A stretch of 64,000 bases of DNA, from the NCBI GenBank assembly GCA_014192065.1, contig BJHH01000001.1, forward strand, positions 248,001-312,000. The letters run 5' to 3'. Both the position numbers and the translations under genes were made by a program. Source of the DNA: Gemmatimonadota bacterium. Its GTDB lineage: Bacteria > Gemmatimonadota > Gemmatimonadetes > Gemmatimonadales > Gemmatimonadaceae. The first letter of the stretch is position 1. Each line of letters opens with the position of its first letter. Below are positions 1 to 64,000 of this stretch, piece by piece. The notes under the pieces are model-generated. The model saw nothing but the letters and a program-made list of their open reading frames with translations. It was not told where the DNA came from and made no database searches.

Positions 1-1
1 G

Positions 2-1294
2 CTGGGAACGCCGGCGAGGGATGCGCGGGCACGGTCTTGGGCAGAGTTCCTGAACGGAATATCGCTGGGCTACGTGGCCATGATGCACGATTCCGGTGCC
101 GTGGTGACCGCGGCGACGGGTCCAGAAGAAACTCCACCGCTGGTGAGTTACAAGGTGGTGGCCGACTCGGCGATGGCGGCCTTTGGGCGGGCGATTGCCG
201 AAGCAAGCAAGCCTGGCGTGACGGCGGCCGACGGATTCCCAATTCCCAACACCTGGCTTCCCTCGCCGACCAACTGGACGGTGCCGAACTATCTCGCGCT
301 GATTCGCAGCTATCGGGCACGGATTCTGGCGAACGTTGCGCGGACGCCAGCCGAACGAGCTGCCGTGAACTGGGCTGCGGTTATTGCGGATGCCCAGAAC
401 GGCATCGCGGCCGATCATCTGGTCACGACGAGCACGACCGTTGGGCCAAGCAACGGGTGGCGCGCACAGTACGACACCTATGGTCTCTGGCACCAGATGC
501 CGCCGTTCATCATCGGAATGGCCGACGTCTCGGGCAGCTATGCGGCGTGGATCGGTACGCCGCTTGGCGATCGCGGCGCCGGCAACAACGGCTTCACCAT
601 GGTCACGCCTGATCTGCGCTTTCCTCAGGGCGCAAGCCGCGCGGAGCAGCAGGCCGAGTTCAACATCGCGCAGTGTCAGGCGGCCGCGACGCCGTGTAAA
701 CGGTATTTCGTGAACCGCGTCGCCGGCGGTGACCAGTTTGCCGGCTTTTCGTGGGCGTCCAGCAACTACGATTTCGTCCGATTTCACTCGTGGCGAGTGG
801 CGGGTGACGGCGGATCGGGTCAGAACGGGAACACGCCATTCATGGTGAAGGCCGAGATCGATATGCTGCAGGCAGAAGGGCTGTATCGCACGGGCAACTA
901 CGCGGCGGCCGCAGCGCTGGTCAATCTGACGCGCGTGAAGAATGGCCTGCCCGCGATTACGGACTTCAACGCCACCTCGCCGGTTCCCGGTGGTACGGTG
1001 AACTGCGTGCCCAAGATTCCGGTGGCGCCGTATACGGTGGTCGGGTGCGGCAATCTTTGGGAAGCACTCAAGTACGAGAAGCGGATCGAGACGGCGTACA
1101 CCCACTACAGCGCCTGGTATCTGGATAGCCGCGGCTGGGGTGACCTGCCGTTCGAGACGCCACTGTTCTGGGCGGTCCCGTTCAGCGAGTTGCAGGCCAG
1201 GGGTGTCTCGATCACTGCTATCTACGGGGCGGGAACTGGCACCGGGAATGCGCCCAACTCCTTTGCGAACGTCAAGAGCACTTATGGGTGGTAG
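2..1294 (+). CDS. RagB/SusD-family outer-membrane lipoprotein (5' end outside window)
   Basis: This is the C-terminal part of a SusD-like glycan/nutrient-binding lipoprotein, which normally caps a SusC TonB-dependent channel at the cell surface. The reading frame is open from base 2; the first in-frame ATG (74) is internal, because the residues before it align with the complete paralogue at 6028. The two share long identical stretches, for example WEALKYEKRIETAYTH and the C-terminal TYGW. That tail, with the nearby phrase WGDLPxETPLFWAVPF, is typical of SusD C-termini, where the TPR-like helices end. The upstream partner SusC is presumably just outside the window. A DUF4397 lipoprotein follows 137 nt downstream. 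The family call is firm; the substrate is unknown. Confidence 0.9.
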   Translation: MGTPARDARARSWAEFLNGISLGYVAMMHDSGAVVTAATGPEETPPLVSYKVVADSAMAAFGRAIAEASKPGVTAADGFPIPNTWLPSPTNWTVPNYLALIRSYRARILANVARTPAERAAVNWAAVIADAQNGIAADHLVTTSTTVGPSNGWRAQYDTYGLWHQMPPFIIGMADVSGSYAAWIGTPLGDRGAGNNGFTMVTPDLRFPQGASRAEQQAEFNIAQCQAAATPCKRYFVNRVAGGDQFAGFSWASSNYDFVRFHSWRVAGDGGSGQNGNTPFMVKAEIDMLQAEGLYRTGNYAAAAALVNLTRVKNGLPAITDFNATSPVPGGTVNCVPKIPVAPYTVVGCGNLWEALKYEKRIETAYTHYSAWYLDSRGWGDLPFETPLFWAVPFSELQARGVSITAIYGAGTGTGNAPNSFANVKSTYGW

Positions 1295-1431
1295 TCGCGT
1301 CGCGCCGATTTTGTATTTTAGTTCAAGAGTTGGAGACGAACGAAAGCTTTCTGCTGATTCGATGCAAACGCAGCGCTGTCCCGCGCGGCCGTAGATCTGT
1401 CCAACTGAAGTAACCCCCCACGGAGTATTCG

Positions 1432-2283
1432 ATGCCACGCTTTGCCAGACTTCAGATCCTCATGCTCGCCGGTGTGGTGGTCGGCGCCTGCAAGCCCGAA
1501 GAGGTGGTCAAGACTGAGAACATTCCCACCGCCGGGGTACGGTTTATCAACGCGGTGCCTGATAGTGCTGGAGCCTTCGGGTTCGACATGCGGTTCCTTG
1601 ACCTCGTCGAGAACAACGCGCAGTTCCGGATTACGTTTCGGAACGGTCCCGCGACGGTGAGTGGCGTCACGGCTTCGGCGCAGACGCAGTTCAAGAATGC
1701 ACGTGCTGGGTCGCGGCGCTTCGCGATTTTCCTCGACGATACGCTGCAGAGCATCGCGCAGGTGAAGCTCAAGGACACGACCGTGACGATTGAGGCGGGG
1801 AAAAACTACACCGCCATTTTGTGGGGCGCGGCCCGTATGGGCGCGATGAAGTTGACCTTCTTTGAGGACGCTCCGGCCGACCCCGGCGCGAATGTGGCGT
1901 TGCGTGTGATCAACGCATCGTCGGCCGCGATTGACGTGAGTCAGTACCCGCAGGGAGGCGCGGTGCCTACCACGGCCACTTGGGCGAGCGTTGCTCCGCT
2001 TAGCAAGTCGGCGTTCGTGAACGCAGCGCCGGGCAACATCATGTACAACGTACGCGCCGCCGGGTCGGCGACGAACCTGTTCGCCGACCTGCTCGCGCTG
2101 CAGGGTCAGGCCAATACCGTGGACATTGAGGGAACGCCGGGCACGACACGCGCGGGGTCGGCGGTGACACTGGTGGTGTTCCCGCAGTCAACGGTCGGCG
2201 CGCGCACGCCGCAGGCCGCAGCGTTCCTGGTTCCAGCGGGTGCCTTTATGTGGGACCGCCGTCCACTGCGGACATCACCGTAG
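1432..2283 (+). CDS. DUF4397 domain lipoprotein (copy 1)
   Basis: A 283-residue exported protein with a signal peptide ending in the lipobox VVGAC (Cys near residue 20), so it is probably a lipoprotein. The body reads as one or two DUF4397-type beta-sandwich units: a phrase like VRFINAVPDSAG early on, and a related VALRVINASSAAIDV near residue 160. DUF4397 proteins are usually secreted; their function is not established. A good Shine-Dalgarno sequence (ACGGAGTAT, 1420-1428) precedes the ATG, and the same leader stands before the paralogue at 8245. The gene directly follows a SusD gene and ends before a strong hairpin. It probably accompanies the SusCD system at the cell surface; that is inference from position only. 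Confidence 0.85.
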   Translation: MPRFARLQILMLAGVVVGACKPEEVVKTENIPTAGVRFINAVPDSAGAFGFDMRFLDLVENNAQFRITFRNGPATVSGVTASAQTQFKNARAGSRRFAIFLDDTLQSIAQVKLKDTTVTIEAGKNYTAILWGAARMGAMKLTFFEDAPADPGANVALRVINASSAAIDVSQYPQGGAVPTTATWASVAPLSKSAFVNAAPGNIMYNVRAAGSATNLFADLLALQGQANTVDIEGTPGTTRAGSAVTLVVFPQSTVGARTPQAAAFLVPAGAFMWDRRPLRTSP

Positions 2284-2303
2284 TCAGGCAGGCTGGACAG
2301 TGT

Positions 2304-2339
2304 GCGAGAGGCCGCCGGTAGTCACCGGCGGCCTCTCGC
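2304..2339 (+). terminator. GC-rich hairpin terminator after DUF4397 copy 1
   Basis: A perfect 16-bp stem (arms 2304-2319 and 2324-2339) with loop AGTC, 20 nt after the DUF4397 stop. It is followed by TTCATTATATA rather than a clean U-run. The stem core GAGAGGCCGCC recurs in the hairpin after the second DUF4397 gene. Confidence 0.8.
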
Positions 2340-2476
2340 TTCATTATATAGTGCATCCAGCGTGACGCCTGTTGCGCGCCGGCGGGCTCCGTGGCATTCG
2401 GGTGGTCGTTTCCACGGCGGCATGTAGGGAGACACGCGGACGCCGTAGGCCGTGGCAAAGTGGGACACAAGGGGGC

Positions 2477-2504
2477 TTGCGTGGTCAAAAGCCGCGAATA
2501 ATAT
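2477..2504 (+). promoter_or_regulatory. Candidate sigma-70-type promoter for the SusC operon
   Basis: TTGCGT (2477-2482) and TAATAT (2499-2504) are separated by 16 bases. This is a local AT-rich patch in an otherwise GC-rich leader, about 155 nt before the SusC ATG. Seen by eye only; no scoring was done. Confidence 0.35.
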
Positions 2505-2659
2505 GCTCTCTGTTACCCGTTGGTGGCACGTCAGTTACAGGGCGGCGCTTGCCAGGGTATTCACTAGCAAATGCGGTCAAGTACGCATCGGGGACCGGAG
2601 CGCGCACCGTGCTGTTGTTGTCTTTGCAGTTCCTCCACTTCTTCACGAGAGAGTTCGCG

Positions 2660-5600
2660 ATGAATCGACTGTCCCGTTGGATCACAGCCGTGCTCGCCGC
2701 ATTGGTGGCGTTGCCGGCAATCGCGCTGGCTCAAGGCGCAGTGATCACCGGCAAGGTTACGACTGAAGCGGGGCTGCCGATCGAGGCCGCCACGATCTAC
2801 ATCACCGAGATGTCGCTTGGCGTGCAGTCGAACGCGCAGGGTGTGTACACCCTGACGATTCCGGCGGCGCGCGTGACCGGGGCGAACGCAAACGTTCGCG
2901 TTCGAGCGATCGGGTATCGCCCGGACGCCGCGACGATCAAGATCGTTGCCGGCCGCATTGAGCAGAACTTTACGGTCAAGACCGACGTCAACCGCCTCAG
3001 CGAGGTGGTGGTGACGGGGTCGATCGAAGGGACGGCACGCGCAAACGTGCCGTTCGCGATTGCCCGTCTCACCTCGGAAGACGTGCCGGTTCCGTCGCCG
3101 AACCCGATCGCGGCGCTGCAGGGCAAGGTGCCTGGCATGCGCATCGCGTCGACCAGTGGACAGCCGGGTTCTTCGCCTGAAATCCTGATGCGCGGCCCGA
3201 CGTCGATCAACGCGACGGGTCGTAGTCAGAGCCCGATGATCATCGTGGACGGCGTCATCATGAAGGTCGGCAGCCTCGACGAAATCGGCGGACTGGACAT
3301 CGAGTCGGTCGAAGTCGTAAAGGGTGCCGCCGGCGCATCGCTCTACGGTGCATCGGCCGCCAACGGCGTCATGATCATCAAGACGAGGCGAGGCGGCACG
3401 CAGGACGGCGTCCGCTTCAATGTCCGCTCCGAGTATGGCTTTAGCGACGTGAATAGTCTCGATTACGGCATGCCCGTGAACCATCACCTGCAGCTCGACG
3501 AAACAGGCAAGCGGTTCTGTATGGCGGGTTCGGGCAACGTCGCGGCCTGCTCGCGGACGATGGTCTTCATGGACGAGATCATGCGCATCAACAGCGTCGC
3601 GGCCGACACGACGCGCACGGCGAACCCGTTTCAGTGGAACGCGCCAGCCGTGGCCGGCGGCGAACTGCTAAACGTGTTTCAGGCGCAGATCTGGCCGGGT
3701 CAGTATTACAACTCGTTCGCCCAGATCGCCCAGAGTAACCCGATCAAGGTGACGTCGGTTGACGCGACGGGCCGCATGGGTTCGACGCGATTCTTCGTCA
3801 GCGGCGGCGTCACGGACGAAGGCGGCGCGATGCTCGGGCTCAAGGGGCAGCAGCAGATCCGTGCTCGGGTCAACCTCGACTACGAAGCCCGCAGCGACTT
3901 GCTCTTCTCGGTGAGCACGCTGATCGACAAGGGCACGACCGACACACACGGCGCGTCATTCGGCACGCTGCTGCGCGGCGCCCCAGCGGGTACGGACTAT
4001 CTCGCCCGCGACACCTTAGGCCGACCGATCATTCGTGGCGGCGGCGCGGGAATCCGCGGCACGGGCAACGGCGGCGGCAACTTCCTGTACGATGCAGAAA
4101 ACTCGATCAGCGAGCGGCAGTCGCAGCGCGTGCTGGCCAGCCTCTCAACGACCTACTTTCCGGCCTCGTGGATTTCATTCGATGGCGCCGTTGGCTACGA
4201 CAGTCGGTTCCGTCAGGACCAAGGCGCCGCGAAGAAGGGCTATCGCACCCAGTCGGTGTCGACAGGTACGAACCTCGGCAACATGTCGATCGGCGATCTG
4301 ACCCAGACGTCGCTCAACGCGAGCATCTCCACGACGCTGCGCAAACAGTTCGGCGCCGACCTCAACACGAAGCTCAACGTCAAGGGCCTGTACGACGAGA
4401 GCAACTCCTGGTCCAATAACGGCGGTGGCCAACAGTTCATCGTCAAGGACGTGTACACGCTCAGTAATCTGAGCACGAACCAGACGGCCAGCTCGAGCGA
4501 GAACACGGTCAAGAACATGGCCGTCGTGGCCGGTGCCAATGCTGACTACAAGGGCCGGTATATCCTCGACGGTACCTACCGTTATGACGGGAGCTCGCTC
4601 TTTGGCTCCGGCAACCGCTGGGCGCCATTCGGCCGCCTCTCGGGTGTCTGGCGCATCTCGGAAGAGTCGTTCTGGACGTCCAAGAAGATGACCGACGTGC
4701 GGTTTCGCGTCTCACGCGGCACGGCGGGCAACACGCCGAGTTTCTCGGCGCAGTACGAGACCTACTCGTGCAGCACCACCGGCTGCTCGCTCGGTCAGGC
4801 CGGCAACTCGGCGCTCAAGCCCGAGACGACGACCGAGATTGAAGCCGGTATGGACTTCACGCTGTTCGACCGGCTGGGCATCGAGATCACGAATGCCAAC
4901 TCGACGACCAAGAACCAGATCCTGAACGTGCCGACGCCCTCGTCACTGGGCTTCACGAGCCAGTGGCAGAACGCCGGGACGTTGGCGAACCACACGTGGG
5001 AAGTCAGTGCCAACTTGCCGATCATCAGCAAGCGCGACCTGAGCTGGAACGTTCGCGCCGCATTTGACCGCACGCGCACCTTCGTCACCGAACTGTTCAT
5101 CCCCGAATACTTCATCAGCGGCGGCACCGGCCAGGGCACGGGCAGCTACTTCCTGATTACGGCGCGCACCGACAAGCAGGACGGCGTTCCGGTCAACCGC
5201 TACGGCAACGTGTACGGACGCCTGTTCTACAAGCAGTGTTCGGACATGCCCGCTTCGGTTCAGGCGAACTGCGGCACGGGCAAGGATTACCAGGTGGACA
5301 GCAAGGGCTGGGTGGTCTGGACCGGCGCCGGCAACACCACGGCCGACGGCATCACCAAGAACCTCTGGCAGACGAAGCTGCCGGCCGCGCAGTCGCCGTG
5401 GAACTATCCGCTGCAGTGGGGTCACCCAATCGTGGATCGCCCGCTTAAGGGCCAGAAGGGTGAGGGGACGGGCACGATGCACATTCTGGGCAACTCGCTC
5501 CCGAACTTCCGCACGAGCTTCAACAACACGATCACCTACAAGAAGCTCACAGTGTACGGGTTGCTGGACGGAACATTTGGCCACAAGATCAACAACCAGG

Positions 5601-6013
5601 GCGAAGGTTGGGGTCTGCTCGACTTCAACTCAGGCTACTTCGATATGGCAGCCCAGACAGTCGAGACGGCAAAGCCGCTCGGCTACGGCTGGCGCGTCGG
5701 CGGCTCCGAAGGGGCTGGCACGGGTGGATTCTATGATCTCCTCGGCCCGAACAACTACAACGTCGAAGACGGTTCATACGTCAAGCTTCGCGAACTGAGC
5801 ATCTCCTACAAGGTTGGATCGATCCGCGGCGTGGGTGACTGGACCGTCGGGCTCGTTGGACGCAACCTGAAGACCTTCACGAATTACAGCGGGTACGACC
5901 CCGAAACTGGCGTCTCCGGTGGACAGGCCGGATCGGGACTCATCAATCAGGTTGATGCGTTCGACTTTCCGACGCTCCGTTCATTCACACTTTCGTTCAC
6001 CACGCGGTTCTAG
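2660..6013 (+). CDS. SusC/RagA-family TonB-linked outer-membrane protein
   Basis: A 1117-residue TonB-dependent transporter of the SusC type, which imports oligomeric nutrients through the outer membrane together with SusD. The start at 2660 is chosen because it gives a clean signal peptide (MNRLSRWITAVLAAL..., cleavage near ALAQ) behind GAGAG. After the signal comes a carboxypeptidase-regulatory-like domain (about 25-115), then the plug (about 120-235) with PNPIAALQGKVPGMRI and IESVEVVKGAAGASLYGASA, typical of SusC. The rest is a long beta-barrel ending in aromatic FTTRF, as needed for barrel assembly. Length is normal for the family. A SusD partner begins 15 nt downstream. The substrate cannot be read from sequence; no glycoside hydrolase lies nearby, so the substrate may be peptide or another polymer. 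Confidence 0.95.
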   Translation: MNRLSRWITAVLAALVALPAIALAQGAVITGKVTTEAGLPIEAATIYITEMSLGVQSNAQGVYTLTIPAARVTGANANVRVRAIGYRPDAATIKIVAGRIEQNFTVKTDVNRLSEVVVTGSIEGTARANVPFAIARLTSEDVPVPSPNPIAALQGKVPGMRIASTSGQPGSSPEILMRGPTSINATGRSQSPMIIVDGVIMKVGSLDEIGGLDIESVEVVKGAAGASLYGASAANGVMIIKTRRGGTQDGVRFNVRSEYGFSDVNSLDYGMPVNHHLQLDETGKRFCMAGSGNVAACSRTMVFMDEIMRINSVAADTTRTANPFQWNAPAVAGGELLNVFQAQIWPGQYYNSFAQIAQSNPIKVTSVDATGRMGSTRFFVSGGVTDEGGAMLGLKGQQQIRARVNLDYEARSDLLFSVSTLIDKGTTDTHGASFGTLLRGAPAGTDYLARDTLGRPIIRGGGAGIRGTGNGGGNFLYDAENSISERQSQRVLASLSTTYFPASWISFDGAVGYDSRFRQDQGAAKKGYRTQSVSTGTNLGNMSIGDLTQTSLNASISTTLRKQFGADLNTKLNVKGLYDESNSWSNNGGGQQFIVKDVYTLSNLSTNQTASSSENTVKNMAVVAGANADYKGRYILDGTYRYDGSSLFGSGNRWAPFGRLSGVWRISEESFWTSKKMTDVRFRVSRGTAGNTPSFSAQYETYSCSTTGCSLGQAGNSALKPETTTEIEAGMDFTLFDRLGIEITNANSTTKNQILNVPTPSSLGFTSQWQNAGTLANHTWEVSANLPIISKRDLSWNVRAAFDRTRTFVTELFIPEYFISGGTGQGTGSYFLITARTDKQDGVPVNRYGNVYGRLFYKQCSDMPASVQANCGTGKDYQVDSKGWVVWTGAGNTTADGITKNLWQTKLPAAQSPWNYPLQWGHPIVDRPLKGQKGEGTGTMHILGNSLPNFRTSFNNTITYKKLTVYGLLDGTFGHKINNQGEGWGLLDFNSGYFDMAAQTVETAKPLGYGWRVGGSEGAGTGGFYDLLGPNNYNVEDGSYVKLRELSISYKVGSIRGVGDWTVGLVGRNLKTFTNYSGYDPETGVSGGQAGSGLINQVDAFDFPTLRSFTLSFTTRF

Positions 6014-6027
6014 GAGCCTACCCCGAT

Positions 6028-7722
6028 ATGATGCGCAGACTCCTTCCCCTCGCAGCGCTGGTGGCCATTGTCGGGCTCAGTGCGTGCGAAAAGCAGCTGA
6101 CCGTCACCAATCCGAACTCCGGTGACACGAAGCGGGTGCTCGGCACGCCTGACGACGCCGAAGCGCTGATTGCGACGTATTACAAGCGGTGGTCGAGCGG
6201 CCTGTACGGCAGCACGACCACGCTCGAAGCCATGGCGAACATTTTCTCCATGCAGAACTACTCGAGCTTGGCCAACAACTGTATGAACTCGCACGCCCCG
6301 TTCTCGGGTGCGACCAATGTGAATGCGCCGGGCAACACCTGCTCCGGCGAGCAGTTTCGCGTCTACTCGATCATGAGTGAAGTCAACCGAGTCTCGGCGA
6401 GCTTGTTGACGCAGATGGCGGGAGGTCTGACGCTCGGCAGCGTTGCGCGTGATGCCCGCGCCAAGTCGTGGGCCAACTTCCTGATCGGCCTGTCAACCGG
6501 GTACGTCGCGCTCTATCACGACTCAGGCGCTGTTGTGAGCGTTGGGCAAGATGGCCAGGACGCGGGAAAGCTGATCTCGTACAAGGCGCTCGCCGACTCT
6601 TCGATGGCGGCCTTTCAACGGGCGATCGACGAAGCGAGCAAGCCCGGCGTCACGTCGTCCAGCGGCTTCCCGATTCCAACGGCATGGCTCCCTTCTCCGA
6701 CCGTCTGGACGACCACAGAGTACATCAGGCTCATCCGCAGCTATCGCGCACGGATTCGGGCGGCCGTCGGTCGGTCGCCAGCGGAGCGTGCGGCGGCGGA
6801 CTGGACGGCTATCATTGCTGACGCACAGAATGGCATTACGACCGACCACCTGATCACGACCAGCACGACGCAGGGGCCAGGGCAGTCGTTGGTGGCGACG
6901 TACGACGGCTATGGCACATGGCACCAGATGACGCCGTTCATCATCGGCATGGCGGACGTCTCGGGCAGCTATGGTGCCTGGACGGCGCAGCCGATTTCGG
7001 AACGTGGCTCAGGCAACCAGAGCTTCTTCATGGTGACGCCAGACCTCCGCTTTCCTCAGGGCGATACACGCGCCGCGCAGCAGGCGGACTTCTCGATCAC
7101 GGCCTGTCAGGCGGCGTCGACGCCCTGTAAGCGGTACTTCGTGAACCGTCCGGCTGGTGGCGACCAGTTTGCCGGCCTCGGTTGGGGCTGGTCGAACTAC
7201 GACTTCGTCCGCTTCCATTCGTGGCGGGTGTCCGGCGATGGCACGGCGCAGAATGGCAAGCTGCCGTTCATGGTGAAGCCAGAAATCGACATGCTGCAGG
7301 CCGAGGGCCTGTACCGTAAGGGCGACTTTGCTGGCGCAGCGGCGCTCGTGAACGTGACGCGGGTGCGGAATGGACTGCCTGCCATCACCACGTTTGATGC
7401 GACGTCGCGTGTCCCAGGCGGCACGAAGGACTGCGTCCCGAAGGTTCCAGTTGCGCCGTTCAATGTGGTCGGCTGCGGCAATCTCTGGGAAGCCCTCAAG
7501 TACGAGAAGCGGATTGAGACGGCATACACGCACTCGTCTGCGTGGTACTTCGATAGCCGTGGTTGGGGCGACCTTCCGGCTGAGACACCGCTGTTCTGGG
7601 CGGTGCCGTTCCAGGATCTTCAGGCCCGTGGCTACGCGACCTCGAGCATCTACGGCGCAGGAATCGGCGCCGGAAATGCGCCGGGTTCGTTCGTCGCCAC
7701 GAAGGGCACCTATGGGTGGTAG
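6028..7722 (+). CDS. RagB/SusD-family nutrient-binding lipoprotein (copy 2, complete)
   Basis: A 564-residue SusD homologue and partner of the SusC encoded 15 nt upstream. The N-terminus has a lipoprotein signal with lipobox LSAC (Cys20), and the early phrase LTVTNPNSGDTKRVLGTP is typical of SusD proteins from this lineage. The C-terminal half carries the SusD pattern MLQAEGLYRKGDFAGAAALVN and ends in TYGW. AGGAG (6012-6016) precedes the ATG; a second ATG at 6031 is also possible. It is a close paralogue of the truncated gene at the left edge of the window. It is predicted to sit on the outer face of the outer membrane and close the SusC channel. Confidence 0.95.
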   Translation: MMRRLLPLAALVAIVGLSACEKQLTVTNPNSGDTKRVLGTPDDAEALIATYYKRWSSGLYGSTTTLEAMANIFSMQNYSSLANNCMNSHAPFSGATNVNAPGNTCSGEQFRVYSIMSEVNRVSASLLTQMAGGLTLGSVARDARAKSWANFLIGLSTGYVALYHDSGAVVSVGQDGQDAGKLISYKALADSSMAAFQRAIDEASKPGVTSSSGFPIPTAWLPSPTVWTTTEYIRLIRSYRARIRAAVGRSPAERAAADWTAIIADAQNGITTDHLITTSTTQGPGQSLVATYDGYGTWHQMTPFIIGMADVSGSYGAWTAQPISERGSGNQSFFMVTPDLRFPQGDTRAAQQADFSITACQAASTPCKRYFVNRPAGGDQFAGLGWGWSNYDFVRFHSWRVSGDGTAQNGKLPFMVKPEIDMLQAEGLYRKGDFAGAAALVNVTRVRNGLPAITTFDATSRVPGGTKDCVPKVPVAPFNVVGCGNLWEALKYEKRIETAYTHSSAWYFDSRGWGDLPAETPLFWAVPFQDLQARGYATSSIYGAGIGAGNAPGSFVATKGTYGW

Positions 7723-7738
7723 CCACAGATCCGGACCG

Positions 7739-8215
7739 ATGAGGCAACTCGTCGGTCCGGCTGTTGCGCTACTGGTGAGTCTGTCCGTGACCGGTTGCTA
7801 CACGCTGCAACCGATCACGACGGCAACAATCGGAGTTGGCTCGATGGTGGCGCTCGACATCACCGACGCAGGACGGGTGGCGTTGGGCGGAGCGATGGGC
7901 CCTGAAATTGCTCAGATCGAAGGGCGCGTCTACCAGATGGAAGGCAACGAGTTTGAAGTGGCGGTGACGCGGGTAGGTCTCCTGCGTGGCGGCGAGCAGG
8001 TGTGGAAGGGCGAACGGATTCGTGTGAAGTCGGAGTACGTCTCTCGCAGCTACGAGCGCCAGTTGTCACGAGGGCGCACGGTGATGGCGGGAGCGGTTGG
8101 GGCTGGGCTTGTGGTGTTCCTCGTCACCCGGTCGATCCTCGGAGATGGAATCGGGGATGTTGCAAAAGTGCCAGGCGACACTGCGGATTCGCAGCGCCGC
8201 CCTGTTCGGCCCTAA
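7739..8215 (+). CDS. Small lipoprotein of unknown function
   Basis: A 158-residue exported protein. The N-terminus has a hydrophobic signal and a lipobox (VTGC, Cys20). The middle is charged and beta-rich, and near residue 120 there is one hydrophobic helix (VMAGAVGAGLVVFLVTRSIL). The ATG at 7739 gives the best signal peptide; an ATG at 7712 overlapping the SusD stop would add nine residues. The gene sits between SusD and DUF4397 in the second set, while the first set lacks it (137 nt of non-coding DNA there). I do not recognise a named domain. The position suggests a role with the SusCD/DUF4397 proteins. Confidence 0.75.
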   Translation: MRQLVGPAVALLVSLSVTGCYTLQPITTATIGVGSMVALDITDAGRVALGGAMGPEIAQIEGRVYQMEGNEFEVAVTRVGLLRGGEQVWKGERIRVKSEYVSRSYERQLSRGRTVMAGAVGAGLVVFLVTRSILGDGIGDVAKVPGDTADSQRRPVRP

Positions 8216-8244
8216 TAACGATGACAACCCCTACGGAGTATGCA

Positions 8245-9090
8245 ATGCGACGCTTTGTCAGAGCTTACACCCTCGTGCTTGCCGCTGTGGTCGTTGGCGC
8301 GTGCAGCGGCACGGATACGGTGATCAAGACTGAGAACATTCCGACGGCTGGCGTGCGGTTCATCAATGCCGTACCCGACAGCGCTGGCGCGTACGGCCTC
8401 GACATGCGCTTCGTCGATATCGTCGAGAGCAACGCCCAGTTTCGCATCGCGTTTCGGAACAATCCAGTCACCGCAGGCGGCGTGACCGCGTCTTCGCAGA
8501 CGCAGTTCAAGAACGCCCGGGCCGGTTCGCGGCACTTCGTCATCTTCCTCGACGATACGCTTCAGGCGATTGCGTCGACGAAGCTCAAGGACACGACCGT
8601 GACGTTCGAGGCGGGCAAGAACTATACGGCGATCCTCTGGGGTGCCGCCCGCGCGGGCGCGATGAAGCTCAGGGTATTTGAAGACAATCCGGCCGATCCG
8701 GGTGCCAACGTTGCGCTTCGCGTTATCAACGCCGGCGACGTCGCGATCGAAGTCCGCCAGTATCCGCAGGCCGGCACGGCCCCGGCGACGGCGACCTGGG
8801 CCAGCGTCGCTCCGTTGTCGGTATCGACGTTCGTCAATGCAGCGCCCGCCAACATCATGTTCAACGTGCGGACCGCTGGCACCGCCACCAATCTGTTTGC
8901 GGATCTGCTCGCGCTGCAGGGCGCGCCCAAGGCGGCCGACCTCGAAGCGAATCCAGGCACGACGGTCGCTGGTTCGGCGGTGACGCTCGTGGTATTCCCG
9001 CGTTCGACCGCCGGAGCCCGCACCCCGCAAACGGCGGCGTTCATGGTTCCGTCTGGCTCGTTCATGTGGGATCGTCGCCCGGCGCGGTAA
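8245..9090 (+). CDS. DUF4397 domain lipoprotein (copy 2)
   Basis: A 281-residue paralogue of the protein at 1432, colinear over its whole length and ending in nearly the same MWDRRP motif. The signal peptide ends in lipobox VVGAC, followed by an acidic/Ser-Gly linker. The start at 8245 is set by the shared leader ACGGAGTAT (8233-8241), identical in place and spacing to that of copy 1; the longer open frame upstream overlaps the preceding lipoprotein gene and is not coding. Probably the last gene of the SusC-SusD-lipoprotein-DUF4397 unit, because a terminator-like hairpin follows within 30 nt. Function unknown. Confidence 0.85.
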   Translation: MRRFVRAYTLVLAAVVVGACSGTDTVIKTENIPTAGVRFINAVPDSAGAYGLDMRFVDIVESNAQFRIAFRNNPVTAGGVTASSQTQFKNARAGSRHFVIFLDDTLQAIASTKLKDTTVTFEAGKNYTAILWGAARAGAMKLRVFEDNPADPGANVALRVINAGDVAIEVRQYPQAGTAPATATWASVAPLSVSTFVNAAPANIMFNVRTAGTATNLFADLLALQGAPKAADLEANPGTTVAGSAVTLVVFPRSTAGARTPQTAAFMVPSGSFMWDRRPAR

Positions 9091-9117
9091 GCCGCACCAG
9101 AACGACGTAGGGGTGTT

Positions 9118-9146
9118 GAGAGGCCGCCAGACCTTGGCGGCCTCTC
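9118..9146 (+). terminator. Hairpin terminator after DUF4397 copy 2
   Basis: A perfect 12-bp stem GAGAGGCCGCCA / TGGCGGCCTCTC with a 5-nt loop. It shares the GAGAGGCCGCC core with the hairpin after copy 1, which supports duplication of the whole cassette including its terminator. No U-run follows. Confidence 0.7.
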
Positions 9147-9228
9147 GCGCGTTCCAGGAGGACTGCCGGCGCCAGATGAGCCCACCGGGGTGGATTTCCC
9201 CAGTGGGGAACGACAGCTTACCTCCACG

Positions 9229-10332
9229 ATGAGTCCCAAGGGCACTACCCGTGCGATCCTCTCTCCGGCACTGGACCTGCTCTGTGTGGGCGGGTTGTCG
9301 CTGCTGGTGTTCATCCCGTTGCTTGCGAGCGGCACCACCGACCTGTTGATGATTGGCGTGGGTACGCAGGCCGTGCTGGCCACGATGATCAACATGCCGC
9401 ACTTCATGGCCTCGTACCGGATTGTCTACCGCAGCCGCGAAATGATCCTGCGCCACAAGTGGGCGTCGATCTACATCCCGGCGATTCTGCTGATGTACAT
9501 CGTCGTCGCGGTTTGGGAGGCCCAGTCCTCGCTGTTCATGGTCACTATCCTCGTGACGGTATCGGGTACGTACCTCGCGTGGCACTACACGGGGCAGGTG
9601 TGGGGGATGATGGCGTCGTATGCCCACGTGGAGGGCACCGCCTTCGACCAGGCTGAGCGGACGCTGATCCGTACGAGCCTCAGGATTCTGCTGGCCTGGC
9701 ATGTGACCTGGTTCCTGTACACGAAGTTGCGCGATCCGTCGGTGGTGCAGCCGCTGTATGCGGTCATCAGTGCCGGAACCGTCGTCGCCTTCGTGCTCGG
9801 GGCGGTCGGGATTCTGCGTATGCGCCGCCGCACCGGGGTATTTCCTCCGCTGCGTGCACTGGTGGCCTGGATCGCCATCTTCGTCTGGTACGCCATGGTG
9901 GCACGCGACCCGAACGCGATCTTCTGGGTGCAGATCGCCCATGCGGTCCAGTATCTGGCGTTCCCCATCCGCGTCGAGATCAACCGCGCACAGGGCGACG
10001 CGCAATCGGGCGCGCGAGGTTTTGTCCAGCACATGGTGCTCTACGCGATCGTGCTGTTGGCGGCGAGCTATCTCGCGGGCGAGTTTTTCCCCGCGAGGGC
10101 GATGGACGCCGTCGGCGTCATGTTCGGCGCCGATGCCAGCAAGGTGACGCCGGTCCTGCTCCTCATCTTCGTGAACATCCATCACTACTTCACCGACGGC
10201 GTGATCTGGAAGATCAGCGATCCGGAAGTGCGCAAAGACGTTTTCGCGCACTTGCCAGTGGCAATAGCCGCGATCCCGGCGGATCGACTCCAGCGGGGAT
10301 CCAACAGCCGTGCCAATTCGCGCGTACCCTGA
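9229..10332 (+). CDS. Multi-pass membrane protein with conserved-looking histidines, unknown function
   Basis: A 367-residue integral membrane protein with roughly eight to nine hydrophobic segments. Histidine-containing motifs sit at the membrane segments: INMPHFMASY, AWHYTGQVWG, AWHVTWF, QIAHAVQY and NIHHYFTDGVIWK. Regularly spaced membrane histidines suggest metal or haem binding, but I cannot name a family. The ATG at 9229 is chosen because it starts just before the first hydrophobic run; a GTG at 9190 would add 13 residues, and neither has a convincing ribosome-binding site. It stands alone between two transcription units, after the DUF4397 hairpin and 49 nt before a periplasmic protein gene. 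Confidence 0.75.
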   Translation: MSPKGTTRAILSPALDLLCVGGLSLLVFIPLLASGTTDLLMIGVGTQAVLATMINMPHFMASYRIVYRSREMILRHKWASIYIPAILLMYIVVAVWEAQSSLFMVTILVTVSGTYLAWHYTGQVWGMMASYAHVEGTAFDQAERTLIRTSLRILLAWHVTWFLYTKLRDPSVVQPLYAVISAGTVVAFVLGAVGILRMRRRTGVFPPLRALVAWIAIFVWYAMVARDPNAIFWVQIAHAVQYLAFPIRVEINRAQGDAQSGARGFVQHMVLYAIVLLAASYLAGEFFPARAMDAVGVMFGADASKVTPVLLLIFVNIHHYFTDGVIWKISDPEVRKDVFAHLPVAIAAIPADRLQRGSNSRANSRVP

Positions 10333-10381
10333 ACAGCGCCCGCCGTCCAAGGCGCAGCCACCCCGTGCATAGGATCAGGTC

Positions 10382-10942
10382 ATGATCGTCCGTCGCGTGC
10401 TCGTCCTCGCGCTCGTTGTGTCCCCCCTCATGGCCTCCGCGCAGCGGCGCGGCACCAGATCGAACTTCGACGAAATGATTGCATCGAGCCCGATCGGGCT
10501 CAAGCTCTCGAATCGCGATGTCGAGGAGATGAATCCGGTGCGGTTGCTAGTGGACAAGCGAAAGGACCTCCAGCTGACCGACGATCAGCTCAAGGCGCTG
10601 AAGGAGATGGACGGGAAGGTGCGCGAGCAGAACAAGCCGCACCTCAAGGTGCTCGACTCGCTGCGCAGCGCGATGCGCCCGCGTGCGGGCGCCGATGCAG
10701 AGATGGAGCGCGTGCGCGCGATGGTGACGCGTGAAGAAGTGGTCGGGGTGGTCAGGGTGATTCGCGGGAACTACGACGCCGCGCTCAATGAGGCGCTAGC
10801 CCTGCTCGACGCCACGCAGGCGCCAAAGGCCGACGAGCTACTGAAGAAGCAGGCGGCCAAGGCTGAGGAAACGCTCAACGAAAATATGGGCGGTGGGCGC
10901 AGCGGTATGGGTGGCGGGCGGCGCGGGCGGCCGCCGGCGTAA
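10382..10942 (+). CDS. Spy/CpxP-like periplasmic protein
   Basis: A 186-residue secreted protein. The signal peptide ends near MASAQ. The mature part is helical and charged and carries an LTxxQ-type motif (LQLTDDQLKALKEM, about residues 60-73), the hallmark of Spy/CpxP-like periplasmic chaperones; a second helical part follows (about 100-160). The C-terminus is a Gly/Arg-rich tail (GGGRSGMGGGRRGRPP), probably disordered. Spy-like proteins bind unfolded proteins or metal in the periplasm; the assignment here rests on the motif and the architecture only. It converges with the minus-strand gene that ends at 11057. Confidence 0.65.
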   Translation: MIVRRVLVLALVVSPLMASAQRRGTRSNFDEMIASSPIGLKLSNRDVEEMNPVRLLVDKRKDLQLTDDQLKALKEMDGKVREQNKPHLKVLDSLRSAMRPRAGADAEMERVRAMVTREEVVGVVRVIRGNYDAALNEALALLDATQAPKADELLKKQAAKAEETLNENMGGGRSGMGGGRRGRPPA

Positions 10943-11056
10943 GCTTCGCGCACGCTGACGAGAGCCGGCTGAGCCGGCACCTGGGCACGCGCTATAGTCA
11001 CCGCCGATGCCAGTGGCGTGATTGCCAGTCCACGCCACGGCAACCTCGCGGCAGGG

Positions 11057-13489
11057 TCACGGCGACTTGTACCGTTTGCGCCAGAGCACCAGTACGCCGC
11101 AGCTCGAATTGAGGTCTGCGTACTCCATCGGCGTCTGCGACGGACCGGCATAGAACTCGACGGCCTCGAGTTCGTCCGTTCTGATGCTATTGACGTCGAA
11201 CGCCGGCGTTGGAAGCCCTGGATTCATCAGGATCCGGTCGAGATACACTTTGGCGTAGCAACCGGCCGGCATGCCCTGGCGTTTCTCGAATGGCTCGGGA
11301 AAGTAGATCGTCGGCGGAGGATCCTGCCCGGGGAGGAAGGCGGGCGCGCGCTTCCCCAGAATCCAGCCTTGCGTGCCGCGTCCGCGTGCGATGGCCGAAC
11401 CGGGCACTGTTGTCATGATGCCGGCAAGCGGTACACCGGACTGCCGCTCGAGCTCGTCGCTCGTGATGAAATGACCGAGGCCGAGCTTGCGGTGTTCGTC
11501 GAAGGTCGAGTGCGGCGTAGCCGCGCCGACGATCACCACAGAGTCGAGGGTGACGAACCGTCGCAACACGATCCGCTGCTCGACCGCACGATTGGCTTCA
11601 AAGGTCACTGCCACGTCGAGCGGGGCGTAGCCTACGCGCCGTGCGACCACCCGATGAGTCCCCGGTGGAATACTGGGTATCCGAAAGAGGCCTCGCGCGT
11701 CGGTGACGGTGCTTTGCGCGAGGGCAGGGAGGGTGACTTCGACGCCGGCCAACGGCTGGAACGTGGTGTCGTTCACCACGGAGCCGGTAAAGACCGCCAG
11801 ACCAGCGCGCAGCGGGTCAACCTCGATCTTCAGGCGCGCGAGCCGGGACTCCGCCGACACGCGGACAAGAGCCGGCGACGCGCTGCCGTTGTCGGGCGTG
11901 GCGCGCACGATCATCGTTGTGCCCACGGGCATGTTGCAGAGCCGAAAATTACCGCGTGCGTCGGTCTTCGTACCGGTCGCATAAGCCTTGCCACTGGGTT
12001 CGCTCCATTCGGCGATGACACCGACGATGCCGAGTGACGAATCGCGCGTTGTGCGCACCGAGCCGATGACGATGCCTTGGCGATTCGTCGCCGCGGGACG
12101 GCCCGCTGCGCCGCTGCAGAGGAACCGCGCGAGTTGCCCGGCGTTCGGAACGCGGAAGCGCAGTGGCGGGCCGGAGTCAGTGATGGCGAGCGGCACCTGA
12201 TGCGCTGCATTGAGCGAGTCGAGCGACGCCGTGCGAATGTCGAGCGTGTACTGGCCCGGAATCACTCCGCCGATTCCAAACCGACCGGCTGCGTCGCTCA
12301 CGGCAGATAGCGCGCCGGGCCTGAGCATGGTGCGCGCCCCGGCCACCGGCGCGCCGGACGCCGAGTCGAGGACGACGCCAGTGAAGGTCATCGGTGGGCG
12401 CGACCAGAGCGTATCGTTGCCGCGTTTGGCGATCGAGAGTTCGCCGCCGGCGATGCGGATCTCGGAAATCTGCGGTTGTGTCCCGCCAAGGGCGCGCCGG
12501 CGCACGACCTGTTGCACGACCGGCATGCGGATGCTCCATCGGCTGATGGCCCACGCCCCGTCGCGCATGCGGACGAACTCCATGCCGCCGCCGCCTTCCT
12601 GTTCCTGTTCGGGCGATGCGTTCACGTAACGGAACTCCATGCTGCGCAGTTCCGATGACGCGCGGTCGAGCCAGACCGTTCCGCGAATCTCGGCGACCTG
12701 CTTGCGTGCCGACGTGGGTTCGAACGCCACGCCGAGGAGCCGGGTATCGCGACCGCTGGCGAGCTTGAAGCAGTGGTCCTCGACGAAGCCGTCCGAGAGC
12801 AGCATCTCGAGACCTGGGGCGTGAAAGGTCACGGCCTCATCGCCCTCGAATACGATGTACCCGATGCGACGCAGACTGTCGGCGCTGAGCGTCAGCCACG
12901 GCTGTTTCGCGTAGTCGGTTTGTAGTGTGGCGGATTGGGCGAGTGTCGGGCGCGCGAGGTGATCGAGGGTGCGTTCGAAGAGGACCGTGGTGGCCATCAC
13001 GCCACGGGAGTATTCCGTGAGCTGCGTGGCGGAGAGGGCGGTGCGGACCTGCTCCCACACCTTGAAGGTCGCGGCCGCGGAATCGGCGTTGAGTCGGCAC
13101 TGACTCGTGCTCCCCACACGCACGGTGTCGAGCGCGAAAGTGACGCCGGTCACCTCGAACCGCTGACGGACTTCCTGGCCAGCGGCCAAGGCGATCGGTG
13201 CGGAGAGCGATGGGCGCCAGCCAATGCGGAGCGTGCGCACCTGGTAGCTGCCCGGCCGCATCGTGGCCACAAAGAACACGCCGCCTTCGTCGCTCAATGC
13301 GCGCGCGGCAACAGTACCGTCGGTGCCGACGAGCTGGATCACCACGCCGGGTACCGGGACACCACCGGCGTCCACGACCATTCCACGAACGGCCTGGGCG
13401 ACCGCGTTATGTGGCATTGCGGTGATGGCGAGTCCGGCGATGGCGACGGCGATCAGGCCTGCGGTCGCGGAACGGAACAGTCGAATCAT
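11057..13489 (-). CDS. Secreted carboxypeptidase-regulatory-repeat protein with terminal plug-like domain
   Basis: An 810-residue exported protein (signal ending NAVAQ near residue 32). It carries about four carboxypeptidase-regulatory-like beta-sandwich units, seen as repeats of the form G-x-V-x-(D/N)-x(n)-P-x-(A/P)-G-(A/V): RGMVVDAGGVPVPGV at the start, FTGVVLDSASGAPVAGA near 375, IGSVRTTRDSS near 490 and FTGSVVNDTTFQPLAGVEV near 590. The last about 130 residues resemble a TonB-receptor plug without any barrel: LGLGHFITSDELE, then Cys744-YAKVYLDR, ELEAVEFYAGP, and Cys797-GVLVLW at the C-terminus. Shorter proteins at 21684 and 37899 share this terminal module. A lipoprotein gene lies 39 nt upstream. 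Function unknown; it probably acts at the outer membrane or in the periplasm. Confidence 0.8.
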   Translation of the reverse strand: MIRLFRSATAGLIAVAIAGLAITAMPHNAVAQAVRGMVVDAGGVPVPGVVIQLVGTDGTVAARALSDEGGVFFVATMRPGSYQVRTLRIGWRPSLSAPIALAAGQEVRQRFEVTGVTFALDTVRVGSTSQCRLNADSAAATFKVWEQVRTALSATQLTEYSRGVMATTVLFERTLDHLARPTLAQSATLQTDYAKQPWLTLSADSLRRIGYIVFEGDEAVTFHAPGLEMLLSDGFVEDHCFKLASGRDTRLLGVAFEPTSARKQVAEIRGTVWLDRASSELRSMEFRYVNASPEQEQEGGGGMEFVRMRDGAWAISRWSIRMPVVQQVVRRRALGGTQPQISEIRIAGGELSIAKRGNDTLWSRPPMTFTGVVLDSASGAPVAGARTMLRPGALSAVSDAAGRFGIGGVIPGQYTLDIRTASLDSLNAAHQVPLAITDSGPPLRFRVPNAGQLARFLCSGAAGRPAATNRQGIVIGSVRTTRDSSLGIVGVIAEWSEPSGKAYATGTKTDARGNFRLCNMPVGTTMIVRATPDNGSASPALVRVSAESRLARLKIEVDPLRAGLAVFTGSVVNDTTFQPLAGVEVTLPALAQSTVTDARGLFRIPSIPPGTHRVVARRVGYAPLDVAVTFEANRAVEQRIVLRRFVTLDSVVIVGAATPHSTFDEHRKLGLGHFITSDELERQSGVPLAGIMTTVPGSAIARGRGTQGWILGKRAPAFLPGQDPPPTIYFPEPFEKRQGMPAGCYAKVYLDRILMNPGLPTPAFDVNSIRTDELEAVEFYAGPSQTPMEYADLNSSCGVLVLWRKRYKSP

Positions 13490-13528
13490 GCGATGGCGCT
13501 TCGCGACGAATGCATCAACTGGCCGTGC

Positions 13529-14095
13529 TCAACGAGTCAACTGCGCTTTGATGGCGGCCAGTAGTTTCGTCTCAAGCGATCCACGACTGCTGCAGCGCGA
13601 GTAGGCCTGCGAAAACGCGATGGGACGGGCCGACGCCTCGAAGGTTGTTACCAGAGAACTCGACGTGGTGCCAACCGGTCGAACCTGCACGAGGACGGTC
13701 AGGTAGACCTCATACGAATCGGCGTTGGGCCCGATCTGTGTTTCGCCGCAGTCGATGTAGCGACTCAGCGCGACCTTGCCGAGTCGCTGCCGGATCTTGA
13801 ATCCGTTGTTGCCGATGACCTTGCCAGCGGCATCGAGTCGGGTCACGGGCACGCCGACCGAATCGAATGCGGCCGGGAGCACGCGCCAGATGGCGTCCGG
13901 CGTCGCATCCAGCGCATTCAGATTTGGGCCCGACCCGGCCGAGATATTCAGGCGGTCGTTCGAGCCGGCCATGCCAATGCTCGGCATGACGGGTGCCGCA
14001 CCGACCGCGGCCGTACCGGATGACGCACAGGCCCCCGCGGTGAGCAGCACCAACGGGATGAGCGGTCGAAGGATGTTGCAGGCGATTGAGTGCAT
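13529..14095 (-). CDS. Lipoprotein of unknown function
   Basis: A 188-residue predicted lipoprotein: the N-terminal hydrophobic stretch ends in lipobox TAGAC, followed by a low-complexity Ala/Gly linker. The mature domain contains WRVLPAAFDSVGVPVTRLD and a Cys pair (IDCGET and YSRCSS), a pattern of small secreted alpha/beta proteins I cannot assign. The ATG at 14095 is chosen because the longer open frame to 14191 would put 32 polar residues before the signal. It is the first gene of a two-gene unit with the repeat/plug protein, 39 nt downstream. It is transcribed away from the haloperoxidase gene. Confidence 0.75.
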   Translation of the reverse strand: MHSIACNILRPLIPLVLLTAGACASSGTAAVGAAPVMPSIGMAGSNDRLNISAGSGPNLNALDATPDAIWRVLPAAFDSVGVPVTRLDAAGKVIGNNGFKIRQRLGKVALSRYIDCGETQIGPNADSYEVYLTVLVQVRPVGTTSSSLVTTFEASARPIAFSQAYSRCSSRGSLETKLLAAIKAQLTR

Positions 14096-14337
14096 ATGGT
14101 CAGTGATGGGGGCGGCGGCGGGTCCACGGGGCGACTCGGATGCGGTGCGCCGCGGTGCCTCTGGTGGGCAGAAGCGGTGCCAATCCTCCAAGTTACGGGC
14201 TAATGATTGGTCGGGCTAGCGACGGCGACGGCTCTCCGGTGCGTGCGGCCACCCTGCTCCGGGAACTATTTTCTCAGAGCAGGGGTGCGTCCGGGCGGCG
14301 TATCTACAGCGCGGGACCAGCCTGTCCAGCCGAGCCA

Positions 14338-15807
14338 ATGAGGAAGTCCATCAGCGTGCGCATGCGACCGTCGATTGCCGTTGCCGTTATTGCGCTCGGT
14401 TCAGCGTGCCGTGAGGCGCCCGCTGCTGATCCGCGCGTGGTTGGTGAGTTGATGCGTGCCATGTACGGTACGATCCGTGTGGAGCGCATGTCGCCACCGG
14501 TGGCCTCGCGACTGATGAGCTACACGACGGTTGCGCTCTATGGCGGGTTCGTGGCAGCCGATCCGGGACTCCCGTCGCTGGATGGCGCGTTGAACGGCAT
14601 GCCCGCAGTGCATCGCGCGTCTCGGGCGGGCGAACTCGACGGAACGCTGACGGCGTTGGCGGCCACACGAGTGGTCGTCGACTCATTGCTGCGGGAAGCG
14701 CTGCCGACATCGCGTGCCTCGCTGGCGCGATTAGCGGATTCGCTCGCGGCAGCGCGCACGTCGCTTGGCGTGGTTGGCGCGAGTCGTGCCCGATCGGATT
14801 CGGTCGGTCGCCAGCTTGGTCTTTCTATTGTGCGCTGGGCCCACAGCGATGGATTCGGCGCCACGCGAACAATGCCACCATTCGTCGTGCCGGTTGGCCC
14901 GGGGCGCTGGATCAACGACGCACCGGCCAGCACCTTCGCGACGCAGAGCCTTTCAGGAACGAGCGATCTCGTCACACCGGCCAATCCAGCGAACCAGTTG
15001 CGTGGGGCCAATAGCAGCGATCGGGCGTTGATCCTCAGCCGGCCGAAGTCCGCGACCGTCAAGTCCGTTCCTGCCGTCAACATGTCGGGTATGTCGGAGC
15101 CGTACTGGGGCACGGTGCGTCCGTTCGCGCTCGTGCGCTGGGACGAATGCCCGATCGCCGAACCGCCGGCCTATTCGACGAACAGGTCGTCTCCGATGTA
15201 CCGGAACGCGCAGGAGGTGTGGGACGTGACGGCGGCACTCACACCCGAACAACGCACGATTGCGCTCTACTGGGCCGACAACGCGGGTGAGTCGGGCACG
15301 CCGGTCGGACACTGGATTTCGATTGCGAGCCAGATGGTGAGCGAACGGCACCTCTCCGCGGCCGACGGCGCCCGCGTCGAGATGTTCACGGCCGTGGCGA
15401 TGGCCGACGCGTTTATTGCGTCGTGGGGATACAAGTACCAATACACGCTGCTCCGCCCTCGCACCTACATTCGGCGCCTGATCGATCCGGCCTGGGAACC
15501 ACTCATTCCGACTCCGCCATTTCCCGAGTACCCGTCAGGCCACTCCACGCAGTCGGCTGCGGCCGCGACGGTGCTCGCGGGTCTGATCGGCGACGGGGCA
15601 TTCGACGACAGCACCAGCATCTCGATCGGCCATGCCGTGCGCCGGTTCCCTTCGTTCCGCGCGGCGGCCGATGAGGCGGGGCTGTCACGCGTCTACGGGG
15701 GAATTCACTATCCCGCAGGCAACCTGAGTGGTCGCGAGTTGGGCACCTGCATCGGCAAAAAGGTTGTAGCGCGGGCAGGTGGCACCGCATCATCGAGCGC
15801 GCGATGA
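14338..15807 (+). CDS. Vanadium-dependent haloperoxidase / PAP2-superfamily lipoprotein
   Basis: A 489-residue exported protein; the signal peptide ends in a lipobox-like LGSAC. The C-terminal half has the vanadate/phosphate-binding signature of the haloperoxidase-PAP2 fold: K366-x6-R373-P, then PSGHS (399-403), then S450-R451-x5-H457. Family members oxidise halides with hydrogen peroxide using bound vanadate, or act as acid phosphatases. In the third motif the His is followed by YPAGN, so the acidic residue four places later in many PAP2 phosphatases is glycine here. The length and the phrase SRVYGGIHYPAGN are typical of bacterial haloperoxidase-like proteins. The stop overlaps the start of the FG-GAP/UnbV gene (ATGA), so the two are translationally coupled. 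Halide choice cannot be predicted. Confidence 0.88.
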   Translation: MRKSISVRMRPSIAVAVIALGSACREAPAADPRVVGELMRAMYGTIRVERMSPPVASRLMSYTTVALYGGFVAADPGLPSLDGALNGMPAVHRASRAGELDGTLTALAATRVVVDSLLREALPTSRASLARLADSLAAARTSLGVVGASRARSDSVGRQLGLSIVRWAHSDGFGATRTMPPFVVPVGPGRWINDAPASTFATQSLSGTSDLVTPANPANQLRGANSSDRALILSRPKSATVKSVPAVNMSGMSEPYWGTVRPFALVRWDECPIAEPPAYSTNRSSPMYRNAQEVWDVTAALTPEQRTIALYWADNAGESGTPVGHWISIASQMVSERHLSAADGARVEMFTAVAMADAFIASWGYKYQYTLLRPRTYIRRLIDPAWEPLIPTPPFPEYPSGHSTQSAAAATVLAGLIGDGAFDDSTSISIGHAVRRFPSFRAAADEAGLSRVYGGIHYPAGNLSGRELGTCIGKKVVARAGGTASSSAR

Positions 15808-18800
15808 CGGCGATCCGAATCGTGAAGTGCCGCGCGTTGGTGGCCCGCGCGTGGACAGCCCTCGGCTTGGTGGCCCTCGTGTCCGCTGCCTGTGGGCCGC
15901 GGCCAACTTCGGCCTGGCACGCGGAGGCTGGCTACCGCTGGCGCGACCTCGATGTGCGCGGCGGCCGAGCCGGGTTCACCCAAATGGGTTCGTCGACCAC
16001 GGGCATCGCTTTCGAAAACACTGTCAGCGAGTCGTCGCTGGTCGCCAATCGAATTCTTGGTCAGGGCGCTGGTGTCGCACTCGGTGACGTGGACGGCGAC
16101 GGGCGCGTGGATCTCTTTCTCGCGCGCACGGAAGGCTGCAGCGCGCTCTTCCGCAACCTCGGAGGATGGCGATTCGAGGAGGTCACGGTGGCCGCCGGCG
16201 TTGGGGCATGCGGGCGCCACGCGACGGGTACTGCATTCGCCGATCTGGACGCCGACGCTGATCTCGACTTGGTCCTGCTCGCCACGACGGGTCCGAACAC
16301 CATCTTCCTGAACGACGGCGCGGGGAAGTTCGCGGAGCATCGAGACCTCGGGCTCGACACGACCGGTCGTGGTGGCGTTACGGTGGCGATGGCCGACGTG
16401 GACGGCAGCGGTAAGTTGGCGCTCTACGTCGCCAACTACAACGCGTACAACATCGAAGATCGTGTGCCGCCGCAACAGCGCGCGTTCAGTCAGCTCGTTC
16501 GGCCGGCAGGGAAGGACCAGGCCGGCAAGGACCGCTACGCGGTGATGGATGATTTCCAGCGTGACTACAAGCTTGTGGACCGCCCGGACCTTGGCGGCAT
16601 GCGGCTGAGTCAACGCGCGGCGGCGGACGAGTTCTATGTCAGTGACGGGAAGGGCCACTTTACTCGTGAGGCGATGACCGCTGGGCGATTTCGCGACGCC
16701 ACCGGCGCGCGCATCACCGAAACGGCGGAGTCCTTCACCCTTGGTGCGCGGTTCGCCGACCTCAACGGCGACGGCGCGCCGGACTTGTATGTCGGCAACG
16801 ATTTTGAAGACAGGGATCAGCTCTGGTTCAATGACGGACGCGGTGGCTTTCGTCTAGGCGGTTGGACTGCGCAACGCCAGCTGAGCAACTCGACGATGGG
16901 CATCGACGTCGGTGACGTGAACGGCGACGGACTGCTCGATCTGTTTTGTGTCGACATGCTCGCGAACGATTCGCACCAGCTGCGGACCCAGATCCCGACC
17001 AGCACATCATTTCCGAAGCAGCCCGGTGACCTCACGTCGCAGCTCCAGTACCAGCGGAACTCGCTGTACATCAATCGTGGTGATGGGACGTTCGCCGAGG
17101 CCGCGCAGTACGCGGGCGTGGCAGCGAGCGGTTGGTCGTGGGGCACGATGTTTCTCGACGTGGATCTCGACGGCTGGCAGGACATCCTCGTGGCCAACGG
17201 GCATCTCTGGGACATCATGGACGCCGACGTCCAGGAGGGACTCCAGAACCGACTGAACAGCTTCGATTGGCGGCGGTTGCGCTGGCAGTTTCCGAAGCTG
17301 GCGCTCAAGAACGTGGCCTACCGCAATCGCGGCGACCTCACGTTTGAGGACGCAAGTCTCTCGTGGGGATTCGGGCTCGAGGACGACGTGTCGCACGCCC
17401 TCGCTGCGGCAGACCTTGATGACGACGGTGATCTTGACGTCGTGGTCAACCGCCTGGACGCACCGGCGCTCATTCTCAGAAACAACGCGAAAGCGGCTCG
17501 CGTCGCGGTGCGGCTCCAGGGTGACGCGCCAAATACGCAGGCCGTCGGTGCGGTGATCCGGCTCGAGGGCGGGGCGGTGCCGCTTCAAATTCGCGAGGTG
17601 GCGGTCGGCGGTCTGTATATGTCGCATAGCGACTACGTCGCGTCGTTTGCCATGGGCACGTCCGACAGCGCGACCCTCGTGGTGCAGTGGCGTGATGGCC
17701 GTCGCACGACCATCGCGGGAGTACGAGGCAATCGCATGTACGAGATCCGTGCAACCGCGTCGGCCGTCACGCCGTCGGCGAATGCGGCGTCGGCGAATGC
17801 GGAGTTGGCGAATGCGGAGTTGGCGCGCTCCACGCAGGCGGAGGAGAGCGCGAACTCCGCGCTCTTCGTCGACGTGAGTGCCGATCTTCGCGCTCACACC
17901 CACAGCGAAGCGGCGTTCGACGACTGGGGCCGGCAGTTTCTCTTGCCCGACGCGCTGTCGCCGCTTGGTCCGGGCGTCGCCTGGTTTGACACGGACCGCG
18001 ACGGCAACGAAGAGCTTCTCGTTGGCGCGGGCAAGGGCGGGCGTATCGCACAGTTTCAAAACGTTGGCGGGCGCATGGCGCCGACCGCCGCGCTCTTTCC
18101 GGTTGCTGCCGCGAGCCTCACCGGTGTGATTGGTGTTGCCGAGGGCACACGCACGCGCCTCTTTGCCGGCGTGTCGACCTGGCAGGCACTGAGTGACTCC
18201 GAAATGGTCGCGCAGCCGGCGGTCATCGGAATGACCCTCCATCGAGGGATTCCCGCGGCCGCAGCCGACGCGCTTGTGGGTTCGCATGCGTCAGCGACTG
18301 GTCCGATCGCCGTGGCCGACTACGACGGCGACGGCGCGCTCGACCTGTTCGTTGGCTCGCGCGCGATCCCGATGGGGTATCCGCTTCCGCCCTCATCGGG
18401 TCTCTTCAAGAGCGTGAACGGGCGGTTCGTGCACGACACGGTCAACGCCGCGGAGCTGAACGCCGTGGGCATGGTGTCGGCGGCGACCTTTGCCGATCTG
18501 AACGGCGATGGGCACGCCGATCTATTGCTCGCACGGGAGTGGGATTCGATCCTCCTTCTGCTCAACGACGGGCGTGGTCGTTTCACGCGTGCGCCGGCGT
18601 CGTGGGGGCTCGACCGGTTCACCAGCCGGTGGAATGGCGTCGCCACCGGCGACCTAGACGGCGACGGGCGCCTCGATCTCGTTGCCACCTCGTGGGGCCG
18701 TAACACGCCGATGCAGGCTGACAGTGCGCGCCCACTCGTGGTGCTGCACGGACCGGTCGGCAGCCGCGGTGAGCAGGAGATGATTCTCGCGCGCCACGAT

Positions 18801-19607
18801 GCGCGAATCGGGGGCCTCGCACCGCTGACCACCTACGCGCGTGCGCGCGTCGCCATTCCCGACCTCGTGCGTACCGTCGGCACCTTTGCGGCGTGGGCCG
18901 ACTCGTCGGTCGAGAAATCGTTCCAGACGCAGAGGGGGAAGATGTCGCGGATGAAGGTGGTAACACTCGACCAGACCGCGTTTATGAATCGTGGCGACCG
19001 GTTCGAAGCGGTGCCCCTTGCGAGCGAAGCGCAGCTGGCACCGGCCTTTGCCGCCGCGATCGCCGACTTTGACGGCGACGGCACGGAAGATCTGTTCCTC
19101 GGCCAGAATTTTTCGCAGACGACGATTGGTTGGCCGCGCGCCGACGCCGGCCGTGGCCTCCTCTTGCAGAACGATGGGACCGGCAAGCTCGTGCCGTTGA
19201 CCGGGCGACGTTCGGGTCTGGTGATCTACGGAGATCAGCGTGGCGCGGCGTACGCCGATTACGATGGCGACGGCCGGCTCGATCTCGCGGTCTCGCAAAA
19301 CGCGGGCGCGACGCGCCTGTTCCACAACAGGGGTGCGCGGCCGGCGCTCCGCGTTCGCGTGAAGGGTACCGCATCCAATCCCGATGGAGTCGGCGTGCAG
19401 CTTCGCCTAGTCTACGGCGAACGGATGGGGCCGGTGCGTGAGGTGCAGGCCGGTTCGGGGTACTGGTCGCAGAACGGCGCGGTGCAGCTGTTGGGAAAGG
19501 CGGCTGAGCCGACGGCGATCTGGGTGCGCTGGCCGGGCGGTGCGGTCACGCGCGTGGCGGTGCCGTCGGGCGCGCGCGAAGTGGTCGTGTCGCCACCACC
19601 GCGCTGA
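15804..19607 (+). CDS. Large secreted FG-GAP/VCBS-repeat protein with two UnbV (CRTAC1-like) modules
   Basis: A 1267-residue protein; the N-terminal signal has a lipobox-like SAAC. It contains many FG-GAP/VCBS calcium-binding blades of the form D-x-D-G-D-G-x-x-D-L, for example DVDGDGRVDLFL and DFDGDGTEDLFLG, which build a beta-propeller. The first half ends in an UnbV/ASPIC-like domain (about 570-650, VAVGGLYMSHSDYV...WRDGR), and the second half repeats the plan and ends in another (about 1185-1265, VQAGSGYWSQNG...IWVRWPGG). A repetitive Ala/Asn/Glu linker encoded by 15-bp repeats joins them. UnbV/CRTAC1 proteins are secreted or surface-bound; their enzymology is unknown. The 4-nt overlap with the haloperoxidase gene implies joint production. 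Confidence 0.9.
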   Translation: MTAIRIVKCRALVARAWTALGLVALVSAACGPRPTSAWHAEAGYRWRDLDVRGGRAGFTQMGSSTTGIAFENTVSESSLVANRILGQGAGVALGDVDGDGRVDLFLARTEGCSALFRNLGGWRFEEVTVAAGVGACGRHATGTAFADLDADADLDLVLLATTGPNTIFLNDGAGKFAEHRDLGLDTTGRGGVTVAMADVDGSGKLALYVANYNAYNIEDRVPPQQRAFSQLVRPAGKDQAGKDRYAVMDDFQRDYKLVDRPDLGGMRLSQRAAADEFYVSDGKGHFTREAMTAGRFRDATGARITETAESFTLGARFADLNGDGAPDLYVGNDFEDRDQLWFNDGRGGFRLGGWTAQRQLSNSTMGIDVGDVNGDGLLDLFCVDMLANDSHQLRTQIPTSTSFPKQPGDLTSQLQYQRNSLYINRGDGTFAEAAQYAGVAASGWSWGTMFLDVDLDGWQDILVANGHLWDIMDADVQEGLQNRLNSFDWRRLRWQFPKLALKNVAYRNRGDLTFEDASLSWGFGLEDDVSHALAAADLDDDGDLDVVVNRLDAPALILRNNAKAARVAVRLQGDAPNTQAVGAVIRLEGGAVPLQIREVAVGGLYMSHSDYVASFAMGTSDSATLVVQWRDGRRTTIAGVRGNRMYEIRATASAVTPSANAASANAELANAELARSTQAEESANSALFVDVSADLRAHTHSEAAFDDWGRQFLLPDALSPLGPGVAWFDTDRDGNEELLVGAGKGGRIAQFQNVGGRMAPTAALFPVAAASLTGVIGVAEGTRTRLFAGVSTWQALSDSEMVAQPAVIGMTLHRGIPAAAADALVGSHASATGPIAVADYDGDGALDLFVGSRAIPMGYPLPPSSGLFKSVNGRFVHDTVNAAELNAVGMVSAATFADLNGDGHADLLLAREWDSILLLLNDGRGRFTRAPASWGLDRFTSRWNGVATGDLDGDGRLDLVATSWGRNTPMQADSARPLVVLHGPVGSRGEQEMILARHDARIGGLAPLTTYARARVAIPDLVRTVGTFAAWADSSVEKSFQTQRGKMSRMKVVTLDQTAFMNRGDRFEAVPLASEAQLAPAFAAAIADFDGDGTEDLFLGQNFSQTTIGWPRADAGRGLLLQNDGTGKLVPLTGRRSGLVIYGDQRGAAYADYDGDGRLDLAVSQNAGATRLFHNRGARPALRVRVKGTASNPDGVGVQLRLVYGERMGPVREVQAGSGYWSQNGAVQLLGKAAEPTAIWVRWPGGAVTRVAVPSGAREVVVSPPPR
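17778..17822 (+). repeat. 15-bp tandem repeat (3 copies) in the UnbV protein gene
   Basis: Units 17778-17792, 17793-17807 and 17808-17822. Units 2 and 3 are identical (GCGAATGCGGAGTTG) and the first differs at three bases. It encodes an Ala-Asn-Ala-(Ser/Glu)-rich linker between the two propeller/UnbV halves; the length (multiple of 3) keeps the frame. Confidence 0.9.
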
Positions 19608-19643
19608 TTACGGTCGAGTCAGCGCGGCAGAGCTACGCGTCGG

Positions 19644-21512
19644 CTAGGGCCGTCGCTGCTGCGACTGCTTCATTTCCAGTGCGCGAACTAAGTACGCTTT
19701 CGCGTCGGCGAGATTGGGCTGGATCGCCAACGCGCTCTGAAACTTTAAGATCGCCTCGTCGAACTTCTCGCTGCGGGCGAGGGCGACTCCCCAGTTGAGC
19801 AATGCGTCGGCGTTGTCGGGGCGGAGTGAAAGCGCCATGCGGTAGCGTTCGATCGCCTCGTCTGGTCGCCCGAGTCGCACGAGCGCGTTGCCCCAGTTCA
19901 GGTGCGCCGTGGAGTTTTCGGGGTTGAGCGCGATCGCTTGTGCATAAAGCCGAATCGACTGCTCGGCATTGCCCTGCCGTGCGACAGCGATGCCCCAGTT
20001 GGAATACGCCTCGTCGTACGTCGGCTTCAGTGAAATCGCGCGCTGATAATGGACGAGCGCTTCGTCCACCCTGTCGAGTCGGACGAGTGCGACGCCGAAG
20101 TTGTTGTGTCCCTCGGCGTAGGTCGAGTCGAGCGCGAGCGCGCGCACGAAGTGGGCGACCGCCTCGTCGACCCGATCCTGCCGCACGAACTCCGTGGCAA
20201 GCTGCCCGTGCGCGATCGGAGACGATGGATCGACCGCCACGGCGCGTGACCAGAGCGACTCGGAGTTGTGCCAGACCTTGGTCTGCTGCCAGGTGGCAAC
20301 GCCGAGCGCGAAGACGACCGCCGCTGCGATCAGGCGCGACGCCAAGGCCCACCGTTGGGACAGCACGAGCAACGCGCCACCAGCGAGAATGGCGAGCGCC
20401 GGCGCGGCGTGATAGGTGTACCGGTCGGCGGCGATCTGAGGGCCGTTCTGCACGAACCCGATGGTCGGCAGCAGGACAACGCCAAACGTGACCAGCGTGA
20501 CGGTCAGCGCGACGTGGCGCTTCCGCGCACTCCACGCCACACCGGCAACAGCGGCCGCGACGACATAGGCCGCGAGAAAGGGTGGGTTCGAGGGATCGAT
20601 CTCATTTGGCATTTCGTATAGCGGCGAAAGCCCGACCGGCAGGAGGGTTTTCGCGAGGTAGAACGCGAAGCTATATGCGCTGACGGCGAGTTTTCCGCCG
20701 AGCGCCAGCTGATCGGGTGGTTTGAGCGCGACGAGCGACAGTCCGGCGGTGAGAGCGGCGAGCAACGCGAATGGCAGGAGTTCGGTATACACCCGCCTCG
20801 CGTCAGCGCCGAAGATCCCGCCCGGGCCCGGCAACCGCTTCAGCGGATAGCAGTTGAGTATGAGGAGCACCGCCGGTACGGTCATCACGCTGGCCTTGGC
20901 GAGCAGGCCGCACGCGAACACGCCGACGGCGGCCCAGTACCAGCGCCGGGTGGCACTCGCGTCGCGGGCGCGGAGATAACAGGCCACCGTGAGTGTGAAG
21001 CAGCATCCGGACAGCACGTCGCGCCGCTCGGTGATCCACGCCACCGATTCCACACGAAGTGGATGGACCGCGAAAACGAGCGCCGCAAACACCGACGCAT
21101 AGGTGAGCGGCGAGGCGCCGTGTGCCGATCTCAGCGCAGGCGCCGCCAGTTGCAGGAGCCGGCGCGCGACGAAGTAGATCAGCACGGCGTTTACCGCGTG
21201 CAGCACGACGTTGGTGGCGTGGTAGCCGGTCGGATTCATACCCCATGCGAGGTAGTCGAGTCCAAGCGTCATCCACGACAGCGGGATGTAGTGGCCCATG
21301 TGAAACGTCGTCCACATCCACGCCAGCTGCTCGGCGCCCAACCCACGCCAATGCGGGTTGTTCAGGAAGTTGCGGTCGTCGTCCCATGCCACGAACCCGG
21401 CGGAGAAGGCCGGAACGAAGGCGGCGATCGTCAACAGCGCGACGACTGCCGGTGCGACCCACGACGGAGCTCCTGAGCCGGATTGCGCGGACCCGCTGTT
21501 GCGACGCGTCAT
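19644..21512 (-). CDS. GT-C-type membrane protein with C-terminal TPR repeats (TMTC-like)
   Basis: A 622-residue protein. The N-terminal about 400 residues hold around ten membrane helices, and the first periplasmic loop carries an acidic motif W43-D-D-D46 typical of GT-C fold, lipid-linked-sugar glycosyltransferases (compare the eukaryotic O-mannosyltransferases TMTC1-4). The C-terminal about 220 residues are five or six 34-residue TPR units with the pattern A-x-x-x-W-G-x-A-x-x-x-x-x-x-x-x-E-A. It probably glycosylates secreted proteins or displays a peptide-binding TPR domain; the reaction is inferred from fold alone. The start at 21512 avoids a polar 17-residue extension. It converges with the UnbV gene, with 36 nt between stops. 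Confidence 0.82.
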   Translation of the reverse strand: MTRRNSGSAQSGSGAPSWVAPAVVALLTIAAFVPAFSAGFVAWDDDRNFLNNPHWRGLGAEQLAWMWTTFHMGHYIPLSWMTLGLDYLAWGMNPTGYHATNVVLHAVNAVLIYFVARRLLQLAAPALRSAHGASPLTYASVFAALVFAVHPLRVESVAWITERRDVLSGCCFTLTVACYLRARDASATRRWYWAAVGVFACGLLAKASVMTVPAVLLILNCYPLKRLPGPGGIFGADARRVYTELLPFALLAALTAGLSLVALKPPDQLALGGKLAVSAYSFAFYLAKTLLPVGLSPLYEMPNEIDPSNPPFLAAYVVAAAVAGVAWSARKRHVALTVTLVTFGVVLLPTIGFVQNGPQIAADRYTYHAAPALAILAGGALLVLSQRWALASRLIAAAVVFALGVATWQQTKVWHNSESLWSRAVAVDPSSPIAHGQLATEFVRQDRVDEAVAHFVRALALDSTYAEGHNNFGVALVRLDRVDEALVHYQRAISLKPTYDEAYSNWGIAVARQGNAEQSIRLYAQAIALNPENSTAHLNWGNALVRLGRPDEAIERYRMALSLRPDNADALLNWGVALARSEKFDEAILKFQSALAIQPNLADAKAYLVRALEMKQSQQRRP

Positions 21513-21683
21513 GTCAGCACGGGAGGAACGAACCCGACCAACGGGCGCCGCGGATGCCAGCACCCTCGATGCGTTGGCCTACCCCGTTCGCCGATCATGC
21601 GCGCGGTGTCGCGTACGAGCTGCGCAGAGGCTGGGGCCACGATCCAGGAGGTGGCCACCATGCATACGAGTCTCAGGTACGTC

Positions 21684-22448
21684 TCACGGCTTGCCAGGGA
21701 TGCGCGTCCAGATGAGGATCGTGCCGCAGGGCACGGCGTTGGCGGAATGAGAAAACTGCGATGGAACCGTGGCGAACGAGTCGTAGAGTTCCATCGCTTC
21801 GACTGTGGTGGCCACCACGTCATCGACCTCCATTCCCCGCGCCCGTTGTCCGTCCAACCACAGGTCAGGGATGCAGCCCCCCCGCGGGCCGCTGTAGGTC
21901 GCGAATCGCACGCCCATGCGATTCGTGCCGATCTTCACCAGGATGACGCCGCGGCGAGTTTGGAGCGCGTCGCTCAGGCGAAGGCTGTTCCGATCGGTGA
22001 TGTCTTTGCGGGTGACAAATAGTCCGAGCCCCTGCGCCTTACGCTCGCCGAATGTGCGCAACCCTTCGAGCGCGCGCTGGTTGCGATCGCCTGCGACCGT
22101 CACGCCTGGAAGTTCCTGGGAAATGTCTTCCAGCTCCACCATGACCGTGTCCCACTGCTTGTTTCGTGCGCTGAGCAATGCTTCGATGGCGGAATAGCCG
22201 AGTCGGCGGATCGAAATGGTGACGGTGTCGATATTCAGCGTCCAGAGGCGAAACAGGCCGGCCGAATCAGTCCGGACCGCGATACCGGGAATCTCGACGG
22301 CTGCGTCGCGGATGCCTCGACCGTTCGCATCGCGGACGACACCGACGAGTTCGCGCAGAGTGGACTGCGCGCCGGCGCCAGCCGAGAGGATGGCCAGCCC
22401 GACAATCGCAGAGAATGGAAGCGTCAGCGTGGTCCGGGAGTACTTCAT
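21684..22448 (-). CDS. Short exported carboxypeptidase-regulatory + barrel-less plug-like protein
   Basis: A 254-residue secreted protein. The signal peptide ends near AGAGAQ. One carboxypeptidase-regulatory-like domain (about 30-110, LVGVVRDANGRGIRDAAVEI) is followed by a TonB-plug-like domain: GLGLFVTRKDITD (141-153), Cys192 in GGCIPDLWLDG, VEAMELYD, and Cys241 in the terminal PCGTILIWTR. There is no beta-barrel. The same module closes the proteins at 11057 and 37899; in this one and in 37899 the two cysteines are 49 residues apart, which suggests a structural disulfide. Divergent to the TPM gene. Function unknown; it could be a decoy or partner for TonB-linked receptors, but that is speculation. 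Confidence 0.75.
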   Translation of the reverse strand: MKYSRTTLTLPFSAIVGLAILSAGAGAQSTLRELVGVVRDANGRGIRDAAVEIPGIAVRTDSAGLFRLWTLNIDTVTISIRRLGYSAIEALLSARNKQWDTVMVELEDISQELPGVTVAGDRNQRALEGLRTFGERKAQGLGLFVTRKDITDRNSLRLSDALQTRRGVILVKIGTNRMGVRFATYSGPRGGCIPDLWLDGQRARGMEVDDVVATTVEAMELYDSFATVPSQFSHSANAVPCGTILIWTRIPGKP

Positions 22449-22660
22449 TAACTTCGAATCTCACCGGCCCGGCCGCTCGACGCCAGAGGGTGTGCCAGAT
22501 GCGGGAGGCGGGGTCGGCGCTGGTCTGGCCAGCCGTTAGTTTTCGCAGACGACCCGATTCGGGGTCTCCCAGCCTGCCCACGGCTCCCTCCTTGTCTATT
22601 CGCCCGATACTGCTGGCGCTTTCGATCTTTCCGCGTCCGCGCGCTGCGATAGCCTTGTGC

Positions 22661-23485
22661 GTGACCCGACTGGCGTTCGTCGCGCTGCTCTGTGCAGCCG
22701 CTGGCGACGCGCGGGCGCAGCAGCCGCTGACGATTCCGGCGCCACGCGGCATGCTCAGCGATTTCGCCGGCGTGGTGACGGCCGAACGGGCACAGCAGAT
22801 CGAAGCGCTCGCGCAATTCGTCCGTGCGAAGGGCGGTGGCGAGATCGCGGTGGTCACGTTGCCCGATCTGGCCGGGCGCGATGTCGCCGAGGTGGCGCTG
22901 CAGATTGGGCGCGAGTGGAAGGTTGGCGCGAACGCCGGCGTGGGCGATGCGCGGCGGAACGCTGGCGTCGTCGTCCTGGTGGTGCCGAAGGAGTCGAGCG
23001 CGGACGGACGCGGTTACATCAACATCCAGACCGGGCAGGGCGTCGAGGGTTTTATTCCAGACGCCGTGGCTGGCGACATCCGTCGCGAAGCGGTGCCGTA
23101 CCTCCAGCAGGCTGACTATGCTAGTGCGCTGCTGCTCATCACGCTGCGAATTTCCGAGCGCTACGCGACCGAGTTTGGGTTCTCGCTCGACTCGGCGGGC
23201 GTGCCGCGCGCCGGGCGCAGCAGAAATGCGCGGGGCACACCAAAGGGCGTGTCGCCGATCCTCGCCCTCATCGTGTTCGTGGGCCTCGTGCTGCTGTCCG
23301 GCCGCGGCAGCCGCGGTGGTGGCGCCGGCCGCAGTGGCTGCGCGGGCTTCATCCTCGGCCAGCTCATTGGGCAGGCGCTCGGCGGCCGTGGCGGCGGATT
23401 CGGTGGTGGGGGCGGTGGCGGCGGGTTCGGCGGGTTCGGTGGCGGCGGCGGGTTCTCGGGTGGCGGATCAAGCGGTAGCTGGTGA
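22661..23485 (+). CDS. TPM-domain (YgcG-type) membrane-anchored protein
   Basis: A 274-residue protein. A signal peptide (ending near ARAQQ) is followed by a TPM domain (about residues 28-180): GMLSDFAGVVTAERAQQIEALA, then IAVVTLPDL and the phrase GVVVLVVPKE. One membrane helix (ILALIVFVGLVLLS) and a long Gly-rich tail ending SGGGSSGSW close the protein, as in other YgcG-type TPM proteins. TPM proteins are found in bacterial membranes (often beside LemA) and in chloroplast photosystem II repair. The GTG at 22661 is the start that best fits the signal peptide; an upstream TTG near 22591 would add 23 residues. The first gene of a unit with the nucleotidyltransferase-like gene and LemA. Confidence 0.85.
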   Translation: MTRLAFVALLCAAAGDARAQQPLTIPAPRGMLSDFAGVVTAERAQQIEALAQFVRAKGGGEIAVVTLPDLAGRDVAEVALQIGREWKVGANAGVGDARRNAGVVVLVVPKESSADGRGYINIQTGQGVEGFIPDAVAGDIRREAVPYLQQADYASALLLITLRISERYATEFGFSLDSAGVPRAGRSRNARGTPKGVSPILALIVFVGLVLLSGRGSRGGGAGRSGCAGFILGQLIGQALGGRGGGFGGGGGGGGFGGFGGGGGFSGGGSSGSW

Positions 23486-23515
23486 CCAGATGACGGCACT
23501 GACCACGGAGTCGGT

Positions 23516-24229
23516 ATGACACTTGATGAGCTGGTGGCACAACTTAAGACGGCGCACGGCGACGCGTTGGCCGGGGTGGTTGTCTATGGGTCAACTGCGA
23601 CGGATATGACCGCCAAGAAAGGGCACAACGTCGTGGTGGTCGTGCACACGCTCGATCTGGCCGCGATGCAGGCCGATGGTGCGATCGGGCGGTCGTGGCA
23701 GGAAGCGGGCAATGCCGTGCCGCTCACGTTGACGGACGCGGAATGGCGCTCAAGTGTGGATGTGTTTGCGATCGAGCATGCAGACATCGCCGAGCGCCAT
23801 CGCGTGGTTTTTGCCGCGGACGGATTCGCGGTGAGCGACCGCGTGTCGATTCGTGACGAAGACGTGCGCCGTCAGCTGGAATATGAATCACTCGCGCTCC
23901 TGCTTTCGGTGCGGTCGGGGATTGTTGCGGCGGGCCGCGACGTGTCGGCGCGGCGCGCCTTGTTGGCGAGTCAGGCGAGCAGGGCCATCGCAATGTTCCG
24001 GGCGACCGTTCGCTTGAGTGGTGCAGCGCCTGCGGGCGATGCGGAAGCCGTCTGTGCACAGGCCGCGACCGTCGCTGGATTTGACCCCGCACCCTTTATG
24101 GCGGCGCATCTACAGCGCCGTAAGACCAAAGAGGTGCCGAAGGCAGAGCTCGACTCGACTCTTGGCGGATTCCATGCGGGCCTCGCCCGACTCGTGGCGT
24201 ACGTCGACACGAGGTCGCACGACCGATAG
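23516..24229 (+). CDS. Degenerate nucleotidyltransferase-fold protein
   Basis: A 237-residue cytoplasmic protein. The N-terminus begins like a minimal nucleotidyltransferase (GVVVYGSTATD, about 20-30), the GS loop that binds the nucleotide. However, the metal-binding acidic pair that should follow (DxD) is replaced by histidine and valine (KKGHNVVVVV), so catalysis is doubtful. The C-terminal half (about 120-230) is helical, with YESLALLLSVRSGI, similar to the HEPN-like or helical tails of such proteins. A GGAG sequence lies before the ATG. It sits between TPM (30 nt upstream) and LemA (48 nt downstream), usually neighbours, so it may belong to that membrane system. Function unproven. Confidence 0.65.
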   Translation: MTLDELVAQLKTAHGDALAGVVVYGSTATDMTAKKGHNVVVVVHTLDLAAMQADGAIGRSWQEAGNAVPLTLTDAEWRSSVDVFAIEHADIAERHRVVFAADGFAVSDRVSIRDEDVRRQLEYESLALLLSVRSGIVAAGRDVSARRALLASQASRAIAMFRATVRLSGAAPAGDAEAVCAQAATVAGFDPAPFMAAHLQRRKTKEVPKAELDSTLGGFHAGLARLVAYVDTRSHDR

Positions 24230-24277
24230 CGATATATTTCCTCCAGTATTCTTACTTTTTCGTGGGTGACAAAACAG

Positions 24278-24865
24278 ATGCGAATGACACGTTCGACCAT
24301 GGCGCCGGTCCTGTTGGCACTGACCGTGCTGACGTCCGGCTGCGGCTACAACACGATCCAGACCCTTGATGAGGGCGCGAATAAGTCCAAGCAGCAGATT
24401 TCGGTGCAGTTGCAGCGCCGAGCGGACCTCATTCCGAACCTCGTCGAGGTGGTGAAGGGGTTCGCGAAACAGGAGTCCGAAGTGTTCACAAACGTGGCAG
24501 AGGCGCGCGCAAAGTTGGCGGGTGCGGCGACGAGCGGTGACCTCGGCCAGATGTCCGCTGCATCAGGCCAGATGAATGGCGCCCTTGGTCGGCTGCTTGC
24601 GATCAGCGAGTCGTATCCGCAACTCAAGTCGAACGAGAACTTCATCCGCCTGCAGGATGAGTTGGCGGGCACGGAGAACCGCGTCGGTGTGGCGAGAACT
24701 GATTACAACACATCGGTGAGCGACTACAACACGTACATCCGCAAGTTCCCACAGCTGGTGACGGCCAAGGTGATGGGGATGAAGCCGCGCGAGTATTTCG
24801 AGTTGGAGAGTGCGGCAGCCGCGGCCGCACCGAAGGTGGAATTCTCGGCGCCCAAGCAACCGTAG
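24278..24865 (+). CDS. LemA-family lipoprotein
   Basis: A 195-residue LemA protein. The N-terminal signal has a lipobox (LTSGC), followed by the family signature: GYNTIQTLDEGANKSKQQI and QLQRRADLIPNLVEVVKG, then NVAEARAKL and LKSNENFIRLQDELAGTENR. It forms a four-helix bundle facing the periplasm. LemA is widespread and its precise role is unknown, but it is regularly linked to TPM-domain proteins, as here. The start could also be the GTG at 24266 or ATG at 24284. The C-terminus is Ala-rich. A strong hairpin follows 21 nt after the stop. Confidence 0.92.
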   Translation: MRMTRSTMAPVLLALTVLTSGCGYNTIQTLDEGANKSKQQISVQLQRRADLIPNLVEVVKGFAKQESEVFTNVAEARAKLAGAATSGDLGQMSAASGQMNGALGRLLAISESYPQLKSNENFIRLQDELAGTENRVGVARTDYNTSVSDYNTYIRKFPQLVTAKVMGMKPREYFELESAAAAAAPKVEFSAPKQP

Positions 24866-24886
24866 CGAAAGCAGGGTGGCATTGGT

Positions 24887-24917
24887 GAACGGCCCTCAGG
24901 TCATCTGAGGGCCGTTC
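24887..24917 (+). terminator. Hairpin terminator between lemA and the M23 gene
   Basis: A perfect 13-bp stem GAACGGCCCTCAG / CTGAGGGCCGTTC with loop GTCAT, located between two converging genes. It may serve both strands; no clear U-run is present on either side. Confidence 0.8.
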
Positions 24918-24951
24918 GCGCGTCTTGGCAGTAGCGATGACGCCGGGGTGG

Positions 24952-25902
24952 TCAGTTCGCGATTTTATCCGGGAGCACGTACCGGAGCGGATCGACCGGC
25001 TTGCCGTTCACGTGCACTTCATAGTGCAAGTGTGGTCCGATCGTGAGCCCGGTGTTACCAACCGTCGCGATCAGCTGTGCGCGCGACACCGCCTGGCCGT
25101 TACGCACCATGATGCGCGAGCAGTGAGCGAATCGCGTGACGATGCCATTGCCGTGGTCGATCTCGAACGTGTTGCCGAATCCGGCGACAAAACCCACGCT
25201 GCGCACGACACCGCTGGCGGGCGCGATGATCGGCGCGCCCATCGGGGCACTGACATCGATCCCTTCGTGCTGGCGGTTGCCATGGAGTATCGGGTGCATC
25301 CGGCTCTGCGAGAAACGACTCGAGAGCCAGCCCGTCGTGGGCATAATGGACGGCGTGTTGGCGATCCGCTCGAGGTTGCGGTTCAGTGTGTCGCTGACGG
25401 CACTGAAGCTCTGCACGAGTTCGCTGGCGCGGCGGGTGAGGTCGCCAATGTTCATCTTGTCGCCGCCAAAGTTGAGGCGGTTGAGGAACGGTTTGCGCGC
25501 TGGCGCCGAGGGAAGCACGGCGACCGAGCGGCGTGAATCGTCCGGCCGCGACTCAGCGCTGACGACGCCGGCCACCGACGCGAGCGAATCCTCGGGAATC
25601 CCGGCGAGCGCGCGGATCTCGCGGTCTCGCTGGCCAATGGCGTTGATCGTGTCGGTGAGCGCCAGCATCTGTCCATCGATGCCGTCCATCTGTGAACGAA
25701 GCCGTTCGTTTTCGGCAAAGAGCAGGCGGGCCGCTGGGGTGGCGTAGGGCGTGAAGAGGAAGACGATGGCGGCGAGCAGCAGCGTCGCGAGCGCGCCGGC
25801 GCCCCAGAGAATTCCACGCCGCCCGCGCTCGCTGACCGTGAATGAGCGCGGCCGCTTGTTGTCGGAGGGCACGACGAGGATCGTCCAGTGGCGCGGGGGC
25901 AT
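24952..25902 (-). CDS. M23-family peptidoglycan endopeptidase with membrane anchor
   Basis: A 316-residue protein: a basic N-terminus, one transmembrane helix (31-50), a coiled-coil segment (about 60-100), a linker, and a C-terminal M23 metallopeptidase domain. The zinc-binding residues are visible: H212 and D216 (HEGID) and the H290-L-H292 motif, in the usual order. Such membrane-anchored M23 proteins cut peptidoglycan cross-links or activate amidases during cell growth. The last gene of the dnaE-accA-ricT-metG unit, 49 nt after metG. The early phrase WTILVVPSDN is typical of the family in this lineage and in related phyla. Confidence 0.93.
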   Translation of the reverse strand: MPPRHWTILVVPSDNKRPRSFTVSERGRRGILWGAGALATLLLAAIVFLFTPYATPAARLLFAENERLRSQMDGIDGQMLALTDTINAIGQRDREIRALAGIPEDSLASVAGVVSAESRPDDSRRSVAVLPSAPARKPFLNRLNFGGDKMNIGDLTRRASELVQSFSAVSDTLNRNLERIANTPSIMPTTGWLSSRFSQSRMHPILHGNRQHEGIDVSAPMGAPIIAPASGVVRSVGFVAGFGNTFEIDHGNGIVTRFAHCSRIMVRNGQAVSRAQLIATVGNTGLTIGPHLHYEVHVNGKPVDPLRYVLPDKIAN

Positions 25903-25951
25903 CTTCAGAAGGTCGCCGAAACGGGGCTGATGGTCAACCGAGTGCCGGAGC

Positions 25952-27505
25952 CTATTCGGCCTTCGGCGACTCCGGGCGGGGAAACAGGCCCTCGCCCTTC
26001 TGGACGTGCCAGCCAGTTGTGCTCAGCGACGCGAGCGCCGAATAGCTCACCGAGGCGGCGCTCGCGGGTCCGCCGAGCTGGCCCCACAGCGATTCCGCCT
26101 TGCCGGGCATAAACGCTGCCAGCGCGACGGCCTGTCGAGCCAGCGACCGGGCGAGCGTGGCGAGCACGACGTCCAGTGCAACGGCGTTTGCCGGATCCTT
26201 CGCGAGCGTCCAGGGCTGCGACTGTTGAATGAAAAGATTCGCCCGCGACGTCATGCGCGCGACGGCGTCGAGCGCCTCGTGGCACAGGTATCCGCGGGAA
26301 CCGTCGAGCGCGCCGACGAAGGTCGTGAGGTCGATCCCGTCGTCGCGGTCGAGCGCCGTCGGGCTGCCGTCCGGTACGACACCGTCACGGTACTTCTCAA
26401 TCATCGCGATCACGCGGCTCGCGAGATTGCCGAGTCCGTTCGCGAGCTCCGACGTGTACACGGCCTCGAATCGTTCAACCGAGTAGCTGCCGTCACCGTC
26501 GAAGGGGACTTCACGCAGCAAGAAATAGCGGAACGCGTCGGCGCCGAAGCGTCCAATCTCGTCGGTCAGTTCGATCTTCACGCCGGCCGACTTGGAGAAG
26601 CGCTCGCCGCCGAACGAAATGAATCCGTGCGCCCACACGCGGTCGGGCAGCGCGAGCTCGGCGGATTGCAGCATCGCTGGCCAGACAACAGCGTGTAGCC
26701 GCGTGATGTCCTTGCCCACGATGTGCAGTTGCGCCGGCCAGCGGTCCTTGAAGCCCTTGGCGGGATAGCCCGTGGCCGTGAGGTAGTTCGGCAGCGCGTC
26801 GAACCAGACCCAGGTTCCCTGCGGGTCACCGCCAGCGGGCGAGGGAATCGGGAAGGGAACCGCCCACGCAAGGCGGGCGCGCGTGATCGAAAGATCCTCG
26901 AGCCCTGATGCGATCAGGGCCTTGATCTCGTTGCGCCGCGTCTCGGGCTGGATGAAGTCGGGGCGCTCCTCGATGAGGCGGGAGAGGAAGCCCTGGTACT
27001 TCGAGAGTCGGAAGAACCAGTTCCGCTCTTTCGTCCACTGTAGGTCGCGGGTCGGGTGGAGGACGCATTTCGTGTCCACGATCTCGTCGTCGCGTTTGAA
27101 CAGCTCGCAGCCGACGCAGTACCACCCTTCGTATTCCTTTTCATAGAAGTCTTCCGGCGATGCTTCGGCGATGCGTTTGATGAAGGCGCGTACACCGCTC
27201 TTGTGCGCGGCGTCGGTCGTCCGGATGAACTGGTCGTACGAAATGCCGAGGCGGTCCCACATCGCGCGGAAGGTGACGGCGACCTGGTCTACGAAGGCCT
27301 GCGGTTCGATGCCGAGTGCCGCGGCGGTTTGCGCAACCTTCTGGCCGTGCTCGTCCATGCCGATGCAGAAATGCACCTGCTCGCCCATCTGGCGGTGTGA
27401 GCGGGCAATGACGTCGGCGCCGATCTTCTCGAGGGCGTGTCCGAAGTGCGGGTCACCGTTGGCGTAGTCAATGGCGGTCGTGAGATAGAACGTCTTTCCG
27501 GTCAT
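25952..27505 (-). CDS. metG: Methionyl-tRNA synthetase
   Basis: A 517-residue class I aminoacyl-tRNA synthetase that charges tRNA-Met. Visible motifs are the HIGH-box variant H20-F-G-H23, the zinc knuckle C130-x2-C133 with C147-x2-H150 (a single-zinc, Thermus-type arrangement), and the KMSKS-equivalent FSKS at 303-306. The C-terminal anticodon-binding helices are present, but the EMAP-II/Trbp-like dimerisation domain found in some bacteria is absent. Its start overlaps the stop of ricT by 4 nt (ATGA), so the two genes are translationally coupled. Essential, cytoplasmic enzyme. Confidence 0.98.
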   Translation of the reverse strand: MTGKTFYLTTAIDYANGDPHFGHALEKIGADVIARSHRQMGEQVHFCIGMDEHGQKVAQTAAALGIEPQAFVDQVAVTFRAMWDRLGISYDQFIRTTDAAHKSGVRAFIKRIAEASPEDFYEKEYEGWYCVGCELFKRDDEIVDTKCVLHPTRDLQWTKERNWFFRLSKYQGFLSRLIEERPDFIQPETRRNEIKALIASGLEDLSITRARLAWAVPFPIPSPAGGDPQGTWVWFDALPNYLTATGYPAKGFKDRWPAQLHIVGKDITRLHAVVWPAMLQSAELALPDRVWAHGFISFGGERFSKSAGVKIELTDEIGRFGADAFRYFLLREVPFDGDGSYSVERFEAVYTSELANGLGNLASRVIAMIEKYRDGVVPDGSPTALDRDDGIDLTTFVGALDGSRGYLCHEALDAVARMTSRANLFIQQSQPWTLAKDPANAVALDVVLATLARSLARQAVALAAFMPGKAESLWGQLGGPASAASVSYSALASLSTTGWHVQKGEGLFPRPESPKAE

Positions 27506-28875
27506 GCAGGTCCTCCGGCTGGCGGCGTGTGGTTCGCGGGATTGCCGCCGCTGCCCGGATTATCGTTCGGACCACGATTTTCACCACCACCACCACCACC
27601 ACCACCACCACCACCACCACGGCCACCGCGACGGCCACGCCGCCGCCGCCTGTTGCCGGACTCCCCATCGCCCGCGTTCGGACCCTGAGGCTGGCCGTCT
27701 GCCGATTGCGCTGCTTGCTGCGATCCAGCGTCCTGCACCGGAGTCTGTGCTGGGGCCTGCGTGGGGTCCTGCGCCGGTCGAGCCGCACGCGGTTGCTGCG
27801 GACTGGGTCGCTGCCGTTGGGGCCGCTGCTTTCGCGGTCCGTCCTGCGGCGGCTTCTCCTGCCGTGGCCTGTCCTGCGGTGGGCGTTGTTGCCGTGCACG
27901 AGGCTGCGGCCGTCCCTCTTGCGGCCGTTCCTGTTGCGGTGGACGCGGCGGGAACGGTTTCGACGCCGGCATCGCCACGGTCGCCATTTCCTCGTCCGCC
28001 CTATCGAGTGCGCAGGCGTCGTCAGGCGACTCCGGCACCGTCACGGGCTCGCCGCGCATTTCCTGCCTGAGTTGGACGAGCGGGACTACGCGGGATTCAC
28101 CGACGGGCGAGCGCAGGGTCACGGTCTCTCGGAAAATGTCGAGGGAGATGACCTTCTCTTCGCCTGCTGCCGTCGTGATGATCTTGCCTTCCTTCGGGAA
28201 GCGCTTGCGCTGCTGCACATAGAACTCGTGCTCGTACCGCAGGCAGCACATCAACCGTCCGCACGCTCCAGAGATCTGGGCGGGATTGAGCGTTGAGAGG
28301 TGCTGGTCTTTGGCGACGCTCGACTTGACCGGATTCAGTTCGGGCAGCCAGTTGGCGCTGCAGAACTGGCGGCCGCACCGGCCGACGCCATCTACCCGTT
28401 TTGCCTCATCGCGCACGCCGATGTGCCACATGTGTACGCGTGTGCCAAAGAGCCCTTCGAGCTGCCGCACGAGTTGCCGGAAGTCCACCCGCTGTTCAGC
28501 GGTGAAATAGATCGCGAGACGTTTCTTGTCCCACTGCCATTCGGTGTCGGAGATCTTCAGGTCGAGCCCGAGCGCGCGCACCTTCTCGATGGCGCGCGTG
28601 CGCACGTTCACTTCGTCTTCTCGGAGCAGCTTCGCCTTCGCCACCTCGTCGCCGCTTGCGGCGCGGATGGCCTTGCGAAGCGGTTTGCTGCTGGCCTTGC
28701 CGTGCGTCGTGCCAGCCTTGCGCTTGAGCGCCAGTTCGCCGGTGGCGTGTACATACCCGAAGTCCTCGCCGCGCTCGACCTCGACGACGACCGCGGTCTT
28801 CGCCGTCGGCGTGTCTTCGAATGGCCACTCGAAAAACTCCCGGCGATTTCCCTTAAATGAAATCTCAATGATCAC
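27502..28875 (-). CDS. ricT: PSP1-domain protein, RicT/YaaT-like, with long disordered C-terminal tail
   Basis: A 457-residue protein. Residues 1-260 match the RicT (YaaT) PSP1-type family, including the cysteine cluster G-R-C167-G-R-Q-F-C172 and C205-x4-C210-C211 used for Fe-S binding in Bacillus RicAFT. RicT works with RicA and RicF in mRNA maturation and in sporulation/biofilm regulation in Bacillus; the role outside Firmicutes is unclear. Unlike the Bacillus protein (about 275 residues), this one has an additional about 190-residue tail rich in Pro, Gln and Arg, ending in an Arg-Gly block and a run of glycines encoded by a GGT repeat. RNA binding by the tail is plausible. It lies between accA (15 nt away) and metG (4-nt overlap). 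Confidence 0.9.
   Translation of the reverse strand: MIIEISFKGNRREFFEWPFEDTPTAKTAVVVEVERGEDFGYVHATGELALKRKAGTTHGKASSKPLRKAIRAASGDEVAKAKLLREDEVNVRTRAIEKVRALGLDLKISDTEWQWDKKRLAIYFTAEQRVDFRQLVRQLEGLFGTRVHMWHIGVRDEAKRVDGVGRCGRQFCSANWLPELNPVKSSVAKDQHLSTLNPAQISGACGRLMCCLRYEHEFYVQQRKRFPKEGKIITTAAGEEKVISLDIFRETVTLRSPVGESRVVPLVQLRQEMRGEPVTVPESPDDACALDRADEEMATVAMPASKPFPPRPPQQERPQEGRPQPRARQQRPPQDRPRQEKPPQDGPRKQRPQRQRPSPQQPRAARPAQDPTQAPAQTPVQDAGSQQAAQSADGQPQGPNAGDGESGNRRRRRGRRGGRGGGGGGGGGGGGENRGPNDNPGSGGNPANHTPPAGGPA
27582..27620 (-). repeat. Trinucleotide repeat (13 x GGT/CAC) coding for a polyglycine run
   Basis: Thirteen uninterrupted trinucleotides near the 3' end of ricT, read as glycine codons on the minus strand. 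A change in copy number would alter tract length without breaking the frame. The plus-strand reading as a histidine run is not coding. Confidence 0.95.
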
Positions 28876-28890
28876 GTGGTAGTCGCTCCC

Positions 28891-29856
28891 CTATTCCTCG
28901 ACGGCGCCGAGGCGCAGGTACTTCTGCCTGCGACGGCGGACAAGCTTGTCGGGTTTGAGACGGCGCAGTTCATCCACATGCTTGAGCAGCACGTCGTGCA
29001 CCGACTTGGCTGTGGTGTCGTGGTCGGCGTGCGCGCCGCCGAGCGGTTCCGGGATGATCTCGTCCACGATGTGGTGTTCAACGAGATCTGGCGCTGTGAT
29101 CTTGAGGGCATTGGCCGCCTTCTCGCGCATCTCGACGCTCTTGCCGTCCTTCCAGAGAATCGCTGCGCAGCCTTCGACGGTGATCACTGAGTAGACCGAG
29201 TTCGCGAGCATCAATACTCGATCGGCGACGCCGAGGGCGAGTGCCCCGCCAGAACCACCTTCGCCAATCACCGTCGCGATGATCGGTACGGTGAGCTGGC
29301 TCATCTCGAGCAGGTTCCTGGCGATCGCTTCGCTCTGTCCGCGCTCTTCGGCGCCGATGCCGGCCCACGCGCCAGGCGTGTCGATCAGCGTGATGACCGG
29401 GACGTGGAACTTCTCCGCGAGCTTCATCAGGCGGAGCGCCTTGCGGTACCCCTCCGGATGCGCCATGCCGAAGTTGCGATGCAGGTTGGTCTTGGTGTCG
29501 TGACCGCGTTGGTGGCCGATCACCATGATCGTTTCACCACCGAGCCGCGCCCAGCCCGCGACGATCGACGGGTCGTCACGGAACGCGCGGTCGCCGTGGA
29601 GTTCAATCCAGTCGGTGAACGCGAGGCGGACGTAGTCGAGGGTGAATGGCCGGCGGGGATGGCGGGCGACCTGGACCCGCTGCAACGGCGTGAGATTCTC
29701 GTATACCTGCTTCCGCAGCTCGCGCAGCTTCATCGTGAGCGGAGCGATTTCGGCGGTCAGGTCAACCGACCGCTCCTCGGCGACACGCTTCAGCTCGTCG
29801 ATCTGCTGCTCCAGCTCGATCAGCGGCTTGTCGAACTCTAGTGCGGAAGTTCCCAT
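28891..29856 (-). CDS. accA: Acetyl-CoA carboxylase carboxyltransferase subunit alpha
   Basis: A 321-residue AccA, half of the carboxyltransferase that transfers CO2 from biotin to acetyl-CoA in fatty-acid synthesis. Visible features: an N-terminal helical segment (LEQQIDELKRVA), HPRRPFTLDYV near residue 75, DRAFRDDPSIVAG, the crotonase-fold oxyanion region VPVITLIDTPGAW, and the GEGGSGGALALGVADRV loop. The ATG at 29856 lies one base after the dnaE stop (TGAgATG) behind a G-rich Shine-Dalgarno, so translation is probably coupled; a nine-codon-longer start (29883) is less likely. The dnaE-accA neighbourhood is also found in Escherichia coli. Confidence 0.97.
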   Translation of the reverse strand: MGTSALEFDKPLIELEQQIDELKRVAEERSVDLTAEIAPLTMKLRELRKQVYENLTPLQRVQVARHPRRPFTLDYVRLAFTDWIELHGDRAFRDDPSIVAGWARLGGETIMVIGHQRGHDTKTNLHRNFGMAHPEGYRKALRLMKLAEKFHVPVITLIDTPGAWAGIGAEERGQSEAIARNLLEMSQLTVPIIATVIGEGGSGGALALGVADRVLMLANSVYSVITVEGCAAILWKDGKSVEMREKAANALKITAPDLVEHHIVDEIIPEPLGGAHADHDTTAKSVHDVLLKHVDELRRLKPDKLVRRRRQKYLRLGAVEE

Positions 29857-29857
29857 C

Positions 29858-32800
29858 TCAGCCCCCGCGCACGAGTTGAACACGGTCAGTGCCGAGTAGC
29901 GCGCGCAGCTCGAGGAGCGCGTTACTGGCAGGCGACAGGGTCAGCGATGCCGAGCGCATGCGAGCTGTTGCCCCGTCGGCGCCTTGCCAGCGCACTTCGA
30001 GCGGCGACGAGCCGGGATGCGCTTCCACAACGGCGCGGATGTCGGCGAGCACGCCTGCCGAGAGCGCTGAGTCAGGTGCCAGCTCGATGGCCACTGAGAT
30101 CTGTCCGGTCGTGCGCAACTCGGCGAGGCGCGTCACGGACTCCACGATGAAGGTCGGGTTGTCGGCACCTTGATCGCGGCGACCGTAGGCACCCTTGAGC
30201 AAGACCGGCACATCGGCGACGACTCGATCGGAAATCGCGGCCCACGCCTCAGGAAAGACCAACACTTCGGCAGATCCGGAGAAATCTTCGACCGTGAGCC
30301 GGGCGAATTCGTTGCCGCTCTTCTTCGAGATCTGGCGTTTGATCGACGTCACGACAACGCCAAGGGTCATCGGCTGGTCTGACCAGGTGCCGAGCGACGT
30401 CACGGTGTGCGAGGCGAGAATCTCGGCTTCGGCGCGGAACGGCTCGAGCGGGTGGCCGGAGATGTAGAAGCCGAGGGTCTCTTTCTCCTTGGTGAGGCGC
30501 TCGTGCTCGGAGAGTTCGGGCACGGTGGGCAATACCGGCCGCATGGTGGACTTGGGCGACGCTGAGGCGTCGCCGAACAGCGACCCCTGGCCGGTCGCGA
30601 TCTCATTCTGGGCGAGCGATGCGGCTTGCATCGCGCTGTCGACCGCGGCCGCATGTTGTGCGCGGTGGCCGCCGAGTGAATCGAATGCGCCCGAGTGCAG
30701 CAGCGCTTCGAACACGCGCTTGTTGTTGAGGCGGAGGTCCACGCGCTCGGCGAAATCATACAGCGAGATAAACGGACTCTTTTGGCGCCCGCCGATGATC
30801 GAGTCGATCGCCGAGCGGCCGACGTTGCGGATCGCGCCAAGGCCGAAGCGAATGCGGTTGTCGCTGATCACGGTGAAGCGGTACCCGCTCTCGTTCACGT
30901 CGGGCGGGAGGATCTCCAGCCCGAGGTCGCGCGCCGCGTTGATGTACTTGACCACCGAATCGGTGTCGCCGATGCAGGCCGAGAGCAACGAGGCCATGAA
31001 CTCGGCCGGGAAATGCACCTTGAGGTACGCGGTGTGGTACGAGAGCACCGAGTATGCCACGGAGTGGGACTTGTTGAATCCGTAGCGGCCAAACGTTTCG
31101 ATCTGCGCCGCGAGTTCGGCGATGATGTGCTTGTCGTATCCGCGATCGACGGCCTTGGCGACGAACTTGTCGATTTCGTTGCGGATCAGCTCGACATCTT
31201 TTTTGCCGACGGCCTTTCTGAGCACGTCGGCTCCGGCGAGCGAGATGCCCGCGAGCCGCTGCGCGATACGCATCACCTGTTCCTGATAGGTGATGACCCC
31301 GTAGGTCGGGGCGAGAATCTCCTCAAGCTCCGGCAGCGCGTACGTCACCGCTTCCTCGCCGCGCTTCCGGCGGCAATAGACGCGGTGCATGCCGGCGTCG
31401 AGCGGGCCGGGGCGCATTAGGGCGTTCGTGGCGACGAGATCGTCGAACCGGTCGGCGCGCATCGAACGCACCAAATCAGTGGCAAGTGGTGATTCGAACT
31501 GGAAGACGCCAGCCGTGCGGCCCGCCCGCAGCGCCCGATAGGTCGCTTCGTCGTCGAGCGGGAGTGTCGCCAGGTCGGGGACCTCGCGGCCACGCTCCTT
31601 GATGTTCGCCAGCGCGTGATGGAGGACTGTCAGCGTCGTGAGGCCGAGGAAGTCCATCTTGAGCATGCCCGCCTTTTCCAGCGCATTCATGTCGAACTGT
31701 GTGACGACCACGCGCTCATCGTTGGCCGCGATGCTAGCCCCCTTCGTTTCCTGCGTGCACACGGGGACGTAATCGTCGAGCGGACCGGGCGCGATCACCA
31801 CGCCCGCGGCGTGCACGCCCGCATGGCGCGACAGGCCTTCCAGCGCGATGGCGTAGTCGAGGAACTGCTGGTGTCTGTCGTCTTGCTGGTAGAGCTTCTT
31901 CAGCTCGGGCACTTTCGCGATCGCTTCCTTGACCGTCAGCGAGAAGTTCGGCTGGTTGGGGACCATCTTGGCGATCGCATCGGTTTCGGCAGGCGTAAAG
32001 CCGAGGACGCGACCGACGTCCTTGATCGCGGCGCGCGACTTCAATGTGCCGAACGTGATGATCTGGCCGACGCAGTCGCGGCCGTACTTGTTGCGCACGT
32101 ACTCGAGTACTTCGCCGCGGCGTTCTTCGCAGAAGTCCACGTCGATGTCGGGCATCGAGACGCGTTCCGGATTCAGGAATCGCTCGAACAGCAGGTCGAA
32201 CCGGAGCGGGCAGACGTCGGTGATCTTCAGCGAGTAGGCGACGAGCGATCCGGCCGCTGAGCCGCGTCCAGGACCCACGGGAATGCCTCGGTCGCGGGCC
32301 GCCTGGATGAAGTCGGCGACGATCAGGAAATAGCCAGCGTACCCAGTCTTGGTGATGACCCCGAGCTCGTAATCGAGCCGCTCCTTCACGTTGTCGGGAA
32401 GCTTCGCGCCGTAGCGTTCCTTCGCGCCGGCGGTCGCGAGTTTCACCAAGTAGTCATTCTCTGTCTTCGCGCCCTTGGGGAGGGGGAAGGCGGGGAGGTG
32501 GTATTTCTTCGTGAACGCGATGTCGACTTGGTCGGCGATCGCGAGCGTGTTCTCGAGGACTTCGGGATGCTTGGGGAAGTGCTTGCGTACTTCGTCCGCA
32601 TTCTTGAAGTAGAGCCCGTTGTCGTACCGCATCCGGTCCGCATCGAGCCGGTCCTTTTTGAGGCCGATGCAGAGCAGTACGTCGTGGGCGTCGTGATCTT
32701 CGGCGCGGAGGAAATGCGAATCGTTCGTCGCGACGACCTTGAGGCCCGTCGCCTTCGCGAGACGGAAGACTTCCGTGTTCAGTTTCTTCTGCTCGCCGGC

Positions 32801-33337
32801 CTCGTGGGCCTGCACTTCGAGGTAGTAGCGGTCCGTGAAGACGTTCGCGTACCACTCAGCCGCCAACTTCGCCTCGTCGAACCGGTCGGCGAGGAGATGC
32901 GTCGCGATTTCGCCGGCCATGCAGGCGCTCGAGACAATGAGGCCGGCATTGTACTTGGCGAGCAGCTCGCGATCCACGCGCGGCTTGCTGTAGAACCCTT
33001 CGGTGTACGCCAACGACGAGAGCTTGACGAGGTTCCGGTACCCTTCGATATCGCGGGCCAGCAGCACGAGGTGGTAGTACGCTCGGTCGCCGGGGGCGGC
33101 GCGGCCACGCTGGCGGCGGTCGCCGGGGGCGACGTATGCCTCCATGCCGATAATCGGTTTCAGGCCGGCTTTCTTGGCTTTCTCCTGAAACTCCCACGCC
33201 GCATGCAAATTGCCGTGGTCGGTGATCGCAATCGCGGGCTGTTCGAACTCCAGCGCCTTGGCAATGAGGTCGTCTATCCGGTTCGCTCCGTCGAGGAGCG
33301 AATATTCGGAATGGCAGTGGAGGTGTACAAAGCTCAT
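29858..33337 (-). CDS. dnaE: DNA polymerase III subunit alpha
   Basis: A 1159-residue C-family replicative polymerase. An N-terminal PHP domain (VHLHCHSEYSLLDG at 4-17, ITDHGNLH near 40) is followed by the palm with the catalytic aspartates in PDIDVDFCEERRGEV, the fingers (GRYGFNKSHSVAYS), a helix-hairpin-helix region, and an OB-fold near the C-terminus (LGVVVTSIKRQISKKSGNEFA). The length is normal for DnaE1. It is the first gene of the dnaE-accA-ricT-metG-M23 unit; an 83-nt divergent spacer separates it from the metalloprotease operon and must hold promoters for both. Essential for chromosome replication. Confidence 0.98.
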   Translation of the reverse strand: MSFVHLHCHSEYSLLDGANRIDDLIAKALEFEQPAIAITDHGNLHAAWEFQEKAKKAGLKPIIGMEAYVAPGDRRQRGRAAPGDRAYYHLVLLARDIEGYRNLVKLSSLAYTEGFYSKPRVDRELLAKYNAGLIVSSACMAGEIATHLLADRFDEAKLAAEWYANVFTDRYYLEVQAHEAGEQKKLNTEVFRLAKATGLKVVATNDSHFLRAEDHDAHDVLLCIGLKKDRLDADRMRYDNGLYFKNADEVRKHFPKHPEVLENTLAIADQVDIAFTKKYHLPAFPLPKGAKTENDYLVKLATAGAKERYGAKLPDNVKERLDYELGVITKTGYAGYFLIVADFIQAARDRGIPVGPGRGSAAGSLVAYSLKITDVCPLRFDLLFERFLNPERVSMPDIDVDFCEERRGEVLEYVRNKYGRDCVGQIITFGTLKSRAAIKDVGRVLGFTPAETDAIAKMVPNQPNFSLTVKEAIAKVPELKKLYQQDDRHQQFLDYAIALEGLSRHAGVHAAGVVIAPGPLDDYVPVCTQETKGASIAANDERVVVTQFDMNALEKAGMLKMDFLGLTTLTVLHHALANIKERGREVPDLATLPLDDEATYRALRAGRTAGVFQFESPLATDLVRSMRADRFDDLVATNALMRPGPLDAGMHRVYCRRKRGEEAVTYALPELEEILAPTYGVITYQEQVMRIAQRLAGISLAGADVLRKAVGKKDVELIRNEIDKFVAKAVDRGYDKHIIAELAAQIETFGRYGFNKSHSVAYSVLSYHTAYLKVHFPAEFMASLLSACIGDTDSVVKYINAARDLGLEILPPDVNESGYRFTVISDNRIRFGLGAIRNVGRSAIDSIIGGRQKSPFISLYDFAERVDLRLNNKRVFEALLHSGAFDSLGGHRAQHAAAVDSAMQAASLAQNEIATGQGSLFGDASASPKSTMRPVLPTVPELSEHERLTKEKETLGFYISGHPLEPFRAEAEILASHTVTSLGTWSDQPMTLGVVVTSIKRQISKKSGNEFARLTVEDFSGSAEVLVFPEAWAAISDRVVADVPVLLKGAYGRRDQGADNPTFIVESVTRLAELRTTGQISVAIELAPDSALSAGVLADIRAVVEAHPGSSPLEVRWQGADGATARMRSASLTLSPASNALLELRALLGTDRVQLVRGG

Positions 33338-33420
33338 AGCGGCTTCTAAGGTAGTTCGCAGAGGCGTGGTCTGTCAAAGGAATTCCGGACTCTCTTCATT
33401 CGTGTAACCCATTGTCCAGT

Positions 33421-35676
33421 ATGATTTTACATATCGCACAGACTCTCCGAATCAGGTTGCGATTGGCTCCGTCGGCGCTCGCGGCGCTTTTGGCTGTCGC
33501 GGGCTGCACTGACCGTACCTCGGCCGGCCCGGTTTCGGGATACACCATGCGTGTGGCATCGGGTGACAATCAGGTCGCCGCCGCCGGCTCTACGCTCGCC
33601 CTGCCGCTCGTCGTGGTCATCGAAAATGGCGCCGGCGCGCCTGCGAAGGGCGTGCGGGTCCGATTCACGGTGACGCGCGGAGCGGGACGCGGTTCATACC
33701 TCGAAGATGCGGTCAGCGTCACGCGGCCAGATGGAACGGCGATCACGCGACTCGTGCTTGGCGGGGACGCCGATACCACGCGCGTGCGGGCGACGCTCGC
33801 CGCGTTCGACGGCGTCGAGGCCGAGTTCAGCGCGGTGGGCACGGCGGCGGCGGTGGTGATTGCCTCTCTGTCGCCGGCCGACTTCAAGGCTGGCGACACG
33901 ATCACGATTGCGGGGAGTGGATTTGGCTCGTCGCTGCCGACGGTGCGCGTCGGTGGACAGGCGGCGGTCGTGCTTCCGGATGCTTCCGCGTCCCGCGTGC
34001 GCGCGATCGCGCCGCCTTGTCTCGTTCCTGGGGCAACCACCGTGCGTGTGCAGACCGGTGGCGCAAGCAGCAGTGATGCCGCGGCGACGTACCGTGCGAC
34101 CCGGGCGGCTGTCACGCTGGCGCCATTCGAAACCGTGACGATCCCGGCCACGCAGCTCAGCGATTGTCTCTCGCTCGCTGGGTCACCTGGCGCATCCTAC
34201 CTGCTGACTGCGCAGTTCGCCGCCGGCACGGAGGCTCCCGTACCGGTGGATTGGCGCCTCGCGGCCGAGCGGAGTGGAGGTATGTTGGCGTCGATCGACG
34301 CGCCGCGCTCCGATCGCGCGCGCGTGCGCGACCGGACAGCTGTACAGCGAGCGTGGGAGGCGAAACTCCGCGCCCTGGAGCGAACCATTTCCTCGCAGGT
34401 GATCGCCGAGCATCGCGGCGGACGGCCTTCGGCCGCCCTGCGGGAACCGCCGTCGGTGGGATCGCTGCGCGGGTTTTCGGTTGTGGCGTCGACCGACGGC
34501 TCGAACTTCAAGCCGGTCACCGCGCGGCTCCGCTACGTCGGCGATCATATTCTCGTCTATACGGACACGTCCACGGCGATCTTTACCGATACGCGGCTGA
34601 AGGACCTCGCCCGTCTGATGGATCGCGATCTCTATGCCGCCACAGTAAATGCCTTCGGTTCGGAGCCGGACATCGATGGCGACGGCCGCCTGACCGTATT
34701 GCTCTCGCCGGTGGTCAACGCCATGTCGAAGGCGTCCGAATGCGTGCAGCGTGGATTCGTCACGGGGTTCTTCTACGGCATCGACTTGCTTGAGCGCGAG
34801 CCGAACAGCAATCGCGCCGAGATTTTTTACGCCTTCGTGCCAGACTCGGCCGGGCGCTGGAGCTGCCCACACACCGAAGCCGAAGTCATTCGTACGCTGC
34901 AGCCCACGTTCATGCACGAACTGCAGCACCTGATCTCATTCAACCAGCATGTCCTCACGCGCGGCGGAGCGATCGAACTGCCCTGGCTGAATGAAGGGCT
35001 GAGCCATATCGCCGAGGAGGTTGGGTCGAAGCTGTTCGAAACACGGTATCCCGCACCATTCGGGCGCGGTACCACCGAGCAGCTCTTCCCGGATTCTGCC
35101 GCCCCGTTCATCGCACCGCAGATGCTCAACGCGTACGCCTATCTCTACTCCACGCTGGAGCACTCGGTCACGACGTACGTGGGTACCGGGTCGCTCGAGG
35201 AGCGTGGTGCGAGCTGGTTGTTCATGCGCTGGCTCGGTGACCAGAAGGGCGATGCGATTTTTCGGCGGCTCGTGGAGTCTCCATTCACCGGCATCGACAA
35301 CGTCGAGCGGGCGAGCGGCGAGACGTTCGGCGCATTGTTCGGCGATTTCAGCATAGCCCTCTTCGCCGACTCCCTTCCAGGTCTGTCGCGGACGGCGGCG
35401 CCAAAGCGTCAGCGATTCATGACACGTAACGTGCGCCAACTGATGGCGCGTGAAGCGGTGATCTCCGGCTTTACGCAGCCCTTTCCGCTCCGGACCTATC
35501 AACTTGGCGCCGGTGGGTCGTTGCGTTCGACGATGCCTGCAGGCACCATGATGCATGCCATCGTTAGCGACTCGGGCCGCGGCGGATCGCTGCGCCTTTC
35601 GTTCACGTCGCAGGGACTCGCGCCACTCGCCCCGTGGACTGGCGCGCAGGTTGGCATCATGAGGCTCCCGCCATGA
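33421..35676 (+). CDS. Secreted HEXXH metalloprotease with Ig-like and IPT/TIG domains
   Basis: A 751-residue exported protein (probable lipoprotein, lipobox-like AGC early). Domains in order: a bacterial Ig-like domain (about 45-140), an IPT/TIG domain (about 145-225; SLSPADFKAGDTITIAGSGF), a linker, then a zinc metallopeptidase domain with HELQH at 499-503 and the downstream glutamate E525 in WLNEGLSH, the usual pattern of gluzincins. The remaining C-terminal part (about 560-751) is unassigned. It is probably a surface or secreted protease. The ATG at 33421 is preferred over an upstream TTG. Its stop overlaps the start of the PorV-like gene (ATGA). Confidence 0.85.
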   Translation: MILHIAQTLRIRLRLAPSALAALLAVAGCTDRTSAGPVSGYTMRVASGDNQVAAAGSTLALPLVVVIENGAGAPAKGVRVRFTVTRGAGRGSYLEDAVSVTRPDGTAITRLVLGGDADTTRVRATLAAFDGVEAEFSAVGTAAAVVIASLSPADFKAGDTITIAGSGFGSSLPTVRVGGQAAVVLPDASASRVRAIAPPCLVPGATTVRVQTGGASSSDAAATYRATRAAVTLAPFETVTIPATQLSDCLSLAGSPGASYLLTAQFAAGTEAPVPVDWRLAAERSGGMLASIDAPRSDRARVRDRTAVQRAWEAKLRALERTISSQVIAEHRGGRPSAALREPPSVGSLRGFSVVASTDGSNFKPVTARLRYVGDHILVYTDTSTAIFTDTRLKDLARLMDRDLYAATVNAFGSEPDIDGDGRLTVLLSPVVNAMSKASECVQRGFVTGFFYGIDLLEREPNSNRAEIFYAFVPDSAGRWSCPHTEAEVIRTLQPTFMHELQHLISFNQHVLTRGGAIELPWLNEGLSHIAEEVGSKLFETRYPAPFGRGTTEQLFPDSAAPFIAPQMLNAYAYLYSTLEHSVTTYVGTGSLEERGASWLFMRWLGDQKGDAIFRRLVESPFTGIDNVERASGETFGALFGDFSIALFADSLPGLSRTAAPKRQRFMTRNVRQLMAREAVISGFTQPFPLRTYQLGAGGSLRSTMPAGTMMHAIVSDSGRGGSLRLSFTSQGLAPLAPWTGAQVGIMRLPP

Positions 35677-36662
35677 TGCAGTTCCTAGCGTTTGGGATTC
35701 GCATTGGTGCGATGGTGGCATCGCTGGCCGCAACGGCAATCGCACCGCTCGCGGCGCAGGGCACGCGCGCGGCCGTGCTGCTCACACTGCCGACATCGAC
35801 CCGGGCCTTGGGGCTCGGGGACGCGTCCGGCGCAGCTCTGGCTGACGAGTGGGCGGTGTTCCTCGCGCCCGCGCAACTCGCGCGCGTTGGCACATTGGCA
35901 GCCGGTGTGGCATCGGAGTCGTACCTCGCGTCGACACAGCTCAGCGCCCTTGCCTTCGCCGTTCCGGCCTGGCGCGGCACGATCGGCATTGGCGCTCGGC
36001 TGCTCGACTACGGCACGGTGCGCGAGATCGCTTCGCAGCTTCCCGGTCTCGATGGCGTCGAGACTGGCCGAACCGTATCGGCACAGGACCATTCATTTGT
36101 GGTCGGCTACGCACGGGCCCTGCCGAGGCTCAGGGGAATTCGCGCGGGTGCGACGGTCGAGTTGTTTCGCACGCGGGTCGCGGACCTGTCGGGGCAGGGC
36201 ACGACTGCGTCGGGAGGTCTCGCTTGGACGTCGCCGTCGGGTTGGGACCTCGCCGCGAGCGTGCAGCATGTCGGATCGGGCATCAGGGTTGGGGCGACGT
36301 TCGGCGAACTGCCGCAGACTTGGCGGGCGGCCGTTGCCGCGCCGACGGTGCAGGTGCGGAATGCGCGCCTCAAAGCGATGGCCGAGCTGAAGCGCGTGCG
36401 AGGTGGCGTGACGTCCGGGACGCTGGGTGGCGAGCTGATCTGGGTGGGTATTCGAGGCACCGATCTGTCGCTGCGAAGTGCGTACAGCTACCGCGACCGG
36501 AGCGACGACCGCGCGCCATTGTCGATTGGAGCGGGCGTCGGCCTCGGGCGGTTCACGCTGGACTATGCGGTCGAACGGTTTTCGCGAATCGACCAGGTCA
36601 CGCATCGCGTAGGGCTGCGATTTGTGCGCGTATCCGCCGGTTCCGCTTCTCCCGCGAAGTGA
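35673..36662 (+). CDS. PorV/PorQ-like outer-membrane beta-barrel protein
   Basis: A 329-residue protein with a signal peptide (ending near LAAQG) and a barrel-type sequence of alternating hydrophobic strands. The N-terminal motif TSTRALGLGDASGAALAD followed by an unusual alanine-rich strand resembles PorV/UPF0164 proteins. PorV acts in type IX secretion in Bacteroidota, but no other Por genes are visible here, so the role is uncertain. The ATG at 35673 overlaps the protease stop, so co-production with the metalloprotease is likely. The C-terminus (VRVSAGSASPAK) lacks the aromatic end residue usual for barrels. Confidence 0.7.
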   Translation: MMQFLAFGIRIGAMVASLAATAIAPLAAQGTRAAVLLTLPTSTRALGLGDASGAALADEWAVFLAPAQLARVGTLAAGVASESYLASTQLSALAFAVPAWRGTIGIGARLLDYGTVREIASQLPGLDGVETGRTVSAQDHSFVVGYARALPRLRGIRAGATVELFRTRVADLSGQGTTASGGLAWTSPSGWDLAASVQHVGSGIRVGATFGELPQTWRAAVAAPTVQVRNARLKAMAELKRVRGGVTSGTLGGELIWVGIRGTDLSLRSAYSYRDRSDDRAPLSIGAGVGLGRFTLDYAVERFSRIDQVTHRVGLRFVRVSAGSASPAK

Positions 36663-37774
36663 GGCGCCGTCCATTGGTGCGGCCGCGGTTGGGGTGGGTC
36701 GGGTGGGTGGTCATGGGGATCCTCGGCGGTACGGCGATCCTCGCCGTTGCGACGCCGATGGGCCGTTACCTCTCGCGGGGCGCGTGGGAAGAGGGCAAGA
36801 TTCTTTCGCGCCGCCGTTCGATCGACGTACTCGTCGCCGACGCTGCAACCTCCCCAGGCACGCGGGCGAAACTGCAACTCGTCCTCGCGGCGCGCCGGTT
36901 CGCGGCCGACTCGCTCGGCCTGCCCGCCAAGGACCTGTTCACGCAGTTCACAAAACTCGATCACGACACGCTCGTGTTGGTGCTGTCGGGTACGCGCCGC
37001 GATGCGCTCGTTCCGGCGAGCTGGTGGTTTCCCATCGTCGGACGCGTGCCGTACAAGGGGTTCTTCGATTTCGAGGCCGCGATGCGCGCCGAGCGTCGGC
37101 TCGCCGACGATGGCTACGACACGTATCTCCGGCCATCGCCCGCGTTCAGTACGCTCGGCTGGTTCAATGATCCGCTGCTCTCCACGACGCTTGCTGCAGA
37201 TTCGGTGTTTATTGTGCAGACGGTGATCCACGAACTCACGCACAACCGGCTCTACGTAAAGGGGCAGGCGGTGTTTAACGAGAGCTTCGCTGAGTTCATC
37301 GGGAATCGCGGGGCGGTGGAGTTTTTCCGTTCGCGCGGTGACACCGCCGGTGTGCGCGTCGCCGAAGCGCGGTGGGCGGACGAGCGGCTGCTCAGCGGTG
37401 TCTGGGAACGCGGGTATCGGGAGATCGATTCAGTATTCACGGCGCATCCGTACCCGGCGTCGGGCGCCGATTCGACAATTCGCGCGGTGCGGCTCACGCA
37501 GCGCGACTCCGTGTACGCTCGCCTTCGCCGGTTTCTCGTGGACACGGTGTCGCCGCAACTGGTGACGATCAATCGTCAGTATGGGGTGCGCGTGCGTCTC
37601 GACAATGCGGCGCTGCTCGCTCGGCGGATCTACGCGACTGGGCTTGCCGAGTTCGAGGCGTCGTGGGAGCGCGACGGCCGGAACGTACGGCGTACGCTCG
37701 ACCGCATCGCGGTGGCCGCTGCGGCGGCGCCTGGCGATCCGTACTCGGTCGTGCCGGGCCCCGTCAGCCGCTGA
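36659..37774 (+). CDS. Membrane-anchored putative aminopeptidase (PF10023-type)
   Basis: A 371-residue protein. The GTG at 36659 overlaps the preceding stop (GTGA) and gives a basic N-terminus (RRRPLVRPRL) plus one transmembrane helix, so it is chosen over the ATG at 36713. The periplasmic part matches the putative aminopeptidase family PF10023: SWWFPIVGRVPYKGFFD, YLRPSPAFSTLGWFNDPLLS, the zinc motif HELTH (191-195) and FNESFAEFIGNRGA with the third ligand. Probably a periplasmic zinc aminopeptidase anchored in the inner membrane. It ends the three-gene operon metalloprotease, PorV-like, aminopeptidase; sequential protein degradation and peptide uptake is a plausible reading. Confidence 0.85.
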   Translation: MRRRPLVRPRLGWVGWVVMGILGGTAILAVATPMGRYLSRGAWEEGKILSRRRSIDVLVADAATSPGTRAKLQLVLAARRFAADSLGLPAKDLFTQFTKLDHDTLVLVLSGTRRDALVPASWWFPIVGRVPYKGFFDFEAAMRAERRLADDGYDTYLRPSPAFSTLGWFNDPLLSTTLAADSVFIVQTVIHELTHNRLYVKGQAVFNESFAEFIGNRGAVEFFRSRGDTAGVRVAEARWADERLLSGVWERGYREIDSVFTAHPYPASGADSTIRAVRLTQRDSVYARLRRFLVDTVSPQLVTINRQYGVRVRLDNAALLARRIYATGLAEFEASWERDGRNVRRTLDRIAVAAAAAPGDPYSVVPGPVSR

Positions 37775-37898
37775 AGCAGGCTGGCCGAGCATAGCGCCGG
37801 CAGCGGCTAAGCGTTTATTTCCGAACGGTTGATGAGCGCCTGTTCAGTGTCGGGGCCTGGCCAGAGGTAACCGCTTTTTTCACAGGTCGGGAGTGAGC

Positions 37899-38753
37899 AT
37901 GGGTACGGGGATCGGCAGGACCGTCAAGCGGGGTGCGGCATGCTGGCTCGCTGCGGCCGGTGTGGCGCACGTACTGGTAACGCAGGCGCTGGTGGCGCAG
38001 GGGCAGCCAGTGAAGGTCACGACGCTCTCGGGTGTCGTCACGAATCCCAACGGCGTCGCCATCGCCCGCGCCGAACTGTTGATCGTGAACAGTGAGCTCA
38101 AGGTGATGTCCAACGACTCGGGCGTATACGAGTTCTTTGCGGTGCCGGTCGGTCGCATTCGGTTGATCGCGCGCCGGATCGGCTTTGAGCCCGAAGAGGC
38201 ACGCGTGACGCTCAACGAGGGTATGCACAAGCAGGTGGATTTTGAGCTCACGGGGGTGCCCGAGCTGCTCGATTCGGTCATGGTGCGCGAGGCGGGCGGC
38301 AACGGTCGCATGGCGGACTTCTGGTCGCGCCGGATGCTCGGTGTCGGCGCTTTCATCACGCGTGCCGAGATCGAGCGGCGTCGCCCGCAGCACCCGAGCG
38401 ATCTGCTGCGCACGGTGGTCGGCGTCAAGGTGACGATGGGCGACGCGGGCTTAGACAAACCCACTATTACGATGGGCCGCAATACGCTGCTGAGCCGAAG
38501 TGGGCGCCAGAGTGGGACATCGTTGGCCAACGACTGCAAGGTGTCGTACTACGTCGATGGGTCGTACGTACCGCCGGGAACGTTTCATATGGACGATATG
38601 TCCGCGCTGCTGCTCGAGGCGGTTGAGATCTATCGTGGGCCAGCCGAAACTCCGGTCAGGCTGCGCCAGCGAGACACCGCCTGCGGCGTGATTGTCATCT
38701 GGACGCGCGAGCCGCCCCAGAAGCAGTCGAAGCGACCACCGGCGTTCGGGTAG
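37899..38753 (+). CDS. Short exported carboxypeptidase-regulatory + barrel-less plug-like protein
   Basis: A 284-residue secreted protein and the third copy of this architecture. Signal peptide to about residue 34 (LVAQ), a carboxypeptidase-regulatory-like domain (about 38-120, TLSGVVTNPNGVAIARAEL), then a plug-like module: LGVGAFITRAEIE (148-160), SDLLRTVVGVKV, Cys213 in NDCKVSYYVDG, LEAVEIYRGPAE, and Cys262 in TACGVIVIWTRE. No barrel follows. GGGAGTGA stands before the ATG at 37899; a GTG at 37893 is an alternative. It shares the 49-residue cysteine spacing with the protein at 21684. The GT39 gene starts 3 nt after its stop, so the two are probably cotranscribed. Function unknown. Confidence 0.75.
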   Translation: MGTGIGRTVKRGAACWLAAAGVAHVLVTQALVAQGQPVKVTTLSGVVTNPNGVAIARAELLIVNSELKVMSNDSGVYEFFAVPVGRIRLIARRIGFEPEEARVTLNEGMHKQVDFELTGVPELLDSVMVREAGGNGRMADFWSRRMLGVGAFITRAEIERRRPQHPSDLLRTVVGVKVTMGDAGLDKPTITMGRNTLLSRSGRQSGTSLANDCKVSYYVDGSYVPPGTFHMDDMSALLLEAVEIYRGPAETPVRLRQRDTACGVIVIWTREPPQKQSKRPPAFG

Positions 38754-38756
38754 CGA

Positions 38757-40349
38757 ATGGTCGTGACTGGCGCCAGCTCATTCTCATTCCGGAGACCCGA
38801 TGCGACCGGGTCAGTGCTCGCGATCATTGCGATCGGGGCCCTCGTCCGGTTCCTGCTCGCGGCCACCGTCGGGCTTGGTGTCGACGAGTCATACGCCGTC
38901 GCCGTGGCGCGCGATATCTCGCTCTCCTATTTCGATCATCCGCCGCTCCATTTCTGGATTGCGGGCACGATGGCGCGGCTCGCGCAGAGCGAGGCGGCTG
39001 AGGTCGTGCGGCTGCCGTTCGTCCTCTGCTTCGCCGGCACGACCTGGTTCATCTTCACGCTGGGCCGCCGGCTCTTTGGTGAGCGCGCCGGACTGTTCGC
39101 CGCGCTGCTGCTCAACATCTCGGCGGTGTTCAGTCTGAGCACGGGCGGGTGGGTGCTTCCGGACGGCCCGCTGATGCTGCTGACATCAGCGGCGGTCGAT
39201 CGCATCGCGGCCCTGTTGTTCGGCGATGACACCGCGACGTTGGCCGGTGCAACGTCGGCCTCTCCGGCCAAGTCGGAGTTTGCGACCTGGCTCTGGATCG
39301 GCTTGCTTACCGGGCTGGCGATGCTCGCCAAGTACCACGGCGTCTTCGTGCTCGCGGGCACGGCTGGTTTTGTCGCCACAACTCCGCGTTTTCGGAAATG
39401 GCTCGCGACGCCGGGTCCCTATGCGGGTGTGCTCGTCGCGCTGGCCTGTCTCGCGCCGGTGCTGCTCTGGAACTCGGGGCATTCCTGGGTGTCGTTCGCC
39501 TTCCAGGGAGCGCGCGCTGTGCCGGCTCCCGGGGTTCATCTGGATACGTTCGCGGCAAATATTGCTGGTCAGATGGCGTGGGTGCTTCCGTGGATCTTCG
39601 TCCCGCTCGCCGCGTCGGCTTGGCGCGCGCTGCGCGGCGGACCGCGCGACGAGAAGCGGTGGTTCCTGCTTGCGCTCGCGGCCGGGCCGATCGTGGGGTT
39701 TACGCTCGTGTCGCTCAAGGGCGATGTCGGGCTTCCGCACTGGCAGGCACCGGGGTGGTTGTTTGTTTTTCCGTTGCTCGGTGCCGGTGTAGCCGAGCGA
39801 CTGGACGGCGTACGTGACGACCTGCGCCGGAGCACGCGGCGCTGGCTCAGCTGGAGCGTCGGCGGCTACGTCGGGTTGATTTTGGTGCTGACGACCCACG
39901 CATCGACGGGGTGGATCGCCCGCCTGGCGCCGACGGTGTTCGCCAAGGGCGATCCGACCGGCGATCTGGTGAACTGGCAACTGCTCAAGCCGACGCTCGC
40001 CGCGTTTGGTGATTATCCGGTGACTGGATTCGTGGCTGCAACGAGTTGGATTCAGGCGGGCAAGGCAGCGATCGCGATGGGGCCAGGGACGCCCGTGCTC
40101 TGCCTCTGTGCCGATCCGCATCACTTCTATTACGCGCAGAACGACAGCGCATTCCTCGGCAAGGACGCCATCCTCGTCAAGAAACTGAAAGTGGGCGATG
40201 ATCTGATCGAGCGGTTCTCGCCGTACTTCGAGCGCATCGACCCGATCACGAAGGTCGGCATCTATCGCGGGATGCAGCTGGTGATGGAGGTCGAGCTCTA
40301 CCGGGCGAAAAACTACCGCGCGCTTTATCCGACGGACCAGCCGCGCTGA
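38757..40349 (+). CDS. GT39/ArnT-like membrane glycosyltransferase
   Basis: A 530-residue protein with about ten or more membrane helices, of the PMT_2/ArnT type (GT-C fold). The first periplasmic loop has the acidic motif V-D43-E44-S-Y and the second has D60-H-P-P-L, both typical of this family, which transfers a sugar from a polyprenyl-phosphate donor to lipid or protein. The C-terminal about 150 residues form a periplasmic domain with a Cys-Leu-Cys motif (VLCLCADPHHFYYA). The acceptor cannot be predicted. It starts 3 nt after the plug-like gene; the stop converges with the hydrolase gene (18 nt between). Confidence 0.88.
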   Translation: MVVTGASSFSFRRPDATGSVLAIIAIGALVRFLLAATVGLGVDESYAVAVARDISLSYFDHPPLHFWIAGTMARLAQSEAAEVVRLPFVLCFAGTTWFIFTLGRRLFGERAGLFAALLLNISAVFSLSTGGWVLPDGPLMLLTSAAVDRIAALLFGDDTATLAGATSASPAKSEFATWLWIGLLTGLAMLAKYHGVFVLAGTAGFVATTPRFRKWLATPGPYAGVLVALACLAPVLLWNSGHSWVSFAFQGARAVPAPGVHLDTFAANIAGQMAWVLPWIFVPLAASAWRALRGGPRDEKRWFLLALAAGPIVGFTLVSLKGDVGLPHWQAPGWLFVFPLLGAGVAERLDGVRDDLRRSTRRWLSWSVGGYVGLILVLTTHASTGWIARLAPTVFAKGDPTGDLVNWQLLKPTLAAFGDYPVTGFVAATSWIQAGKAAIAMGPGTPVLCLCADPHHFYYAQNDSAFLGKDAILVKKLKVGDDLIERFSPYFERIDPITKVGIYRGMQLVMEVELYRAKNYRALYPTDQPR

Positions 40350-40367
40350 TTCGTCGACGCGCGTGCG

Positions 40368-41528
40368 CTACCGCGCGTCCCCGCGAAACCGCCAGTAGGT
40401 GAGTCCGCCGCGCTGCACCGCGAGCAGGCGACGATCGCTCGGCGGTTTCCCTTCACCGATCAGTGCGGCGAGGTCGGAGAGGAATCCGGCGTTCCCGAAC
40501 AACGTGTGACCGAGCGCGTCCGCGCGCACACGCGTGGCGTCGATGGTGTCGAGGCCCTCGATGACCGTCAACGAGTCGCCGCCGAGTCCGAGCCGCCAGA
40601 CGCCGTTGACCGCGCGTGAGGCACGGAGCGCTTCGTCGTCGTTCGAAGCGTACAGCGTGATCCGTTGCGCGTGCGCCATGAGCACCGGAAGCAATTCGCG
40701 GCGGAAGACCCGGGCGTCGATGTCTGGTGCGGCGAGAACGACCTGGGCGAATCGCGCGTTCGAGTCGGCGGGCGTGACCAGCGCTGCAGCCTTCCCGATG
40801 ACTTCGGCACCCATCGAGTGGCCGAGCAGGTGGACGCGGTCAGGTTGCGCGGCGGGCACAATGCCGCGCACGAGCCGCAACAGATGGAACCCGGCGTTGC
40901 GCGCGGCCTGCAGATCGCGGATGTAACTCGTTACGGAACCGGCGGACGGCCAGCTGAAGAGCACGAGTGTCCCGTCGAAGCTCATGTCGGCGGCGACCTG
41001 GGCGGCCCGGACGGCGGCGTCATCGAACGAAACATTGAAGCCGTGGACGAATACGAGCACGTCACACGAACGCGTGGTGGCGAGATCGGCCGCGATGCGT
41101 TGCACGAAACGCACCGAGTCGGTGGGGGTCACGCTCGTGACAAAAAAGTCACGTTTCGGGTCGGGCGCGGAGCCGAACGCGGCCGCGAATGACGACGGGC
41201 GCGGTAGTTCACCGACGCCGCGGGCACGGTACGGTGGGACGTTGACGGTGACCGTGGCAAACTGCAGCGAGTCGGTGTCGTCGCCTGTAAATCGCTCGCC
41301 GGGGCGTTCGCTCGAGATGGCGCGACGCGTCGTGGCCACGAGCACCGTTATTCGGAGCGCGCCGGAGTCGAGCACGGCGAACGAACGTGGCAGATCCGTG
41401 CGCGGGAGCGGCGCCGGTTGAGGCGGCACTATGAGTGCGGGCAGGGCGACCGGCGCACGACCGCCACAGGCGAAGAGCGTCGCGGTCATCAATGCCGCGC
41501 GGGCCGCGCGGGCGCAGTGACGTCGCAT
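40368..41528 (-). CDS. Lipoprotein alpha/beta hydrolase (DUF900-type)
   Basis: A 386-residue exported protein with lipobox ATLFAC (Cys21). The body is a DUF900-type alpha/beta hydrolase: VATTRRA near 65, LVFVHGFNVSFDDA (158-171) and the nucleophile elbow G-H-S238-M-G, with DIDARVF later. Such enzymes are serine hydrolases of unknown substrate. The ATG at 41528 is selected because it gives the signal peptide and starts 4 nt after the lipB stop; longer starts overlap lipB. Probably cotranscribed with lipB, though a functional link is not evident. Confidence 0.85.
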   Translation of the reverse strand: MRRHCARAARAALMTATLFACGGRAPVALPALIVPPQPAPLPRTDLPRSFAVLDSGALRITVLVATTRRAISSERPGERFTGDDTDSLQFATVTVNVPPYRARGVGELPRPSSFAAAFGSAPDPKRDFFVTSVTPTDSVRFVQRIAADLATTRSCDVLVFVHGFNVSFDDAAVRAAQVAADMSFDGTLVLFSWPSAGSVTSYIRDLQAARNAGFHLLRLVRGIVPAAQPDRVHLLGHSMGAEVIGKAAALVTPADSNARFAQVVLAAPDIDARVFRRELLPVLMAHAQRITLYASNDDEALRASRAVNGVWRLGLGGDSLTVIEGLDTIDATRVRADALGHTLFGNAGFLSDLAALIGEGKPPSDRRLLAVQRGGLTYWRFRGDAR

Positions 41529-41532
41529 GGTC

Positions 41533-42255
<723 letters not shown>

Positions 42256-42471
42256 AACGTGGAATGAGCCGATACGTGGTCCGAATTGCAAGGCAATCGT
42301 GCGGGTTTGTCGCGTTGGTTGCCGAGGACGAGCAGCTTGGCTTGATGACCCGTATATCGCGTCGATTGCCCGCGCGTCCGCGTGGCGTCATCTTCAAGCG
42401 AGGCTGCATCCTTGAAGCCGGATTCGGCCTCCGCCTAGGGCCGCCGGGTTCTGTCCAGAAGCGGAGGTCGT

Positions 42472-43509
42472 ATGCGTTGGAGCATGGTGCTTGGGACCGT
42501 CGGGCTCGCCGTAATCGCGATCGCCGGGTCCGGACAAGCGCAGGGTGCGGCGAGCCGCGCGAGCACGGACCGAATGAATCGAATGATCCCGCTCATCGAG
42601 AAGGGGCTGCCGATTCTCGGACTCAACAATCCCGCGTACGCAGCCGGCCGTGGCGGCGGAGTTGGTGGGCGAGGCCGTGGTGCCGCGAATGGAGCAGTTC
42701 CTCCGGTCGCGACCGAGCCACCGCCACCGCCCGACATCAACGCGGCCGCCCGCGAGACGGCGGGCTATACGCTGGGTGACTACGTGCTCAATACGTATTC
42801 ACCGGGCTCGGTGGAGCAGTATCGCGCGTTTATGAAGGCCATCGTGGCAGCGGGCGGATCGGCGCGGACCCACCCATTCGTCGCCAAGATCCCGATCATG
42901 CACGACAACGTCCTCTCGACCACTCAGCGCTTGATCGAACAGCTGAACGACGGGCAGGTCGCCATCGAGATGCAGCAAGTCGAGACGGTCCAGGAGGTCG
43001 ATCAGGCGATCGCGGGCATGCGCTTCACGTCGAAAGGCGGAACACGGCCTGAGAGCGGGTTCGAGGCCGCGGCGGCGTATTGGGGCATGACTCCCGCGCA
43101 GTACCTGCAGAAAGCCGATGTCTGGCCGCTTAATCCGAACGGCGAGCTGCTCGTGTCCATCATCATCGAGAGCAAGGAAGGCGTCGCCAATGCCCGTGCA
43201 CTCTCCGCGCATCGCGGGGTGGCGGTTGTCACGTTAGGCGCGGGAACGCTCGGCGGGGTGTTCACAAGTACGAATGCCGAAGGCCAGCGGGTGCGTGATC
43301 AGGCGGGATTCGACGCGGCGGTCGCGTCGGTGCTTGCGGCCTGCAAGGAATACAAGAAGTCCTGCGGCTATCCAGCCAACAATCCGGCCGAAGTCGAGAA
43401 GCTGATGAAGGATGGGTGGGACTTCCTCATCATGCAGCGTCGTGATCAGGCAGCGTTCGACGCAGTGCTGACTGGACGTCGGCTATCGGGAAGGCCACTG
43501 ACGCCCTGA
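42472..43509 (+). CDS. Exported HpcH/HpaI-aldolase-like protein
   Basis: A 345-residue protein with a signal peptide (ending near GQAQG) and a Gly/Arg/Pro-rich segment (about 58-88). The C-terminal about 230 residues resemble the HpcH/HpaI aldolase/citrate-lyase-beta barrel: VAIEMQQVETVQEVDQAI, TSKGGTRPESG and LLVSIIIESKEGVANARAL, in which E233 would be the metal ligand. The usual second ligand, Asp in the GPxDLS loop, is not evident (the loop reads GAGTLGGVF), so activity is doubtful. Export of an aldolase-like protein is unusual. It stands alone between lipB (divergent) and a terminator. Confidence 0.7.
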   Translation: MRWSMVLGTVGLAVIAIAGSGQAQGAASRASTDRMNRMIPLIEKGLPILGLNNPAYAAGRGGGVGGRGRGAANGAVPPVATEPPPPPDINAAARETAGYTLGDYVLNTYSPGSVEQYRAFMKAIVAAGGSARTHPFVAKIPIMHDNVLSTTQRLIEQLNDGQVAIEMQQVETVQEVDQAIAGMRFTSKGGTRPESGFEAAAAYWGMTPAQYLQKADVWPLNPNGELLVSIIIESKEGVANARALSAHRGVAVVTLGAGTLGGVFTSTNAEGQRVRDQAGFDAAVASVLAACKEYKKSCGYPANNPAEVEKLMKDGWDFLIMQRRDQAAFDAVLTGRRLSGRPLTP

Positions 43510-43527
43510 AGGCACGCAGAACGCAGC

Positions 43528-43563
43528 AGCGGTCCGTCCCCATGCATACGGGGGCGGACCGCT
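43528..43563 (+). terminator. Hairpin terminator between aldolase-like gene and lpd
   Basis: A 14-bp stem AGCGGTCCGTCCCC / GGGGGCGGACCGCT with one G-U pair and loop ATGCATAC, followed by CTGTATTTGG. It lies between converging genes and may serve both. Confidence 0.8.
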
Positions 43564-43604
43564 CTGTATTTGGTACGGCTGCGCTGCGCGTTTCGCCCAA
43601 GCCC

Positions 43605-45008
43605 CTACGCGTGAATCATCCGCCCCATCGAGTCGAGCGTTGCTTCGGCGATCGCTTCGCTGAGCGTTGGGTGCGCGTGGATGGCTAACTCGATCTCCTC
43701 GACCGTGAACTCGTTTTCGCGGGCGACGGCGAGTTCGTGGATCAGCTCGGTGGCGTGGGCGCCGACGATATGCGCGCCGAGGATCTCTCCGTACTTGGAA
43801 TCGCGAATGATCTTCACGAAGCCTTCCGTCTCGCCAGAGGTGCGCGCTCGGCCGTTCGCGCTGAACGGGAACTTGCCGACCTTGTAGTCGATCTTCTTTT
43901 CCTTGACCTGCGCTTCCGTCATGCCGATCGACGCCACTTCCGGATGGCAGTATGTCGCGTTCGGAATGTTGCCGTAGTTGAGCGGGTGGAACTTGTGACC
44001 CGCAATCACCTCCGCCACGATCATTCCCTCGCGCTCGCCCTTGTGGGCGAGCATTGGCGGGCCGGCGACATCGCCGATCGCATAGATACCCTTGGCGCTA
44101 GTCTCCATCCGCTCGTTGATCTTGATGAAGCCACGGTCTGTGAGCGCGACGCCGGCCTCCTTGAGGCCGATCTGTTCGATATTCGCCGCGCGACCCGCTG
44201 CGACGAGCACGATGTCGACGTCCAGCTCGTGCTTCGAGCCGCCCGCCTCGATCGTCAGCTTCACCGACGTCTTGCCCACCTTCGCCGACGTGAGCTTCGC
44301 GCCAGCCATCACCTCGATGCCGCGTTTCTTGAAACTGCGCGCCACTTCGACGCCCGAATCGGCATCCTCGAGCGGCAGGATCTGCGGCATGGCTTCGATG
44401 AGCGTCACCTTGCTGCCGAACGCGTTGAACACGTCGGCGAACTCGCAGCCCACCGCGCCGGCGCCGACGATCGCGATCGCCTGCGGTGCCCGCTCGAGGA
44501 TCAGCGCTTCATCCGATGAGATGACGGTCGTCTTGTTGAGTTCGAGGCCGGCCTGCGGAAGGCCCTTCACGCGCGAACCGGTCGAAATCACGACGGCTTT
44601 CGTGGCCGTGTGCGTCTCGGTCTTGCCGTCAGCGCCTGTGACTTTCACGGTCTTGCCACTGCCTAGCGTGCCGGTGCCCTTGATCCAGGTGATTTTGTTT
44701 TTCTTGAAAAGGAACTCGACGCCCTTCGAGTTCTTGCTGCTCACGTCTCGCGAGCGCTTCATCGCGACGCCGTAGTCGGTCTTCACTTCGCCAACCATCA
44801 CGCCGAATTCGGCAGCGTGTTTCACGCGGTTCGCGATGCTCGATGCTTCGAGGAGCGCTTTGGCGGGAATGCAGCCCCAGAGCACGCAGGTTCCGCCGAG
44901 TCCCTCGCGCTCAATCACGCCAACGTTCAGCCCAAGCTGCGCGGCACGAATCGCCCCGACGTATCCAGCGGGCCCGCCGCCGAGGAAGATCGCATCAAAT
45001 GTCGCCAT
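43605..45008 (-). CDS. lpdA: Dihydrolipoyl dehydrogenase (E3)
   Basis: A 467-residue flavoprotein that reoxidises dihydrolipoyl groups with NAD+. N-terminal FAD-binding GGGPAGYVGAIRAA (10-23), the redox disulfide C41-VLWG-C46, a NAD-binding GAGAVGCEFADVF, a second FAD motif YAIGDVAG, and the C-terminal dimer motif with the catalytic base HAHPTLSEA. The disulfide motif GGTCVLWGCIPAK differs slightly from the common GGTCLNVGCIPSK. The ATG at 45008 gives the standard N-terminus; the longer frame (45056) is rejected. Last gene of the lipA-pdhA-pdhB-pdhC-lpdA operon, 69 nt after E2. Confidence 0.97.
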   Translation of the reverse strand: MATFDAIFLGGGPAGYVGAIRAAQLGLNVGVIEREGLGGTCVLWGCIPAKALLEASSIANRVKHAAEFGVMVGEVKTDYGVAMKRSRDVSSKNSKGVEFLFKKNKITWIKGTGTLGSGKTVKVTGADGKTETHTATKAVVISTGSRVKGLPQAGLELNKTTVISSDEALILERAPQAIAIVGAGAVGCEFADVFNAFGSKVTLIEAMPQILPLEDADSGVEVARSFKKRGIEVMAGAKLTSAKVGKTSVKLTIEAGGSKHELDVDIVLVAAGRAANIEQIGLKEAGVALTDRGFIKINERMETSAKGIYAIGDVAGPPMLAHKGEREGMIVAEVIAGHKFHPLNYGNIPNATYCHPEVASIGMTEAQVKEKKIDYKVGKFPFSANGRARTSGETEGFVKIIRDSKYGEILGAHIVGAHATELIHELAVARENEFTVEEIELAIHAHPTLSEAIAEATLDSMGRMIHA

Positions 45009-45077
45009 GGTGGTGTTCTCTTGAGAAAGGTCGCGGCCGAATCGGGGGTCGAACAACTGCCGGACGGATCAGATAAC

Positions 45078-46385
45078 TCAGTAGACGAGCATGAGGGGGT
45101 TCTCGATCATACGGCGCAGGGTTTGCAGGAACCGCGCGCCCACGGCGCCATCCACGGCGCGATGATCGCAACTCATCGTCACCCGCAACTGCTTGCGAAA
45201 CTGTATGGTGCCGTCGGCGCCCTTGACTGGTTTGTCCTCAATCGCACCGATGGCCAAGATGCCAACTTCGGGCGGATTGATGATCGCCGTGAACTGTTCG
45301 ATCTGCATCATGCCGAGGTTTGAGACTGAGAAGGTCGAGCCGGTGAACTCCTCCGGCTTGAGCTTTCGATCGCGCGCGCGCTGGGCGAGCGCCTTGGATT
45401 CGGCGCTGATTTCCGAGAGGCGTTTCTTGTCGGCGTCGAAGATCACCGGTACGATGAGTCCGTCGTCGGTGGCGACGGCCATGCCGAGGTGGACGCGGCC
45501 CCAGTAGCGAATGTGGTCGCCCAGCCAGTGGGCGTTGACTTCCGGATGCAGCGCGAGCGCGGTGGCCGTGGCTTTGAGGATGATGTCGTTGAACGAGACT
45601 TTGAAGGCGTCGCCCATCGCCGCGCGCAGTTCGGCCGCGCGCTCGAGATCGAACTCGGCGGTGAGATAAAAGGTCGGGATCGGACCGATCGACTCACCGA
45701 GCCTGCGGGCAATGGTCTTTCGAATCTGCGTGAGGGCGACATCGGTGTACTCGGTACCTGCCTCAACATGCCGACGGCTGCCAGCCGACTGCTGATGGCT
45801 GGCGGCTGGACCGGCCGCTGCCGCCGCTTCGATGTCGCGCTTGATGATGCGTCCCCCTGGGCCGCTGCCGGCGAGGCCTGCGAGGGCGAGCCCGCGTTCG
45901 CCGGCGATTCGGCGCGCGAGCGGCGATGACAACGTGCGGCCACCGTTGGTGGCCACCGATGCTCCGGCCGGAACGGGTGCCGGTACTGGAGCCGGTACGG
46001 GAGCCGGTACGGGAGCCGGTACGGGAGCCGGTACGGGAGCGGTGCGGGGTGCGGGAGCCGGGGCCAGCGCAGGGGTCGCTGCAACTGCTGCTGCAGCTGG
46101 AGCTGCCGCCGCGCCGGCTGACGCTACCAGTGTTGCGATATCCTCGTCCTTTGCGGCGATCACGCCGACGAGCGAGCCGACGGGAACGGTGCCGCCCTCT
46201 GCTACGAGTCGCTTGCGCAGGATGCCGTCGCCGCGCGCGACGAGTTCCATGATGGCCTTGTCCGTTTCGACTTCGGCCAGCACGTCGCCCGACTTCACGG
46301 CGTCGCCTTCATTCTTGAGCCACTTCGCCAGACGTCCTTCTTCCATCGTCGGGCTCAGGGCCTCCATGAACACTTTGGTCGCCAT
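45078..46385 (-). CDS. pdhC: Pyruvate dehydrogenase E2, dihydrolipoamide acetyltransferase
   Basis: A 435-residue E2. The N-terminal lipoyl domain carries the target Lys43 in ETDKAIMEL. A long Pro-Ala-Val linker, partly built from a 12-bp DNA repeat, leads to a peripheral-subunit-binding domain (SSPLARRIAGERGLALAGL, about 185-205), then the catalytic acetyltransferase domain, with the active-site motif SCDHRAVDGAVG close to the C-terminus. It forms the core of the complex. Only one lipoyl domain is present. The start lies 2 nt after the E1-beta stop (TAA-CG-ATG). The order E1-alpha, E1-beta, E2, E3 is standard for a pyruvate dehydrogenase with two E1 subunits. Confidence 0.96.
   Translation of the reverse strand: MATKVFMEALSPTMEEGRLAKWLKNEGDAVKSGDVLAEVETDKAIMELVARGDGILRKRLVAEGGTVPVGSLVGVIAAKDEDIATLVASAGAAAAPAAAAVAATPALAPAPAPRTAPVPAPVPAPVPAPVPAPVPAPVPAGASVATNGGRTLSSPLARRIAGERGLALAGLAGSGPGGRIIKRDIEAAAAAGPAASHQQSAGSRRHVEAGTEYTDVALTQIRKTIARRLGESIGPIPTFYLTAEFDLERAAELRAAMGDAFKVSFNDIILKATATALALHPEVNAHWLGDHIRYWGRVHLGMAVATDDGLIVPVIFDADKKRLSEISAESKALAQRARDRKLKPEEFTGSTFSVSNLGMMQIEQFTAIINPPEVGILAIGAIEDKPVKGADGTIQFRKQLRVTMSCDHRAVDGAVGARFLQTLRRMIENPLMLVY
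45989..46036 (-). repeat. 12-bp tandem repeat (4 perfect copies) in the E2 linker
   Basis: Unit GAGCCGGTACGG on the plus strand, with degenerate copies on both sides. It encodes Pro-Ala-Pro-Val repeats, the flexible hinge between the lipoyl and subunit-binding domains. A change in copy number would preserve the frame and alter linker length. Confidence 0.9.
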
Positions 46386-46387
46386 CG

Positions 46388-47371
46388 TTAGGCCTCGATG
46401 TACATGACTTTCTTGACCGCGGCGATCGTCTTGGCGACGTCGGGCTTCGCGGCCTTCTCGATTGCTTTCGCGTACGGCATCGGTACGTCGGCCTGGTGCA
46501 CGCGCAGCACCGGGGCGTCGAGGTGGTCGAAACAGTCGCGCTGGATGTAGTCCACGACCTGCGCGCCGATTCCGCACACTTCCCAGCCTTCCTCGAGCAC
46601 GACGGCACGGTTGGTCTTTCGCACGCTGGCCGTGATTGCGTCCACGTCCATCGGCCGGATCGTGCGCAGGTCCACGACGTCTACGCGAATGCCTTCCTTG
46701 GCGAGCTGGTCGTGCACTTGCATCGCGACGAGTACCATCTTGCCGCTCGTGATGATTGAGCAGTGGTCGCCCTCGCGCTTGAGGTCGGCCTTGCCGATCG
46801 GGATCACGTAATCCTCGTCAGGCACTTCGCCCTTCGTGTTGTAGAGCATCTCGCCCTCGAGCACGATCACCGGGTTGTCGTCGCGGATGGCGCTCTTGAG
46901 GAGGCCCTTCGCGTCATACGGTGTGCCGGGCGCTACGACTTTCAGCCCGGGGATGTGCGCGAGCCACGATTCCCATGCCTGCGAGTGCTGCGCGGAGAGC
47001 TGGAGCGCTGCCCCGTTTGGCCCGCGAAAGACGAGCGGCATCGGGAACTGGCCGCCGGACATGTACAGCATCTTCGCGGCGGCGTTCACGATCTGGTCGA
47101 GCGCGAGGAGCGCGAAGTTCCAGGTCATGAACTCGACCACCGGGCGCAGCCCCACCATCGCCGCGCCGACGCCGACACCGGCAAAGCCGAGCTCGGTGAT
47201 TGGCGTGTCGACGACGCGCATCTCGCCGAACTCTTCCAGAAGGCCCTTCGACACCTTGTATGCGCCGTTGTACACACCGACTTCCTCACCCATGAGGAAG
47301 ACGCGGTCGTCGCGATGCATTTCTTCGCGAAGCGCCTGGTTGAGCGCGTCGCGGTAGGTGATGAGCGGCAT
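46388..47371 (-). CDS. pdhB: Pyruvate dehydrogenase E1 component subunit beta
   Basis: A 327-residue E1-beta with the N-terminal phrase ITYRDALNQALREEMHRDD, EEVGVYNGAYKVSKGL, the transketolase pyrimidine-binding region, and a C-terminal domain with VVLEEGWEVCGIGAQV. It forms the heterotetramer with E1-alpha that decarboxylates pyruvate and acetylates the E2 lipoyl arm. The ATG at 47371 overlaps the last base of the E1-alpha stop (TAATG), so the two are translationally coupled; the longer open frame upstream overlaps pdhA and is not coding. Confidence 0.97.
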   Translation of the reverse strand: MPLITYRDALNQALREEMHRDDRVFLMGEEVGVYNGAYKVSKGLLEEFGEMRVVDTPITELGFAGVGVGAAMVGLRPVVEFMTWNFALLALDQIVNAAAKMLYMSGGQFPMPLVFRGPNGAALQLSAQHSQAWESWLAHIPGLKVVAPGTPYDAKGLLKSAIRDDNPVIVLEGEMLYNTKGEVPDEDYVIPIGKADLKREGDHCSIITSGKMVLVAMQVHDQLAKEGIRVDVVDLRTIRPMDVDAITASVRKTNRAVVLEEGWEVCGIGAQVVDYIQRDCFDHLDAPVLRVHQADVPMPYAKAIEKAAKPDVAKTIAAVKKVMYIEA

Positions 47372-48366
47372 TAGGTCGTCGTCTCCACGTACACGTCCTC
47401 GTATAGCGCTTCGAGTGGCGGCTCGGGGCTCGCGTCCGCGAAATCCCAGGAGTCCTGCACCACCGCAGCGATCTCGGCTTCCATGGCCGCGAGGTCGGCG
47501 TCGGAGAGCGACTTGTCGGTCTGCATCTTCGCCTTGAGGAGGTTGATCGGGTCGCGCTTCCGGTAGGTGTCGAGTTCTTCCTTCGTGCGGTACGTGCCGC
47601 TCGCCGCATCCGACATCGAGTGGCCCATGAACCGATAGGTGCGAATCTCGAGCAGCGTCGGCGAGTAGTCCTTGCGTGCACGGTCGATCGCCTCCTGCAT
47701 GGCCTCGCGTACCGCGAAGACGTCCTGCCCGTCGACTTCTGCGTTGGCCATCGAGTACGTGTCGCCGCGCTTGTACATCTCCTTGGTGCTCGAGGCGCGC
47801 TCCATCGCCGTGCCCATCCCGTATCGGTTGTTCTCGATCACGTAGATGACGGGCAGGCGCCACAGACCAGCCATGTTGAGCGACTCGTGGAAGGCGCCGT
47901 TGTTGACCGCCGCCTCGCCCATATAGCAGATCACGCACTGGTCGCCGCCGCGATACTTGATGGCGAAGCCGACGCCCGTCGCCATCGGTATATGGCCACC
48001 AACAATGCCGTGGCCGCCGAGGAAGTTGACGTGACGGTCGAACATGTGCATCGACCCGCCCTTTCCGCGCGAGCACCCGTCAATGCGGCCGAACAGCTCG
48101 GCCATGACGCTGCGTGGGCTCATGCCGCGCACGATGGCCTGGCCGTGGTCGCGATACGTCGTGAGCACGTAGTCGTCGTCGCGGAGCAGCGACAGGGTGC
48201 CGGTACTCACCGCTTCCTGCCCGATGTACAGGTGACAGAAGCCGCCGATTTTTCCCAGGGCGTAGGCCTCAGCGACTTTTTCCTCGAATCGCCGTTGCAG
48301 GATCATCGAGTGGAGGAGCGACGCGTTCAGCGCCGAGTCGGTATCAGCTTTCTTCTTTGCGGCCAT
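47371..48366 (-). CDS. pdhA: Pyruvate dehydrogenase E1 component subunit alpha
   Basis: A 331-residue thiamine-diphosphate enzyme subunit. Family features are GGSMHMFD (103-110), GGHGIVGGHIPMATG (117-131) and the thiamine-diphosphate/Mg motif M149-G150-E151-A-A...N-N180. In most family members the motif begins G-D-G/A; here the metal-binding Asp is replaced by Glu151. The later loop region (GHSMSDAASGTYRTKEE) matches the family. It starts 24 nt after lipA and is coupled to pdhB by a TAATG overlap. Substrate assignment to pyruvate rests on sequence similarity and operon content. Confidence 0.96.
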   Translation of the reverse strand: MAAKKKADTDSALNASLLHSMILQRRFEEKVAEAYALGKIGGFCHLYIGQEAVSTGTLSLLRDDDYVLTTYRDHGQAIVRGMSPRSVMAELFGRIDGCSRGKGGSMHMFDRHVNFLGGHGIVGGHIPMATGVGFAIKYRGGDQCVICYMGEAAVNNGAFHESLNMAGLWRLPVIYVIENNRYGMGTAMERASSTKEMYKRGDTYSMANAEVDGQDVFAVREAMQEAIDRARKDYSPTLLEIRTYRFMGHSMSDAASGTYRTKEELDTYRKRDPINLLKAKMQTDKSLSDADLAAMEAEIAAVVQDSWDFADASPEPPLEALYEDVYVETTT

Positions 48367-48390
48367 GTGGGGTTCTGGTCGAAGAGGGTC

Positions 48391-49308
48391 TTAAACGCCT
48401 GCTGCCTGCACCTGCTCCCATGCGTGATAGCTCGACCGCACCAGCGGCCCGCTCTCGACGTGCCGGAAGCCCATCGCCATGCCTTCCTCGCGAAACATCC
48501 GGAAGTCCTCGGGGGTCACGTAGCGGTCGAGCGCGATGTGGTCATTGGACGGGCGGAGGTACTGGCCAAGAGTGAGGATGTCCACGTCCACCGTTCGGAG
48601 ATCCTGCATTGTTGCGAGCACTTCCTCGTTCGTCTCGCCGAGGCCAAGGATCATCCCGGTCTTGGTCGGGATCTGCGGGGCGTAGTCCTTGGCGAACCGG
48701 AAAATCTGCTTCACGCGGTGGTAGCGGCCGCCAGGGCGCGCCTTCTTGTACAGGCGCGGCACCGTCTCGGTGTTGTGATTGTAGATCTCGGGGCGGGCGT
48801 CGAGCACCGTCCGGATCGAGTCTTCGTTCCCCTGAAAATCGGGGACGAGCACTTCGACCGAGCAACCGGGAACCTGGGCATGGATCTGCCGGATCGTCTC
48901 GGCGAAGATCTCGGCGCCAAAGTCCGGTAGGTCGTCGCGGTCGACCGAGGTGATGACGGCATGACGGAGCGCCATCTTGGCCGCTGCCTCAGCAACCTTG
49001 GTCGGTTCGGACGGATCAAACACCGGCGGCCGGCCATGGGCCACGGCGCAGTACGCGCAGTTCCTCGTGCAGACGTTGCCGAGGATCATAAAGGTTGCCG
49101 CGCCGTGCTCCCAGCACTCCCCGACGTTCGGGCAGTGGGCTTCCTCGCAGACCGTGTGCAGCCCGAGGTCCCGCATCATGGCCTTGAGGTGCAGGTAGTT
49201 GGCTCCGCCCGGGGCACGAACCTTCAACCACTCGGGCTTCCGCTGCGGAAGCTCGGGTGCGCGATGGCGTCCCATGATCTGGTACAGCGGTTCGATCGCG
49301 TTCGACAT
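48391..49308 (-). CDS. lipA: Lipoyl synthase
   Basis: A 305-residue radical-SAM enzyme that inserts two sulfurs into protein-bound octanoate. The auxiliary cluster cysteines C54, C59 and C65 (CEEAHCPNVGEC) and the radical-SAM cysteines C80, C84 and C87 (CTRNCAYC) are in place, as is the C-terminal RSSYHA, whose serine ligates the auxiliary cluster. The ATG at 49308 gives the usual N-terminus (KPEWLKV near residue 28). It heads the pyruvate dehydrogenase operon, directly upstream of E1-alpha, so its product can lipoylate E2. A candidate promoter with an inverted repeat lies about 90-120 nt upstream. Confidence 0.97.
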   Translation of the reverse strand: MSNAIEPLYQIMGRHRAPELPQRKPEWLKVRAPGGANYLHLKAMMRDLGLHTVCEEAHCPNVGECWEHGAATFMILGNVCTRNCAYCAVAHGRPPVFDPSEPTKVAEAAAKMALRHAVITSVDRDDLPDFGAEIFAETIRQIHAQVPGCSVEVLVPDFQGNEDSIRTVLDARPEIYNHNTETVPRLYKKARPGGRYHRVKQIFRFAKDYAPQIPTKTGMILGLGETNEEVLATMQDLRTVDVDILTLGQYLRPSNDHIALDRYVTPEDFRMFREEGMAMGFRHVESGPLVRSSYHAWEQVQAAGV

Positions 49309-49393
49309 GCCGTGTCCTGACTCCGGTGGGCAAGTTCTACCAGCGAGGCCTGAGCGGTCGAATCTAGGAGTGCCCAAGATGGTCCGCCATATG

Positions 49394-49427
49394 GAGTAAC
49401 CGGTATATTTGACATAGACGGTTACTC
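49394..49427. promoter_or_regulatory. Inverted repeat (9-bp arms), possible operator
   Basis: GAGTAACCG (49394-49402) and CGGTTACTC (49419-49427), perfect arms with a 16-nt AT-rich spacer. The arms lie at the -35 box and just downstream of the -10 box of the candidate lipA promoter, a position suited to a dimeric repressor. It lacks a U-run and a following gene end, so a terminator is unlikely. Confidence 0.5.
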
Positions 49428-49429
49428 AA
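49402..49429 (-). promoter_or_regulatory. Candidate promoter of the lipA-pdh operon
   Basis: On the minus strand, TTGAGT (49429-49424) and TATACC (49407-49402) are separated by 16 bases, in an AT-rich patch 94 nt upstream of the lipA ATG. Both boxes overlap or abut the arms of the inverted repeat at 49394-49427. Confidence 0.45.
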
Positions 49430-49508
49430 TTTTGACGCACAAATCACCATGAAATCTAGCGGGCACACCCGCGAGGTCGCACCGTATGTCGCGGCCGCGC
49501 CAGTGGAG

Positions 49509-49527
49509 CGGCCCCGCAGTCGTTCTG
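49509..49527. repeat. 19-bp direct repeat, left copy
   Basis: CGGCCCCGCAGTCGTTCTG, repeated exactly at 49806-49824, 297 bp apart. The two copies bracket the small membrane-protein gene at 49541-49768. Confidence 0.85.
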
Positions 49528-49540
49528 TCGCGGCGGTCGG

Positions 49541-49768
49541 CTATGAGCCAGGCGAACCCGAGAACGAGTCGGTGATGCGCTTCGCCGTGGACGGACTCAC
49601 AATCCGGATCACGAAGTACACGCATGCGCCCACGATCGGGATCTCTAGCGCGAGCCCGAGCAGCCAGAGCATCAAGGCGACGAACCAGCCAAAGAGCCCA
49701 AAGGCGACTTGCAACAGGAAGACGCCGCCCATCGCCATCAGGCCGACTAAAAAGAGAGTGCGAAGCAT
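49541..49768 (-). CDS. Small two-helix membrane protein
   Basis: A 75-residue protein made of two hydrophobic segments (about 5-25 and 28-58: GWFVALMLWLLGLALEIPIV) and a short polar C-terminal tail (TAKRITDSFSGSPGS). Not recognised. The composition and length resemble small inner-membrane proteins found in many genomes. It is 61 nt downstream (minus strand) of the deoxyhypusine-synthase-like gene and flanked by a 19-bp direct repeat. There is no other coding sequence of comparable quality in the region. Function unknown. Confidence 0.7.
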   Translation of the reverse strand: MLRTLFLVGLMAMGGVFLLQVAFGLFGWFVALMLWLLGLALEIPIVGACVYFVIRIVSPSTAKRITDSFSGSPGS

Positions 49769-49805
49769 GATGGAATCCTTGGTCGGAGCTACCGAGGCGC
49801 ACGCA

Positions 49806-49824
49806 CGGCCCCGCAGTCGTTCTG
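49806..49824. repeat. 19-bp direct repeat, right copy
   Basis: Exact copy of the sequence at 49509-49527. It lies in the short gap between the small membrane-protein gene and the deoxyhypusine-synthase-like gene, ending 6 nt before that gene's stop. Confidence 0.85.
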
Positions 49825-49829
49825 GCTGG

Positions 49830-50804
49830 TTACTTCGCGGTGAGCTGCTCGACGATCGCCCACGCCAACAGGGGAACCATCAGTTCGTGGTGGCCGGTGA
49901 TCTCGTAGCCCTTGCCGCTGTCCTGCGTGGGCCGTTGCACCACGTTCACGTGCGGCCGGTAGTGCCGCTGCATGTCCATGTCGCAGGTGACAAAGTTTTG
50001 CGGTTTTCCGGCACCAAGATTGCGCGCCACGGTCAGTGCCTTCAGAAACACCTCGGGCATGATGACGGCGCTGCCAATGTTGAGCGCCACGCCACCGTCG
50101 TCGATCTGCGCGATACTCGCCGCGAGTCGCCGGAAGTCGCGGTGACTCGTATCGCCGATCGCGGCTCCGTCGGCTGCGGGATGCTGGTGGATGATCTCCG
50201 CGCCGAGTGCGGCGTGCACGGTCACGGGCACGCTGAGCCGCTGGGCCGCCATCACCACAGAAAGCTCGGGATGCGCCAGATGCGGCTCACCTCCGAGTGC
50301 CAGGGCGAGCGATTCGCCCATTCCCAAGGCCTCGGCATGCCCACGTGTGAACGCTTCGTTCATCCCTCGACCAGTTTCTTCGGCCATCCCAAAGGTGCCG
50401 TCGCGCAGTCCGGCGGCGACGTCCTCCGACGTGGAGCCAAACCGCGCGACTTCATAATCGTGGATGGCGCCGGAACCGTTCATCGCGAGGTGCGTGATGA
50501 CGCCCCGTTCCATGAGGTCGATGAGCAGTCGCGAGAGGCCGGTCTTCACGACGTGACCGCCAAGCATCACGATGACACCCTTCTTCGCCCGGTGTGCAGC
50601 GACGACGGCATCCACGACGCGGCGGAAGTCGCGGGCGACGAGGATGTCGGGCAGCGACCCGATGAACGTGCCGAACGAATGATCGTGGGCGGGGGGTGCG
50701 GCAAACGCTTCGGCGCGGACCTTGCTCGCGCGGCCACCAATCGGAACGGTGCGTACCGCCGACAGATCAGCTTCCGGTGGGCGGTCCTTGCGATCGGGGG
50801 TCAT
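49830..50804 (-). CDS. Deoxyhypusine-synthase-like protein
   Basis: A 324-residue cytoplasmic protein. The sequence has a nucleotide-binding look: VIVMLGGHVVKTGLSRLLIDLM (about 75-96), then GVITHLAMNGSGAIHDYEVARFGSTSEDV, HQHPAADGAA, and LNIGSAVIMPEVFLKAL. These resemble the deoxyhypusine synthase-like Rossmann-fold family found in bacteria, which includes homospermidine-forming enzymes; I hold this as a tentative match. The substrate is unknown. Its ATG overlaps the DUF3108 stop (ATGA), making it the third gene of a glycosyltransferase-DUF3108 operon. An alternative is another NAD-dependent family. Confidence 0.55.
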   Translation of the reverse strand: MTPDRKDRPPEADLSAVRTVPIGGRASKVRAEAFAAPPAHDHSFGTFIGSLPDILVARDFRRVVDAVVAAHRAKKGVIVMLGGHVVKTGLSRLLIDLMERGVITHLAMNGSGAIHDYEVARFGSTSEDVAAGLRDGTFGMAEETGRGMNEAFTRGHAEALGMGESLALALGGEPHLAHPELSVVMAAQRLSVPVTVHAALGAEIIHQHPAADGAAIGDTSHRDFRRLAASIAQIDDGGVALNIGSAVIMPEVFLKALTVARNLGAGKPQNFVTCDMDMQRHYRPHVNVVQRPTQDSGKGYEITGHHELMVPLLAWAIVEQLTAK

Positions 50805-51592
50805 TTGCGGGTTGGGTGAGCGGCATCTGCCGGCACGAGTGGAGGGAGCGTCAGCTTCCTGAGGTAGAGATTGAGCGACCCGAACGGGAGCTTGGACTTC
50901 ATCTGGATGAGAATGCGGCGTTCGTCGTCGGAGAGCCAGAGCTCGGCGTGGCCGCCCTCAGCGAAAATCCCGTTGGTCTTGATCATCGGCTGGAGCACGA
51001 TGGCCGGAAACCGGCCGGCCGGCACCTCGACGGTGTCGCGTCGCAGTACGCGGATGGTCACCGGGTTCGCACGGTTGTCGAAGTAGCGGTTGAAGTCGTA
51101 TGACTTGCCGACTTCGAGCGGAATCGTGCGAAGGAAGAAGAAGAAGCTGGCATCGTCGAGCGGATCGGCGACCGACTCACGCTCGGATTCGTTGTTGAGC
51201 TGGTATTTCGCGCGGTCCGGAAAGATCTGGTACACGCGATGGCGGTACTTGCCGAGCTCCGAGAGACGCTGCTCGAACTTCAGCGAGCGAAGGGTTTCGG
51301 CGTCGAGCCAGCTGTCGTAGGCGTCGTCGACGCGAAGGAACCCCATTCCGCCCGAGAAGTCGAAGCGAAAGCGCCAGACGGGCCTGCCGCGCAGCGTGTC
51401 GCGGCCCACGACCTGCATCCGGCCTGATCCCGCGGGAATCGGACCGACCTTGAGTGAGTACTCGAGATATTCACCGGCCGCCCACGGGACGGCACCGGTG
51501 CGTGGGCGTTCCTGGGCGGAAATTGGATTGTGCCCCGCGGCCATGACGGACGCGAGGATGCCAGCGGCCACTCGCCGCCAGCGGTGGGTCAC
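50801..51592 (-). CDS. DUF3108-family exported protein
   Basis: A 263-residue protein with a signal peptide (ending near ISAQE). The mature part matches the DUF3108 pattern: PWAAGEYLEYSLKVGPIPAGSGRMQV, WRFRFDFSG, YQIFPDRAKY and LDDASFFFFLRTIPLEVGKSYDF. DUF3108 proteins are periplasmic or outer-membrane beta-proteins of unknown role. The GTG at 51592 is chosen because it overlaps the glycosyltransferase stop (GTGA), gives the signal peptide, and avoids an Arg-rich extension. Its own stop overlaps the downstream start by 4 nt. Confidence 0.85.
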   Translation of the reverse strand: MTHRWRRVAAGILASVMAAGHNPISAQERPRTGAVPWAAGEYLEYSLKVGPIPAGSGRMQVVGRDTLRGRPVWRFRFDFSGGMGFLRVDDAYDSWLDAETLRSLKFEQRLSELGKYRHRVYQIFPDRAKYQLNNESERESVADPLDDASFFFFLRTIPLEVGKSYDFNRYFDNRANPVTIRVLRRDTVEVPAGRFPAIVLQPMIKTNGIFAEGGHAELWLSDDERRILIQMKSKLPFGSLNLYLRKLTLPPLVPADAAHPTRK

Positions 51593-52359
51593 GTGCCCCG
51601 CGCGGGAGCCGGTCGGTGGCTGCCGCGGGTCGCCCATGCGCGTTTGGTCACGTCCACGGCCTCGCGCCACGCGTCAATGCGTGTCGAACGCGGGCGCAGG
51701 TCCCAGCGTGTGCTGAGCTGAATGGTCTCGACGCGCCGCGCGATTCGCGCGGTGTCGCGGGCGAGCTCCGCGTTGGCGGCGGCGACCGGAATGTCCTCGA
51801 TCGGCCGGCCCTCGCGCGCCTTCAGCACGTCGCGTGCGACACTCACGCGAATGAGCTTGTATGCGCCGAACGGATCGGCGACACCGGGCACGCCGACGAA
51901 CTTTCGGAATGGCCAGGCGGAACTGAGCCAGCGAAGCCGCTTGAGCAGCGTCTGCACCGGCTCGGGTGCCGGGCCGTCGACGGTGCGCTCGCCGACGATC
52001 AGGTCGGCGCCTCCTTCAAATCGCTTCACCAGTTCCGGGAGATGCTCCGGCTGGTCGGTGAAGTCGGCCTGCATCAGCACAATGGCATCGCGTCTGGGAT
52101 ACTGCGTCCGTTGATTGGCCGCGCGCAACAAGGCATCAACCGCGCCTGCGTAGCCGACCCTCGTGCCGCTGCCGAGGACGGTCAGCGGCATCACCTTCAC
52201 GTACGGCTCGAGGGTCTCCCGCGTGGAGTCGGTGCTCGCGTCGTCATAGACGAGCACTTCATACTCGCGGGAGTAGTCCTGAAACACCTTTCGGATGCGC
52301 CACAGCAGCACGCCGACGGTGGAGGCTTCGTTATGTGAAGGAAGGCAGATATAAAGCAG
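51589..52359 (-). CDS. GT2-family glycosyltransferase (start codon uncertain, possibly CTG)
   Basis: A GT-A fold, family 2 glycosyltransferase of about 256 residues. Motifs: L-P-S-H-N-E-A-S (near the N-terminus), VLVYDDASTDSTRE, VLMQADFTDQPEHLPEL (the DxD-type region), and DPFGAYKLIR. Such enzymes transfer sugars from nucleotide or polyprenyl donors. The usual N-terminal strand is encoded upstream of the first GTG (52311), in the same frame, but no ATG, GTG or TTG precedes it before an in-frame stop near 52447; CTG at 52359 is the best candidate. It is the first gene of an overlapping three-gene operon. Confidence 0.8.
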   Translation of the reverse strand: MLYICLPSHNEASTVGVLLWRIRKVFQDYSREYEVLVYDDASTDSTRETLEPYVKVMPLTVLGSGTRVGYAGAVDALLRAANQRTQYPRRDAIVLMQADFTDQPEHLPELVKRFEGGADLIVGERTVDGPAPEPVQTLLKRLRWLSSAWPFRKFVGVPGVADPFGAYKLIRVSVARDVLKAREGRPIEDIPVAAANAELARDTARIARRVETIQLSTRWDLRPRSTRIDAWREAVDVTKRAWATRGSHRPAPARGT

Positions 52360-52391
52360 GTGCGCACCAGCTCGGGTTACCTGAAACCTAA

Positions 52392-52469
52392 CCTCCGCGA
52401 CGGTCGAACCAGCTACTCCCGCGGCGCGAGGCGCAACTCGCCGAGCTCAAGAAGAAGATGGGGCAGTAA
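52392..52469 (+). pseudogene. Possible 3' remnant of a plus-strand gene
   Basis: A 25-codon open stretch right after a stop, without start codon, translating to PPRRSNQLLPRREAQ then LAELKKKMGQ. The charged, helical end looks like a genuine protein C-terminus. It runs into the terminator at 52473. Its 5' part would lie where the glycosyltransferase 5' end now is. Chance cannot be excluded. Confidence 0.25.
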
Positions 52470-52472
52470 CGA

Positions 52473-52501
52473 CGAAGGCCCTCCGCATCGGAGAGCCTTC
52501 G
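52473..52501 (-). terminator. Hairpin terminator downstream of the POT transporter
   Basis: A 13-bp stem CGAAGGCCCTCCG / CGGAGAGCCTTCG with one mismatch and a CAT loop, 29 nt after the stop of the minus-strand transporter gene. It may also terminate the plus-strand remnant at 52392-52469. Confidence 0.7.
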
Positions 52502-52530
52502 TGGTTCCATCTGCTGCCCGTCGATGAGGC

Positions 52531-54045
52531 CTACGTTCGCGCCAGCATCCGCTTGATCGGTTTCACGAGGAGGGCCATCACCCCGGCGAATACCAGCGCG
52601 TACAGGCCAACGACGCCGAACAACTGTGGCAGCGAGAACTTCTCGTACACACTGGCCACCTGTCCGCCGATGAAGTTTCCGACCGACGTCGCCATGAACC
52701 AGACGCCCATCATCATGGAACCAATGCGCGCCGGCGCGAGCTTGGTCATGGCGGAGAGGCCGACCGGGCTGATGCACATCTCGCCGATGGTCTGCAAGAA
52801 GTAACAGCCGAGCAGCCACCACCAGCCCACACGGTCGCCGCTGGCCGCGAGTTGCGCCGCCGGCACCATCAAGATAAAACTCGCCGACACGAAGACGAGT
52901 CCGAGAGAAAACTTCGCGGTGCTTGACGGGTTTCGGCTGGCGAGCCTGACCCAGAGCCAGGCAAAAATCGGCGCGAGGATGACCACCCAGAGCGAGTTGA
53001 CGGATTGCCACTTGCCCGACCCGAACGACATGCCGAGCAGTTCGTTTTGTGTGCTTCGTTCGGCGAACAGCGTGAGCGTCGATCCGGCCTGCTCGAACAC
53101 CGACCAGAACACGGCGGCGCCGAGAAAGAGTACGGCGGTCACAACGAGGCGTTTGCGCTCTTCGGTCGTCCAGCTGCGATCGAGCAGCAGCCAGGAAAAG
53201 AACGCGAGCACGGCGAGTAGGAGGAACACGCCGAACGCGTTGCTGACACTCTGCGTGGTGAGGGTGATCGTTCCGGAGACCTGCAGCGCCGCGACGAGCG
53301 CGACAAAGCCGAGAATCACCGCGGCGGCGGTCCAGAACTGACGTTTCGCCTTCGCTGCGTCGGCGGCGTCGGTCACGGCCGGCTTCATCCCCGCGTCGCC
53401 CAGCGTCTTGCCGTCCACGACGTACCAGATCAGGCCGAGTGCCATGCCGACCGCCGTGGCTCCGAAACCCCAATGCCACGATGACGCTGGCGACATGCCC
53501 CAGCCGGTGAGGACGTCCTTGAACCACTGCTCTTGTGCAAGCGATGCCGTAACGAGGGGAGCGAGCAGCGCGCCGATGTTGATCGCGATGTAGAAGATCG
53601 AGAAGCCCGCGTCGCGCCGTTCATCGTCTGGCGCATACAGGTGGCCGACCATGGTCGAGATGTTCGGCTTGAGCAGTCCCGTGCCGAGTACGACGAATCC
53701 GAGTCCTGGCAAGAAGCTTGCCTCGAACGGAATTGCCAGCACGATGTGGCCGCACATGATCAGCACGCCGCCCCAGAACACGGCGCTGCGCTGTCCGATG
53801 AGCCGATCGGCAATCCAGCCGCCGGGCAGCGAGAAGAGGTATACCATCGCGGTGTACAGGCCATAGATCGGCCCCGCCTTGGCGACATCCCAGCCGAGTC
53901 CACCCGCTGCGATGGGTGCCGTCATGAACAGGACGAGCAGTGCACGCATGCCGTAGTAGGAGAAGCGCTCCCACAGTTCGGCGAAAAACAGTGTTCGCAG
54001 GCCTGCCGGGTGCCCGAAGAATCCGGTCTGGCGGGGGAGGGTCAC
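52531..54045 (-). CDS. POT-family proton-coupled peptide transporter
   Basis: A 504-residue, 12-14-helix major-facilitator protein. It has the proton-coupled oligopeptide transporter signature FFAELWERFSYYGMRALLVL (about 17-36), with the ExxER motif needed for coupling, and the second signature GTGLLKPNISTMVG. It imports di- and tripeptides with protons. The GTG at 54045 overlaps the stop of the upstream ATPase gene (GTGA) and gives the usual N-terminus; it is the last gene of a peptide-uptake operon that otherwise encodes an ABC system. A hairpin follows. Confidence 0.95.
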   Translation of the reverse strand: MTLPRQTGFFGHPAGLRTLFFAELWERFSYYGMRALLVLFMTAPIAAGGLGWDVAKAGPIYGLYTAMVYLFSLPGGWIADRLIGQRSAVFWGGVLIMCGHIVLAIPFEASFLPGLGFVVLGTGLLKPNISTMVGHLYAPDDERRDAGFSIFYIAINIGALLAPLVTASLAQEQWFKDVLTGWGMSPASSWHWGFGATAVGMALGLIWYVVDGKTLGDAGMKPAVTDAADAAKAKRQFWTAAAVILGFVALVAALQVSGTITLTTQSVSNAFGVFLLLAVLAFFSWLLLDRSWTTEERKRLVVTAVLFLGAAVFWSVFEQAGSTLTLFAERSTQNELLGMSFGSGKWQSVNSLWVVILAPIFAWLWVRLASRNPSSTAKFSLGLVFVSASFILMVPAAQLAASGDRVGWWWLLGCYFLQTIGEMCISPVGLSAMTKLAPARIGSMMMGVWFMATSVGNFIGGQVASVYEKFSLPQLFGVVGLYALVFAGVMALLVKPIKRMLART

Positions 54046-55028
54046 GTCGTCTCCAAGTTGGTGTGGACCTTGATGCACGCCGCGAAGGCGTGTGCAGCGA
54101 CCTCGCCGAGCGGTGGTACGGCGGTCGTGCAGTCCGCGTTCTTTAGAGGATGCGGACAGCGGGGAAAGAATGCGCAGCCGCGCGCGCGCGCGCGACCAGT
54201 CACGGGGTCGCCTGCCAGCGGTATGCGCACATGCCGGTCGCGCGGATCCGAGACGGGCACGGCGTCTAACAGCGCGCGGGTGTATGGATGCTGCGGCGCG
54301 GCAAAGAGCGCTGCGGCCGGCGCCTGTTCGATGATGCGTCCTTCATACATCACAGCGACCGACGTCGCGATCTGCTGGACGACGGCGAGATTGTGCGCGA
54401 TGAACAGGCAGGTGAGCGACCGCGCCGCGCGGATGCGGGCGAGCAGGGCCAGCACCTGGGCCTGTGTGGTGACGTCGAGTGCCGACACCGCTTCGTCGAG
54501 TACGAGAAACTCGGGATCCACAGCCAACGCGCGAGCGATCGCGACACGCTGGCGCTGGCCGCCGGACAGCTCATGCGGGTAGCGCGACGCGTCCGCCACC
54601 GAGAGGCCGACTTCCTCGAGCAGGCGAGCCACACGGGCCTCCGCCTCGGCGCCGCGTGCGATGTCGTGCACGATCAGTCCTTCCGCCACGATCGCGCCGA
54701 CCGAGTGCCGAGGATTGAGTGAGGTAAACGGATCCTGAAAGACGATCTGCATTTGGCGGCGGTGGCGGCGCAGCGCCTCGCCGCGCAGGGCGAGCAGATC
54801 CTTGCCGTCGTACCGCACGGTGCCGGCGTCCGCGTCGATCAGTCGCAGAATCGCCCGCGCCGTGGTCGTCTTGCCGCATCCGGACTCGCCCACCAGCGCC
54901 AGCGTCTCACCACGGGCAATGTCGAAGCCCACGCCGTCAACGGCCGTCTGTTCGGTTCGCGCCAATAGACCGGTACTCCGATGCACGACGCGCAGGCCGC
55001 GCACGGAGAGCAGTACGGCGCTGTTCAT
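54042..55028 (-). CDS. dppF: Oligopeptide ABC transporter ATPase (DppF/OppF-type)
   Basis: A 328-residue ABC ATPase. Walker A GESGCGKTT (about 47-56), Q-loop QDPFTSLNPR, signature LSGGQRQRV, Walker B with the catalytic acid in FLVLDEAVSALD, and the H-loop FIAHN. The C-terminal cysteine-containing tail (CAFFPRCPH, NADC) is the oligopeptide/dipeptide C-terminal domain that binds Fe-S in DppD/F. The start overlaps the dppD stop (ATGA), and its stop overlaps the POT gene start. It energises uptake through the DppB/DppC-like permeases. Confidence 0.93.
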   Translation of the reverse strand: MNSAVLLSVRGLRVVHRSTGLLARTEQTAVDGVGFDIARGETLALVGESGCGKTTTARAILRLIDADAGTVRYDGKDLLALRGEALRRHRRQMQIVFQDPFTSLNPRHSVGAIVAEGLIVHDIARGAEAEARVARLLEEVGLSVADASRYPHELSGGQRQRVAIARALAVDPEFLVLDEAVSALDVTTQAQVLALLARIRAARSLTCLFIAHNLAVVQQIATSVAVMYEGRIIEQAPAAALFAAPQHPYTRALLDAVPVSDPRDRHVRIPLAGDPVTGRARARGCAFFPRCPHPLKNADCTTAVPPLGEVAAHAFAACIKVHTNLETT

Positions 55029-55834
55029 GCGACAACTCGCGGACGAACCAGGCGTGGCATCGCCGCCAACAGTTCGCGCGTGTAGTCGTGGCAGGGCGCA
55101 TGGAATAGCGCATCCACCGACGCCTCTTCGACGAGTCTGCCGTCCTTCATCACGAGTGCCCGCGAGCAGGTTTCGGCGACTACGCCGAGGTCGTGCGTGA
55201 TGAGCAGGACGGCGGTCTGTGACTCCTTCTGCAGTTCGAGCAGCAACTGGAGCACCTGCGCCTGCACCGTGACGTCGAGTGCCGACGTCGGTTCGTCGGC
55301 GATGACTAGCGCCGGCTTGAGGAGCAGCGCGATCGCGAGCATTACGCGTTGGCGCATGCCACCCGAGAGTTCGTGCGGGTAGGCCCGGTAGCGTGTTGCC
55401 GCGTCGGGCAAGCCGACTCGGTCGAGCATCGCGATGGCTTGGTCGCGGGCGCGCGTCGTGCTGCGCTCTCCGTGCACGAGTGCGACCTCGGCCACCTGGT
55501 CGCCAACGCGCATCACCGGATTGAGCGCCGCCGCTGGCTCCTGAAACACCATCGAAATCCGTCGTCCGCGGAGGTCACGAAGCTCGCGCTCCGGAAGCGT
55601 CAGGAGATCACGTCCCTCAAAGCGCACGGCGCTGCCGGGCCCAACGCGCGCGTTGCTCGAAAGAATCCCCATGATGGCGAGCGCTGTTGCCGTCTTGCCG
55701 CTGCCGGACTCGCCCACGAGCGCGACGATCTCGCCGGGCTCGACCGAGAACGACAGGTCGACGACGGCCCGGCGTTCGCCCGAGCGGTCGGCGTACGCCA
55801 CCCGCAGGTTGTCGACAGAGAGAAGCGCTGTCAT
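55025..55834 (-). CDS. dppD: Peptide ABC transporter ATPase (DppD/OppD-type)
   Basis: A 269-residue ABC ATPase: Walker A GESGSGKTA, Q-loop QEPAAALNPV, signature ELSGGMRQRV, Walker B LVIADEPTSALD, and H-loop LLITHD. The first ATPase of the pair in this operon. The ATG at 55834 is chosen because it starts the family-typical LLSVDNLRVAYAD; an upstream start at 55909 would overlap the permease gene by 47 nt. The C-terminal Fe-S tail seen in its partner is missing, and the protein ends soon after HDYTRELLAAMPR, shorter than typical DppD (about 325 residues). Confidence 0.9.
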   Translation of the reverse strand: MTALLSVDNLRVAYADRSGERRAVVDLSFSVEPGEIVALVGESGSGKTATALAIMGILSSNARVGPGSAVRFEGRDLLTLPERELRDLRGRRISMVFQEPAAALNPVMRVGDQVAEVALVHGERSTTRARDQAIAMLDRVGLPDAATRYRAYPHELSGGMRQRVMLAIALLLKPALVIADEPTSALDVTVQAQVLQLLLELQKESQTAVLLITHDLGVVAETCSRALVMKDGRLVEEASVDALFHAPCHDYTRELLAAMPRLVRPRVVA

Positions 55835-55862
55835 GGGCAGATCCGCGTCAGGAGCTGGCTCT

Positions 55863-56708
55863 TCATGGTGCCAGTAAGCTGCGGTCGCGCCCACGGAGTC
55901 GTTCGCCAAGGAGATTCACGCTCATGACGGTGGCGGCGATCGCGGCAGAAGGGAAGAGGAGGAGCCACCACGCATCGAGTGGACGGGCACTCGCGTCCTG
56001 CAGCAGGACGCCCCAACTGGCCGTTGGCGGCGCGATCCCAGCCCCGAAATAACTGAGTCCGGCCTCGAGGGGGATCACCGATGCGACGGTGAGGATGGCG
56101 GTGACCATGGCGGCGGGCAGTACGCCGGGCAGGATGTGGCGAACCGCGATGCCCATACGCGGCGCGCCGAGCGCGCGCGCGGCGGCGACATAGTCGGTGG
56201 CGTCGAGCTCACGGACCCGGGCCCGGACGATTCGGCTCATGGCGGGCCAGGCGGTCAGGCCGAGCAGTAGCGCTAACGAGGTCGCGCTGAGCCGACCCGT
56301 GAACGCGACGCAGGCGAGTACTACGAGGAGTCGTGGCGTGGCCATGAGCGCATCCACGAAGCGCATCATCCATCCGTCGAGCCACGCCGGTGCGAGCCCT
56401 GCGATCACGCCCCACGTCACACCGACCAGAAGCACGACGGCGACCGACAGCGCGGCGATACCAAGCGAAACCTGCGTGCCAAAGAGCATACGAGAGAAAA
56501 CGTCACGCGCGCTTGCGTCGGTGCCGAACCAGTGCGTGGTGGACGGCGCGAGCAGCCGGTCGGCCACGAGATCACCCGACACGGCGGGGTCAAACGGGGC
56601 GATCCACTGGGCCGTGAGCGCAGTGAGCACAAAGAGCGCCAGCACGCATGCCGGCACGAATGCCGGCACGAATGCCGGCACGTTGCCGGTGCGCCGCGAG
56701 GCGCTCAT
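55863..56708 (-). CDS. dppC: Peptide ABC transporter permease (DppC-type)
   Basis: A 281-residue permease with about six membrane helices. The N-terminal helix is followed by the DppC-typical periplasmic motif HWFGTDASARDVFSRMLFG, and the EAA motif ATDYVAAARALGAPRMGIAVRH contacts the ATPases. The ATG at 56708 overlaps the dppB stop (ATGA), giving an operon-coupled start. The N-terminus has an unusual Pro-Ala-Phe-Val repeat from a 12-bp DNA repeat. Length is near the family average (about 290). Confidence 0.92.
   Translation of the reverse strand: MSASRRTGNVPAFVPAFVPACVLALFVLTALTAQWIAPFDPAVSGDLVADRLLAPSTTHWFGTDASARDVFSRMLFGTQVSLGIAALSVAVVLLVGVTWGVIAGLAPAWLDGWMMRFVDALMATPRLLVVLACVAFTGRLSATSLALLLGLTAWPAMSRIVRARVRELDATDYVAAARALGAPRMGIAVRHILPGVLPAAMVTAILTVASVIPLEAGLSYFGAGIAPPTASWGVLLQDASARPLDAWWLLLFPSAAIAATVMSVNLLGERLRGRDRSLLAP
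56648..56683 (-). repeat. 12-bp tandem repeat (3 copies) in the dppC 5' end
   Basis: Unit ATGCCGGCACGA (plus strand), the last copy with one mismatch. It encodes (Pro-Ala-Phe-Val) repeats in the N-terminal region preceding the first membrane helix. Frame-neutral. Confidence 0.85.
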
Positions 56709-57676
56709 GCTTCCTTCCGGATCGCGGGATTCGCCAGGACCGCAGCCGCGTCGGCAATCGCGCTGCCGACGCACACGGCAATCGAGCCGACGAGTACGAG
56801 CGCAATCACCAATGGATAGTCGCGGCTGCCGACTGCGCTGACGAGCGTGGCGCCGGCGCCCGGCCAGCCAAACACCATCTCGACCATCGCCGCGCCACCC
56901 ACGAGCGTCGGGACGAGCAGGCCGAGTACCGCGAAAAGTGATCCACCGGTGCGTCGCAGCACGTGGTGTACCAACACCCGCCGCGTGGCAGCACCCTTCG
57001 CGCGAGCGGTGCGTACGAACTCCTCGTTGAGTGTGTCCACCACGGCGGCACGCTGAAATCGCGCGACGACGCAGCCGATCACGAGAGCGAGCACCGACAC
57101 TGGCAGTGCGGCGTGATGCAGGTAGTCGCCGACGGTATCGAGCCATGATGCATGCACCGCACCGGCGCTGAAGATGCCGGTGCCGGGAAACCATCGGAGC
57201 CGCACGGCGAAGACCAGCGATGCGATCAACGCGAGCAGGAACTCCGGGATCGAAAGCACACTGAGCGCGAACGCGCCGGTCGCCCGGTCTCGCCACGTTC
57301 CCGCGTGCGCGCCCTGCCAGGTTCCCACGGCCACGCCAGCCAGCACGCCGATCAGCAGGGCAGGGACCATCAAGAGCAGCGTGTCGGGAATCACATCCGT
57401 GAGCACGGCCGACACCGGTCTCGCTTCGCCGAACGATGTGCCGAACTCACCGCGCGCGAAGTTCGCCAGCATCATGGGATACTGCTGCCAGAGCGGAAGG
57501 TCGAGTGCGTAGCGCAGCCGCATCTCGGCCCGGGCGGCCGCAAAGTTCGAGTTCTCGTCGAGCGAGGTGGCGAACGGGTCACCCGGCGCCGCGTGGACCA
57601 GCACGAAGGCGAGCGACGTGACCACGAAGGCCACGATCGCCGTCTGGCGCGCACGCGCCGCCGCAAAGCGGAGCAA
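56705..57676 (-). CDS. dppB: Peptide ABC transporter permease (DppB-type)
   Basis: A permease of about 323 residues with six membrane helices: an N-terminal helix (IVAFVVTSLAFVLVHAAPGDPF, the typical DppB pattern), LSIPEFLLALIASLVF, and the EAA motif EEFVRTARAKGAATRRVLVHHVLR. The start is uncertain: a TTG at 57676 lies 2 nt after the substrate-binding-protein stop, and a CTG at 57682 would overlap it (CTGA), matching the overlap style elsewhere in the window. The longer open frame upstream overlaps the preceding gene and is not coding. Confidence 0.92.
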   Translation of the reverse strand: MLRFAAARARQTAIVAFVVTSLAFVLVHAAPGDPFATSLDENSNFAAARAEMRLRYALDLPLWQQYPMMLANFARGEFGTSFGEARPVSAVLTDVIPDTLLLMVPALLIGVLAGVAVGTWQGAHAGTWRDRATGAFALSVLSIPEFLLALIASLVFAVRLRWFPGTGIFSAGAVHASWLDTVGDYLHHAALPVSVLALVIGCVVARFQRAAVVDTLNEEFVRTARAKGAATRRVLVHHVLRRTGGSLFAVLGLLVPTLVGGAAMVEMVFGWPGAGATLVSAVGSRDYPLVIALVLVGSIAVCVGSAIADAAAVLANPAIRKEA

Positions 57677-57678
57677 CG

Positions 57679-59337
57679 TCAGGGTGTCGCGGTACGTCCG
57701 GCGCCCGGCCGGCGCGACGGACCCGTGACATCCCAACTGCGCACGGTGGCCCACCACGCGTCTGGCCGAAACTCGCCGGTCACGAGCCGGCGGCTCGCGG
57801 CGGCAGGGTCGAGCGATTCGTAGAGCCAGATCGCCGGCGCGTCGTCGATCGCTGTTTGGTACGCGACGCGAAAGTGTGCGCGTGCGTTCTTCAGGTCCAT
57901 GGCCGTTAGCGCGTTCGCTACCGCGGCGTCGAACGTCGCGTTCTGCCATCCGCCGGCGTTGAACGGACTCCCCTTGGTGAACGCGCGCGAACCCCAGGTT
58001 TGCCGCGCGCCGCTCGGGCTCGGCGTGGCGGTCCATCCGAACACCATCGCGTCGAAGCTGTGGGTCATCAGTTGGTCGACGAACCCAGCCATGTCGGTGA
58101 CATTCACCGTCACCGCCGCGCCGACCGCCGCGAACGACTGCTGAAGCAGTTCGGCGTACCGCACCCGCGATCGGCTCGAGGACGAGACGCTGAGCGTGAA
58201 CGCGAGCGGTTGGCCAGCCTTCGAGCGCATGCCGCGCGGGCCGAGCTTCCAGCCAAGTACATCGAGCAGGCGACCGGATTCGGCGACGTCGAACGGGATC
58301 TGACGGAGCGTCGTGTCGGCCGACCACTGCAGCCTCGCGAACGGGCCAAGCCCAGGCCTGCCAAGCGTGTCATGCACATTGCGCACCAGCGCGGCACGAT
58401 CGACGGCCATCGTCAGCGCGCGGCGCATGCTGGCGCTGCCGAAGAGGGGGTGCGGTGCGGTGCCATCCGCCGTCCAGAGGTTGAACTGGACGACGCCATA
58501 GTCGTAGCGGCGCAGCGGCAATAGCGTGATGTCGGGCAGTCGCGACGCCTCGGCGACGTCCTCAAGCTGCATACGCTCAATAAAGTCGGCGTCGCCGGCG
58601 AGCACGGCTCGGACCGCCGTGGGTGCCGAGCCCGCGATCGCGAACACGAGGCGGTCGATCTTCGGACGGCCGAGCAGGTAGTGGTCGAACGCCGCCATCT
58701 CGAACCGGCGTTTTTGCTCCCACGCGACAAAGGTGAACGGCCCGCTGCCAACGGGAGCCTTCGCGAATGCGGAACTTTTCAGCGAGTCGTGCGGGACGTT
58801 GCCCAGCAGGTGCTCGGGGAGCGGGAACAGGGTGTACGCCACCGCATGGAACTGTTCCGGGCTGCGCGCCTTGTACCAGACCGTGGCCGTGAGCGAATCG
58901 GCGACGGATACCGAGTCCACGGATCGCGCGAGCTCGACCCCTGCGCTCGAACCGGTCTTCGGATCGGTCAGGACCGTGAACGCGAATCGAACGTCTCGTG
59001 CGGTGAGGGCCTGTCCATCGTGCCATTTGGCCCGTGGATCGAGATGAAAGGTGATGGCCATTGAATCGCGCGCCCAGTCCCATCGCGCGGCGAGGTGCGG
59101 CACGTAGCCGGCATCGCCAACCGTGTTCTGGGACTGGCCGATCTCGGCGAGTTTGTCGAACAGGAGTTCGGCGTAGACCCGACTCTGGGTCTGGCTCGAG
59201 AGCTGCGGGAGCGCGATATCGCCGTCGGCGCCGGCGGAGATCACGACGGTCTTGTCGCCGACATCGCCGCACGCCAACGAGGCGACTGCCGTGGTGGCGA
59301 GCACGAGACAGACGGACAGGCGCCCGATGAGTTTCAT
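57679..59337 (-). CDS. dppA: Peptide ABC transporter substrate-binding lipoprotein (SBP family 5)
   Basis: A 552-residue periplasmic-binding lipoprotein (lipobox SLAC). Family 5 features: KTVVISAGADGD early, HLDPRAKWHDGQALTARDVRFAFTVL (near 120-145), GSGPFTF, RALTMAVDRAALV and LYESLDPAA near the end. It captures di/oligopeptides or related ligands and hands them to the permease pair encoded downstream. AGGA precedes the ATG at 59337. First dedicated gene of the uptake operon, 41 nt after the LipM-like gene. The ligand is not proven. Confidence 0.93.
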   Translation of the reverse strand: MKLIGRLSVCLVLATTAVASLACGDVGDKTVVISAGADGDIALPQLSSQTQSRVYAELLFDKLAEIGQSQNTVGDAGYVPHLAARWDWARDSMAITFHLDPRAKWHDGQALTARDVRFAFTVLTDPKTGSSAGVELARSVDSVSVADSLTATVWYKARSPEQFHAVAYTLFPLPEHLLGNVPHDSLKSSAFAKAPVGSGPFTFVAWEQKRRFEMAAFDHYLLGRPKIDRLVFAIAGSAPTAVRAVLAGDADFIERMQLEDVAEASRLPDITLLPLRRYDYGVVQFNLWTADGTAPHPLFGSASMRRALTMAVDRAALVRNVHDTLGRPGLGPFARLQWSADTTLRQIPFDVAESGRLLDVLGWKLGPRGMRSKAGQPLAFTLSVSSSSRSRVRYAELLQQSFAAVGAAVTVNVTDMAGFVDQLMTHSFDAMVFGWTATPSPSGARQTWGSRAFTKGSPFNAGGWQNATFDAAVANALTAMDLKNARAHFRVAYQTAIDDAPAIWLYESLDPAAASRRLVTGEFRPDAWWATVRSWDVTGPSRRPGAGRTATP

Positions 59338-59378
59338 GCGCGCACGTTCCTGGCGGAGGTGTGCACACGTTAGCCGCA

Positions 59379-60149
59379 TTACCGGCGCCACGTCCACTCC
59401 GGGTCGAGGTACTTCGCGAGCAATGGTCGCGCGGCTTCGGTCACCGCGTCGGCATTGAGCGCTTCGACCGGGCCGACCTCCGCCTCGAGCGCCGCGCGCA
59501 AGGCGTCGCGGACTTCGTGGCGAGTGACGGGCCGGCCGAGCGCGCCCTCGAGCGTTGCGCCTGGTTGCGGCGTCGCGATCGGCGCGGATGCCAACTCCGC
59601 GATCCGCACCTGACAATCGACGAGCAGGATCGATCCATGTTGGAGCAGGGCGCCCTGATCGCGAAGTTGCGCGCTGGCCACGAGTTTTCGCCCGTTCAGG
59701 GTCAGCTCGCCAGCCGACGGTTCGGCGAAGCAGGCATCGGCGCCAGGTCTGAGCGCGCGGCCGTGAGGTGCGACGGCGACGCCGACGCCGAGTCGTGACA
59801 GCGCCGACATCAGCAGCCGGTTGATCCGCGCAAATCCGTCGCGCACCGATTCGTTGGCAGGCGCTGGCGCGGTGACGCTGTACGTCACTTCACCTTCGTG
59901 CAAGAGTACCCGGCCGCCGGTTGGACGGCGGACGGCATCCACGCCCAGTGACTCGAGCCGTTCGGCAGAGAAGCGGGCCCGAACCGACTCATGGCGGCCG
60001 AACGACAGCGTCGGGCGGCGCCAGCCGTACACCCGAAGCGTGGCCTCGCTCGTGGCACGGGCACGGTCCATGAGCGCGGCGTCTACCGCCATCTGCATTG
60101 GCCCCGAATCGTGATCCGACTCGAGCCAGTGCCAGCGTAGTCCGTCCAC
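59379..60149 (-). CDS. LipM-like octanoyltransferase / lipoate ligase-family protein
   Basis: A 256-residue member of the BPL/LplA/LipB superfamily. LipM-type features: RRPTGGRVLLHEGEVTYSV (74-92), a cysteine at the nucleophile position C140 in DACFAEPS, and GRKLVASAQ (153-161) with Lys155. The cysteine favours an octanoyltransferase (Bacillus LipM) over a lipoate-protein ligase (LplA), which lacks it. The GTG at 60149 gives a typical N-terminus; the longer open frame (to 60662) lies over gcvP. It is positioned between gcvP and the peptide operon, though lipB is present 18 kb away. Confidence 0.8.
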   Translation of the reverse strand: MDGLRWHWLESDHDSGPMQMAVDAALMDRARATSEATLRVYGWRRPTLSFGRHESVRARFSAERLESLGVDAVRRPTGGRVLLHEGEVTYSVTAPAPANESVRDGFARINRLLMSALSRLGVGVAVAPHGRALRPGADACFAEPSAGELTLNGRKLVASAQLRDQGALLQHGSILLVDCQVRIAELASAPIATPQPGATLEGALGRPVTRHEVRDALRAALEAEVGPVEALNADAVTEAARPLLAKYLDPEWTWRR

Positions 60150-60166
60150 CCCGTCGGCCCGCAGCG

Positions 60167-60346
60167 TCAGCGCGTGACGGCGAACCAGATCACGTAGAGC
60201 CAGCCCAGGAATCCCTGACCGATTGCCCAGAGAATCGAGTGGTGTTCGCTCCACGAAATCGCGATGGCCAGCGCGCTGCCGAAACTGATTCCGGCCTTCG
60301 CCGCGCCGCCTGCCGACATGATGGTAACCCGCCGAGAATCGTCCAT
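60167..60346 (-). CDS. Small membrane protein (59 residues)
   Basis: A short reading frame with an ATG at 60346 and a TGA at 60167. The sequence is [10 protein letters not shown], a Gly/Ala segment, then a hydrophobic double segment with [12 protein letters not shown], a histidine pair (SEHHSILW) and [15 protein letters not shown]. This resembles small bacterial membrane proteins of unknown role with an N-terminal amphipathic part. It is too short for a gene caller to favour. It precedes the LipM-like gene by 17 nt and is divergent to gcvP. Confidence 0.7.
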
Positions 60347-60420
60347 GGCCGCAATCTATGCCGCATCGGCGTGCCCGCGACCATATTTCACTTTCCACTC
60401 GACACCCAGCCGACCATACC

Positions 60421-63285
60421 GTGACTGCGCTCTCCAATCCCGATACCTTCGTTTCGCGCCACATCGGCCCCACCGACGCCGACGTTCGTGAGATGCTGAA
60501 GACCCTCGATATGTCGTCGCTCGACGCGCTGATCGACGCGACCGTGCCCGAGAATATCCGGCTCCGGCGCTCGCTTGCGCTTCCGGCTTCGATGTCGGAA
60601 CAAGAGGCGCTGGCCGAGTTCCGTGCGATGGTCGCGCCGAACGCGGTCTGGCGCAGCTTCATCGGACTCGGTTACTACCCGACGCACACGCCGGCCGTGA
60701 TCCAGCGGAACATTCTCGAGAATCCCGGCTGGTACACCGCGTACACGCCGTATCAGGCCGAGATCGCTCAGGGACGGCTCGAGGCGCTGCTCAACTACCA
60801 GACCGTCGTCACGGACCTCACGGGGCTCCCGATGGCGAGCGCGTCACTGCTCGACGAAGCCACGGCGGCAGCCGAAGCGCTGCAACTGGTCCACGCCATC
60901 GGCTCCGGACGCGACACTTTTCTTGTGGCCGACGACTGCCACCCGCAGACGATCGACGTGGTCAAGGCGCGCGGTGCGGCGCGTGGCATCACCGTTCGCG
61001 TCGTTCCGGTGGGCGCGCTGCCGCTTGATGAAACCGTCTGCGGCGTGCTCGTCCAGTATCCAAACACCTTCGGTTCGGTCGAGGACCATCGGACGCTCGC
61101 CGATCGCGTCCACGCCGCGGGTGCACTGCTGGTGGTGGCCAGCGACCTGCTCGCGCTCACGCTCCTGGCGCCGCCGGGCGAGTGGGGCGCAGACGTTGTG
61201 ATTGGCAGTGCACAGCGTTTCGGTGTACCCATGGGGTACGGCGGGCCGCATGCCGCATTCTTCGCGACGAAGGACGAGCACAAGCGCCACATGCCGGGCC
61301 GGATCATCGGTGTGTCCAAAGATGCCAACGGCAAGATGGCGCTCCGCATGGCGCTCGGGACGCGCGAGCAACACATCCGTCGCGAGAAGGCCACGAGCAA
61401 CATCTGCACGGCGCAGGTCCTGCTCGCCGTCATGAGCGGCATGTACGCGGTCTGGCATGGTCCGGACGGACTCGCGCGCATCGCGCGTCGCGTCCATCAC
61501 CTCGCGGAGACCTTCGCGCAGGGTGCGCGCGATCAGGGGCACACGGTCCTGCACGACGAGTTCTTCGACACCGTGCACGTGCGTCCCGCGACATCGCGCT
61601 CCATCGCGGCTATTCGTGCGGATGCCGATGCGCAGGAAATGAACCTTCGGTATCTCGCGGATGGCACGCTGAGCGTTGCGTTCGGCGAGCCACACACCGC
61701 GGCCGACGTCACCGACCTTCTGGCGGCGCTCGGTGGCACGGCCGTTGCCTCGACGGAAGGGATCGCCGAGAAGGTCGACACGCGGTTCGACGAGCGGTTC
61801 GCCCGGACGAGCCCGTTTCTCACGCATCCGGTGTTCAATACGCATCACTCAGAAACCGAGTTCCAGCGGTACGTCCGCCGGCTCGAATCGAAGGACCTTT
61901 CGTTGGTGCACTCGATGATTGCGCTCGGTTCGTGCACGATGAAGCTCAACGCCGCCGCCGAGATGTTCCCGGTGACCTGGCCAGAAGTCGGCGCGCTCCA
62001 TCCGTTCGCGCCGGTCGCGCAGGCGAGCGGCTACACCGCCATGTTTGCGCGGCTGGAGCAAGCGCTCGCGGAAATCACCGGGTTTCATGCGGTGTCGCTG
62101 CAGCCGAACGCCGGATCACAGGGTGAATACGCCGGCTTGTTGGTGATTCGCGCGTATCACCAGTCGCGCAACGAAGGCCACCGCAACATCTGCCTCATTC
62201 CCCAGTCGGCGCACGGCACGAACCCAGCGAGCGCGGTCATGGTGGGGATGGAAGTCGTCGTCGTGAAGACCGACGCGAGCGGCAACATTGACGTGGCCGA
62301 CCTGAAGGCGAAGGCGACGCAGCATGCGGCGAACCTCGCCGCACTGATGGTCACGTATCCGTCGACGCACGGCGTATTCGAGGAAGCGATCACCGAGATC
62401 ACAGCCGAGGTGCACAAGCACGGCGGCCAAGTGTACCTCGATGGTGCGAACATGAACGCGATGGTTGGGCTCTGCCGGCCGGGCGATATCGGCGGCGACG
62501 TCTGCCACCTCAACCTGCACAAAACGTTTTGCATTCCGCACGGTGGTGGTGGCCCGGGCGTGGGGCCGATCGGCGTGGCGAAGCATCTTGCGCCGTTCCT
62601 TCCCGGACACGCGGTGATCGCGACAGGCGGCGAACAGGCGATCGGTGCGGTGAGCGCCGCCCCGTGGGGCAGCGCGAGCATCCTGCCGATTTCCCTGATG
62701 TACATCATGATGATGGGCGGCGATGGGCTCACGCTCGCCACCAAGTACGCGATCCTGAACGCGAATTACATCGCGAAACGTCTCGAGCCGCACTACCCGG
62801 TGCTCTACAAGGGCGCCAACGGGACGATCGCCCACGAATGCATCGTGGATCCGCGCGGGCTCAAACAGTCGTCTGGCGTCGAGGTGGAGGACATCGCGAA
62901 GCGCCTGATGGATTACGGGTTTCACGCGCCGACGGTCTCGTTCCCGGTGGCTGGCACGTTGATGATCGAGCCGACGGAGAGTGAGTCGAAGGACGAGATG
63001 GATCGGTTTGTCGAGGCGCTGATTGCGATTCGTGAGGAAGCGCGCGCCATCGAGACTGGCCTGATGCCGCGCGACGACAATGCACTCAAGCATGCGCCGC
63101 ATACGCTGGAGCAGATCGTCAGCGACTCGTGGTCCCACGCCTACTCACGCGAAATGGCGGCCTTCCCGCTCGCGTGGGTGCGGGGGCGCAAGTTCTGGCC
63201 AGCGGTGGGGCGAGTGGACAACGCGTTTGGGGACCGCAACCTCGTATGCGCCTGTCCGCCCATGGAGATGTACGCGAACGCGTAA
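60421..63285 (+). CDS. gcvP: Glycine dehydrogenase (decarboxylating), P-protein
   Basis: A 954-residue single-chain P-protein of the glycine cleavage system, which decarboxylates glycine and passes aminomethyl to the lipoyl arm of GcvH. N-terminal [17 protein letters not shown], the mid-region [19 protein letters not shown], and the pyridoxal-phosphate lysine K701 in [19 protein letters not shown]. The GTG at 60421 gives the usual N-terminus; an ATG at 60358 would add 21 residues without family match. Full-length; not split as in some lineages. The gcvT gene is not in the window, and gcvH converges with it. Confidence 0.97.
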
Positions 63286-63357
63286 ATCGCAAACGGGTTG
63301 ATGGCCGCTGCGCTCAGGCGGTAGACGGCCGGACCTGCGCCGTCACCGTGGGTGGTG

Positions 63358-63750
63358 CTACTTCCCGTCCAGGTGCGCGCTGTAGGCCTTGTCGTCCATC
63401 AGCGCGTCGACGTCCGCCTGGTTCGCGACCTTGAGCTTGATCATCCAGCCCTCGCCATACGCGTCCGCGTTCACCGCGGCTGGCTCGGCGTCGAGCTTGG
63501 AGTTCACCTCGACCACTTCCCCAGCGACCGGGCAGTAGAGGTCGCTCACGGCCTTCACCGCTTCGACCGTGCCAAAGGCGTCGTGCGCGGCAAACTTCGC
63601 GCCCGGCTTCGGCATGTCGAGAAAGACGATGTCACCGAGTTCGCCCTGCGCGTAGTCGGTGATGCCGACGAAATAGACGCCGGCGGTGTCGGTGGGCTTC
63701 AGGTATTCATGGTCCGCCGTATAGCGGAGCCCGGAGATGACGTTTGACAT
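63358..63750 (-). CDS. gcvH: Glycine cleavage system H protein
   Basis: A 130-residue lipoylated carrier. The lipoyl attachment Lys66 is in TVEAVKAVSD; earlier YTADHEYL and the phrase GITDYAQGELGDIVFLD match the family. It shuttles the aminomethyl group between P and T proteins. Lipoylation would need LipB or the LipM-like enzyme plus LipA, all encoded here. It is convergent with gcvP, 72 nt between stops, so the two are not cotranscribed. Confidence 0.97.
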   Translation of the reverse strand: MSNVISGLRYTADHEYLKPTDTAGVYFVGITDYAQGELGDIVFLDMPKPGAKFAAHDAFGTVEAVKAVSDLYCPVAGEVVEVNSKLDAEPAAVNADAYGEGWMIKLKVANQADVDALMDDKAYSAHLDGK

Positions 63751-63781
63751 GGGCGAATGCTACGACCCGCGCGTGCCGTTC

Positions 63782-64000
63782 TCAAGGATGCGGCGGGGCA
63801 CTATTGGCGACGCGGTCCTGAAGTAGCTGCCACACCTCGTCCGCCCGCCGGACCAGTGACTCGAGCGAACCGTCGTTATCGATCACGAAATCGGCGCGGG
63901 TGCGTTTGGAGCCGGCATCGTCCTGCGCGGCCATCCTCGCGCGCGCCTCGGCGTCGGAGATGCCGCGGCTGTGAACAAGGCGGTCGAGCCGCACGCTTTC
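63782..64000 (-). CDS. coaE: Dephospho-CoA kinase, C-terminal part (5' end outside window)
   Basis: The last 72 residues of a reading frame open to the window edge, beginning ESVRLDRLVHSRGISDAEAR. The motif RLVHSRGISDAEARARMAAQ followed by KRTRADFVIDNDGSLESL is the C-terminus of CoaE, which phosphorylates dephospho-CoA in the last step of CoA synthesis. The ATP-binding N-terminal part is outside. It ends 32 nt upstream of gcvH, on the same strand and ahead of it (so cotranscription is possible). Confidence 0.93.
   Translation of the reverse strand, partial: ESVRLDRLVHSRGISDAEARARMAAQDDAGSKRTRADFVIDNDGSLESLVRRADEVWQLLQDRVANSAPPHP

Follow-up and report, generated by a model that had tools for sequence, protein, structure and literature searches.

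At positions 14338 to 19607 of the window, by which we mean the whole 64,000-nucleotide stretch of Gemmatimonadota DNA analysed here, a gene for a vanadium-haloperoxidase-like enzyme (VHPO) runs directly into a gene for an FG-GAP/UnbV propeller protein. Do the two products share a task, and if so, which one? The likeliest reading is that the pair encodes a two-part cell-envelope haloperoxidase for sugar acquisition.

An exported enzyme of the iodoperoxidase family

The enzyme gene, its predicted signals and its overlap with the partner gene are as follows.

14338..15807, + strand: VHPO gene (vanadium-haloperoxidase-like, VIPO1-type, PAP2 superfamily; 489 aa), ATG at 14338, TGA at 15805-15807
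14338..14409, + strand: predicted VHPO export signal (sequence and lipobox scan), lipobox LGSAC (Cys24)
15424..15456, + strand: VHPO motif 1, W363..K366..R373 (predicted vanadate/halide pocket), invariant in alignments A1 and A2 and aligning with chloroperoxidase and 4cit
15535..15543, + strand: VHPO motif 2, S400-G401-H402; in A2, H402 invariant and S400/G401 at least 90%
15688..15708, + strand: VHPO motif 3, R451..H457 (invariant in A1 and A2), then Gly461 at His+4
15804..15807, + strand: ATGA stop/start overlap (shared bases, putative translational coupling); NTGA kept in the clade
15804..19607, + strand: UnbV gene (double FG-GAP/UnbV propeller, CRTAC1-like; 1267 aa), ATG at 15804, stop ending at 19607
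15804..15893, + strand: predicted UnbV export signal (sequence and lipobox scan), lipobox VSAAC (Cys30)

The original prediction of an ATGA overlap between two genes whose products carry export signals proved exact in its coordinates, and a scripted scan of both N-termini with the PROSITE lipobox pattern found LGSAC and VSAAC, so that both proteins are predicted to be exported with lipoprotein-type signals. An NTGA overlap in the right frame is present in 33/37 VHPO-to-UnbV pairs of the window's clade (clade A), or in 30 of 34 distinct pairs once three twice-sampled loci are taken out, against a crude expectation of ~24%, indicating that it is not due to chance. Since the window's genome holds only two UnbV-bearing genes, chance adjacency comes to ~0.2%, assuming one gene per 1.1 kb.

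With respect to family, the enzyme matches Pfam PAP2 (PF01569; 37.1 bits, 3.2e-9, cut-off 27.2), and searches of the PDB reach 4cit at 9e-61 (phmmer) and 6e-165 (profile). Its closest solved relative in the PDB search is a single marine enzyme, the vanadium iodoperoxidase ZgVIPO1 of Zobellia galactanivorans (PDB 4CIT, 4USZ), with no other close one, at 36% identity over the aligned part. The predicted model (pLDDT 83.4) superposes on 4cit with Z 46.8 and rmsd 2.3 over 397 residues (Foldseek TM 0.88-0.89 by target). Around residues 197-246, clade A proteins have an additional, poorly predicted stretch that is absent from clade B. More distant are the chloroperoxidase-type enzymes that share the VHPO fold, namely Curvularia inaequalis vanadium chloroperoxidase and bacterial NapH1/NapH3 (Z ~29-31), followed by acid phosphatases (Z ~13), although Z alone cannot split haloperoxidases from phosphatases, since algal bromoperoxidases also score only ~12-13.

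All vanadate-binding residues of the VIPO1 type are present in the window enzyme (K366, R373, S400-G401-H402, R451 and H457), and the Curvularia enzyme has the same W, K, R, F, SGH, R, H pocket. W363, K366, R373, F395, H402, R451 and H457 are invariant across 43 sequences from several phyla (A2), while the motif 2 serine, kept in the window, is alanine in 4/26 rows of A1. Classical PAP2 acid phosphatases carry an acidic residue four positions after the motif 3 histidine. In the window enzyme, which has the PAP2 domain, this position in GGIHYPAGN is Gly461, as had been noticed originally, whereas the Curvularia chloroperoxidase has Asp there. The suggestion that this glycine marks the enzyme off from phosphatases stands as far as classical PAP2 phosphatases are concerned, but the feature is not peculiar to this enzyme: ZgVIPO1 has Ala (HYRAA in 4cit), and most rows of A1 have no acid at His+4 either. 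From a reading of the alignment, ZgVIPO1 and the window enzyme also both have Asn where chloroperoxidase has Asp292. On its model and alignments, the enzyme is best described as a predicted VIPO1-type relative of ZgVIPO1 that keeps the vanadate-pocket residues.

Could the enzyme instead be a PAP2-fold envelope phosphatase acting on sugar phosphates or phosphorylated glycans, with the propeller binding the glycan? The Pfam match and the sugar-uptake neighbourhood described below would fit, as would the phosphatase chemistry of apo-chloroperoxidase, which is named in the title of PDB entry 3bb0. We consider this unlikely, given that fold and sequence lie much nearer to ZgVIPO1 (Z 46.8) than to acid phosphatases (~13), that the acid after motif 3 is missing, and that W363 and F395, which align with the chloroperoxidase halide pocket, are invariant. 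Under the haloperoxidase reading, the halide is not readable from sequence, since a VHPO with ZgVIPO1-like grouping and residues is reported to be a bromo/chloroperoxidase (PMC12871659).

A doubled propeller as the partner

The partner protein divides into the following predicted parts.

15966..17759, + strand: first propeller and first UnbV domain (residues ~55-652), by alignment of the modelled residues 37-1236 with CRTAC1 9etn
17541..17741, + strand: first UnbV_ASPIC domain, by domain match (contig 265541-265741)
17856..19343, + strand: second propeller (residues ~685-1180), from model range 649-1144, with generic propeller matches only
19386..19559, + strand: second UnbV_ASPIC domain, weak, by domain match (contig 267386-267559)

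Pfam finds 8 FG-GAP_3 and 2 UnbV_ASPIC stretches, and the protein contains 12 DxDxDG-type motifs. The model of its first half aligns with mouse CRTAC1 (PDB 9ETN) at Z 39.9 over 451 residues, and we conclude that the partner is a predicted doubled CRTAC1/UnbV beta-propeller. The arrangement of an FG-GAP propeller followed by a UnbV domain is shared with CRTAC1 and with bacterial UnbV/ASPIC proteins; unlike these, the window protein is doubled in one chain, has a bacterial lipoprotein-type signal and is coupled to an enzyme gene. Partners exceed 1000 aa in Gemmatimonadota and Bacteroidota but measure only ~510-580 aa in Alphaproteobacteria. No settled function is known for UnbV/CRTAC1 proteins of bacteria.

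The sugar enzyme aldos-2-ulose dehydratase (4a7k), which contains a propeller, was considered as a relative of the second propeller (Z 26.4). It ranks amid unrelated propellers (Z 24-32), and a sequence profile of the UnbV protein did not reach it at E 0.01, so we draw nothing from this match.

Linkage across phyla

A same-strand UnbV gene lies within 1 kb of 54/60 VIPO-like genes of Gemmatimonadota (sample 1) compared with 0/24 distant VHPO genes or pieces (Fisher, P = 9e-16). Sample 1 consists of VHPO matches with E <1e-40, minus two (G270:C51, G215:C193), plus 22 weaker loci; distant homologues (HMM score <300) were held apart as a control rather than pooled, HMM pieces below 80 bits (below 100 for the tree) were left out before counting, and neighbouring genes were called by our own ORF heuristic.

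For other phyla, a scan of genome contigs for close relatives gave no match with the VHPO sequence alone as query, and 596 matched stretches with an alignment as query. Among the best 80 of these 596, chosen blind to neighbours, UnbV stands beside VHPO in 66 loci, or in 61/75 without the five from Gemmatimonadota; three of the 80 (L137, L138, L140) repeat sample 1. The proteobacterial loci within these best 80 are linked in 50 of 50 cases, with weak UnbV matches (32-37 bits) at L150 and L155. A class-wide draw around the genome of L153 covered 337 genomes and added no copy at 1e-40, so the proteobacterial figures come solely from this best-80-of-596 sample. A separate Bacteroidota draw, taking the best VHPO place in 59/60 genomes (the remaining genome, that of L204, had been sampled already), shows UnbV within 1 kb in 33/59 loci. 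No UnbV gene was found within 1 kb in the other 26, or anywhere in the fetched stretch in 17/59, and two Hymenobacteraceae plasmid loci have none.

Gene order varies by group. In clade A, 33 of 40 VHPO genes have UnbV downstream and 3 have it upstream; it is downstream in 43/43 alphaproteobacterial and upstream in 7/7 betaproteobacterial loci (among the best 80 of 596), and mostly upstream in the Bacteroidota draw. The pairing is real and old, with adjacency held despite this variation, and co-occurrence of the two families, on which the original prediction was staked, is borne out in all three samples. Our literature search found no paper joining the VHPO and UnbV families.

Furthermore, the partners diverge together. 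Distances among VHPOs follow those among their UnbV partners (r = 0.94, 47 pairs; permutation maximum 0.18), also without repeated loci (r = 0.94, 44 pairs; permutation maximum 0.25), and in each of five genomes that carry two pairs, the VHPO types stand beside the UnbV types that match them. No fused VHPO-UnbV ORF was found in the sampled loci. The data thus show linkage, coupling and matched divergence of the pair; a stable complex between the two proteins would be a further step.

It is quite unlikely that the genes are merely a linked cassette travelling together, its products having no physical or functional contact. Such a cassette would explain the patchy spread (the window's own VHPO type occurs in 0/10 other sampled genomes of the genus, five of which hold one 42-44% identical), as well as a UnbV-VHPO-UnbV set on a Gemmatirosa plasmid record and locus L081, where one pair appears to have inserted in reverse orientation between the two genes of another. 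Adjacency kept through differing gene orders, a conserved overlap and matched partner types argue against it.

The original view of a haloperoxidase-type enzyme and a propeller, both exported and coupled, is supported, and the pair proves conserved; the further claim of a stoichiometric pair was too strong: 17/60 VIPO-like genes of sample 1 have UnbV on both sides, and many UnbV homologues occur without VHPO. Of 90 UnbV matches scoring 800 bits or more, 35 have a VHPO match on the same contig (hand count, at most two UnbV candidates scored per genome). UnbV homologues also lie beside SusC-like genes and beside other UnbV genes. VHPO remnants were sought beside 20 lone UnbV loci and none was found; a rerun with two positive-control loci recovered both controls and nothing else.

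This one-sided dependence, in which VIPO-like VHPOs of Gemmatimonadota and Proteobacteria rarely lack UnbV while UnbV often lacks VHPO, would also be expected if UnbV were a maturation factor for the enzyme (folding, vanadate loading or export) and not a working partner, and a general helper might well sit beside SusC-like and other UnbV genes. We regard this as rather unlikely, because the 26 Bacteroidota VHPOs without a UnbV neighbour within 1 kb speak against it, as do the size of the UnbV protein in every group and its own predicted export.

Sugar-uptake neighbourhoods and the proposed module

A xylose-type ABC transporter gene (XylF-like) is present at 24/50 proteobacterial loci (among the best 80 of 596), made up of 18/43 alphaproteobacterial and 6/7 betaproteobacterial loci, counts that have no baseline control for association, and none of the tested xyl-type genes was found at 17/43 alphaproteobacterial loci. 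Some proteobacterial loci read xylFHGBA-VHPO-UnbV in one directon, as at L157 (xylF-xylH-xylG-xylB-xylA-VHPO-UnbV on one strand). Xylose genes also lie next to the pair in the cultured strains Pseudotabrizicola algicola ETT8 (L179) and Rhodoferax sp. TH121 (L196). The link to sugar-uptake loci was unexpected and had been missed originally; a literature search for haloperoxidase together with xylose isomerase gave only papers on other topics.

In Gemmatimonadota, SusC-like genes scoring at least 400 bits lie within 9 kb of 40/60 VIPO-like genes vs 4/24 distant ones (P = 3.5e-5); the SusC profile was derived from genes next to these same VIPO-like loci. The Pfam-supported SusD cluster F6, at the same thresholds, is found at 15/60 vs 0/24, all 15 in the set of clade B plus L114 and L115. 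Another SusC/SusD count (46/59 and 30/59 loci) was discarded: CarboxypepD_reg proteins, among them that at 11057-13489, had been drawn into its SusC cluster, and F5, one of its two "SusD" clusters, matches no SusD family.

The window itself contains three genes of interest here.

2372-6013, + strand: SusC/RagA-family gene (TIGR04056, 437 bits, cut-off 368), 8.3 kb upstream of the pair
6028-7722, + strand: 564-aa gene after SusC, homologous to cluster F5, 6.6 kb upstream of the pair
13529..14107, - strand: small divergent gene, candidate third part, with homologues close to the pair at six further distinct loci

The SusC-family and 564-aa genes (2372..7722) are neighbours and only candidate members of a module; the SusC-family gene is not contiguous with the pair here, and the 564-aa gene has no family match, SusD families included. 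Family searches gave no match for the small gene either, whose homologues were clustered from eight loci (L082 and L137 being one).

In several phyla the pair's relatives remain neighbours, and sugar-uptake genes are often close by, suggesting a common task at the cell surface. We put at roughly one in two the probability that VHPO and UnbV are one conserved cell-envelope module serving sugar acquisition, an iodoperoxidase-family enzyme with a coupled propeller. The lipoprotein enzyme would hold vanadate through K366, R373, S400-G401-H402, R451 and H457; the bound vanadate would bind H2O2 and oxidise a halide (iodide likeliest, bromide possible) to hypohalous acid. The UnbV lipoprotein, a putative calcium-type double beta-propeller, would be made off the same mRNA by stop-start coupling; its most likely role is to dock the enzyme at the envelope, to present the enzyme's acceptor, or both. 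Acquisition of sugars from plants or algae is the module's probable use, given that it is found repeatedly inside xylose operons in Proteobacteria and near SusC loci in Gemmatimonadota.

More tentatively, VIPO-type VHPO and UnbV could form an oxidative module, widespread among bacteria and undescribed, for sugar foraging. Hypohalite produced at the envelope would loosen or detoxify the matrix, phenolic or halogenated, that surrounds xylan-type or algal glycans, and the module would share its regulation with xylose or SusC-type uptake. Each of the two families gains a likely partner from the conserved pair, and the pair's surroundings, with their xylose and SusC genes, point to growth on xylose, xylan or other glycans as a condition in which activity can be tested.

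The gene pair and its products

Two forward genes in the window share the bases ATGA at 15804-15807, so that the stop/start overlap described in the original prediction is correct.

14338-15807, forward strand: vanadium-haloperoxidase-like (VHPO) enzyme gene, 489 aa, PAP2 match at 3.2e-9
15804-19607, forward strand: propeller partner gene, 1267 aa, eight FG-GAP_3 and two UnbV_ASPIC stretches

The enzyme matches none of the NCBIfam models at E 0.001, and its best solved relative is the Zobellia iodoperoxidase ZgVIPO1 (PDB 4CIT; 9e-61 with the single sequence, 6e-165 with the family profile). The predicted enzyme model (pLDDT 83.4) compares with 4CIT at Z 46.8 across 397 residues, with chloroperoxidase-type VHPOs at Z of about 29-31, and with both acid phosphatases and algal bromoperoxidases at Z of about 11-13. 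Across 43 aligned sequences, W363, K366, R373, F395, H402, R451 and H457 are invariant and S400 and G401 nearly so; these residues align with those of the chloroperoxidase pocket. The glycine at His+4, from which a reaction unlike that of phosphatases had been suggested as possible, was correctly read in the enzyme but is no departure from its own family: ZgVIPO1 has alanine there and most rows of VHPO alignment A1 are non-acidic, so the residue separates the enzyme from classical phosphatases only. According to a preprint (PMC12871659), one VHPO that groups with sequences like ZgVIPO1 acts as a chloro/bromoperoxidase. Four loci with close relatives of the window enzyme (L076, L077, L078 and L082) encode PAGH in place of PSGH, i.e., alanine where the vanadate-contacting serine sits.

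A family-profile search with the partner retrieves CRTAC1 at 3.4e-37 and gives weak matches to integrin alpha propellers. In the predicted model of its residues 37-1236 (pLDDT 78.1), the first half matches CRTAC1 (Z 39.9) and the second half is a further propeller with generic matches. Its twelve DxDxDG-type motifs would point to calcium.

Export signals had been proposed for both products, and both N-termini, as read from their sequences, do carry signals compatible with a lipobox. Among 95 VHPO-to-UnbV pairs, the lipobox fits 51 VHPO and 54 UnbV products and both partners in 44, with the fitting pairs mostly from Gemmatimonadota. The alphaproteobacterial N-termini inspected by eye have mostly plain or Tat-like signals. 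Twin-arginine-like signals are seen at the VHPO N-termini of two alphaproteobacterial loci (L171 and L179), hinting that the enzyme may be exported folded and cofactor-loaded.

Conservation and limits of the pairing

Co-occurrence of the two families in related genomes is seen both within and beyond the phylum. When 298 genomes of the window's phylum, taken as Gemmatimonadota, were searched with the window enzyme, 83 matched and 80 loci were taken (sample 1). Of 60 VIPO-like genes in this sample (VHPO profile score of at least 400, window's gene included), 54 lie within 1 kb of a UnbV gene on the same strand; the other six comprise four truncated at contig ends, one in locus L114 and one in locus L081. 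None of the 24 lower-scoring VHPO genes or pieces, from 22 loci, has such a neighbor (Fisher, P = 9e-16). Sample 2 consists of the 80 top-ranking loci from a scan of public genomes with a peptide pattern that takes no account of neighboring genes. UnbV is a neighbor in 66 of them, or in 61 of 75 once five loci from Gemmatimonadota, three of them already present in sample 1, are set aside. This includes all 43 alphaproteobacterial and all 7 betaproteobacterial loci, two of these proteobacterial loci having weak UnbV matches, and 11 of 21 from Bacteroidota. In a separate draw of 59 Bacteroidota genomes, one place each (sample 3), UnbV lies within 1 kb in 33 and anywhere in the fetched stretch in 42. 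In a VHPO tree of 161 rows (158 different; FastTree, midpoint root), one branch of 140 rows holds 120 with UnbV, 12 without and 8 cut, and the other side has UnbV in 0 of 21.

Gene order varies by lineage. Of the 40 genes of clade A, the window's VHPO clade, 33 have the propeller downstream and 3 have it upstream; it is downstream in 43/43 Alphaproteobacteria and in 5/6 Chitinophagia of sample 2, and upstream in 7/7 Betaproteobacteria and in 32 loci of the Bacteroidota draw (downstream in 2). Seventeen of the 60 VIPO-like genes in sample 1 are flanked by UnbV genes on both sides. An in-frame NTGA stop/start overlap is found in 30/34 distinct clade A pairs (33/37 with repeats counted), in 7/13 pairs of a second clade, B, and in 22/49 others, against a crude expectation of at most 24%. 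Pairwise distances of the partners, raw and with shared ancestry left in, are strongly correlated (r = 0.94, 47 pairs, permutation maximum 0.18; minus repeats, r = 0.94, 44 pairs, maximum 0.25), and in five genomes that carry two pairs, every VHPO type is next to its matching propeller type. At L081:7401-17836, an inverted VHPO-UnbV pair lies between the VHPO and UnbV of an apparent second pair, as if one pair had been inserted as a cassette.

The pairing is one-sided. By hand count, with at most two candidates scored per genome, 35 of 90 matches to the window propeller (800 bits or more) are on a contig that also has a match to the window enzyme, and in 20 other UnbV loci examined the gene stands alone, with further UnbV genes, or beside SusC-like genes. 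VHPO is present in 5 of 10 other sampled genomes of the window's genus, the best match being 42-44% identical, so the window's own VHPO type is patchy. Long UnbV genes, tandem or clustered and without VHPO, occur at L119:6873-14304, L134:5184-15025 and in L130, with a shorter UnbV-like gene between them in L130 and L134. A lone UnbV gene at L121:1661-6802 (similarly in L122-L124, L133 and L135) adjoins TonB-receptor-sized and SusD-sized genes; among lone-UnbV loci with SusC-like neighbors, SusC is confirmed in L121 only, whose second gene matches no SusD family.

Sugar-gene neighborhood and proposed role

Neighboring genes were clustered and one representative per cluster was named by NCBIfam. 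Around proteobacterial pairs we observe a xylose-type ABC transporter (XylF-like protein, sugar-type permease and ATPase), the XylF-like representative scoring 329 bits, below the cut-off of 390, together with a ROK-type regulator and with xylulokinase and xylose isomerase, both over cut-off. As raw counts without a background rate, the XylF-like gene is present in 18/43 alphaproteobacterial and 6/7 betaproteobacterial loci; 17/43 of the former, some on short contigs, have none of the tested xylose-type genes, and the sole Deinococcota locus has the XylF-like gene and no UnbV. Locus L157 carries, in this order and on one strand, xylF, xylH, xylG, xylB, xylA, VHPO and UnbV, and L179 is similar.

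Among the Gemmatimonadota genes, 40/60 of the VIPO-like type have a SusC-like gene (scoring 400 bits or more) no further than 9 kb away, versus 4/24 of the distant VHPO genes (P = 3.5e-5). For a SusD cluster with Pfam support, the corresponding counts are 15/60 versus 0/24. In both cases the profiles were built from VIPO-like neighbors, which biases the counts in favor of the VIPO-like type. Some Bacteroidota loci contain SusD-like, GH20 or GH65 genes, and on a Hymenobacter plasmid GH43 genes flank a VHPO annotated as two short ORFs, with UnbV absent. The window itself contains the following genes around the pair.

2372-6013, forward strand: SusC/RagA gene, 437 bits (cut-off 368), 8.3 kb upstream of the pair
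6028-7722, forward strand: 564-aa gene without family, in the SusD position after SusC, 6.6 kb upstream of the pair
13529-14107, reverse strand: small divergent gene without family, just upstream of the pair
22415-24865: TPM-domain gene, gene without family, and LemA gene

Other genes, some on the opposite strand, separate the SusC region from the pair. Other clade A pairs also have homologues of the 564-aa gene (cluster F5) in their vicinity. The small divergent gene has homologues by the pair at six further distinct loci, and in several relatives clusters homologous to the genes at 22415-24865 are found a short way upstream of the pair.

A literature search found nothing joining haloperoxidase with UnbV, CRTAC1, VCBS repeat or FG-GAP; most subscription papers fall outside its scope, so this absence is weak evidence. 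Papers retrieved for haloperoxidase with xylose isomerase concern other topics, as judged from titles and abstract starts. Lignocellulose attack has been proposed for fungal chloroperoxidases. For the pair described here, we infer its chemistry, partner contact and sugar role as follows: a VIPO-type peroxidase would be exported and made together with the propeller, which may dock the peroxidase or its acceptor, and the two may be used in sugar acquisition.
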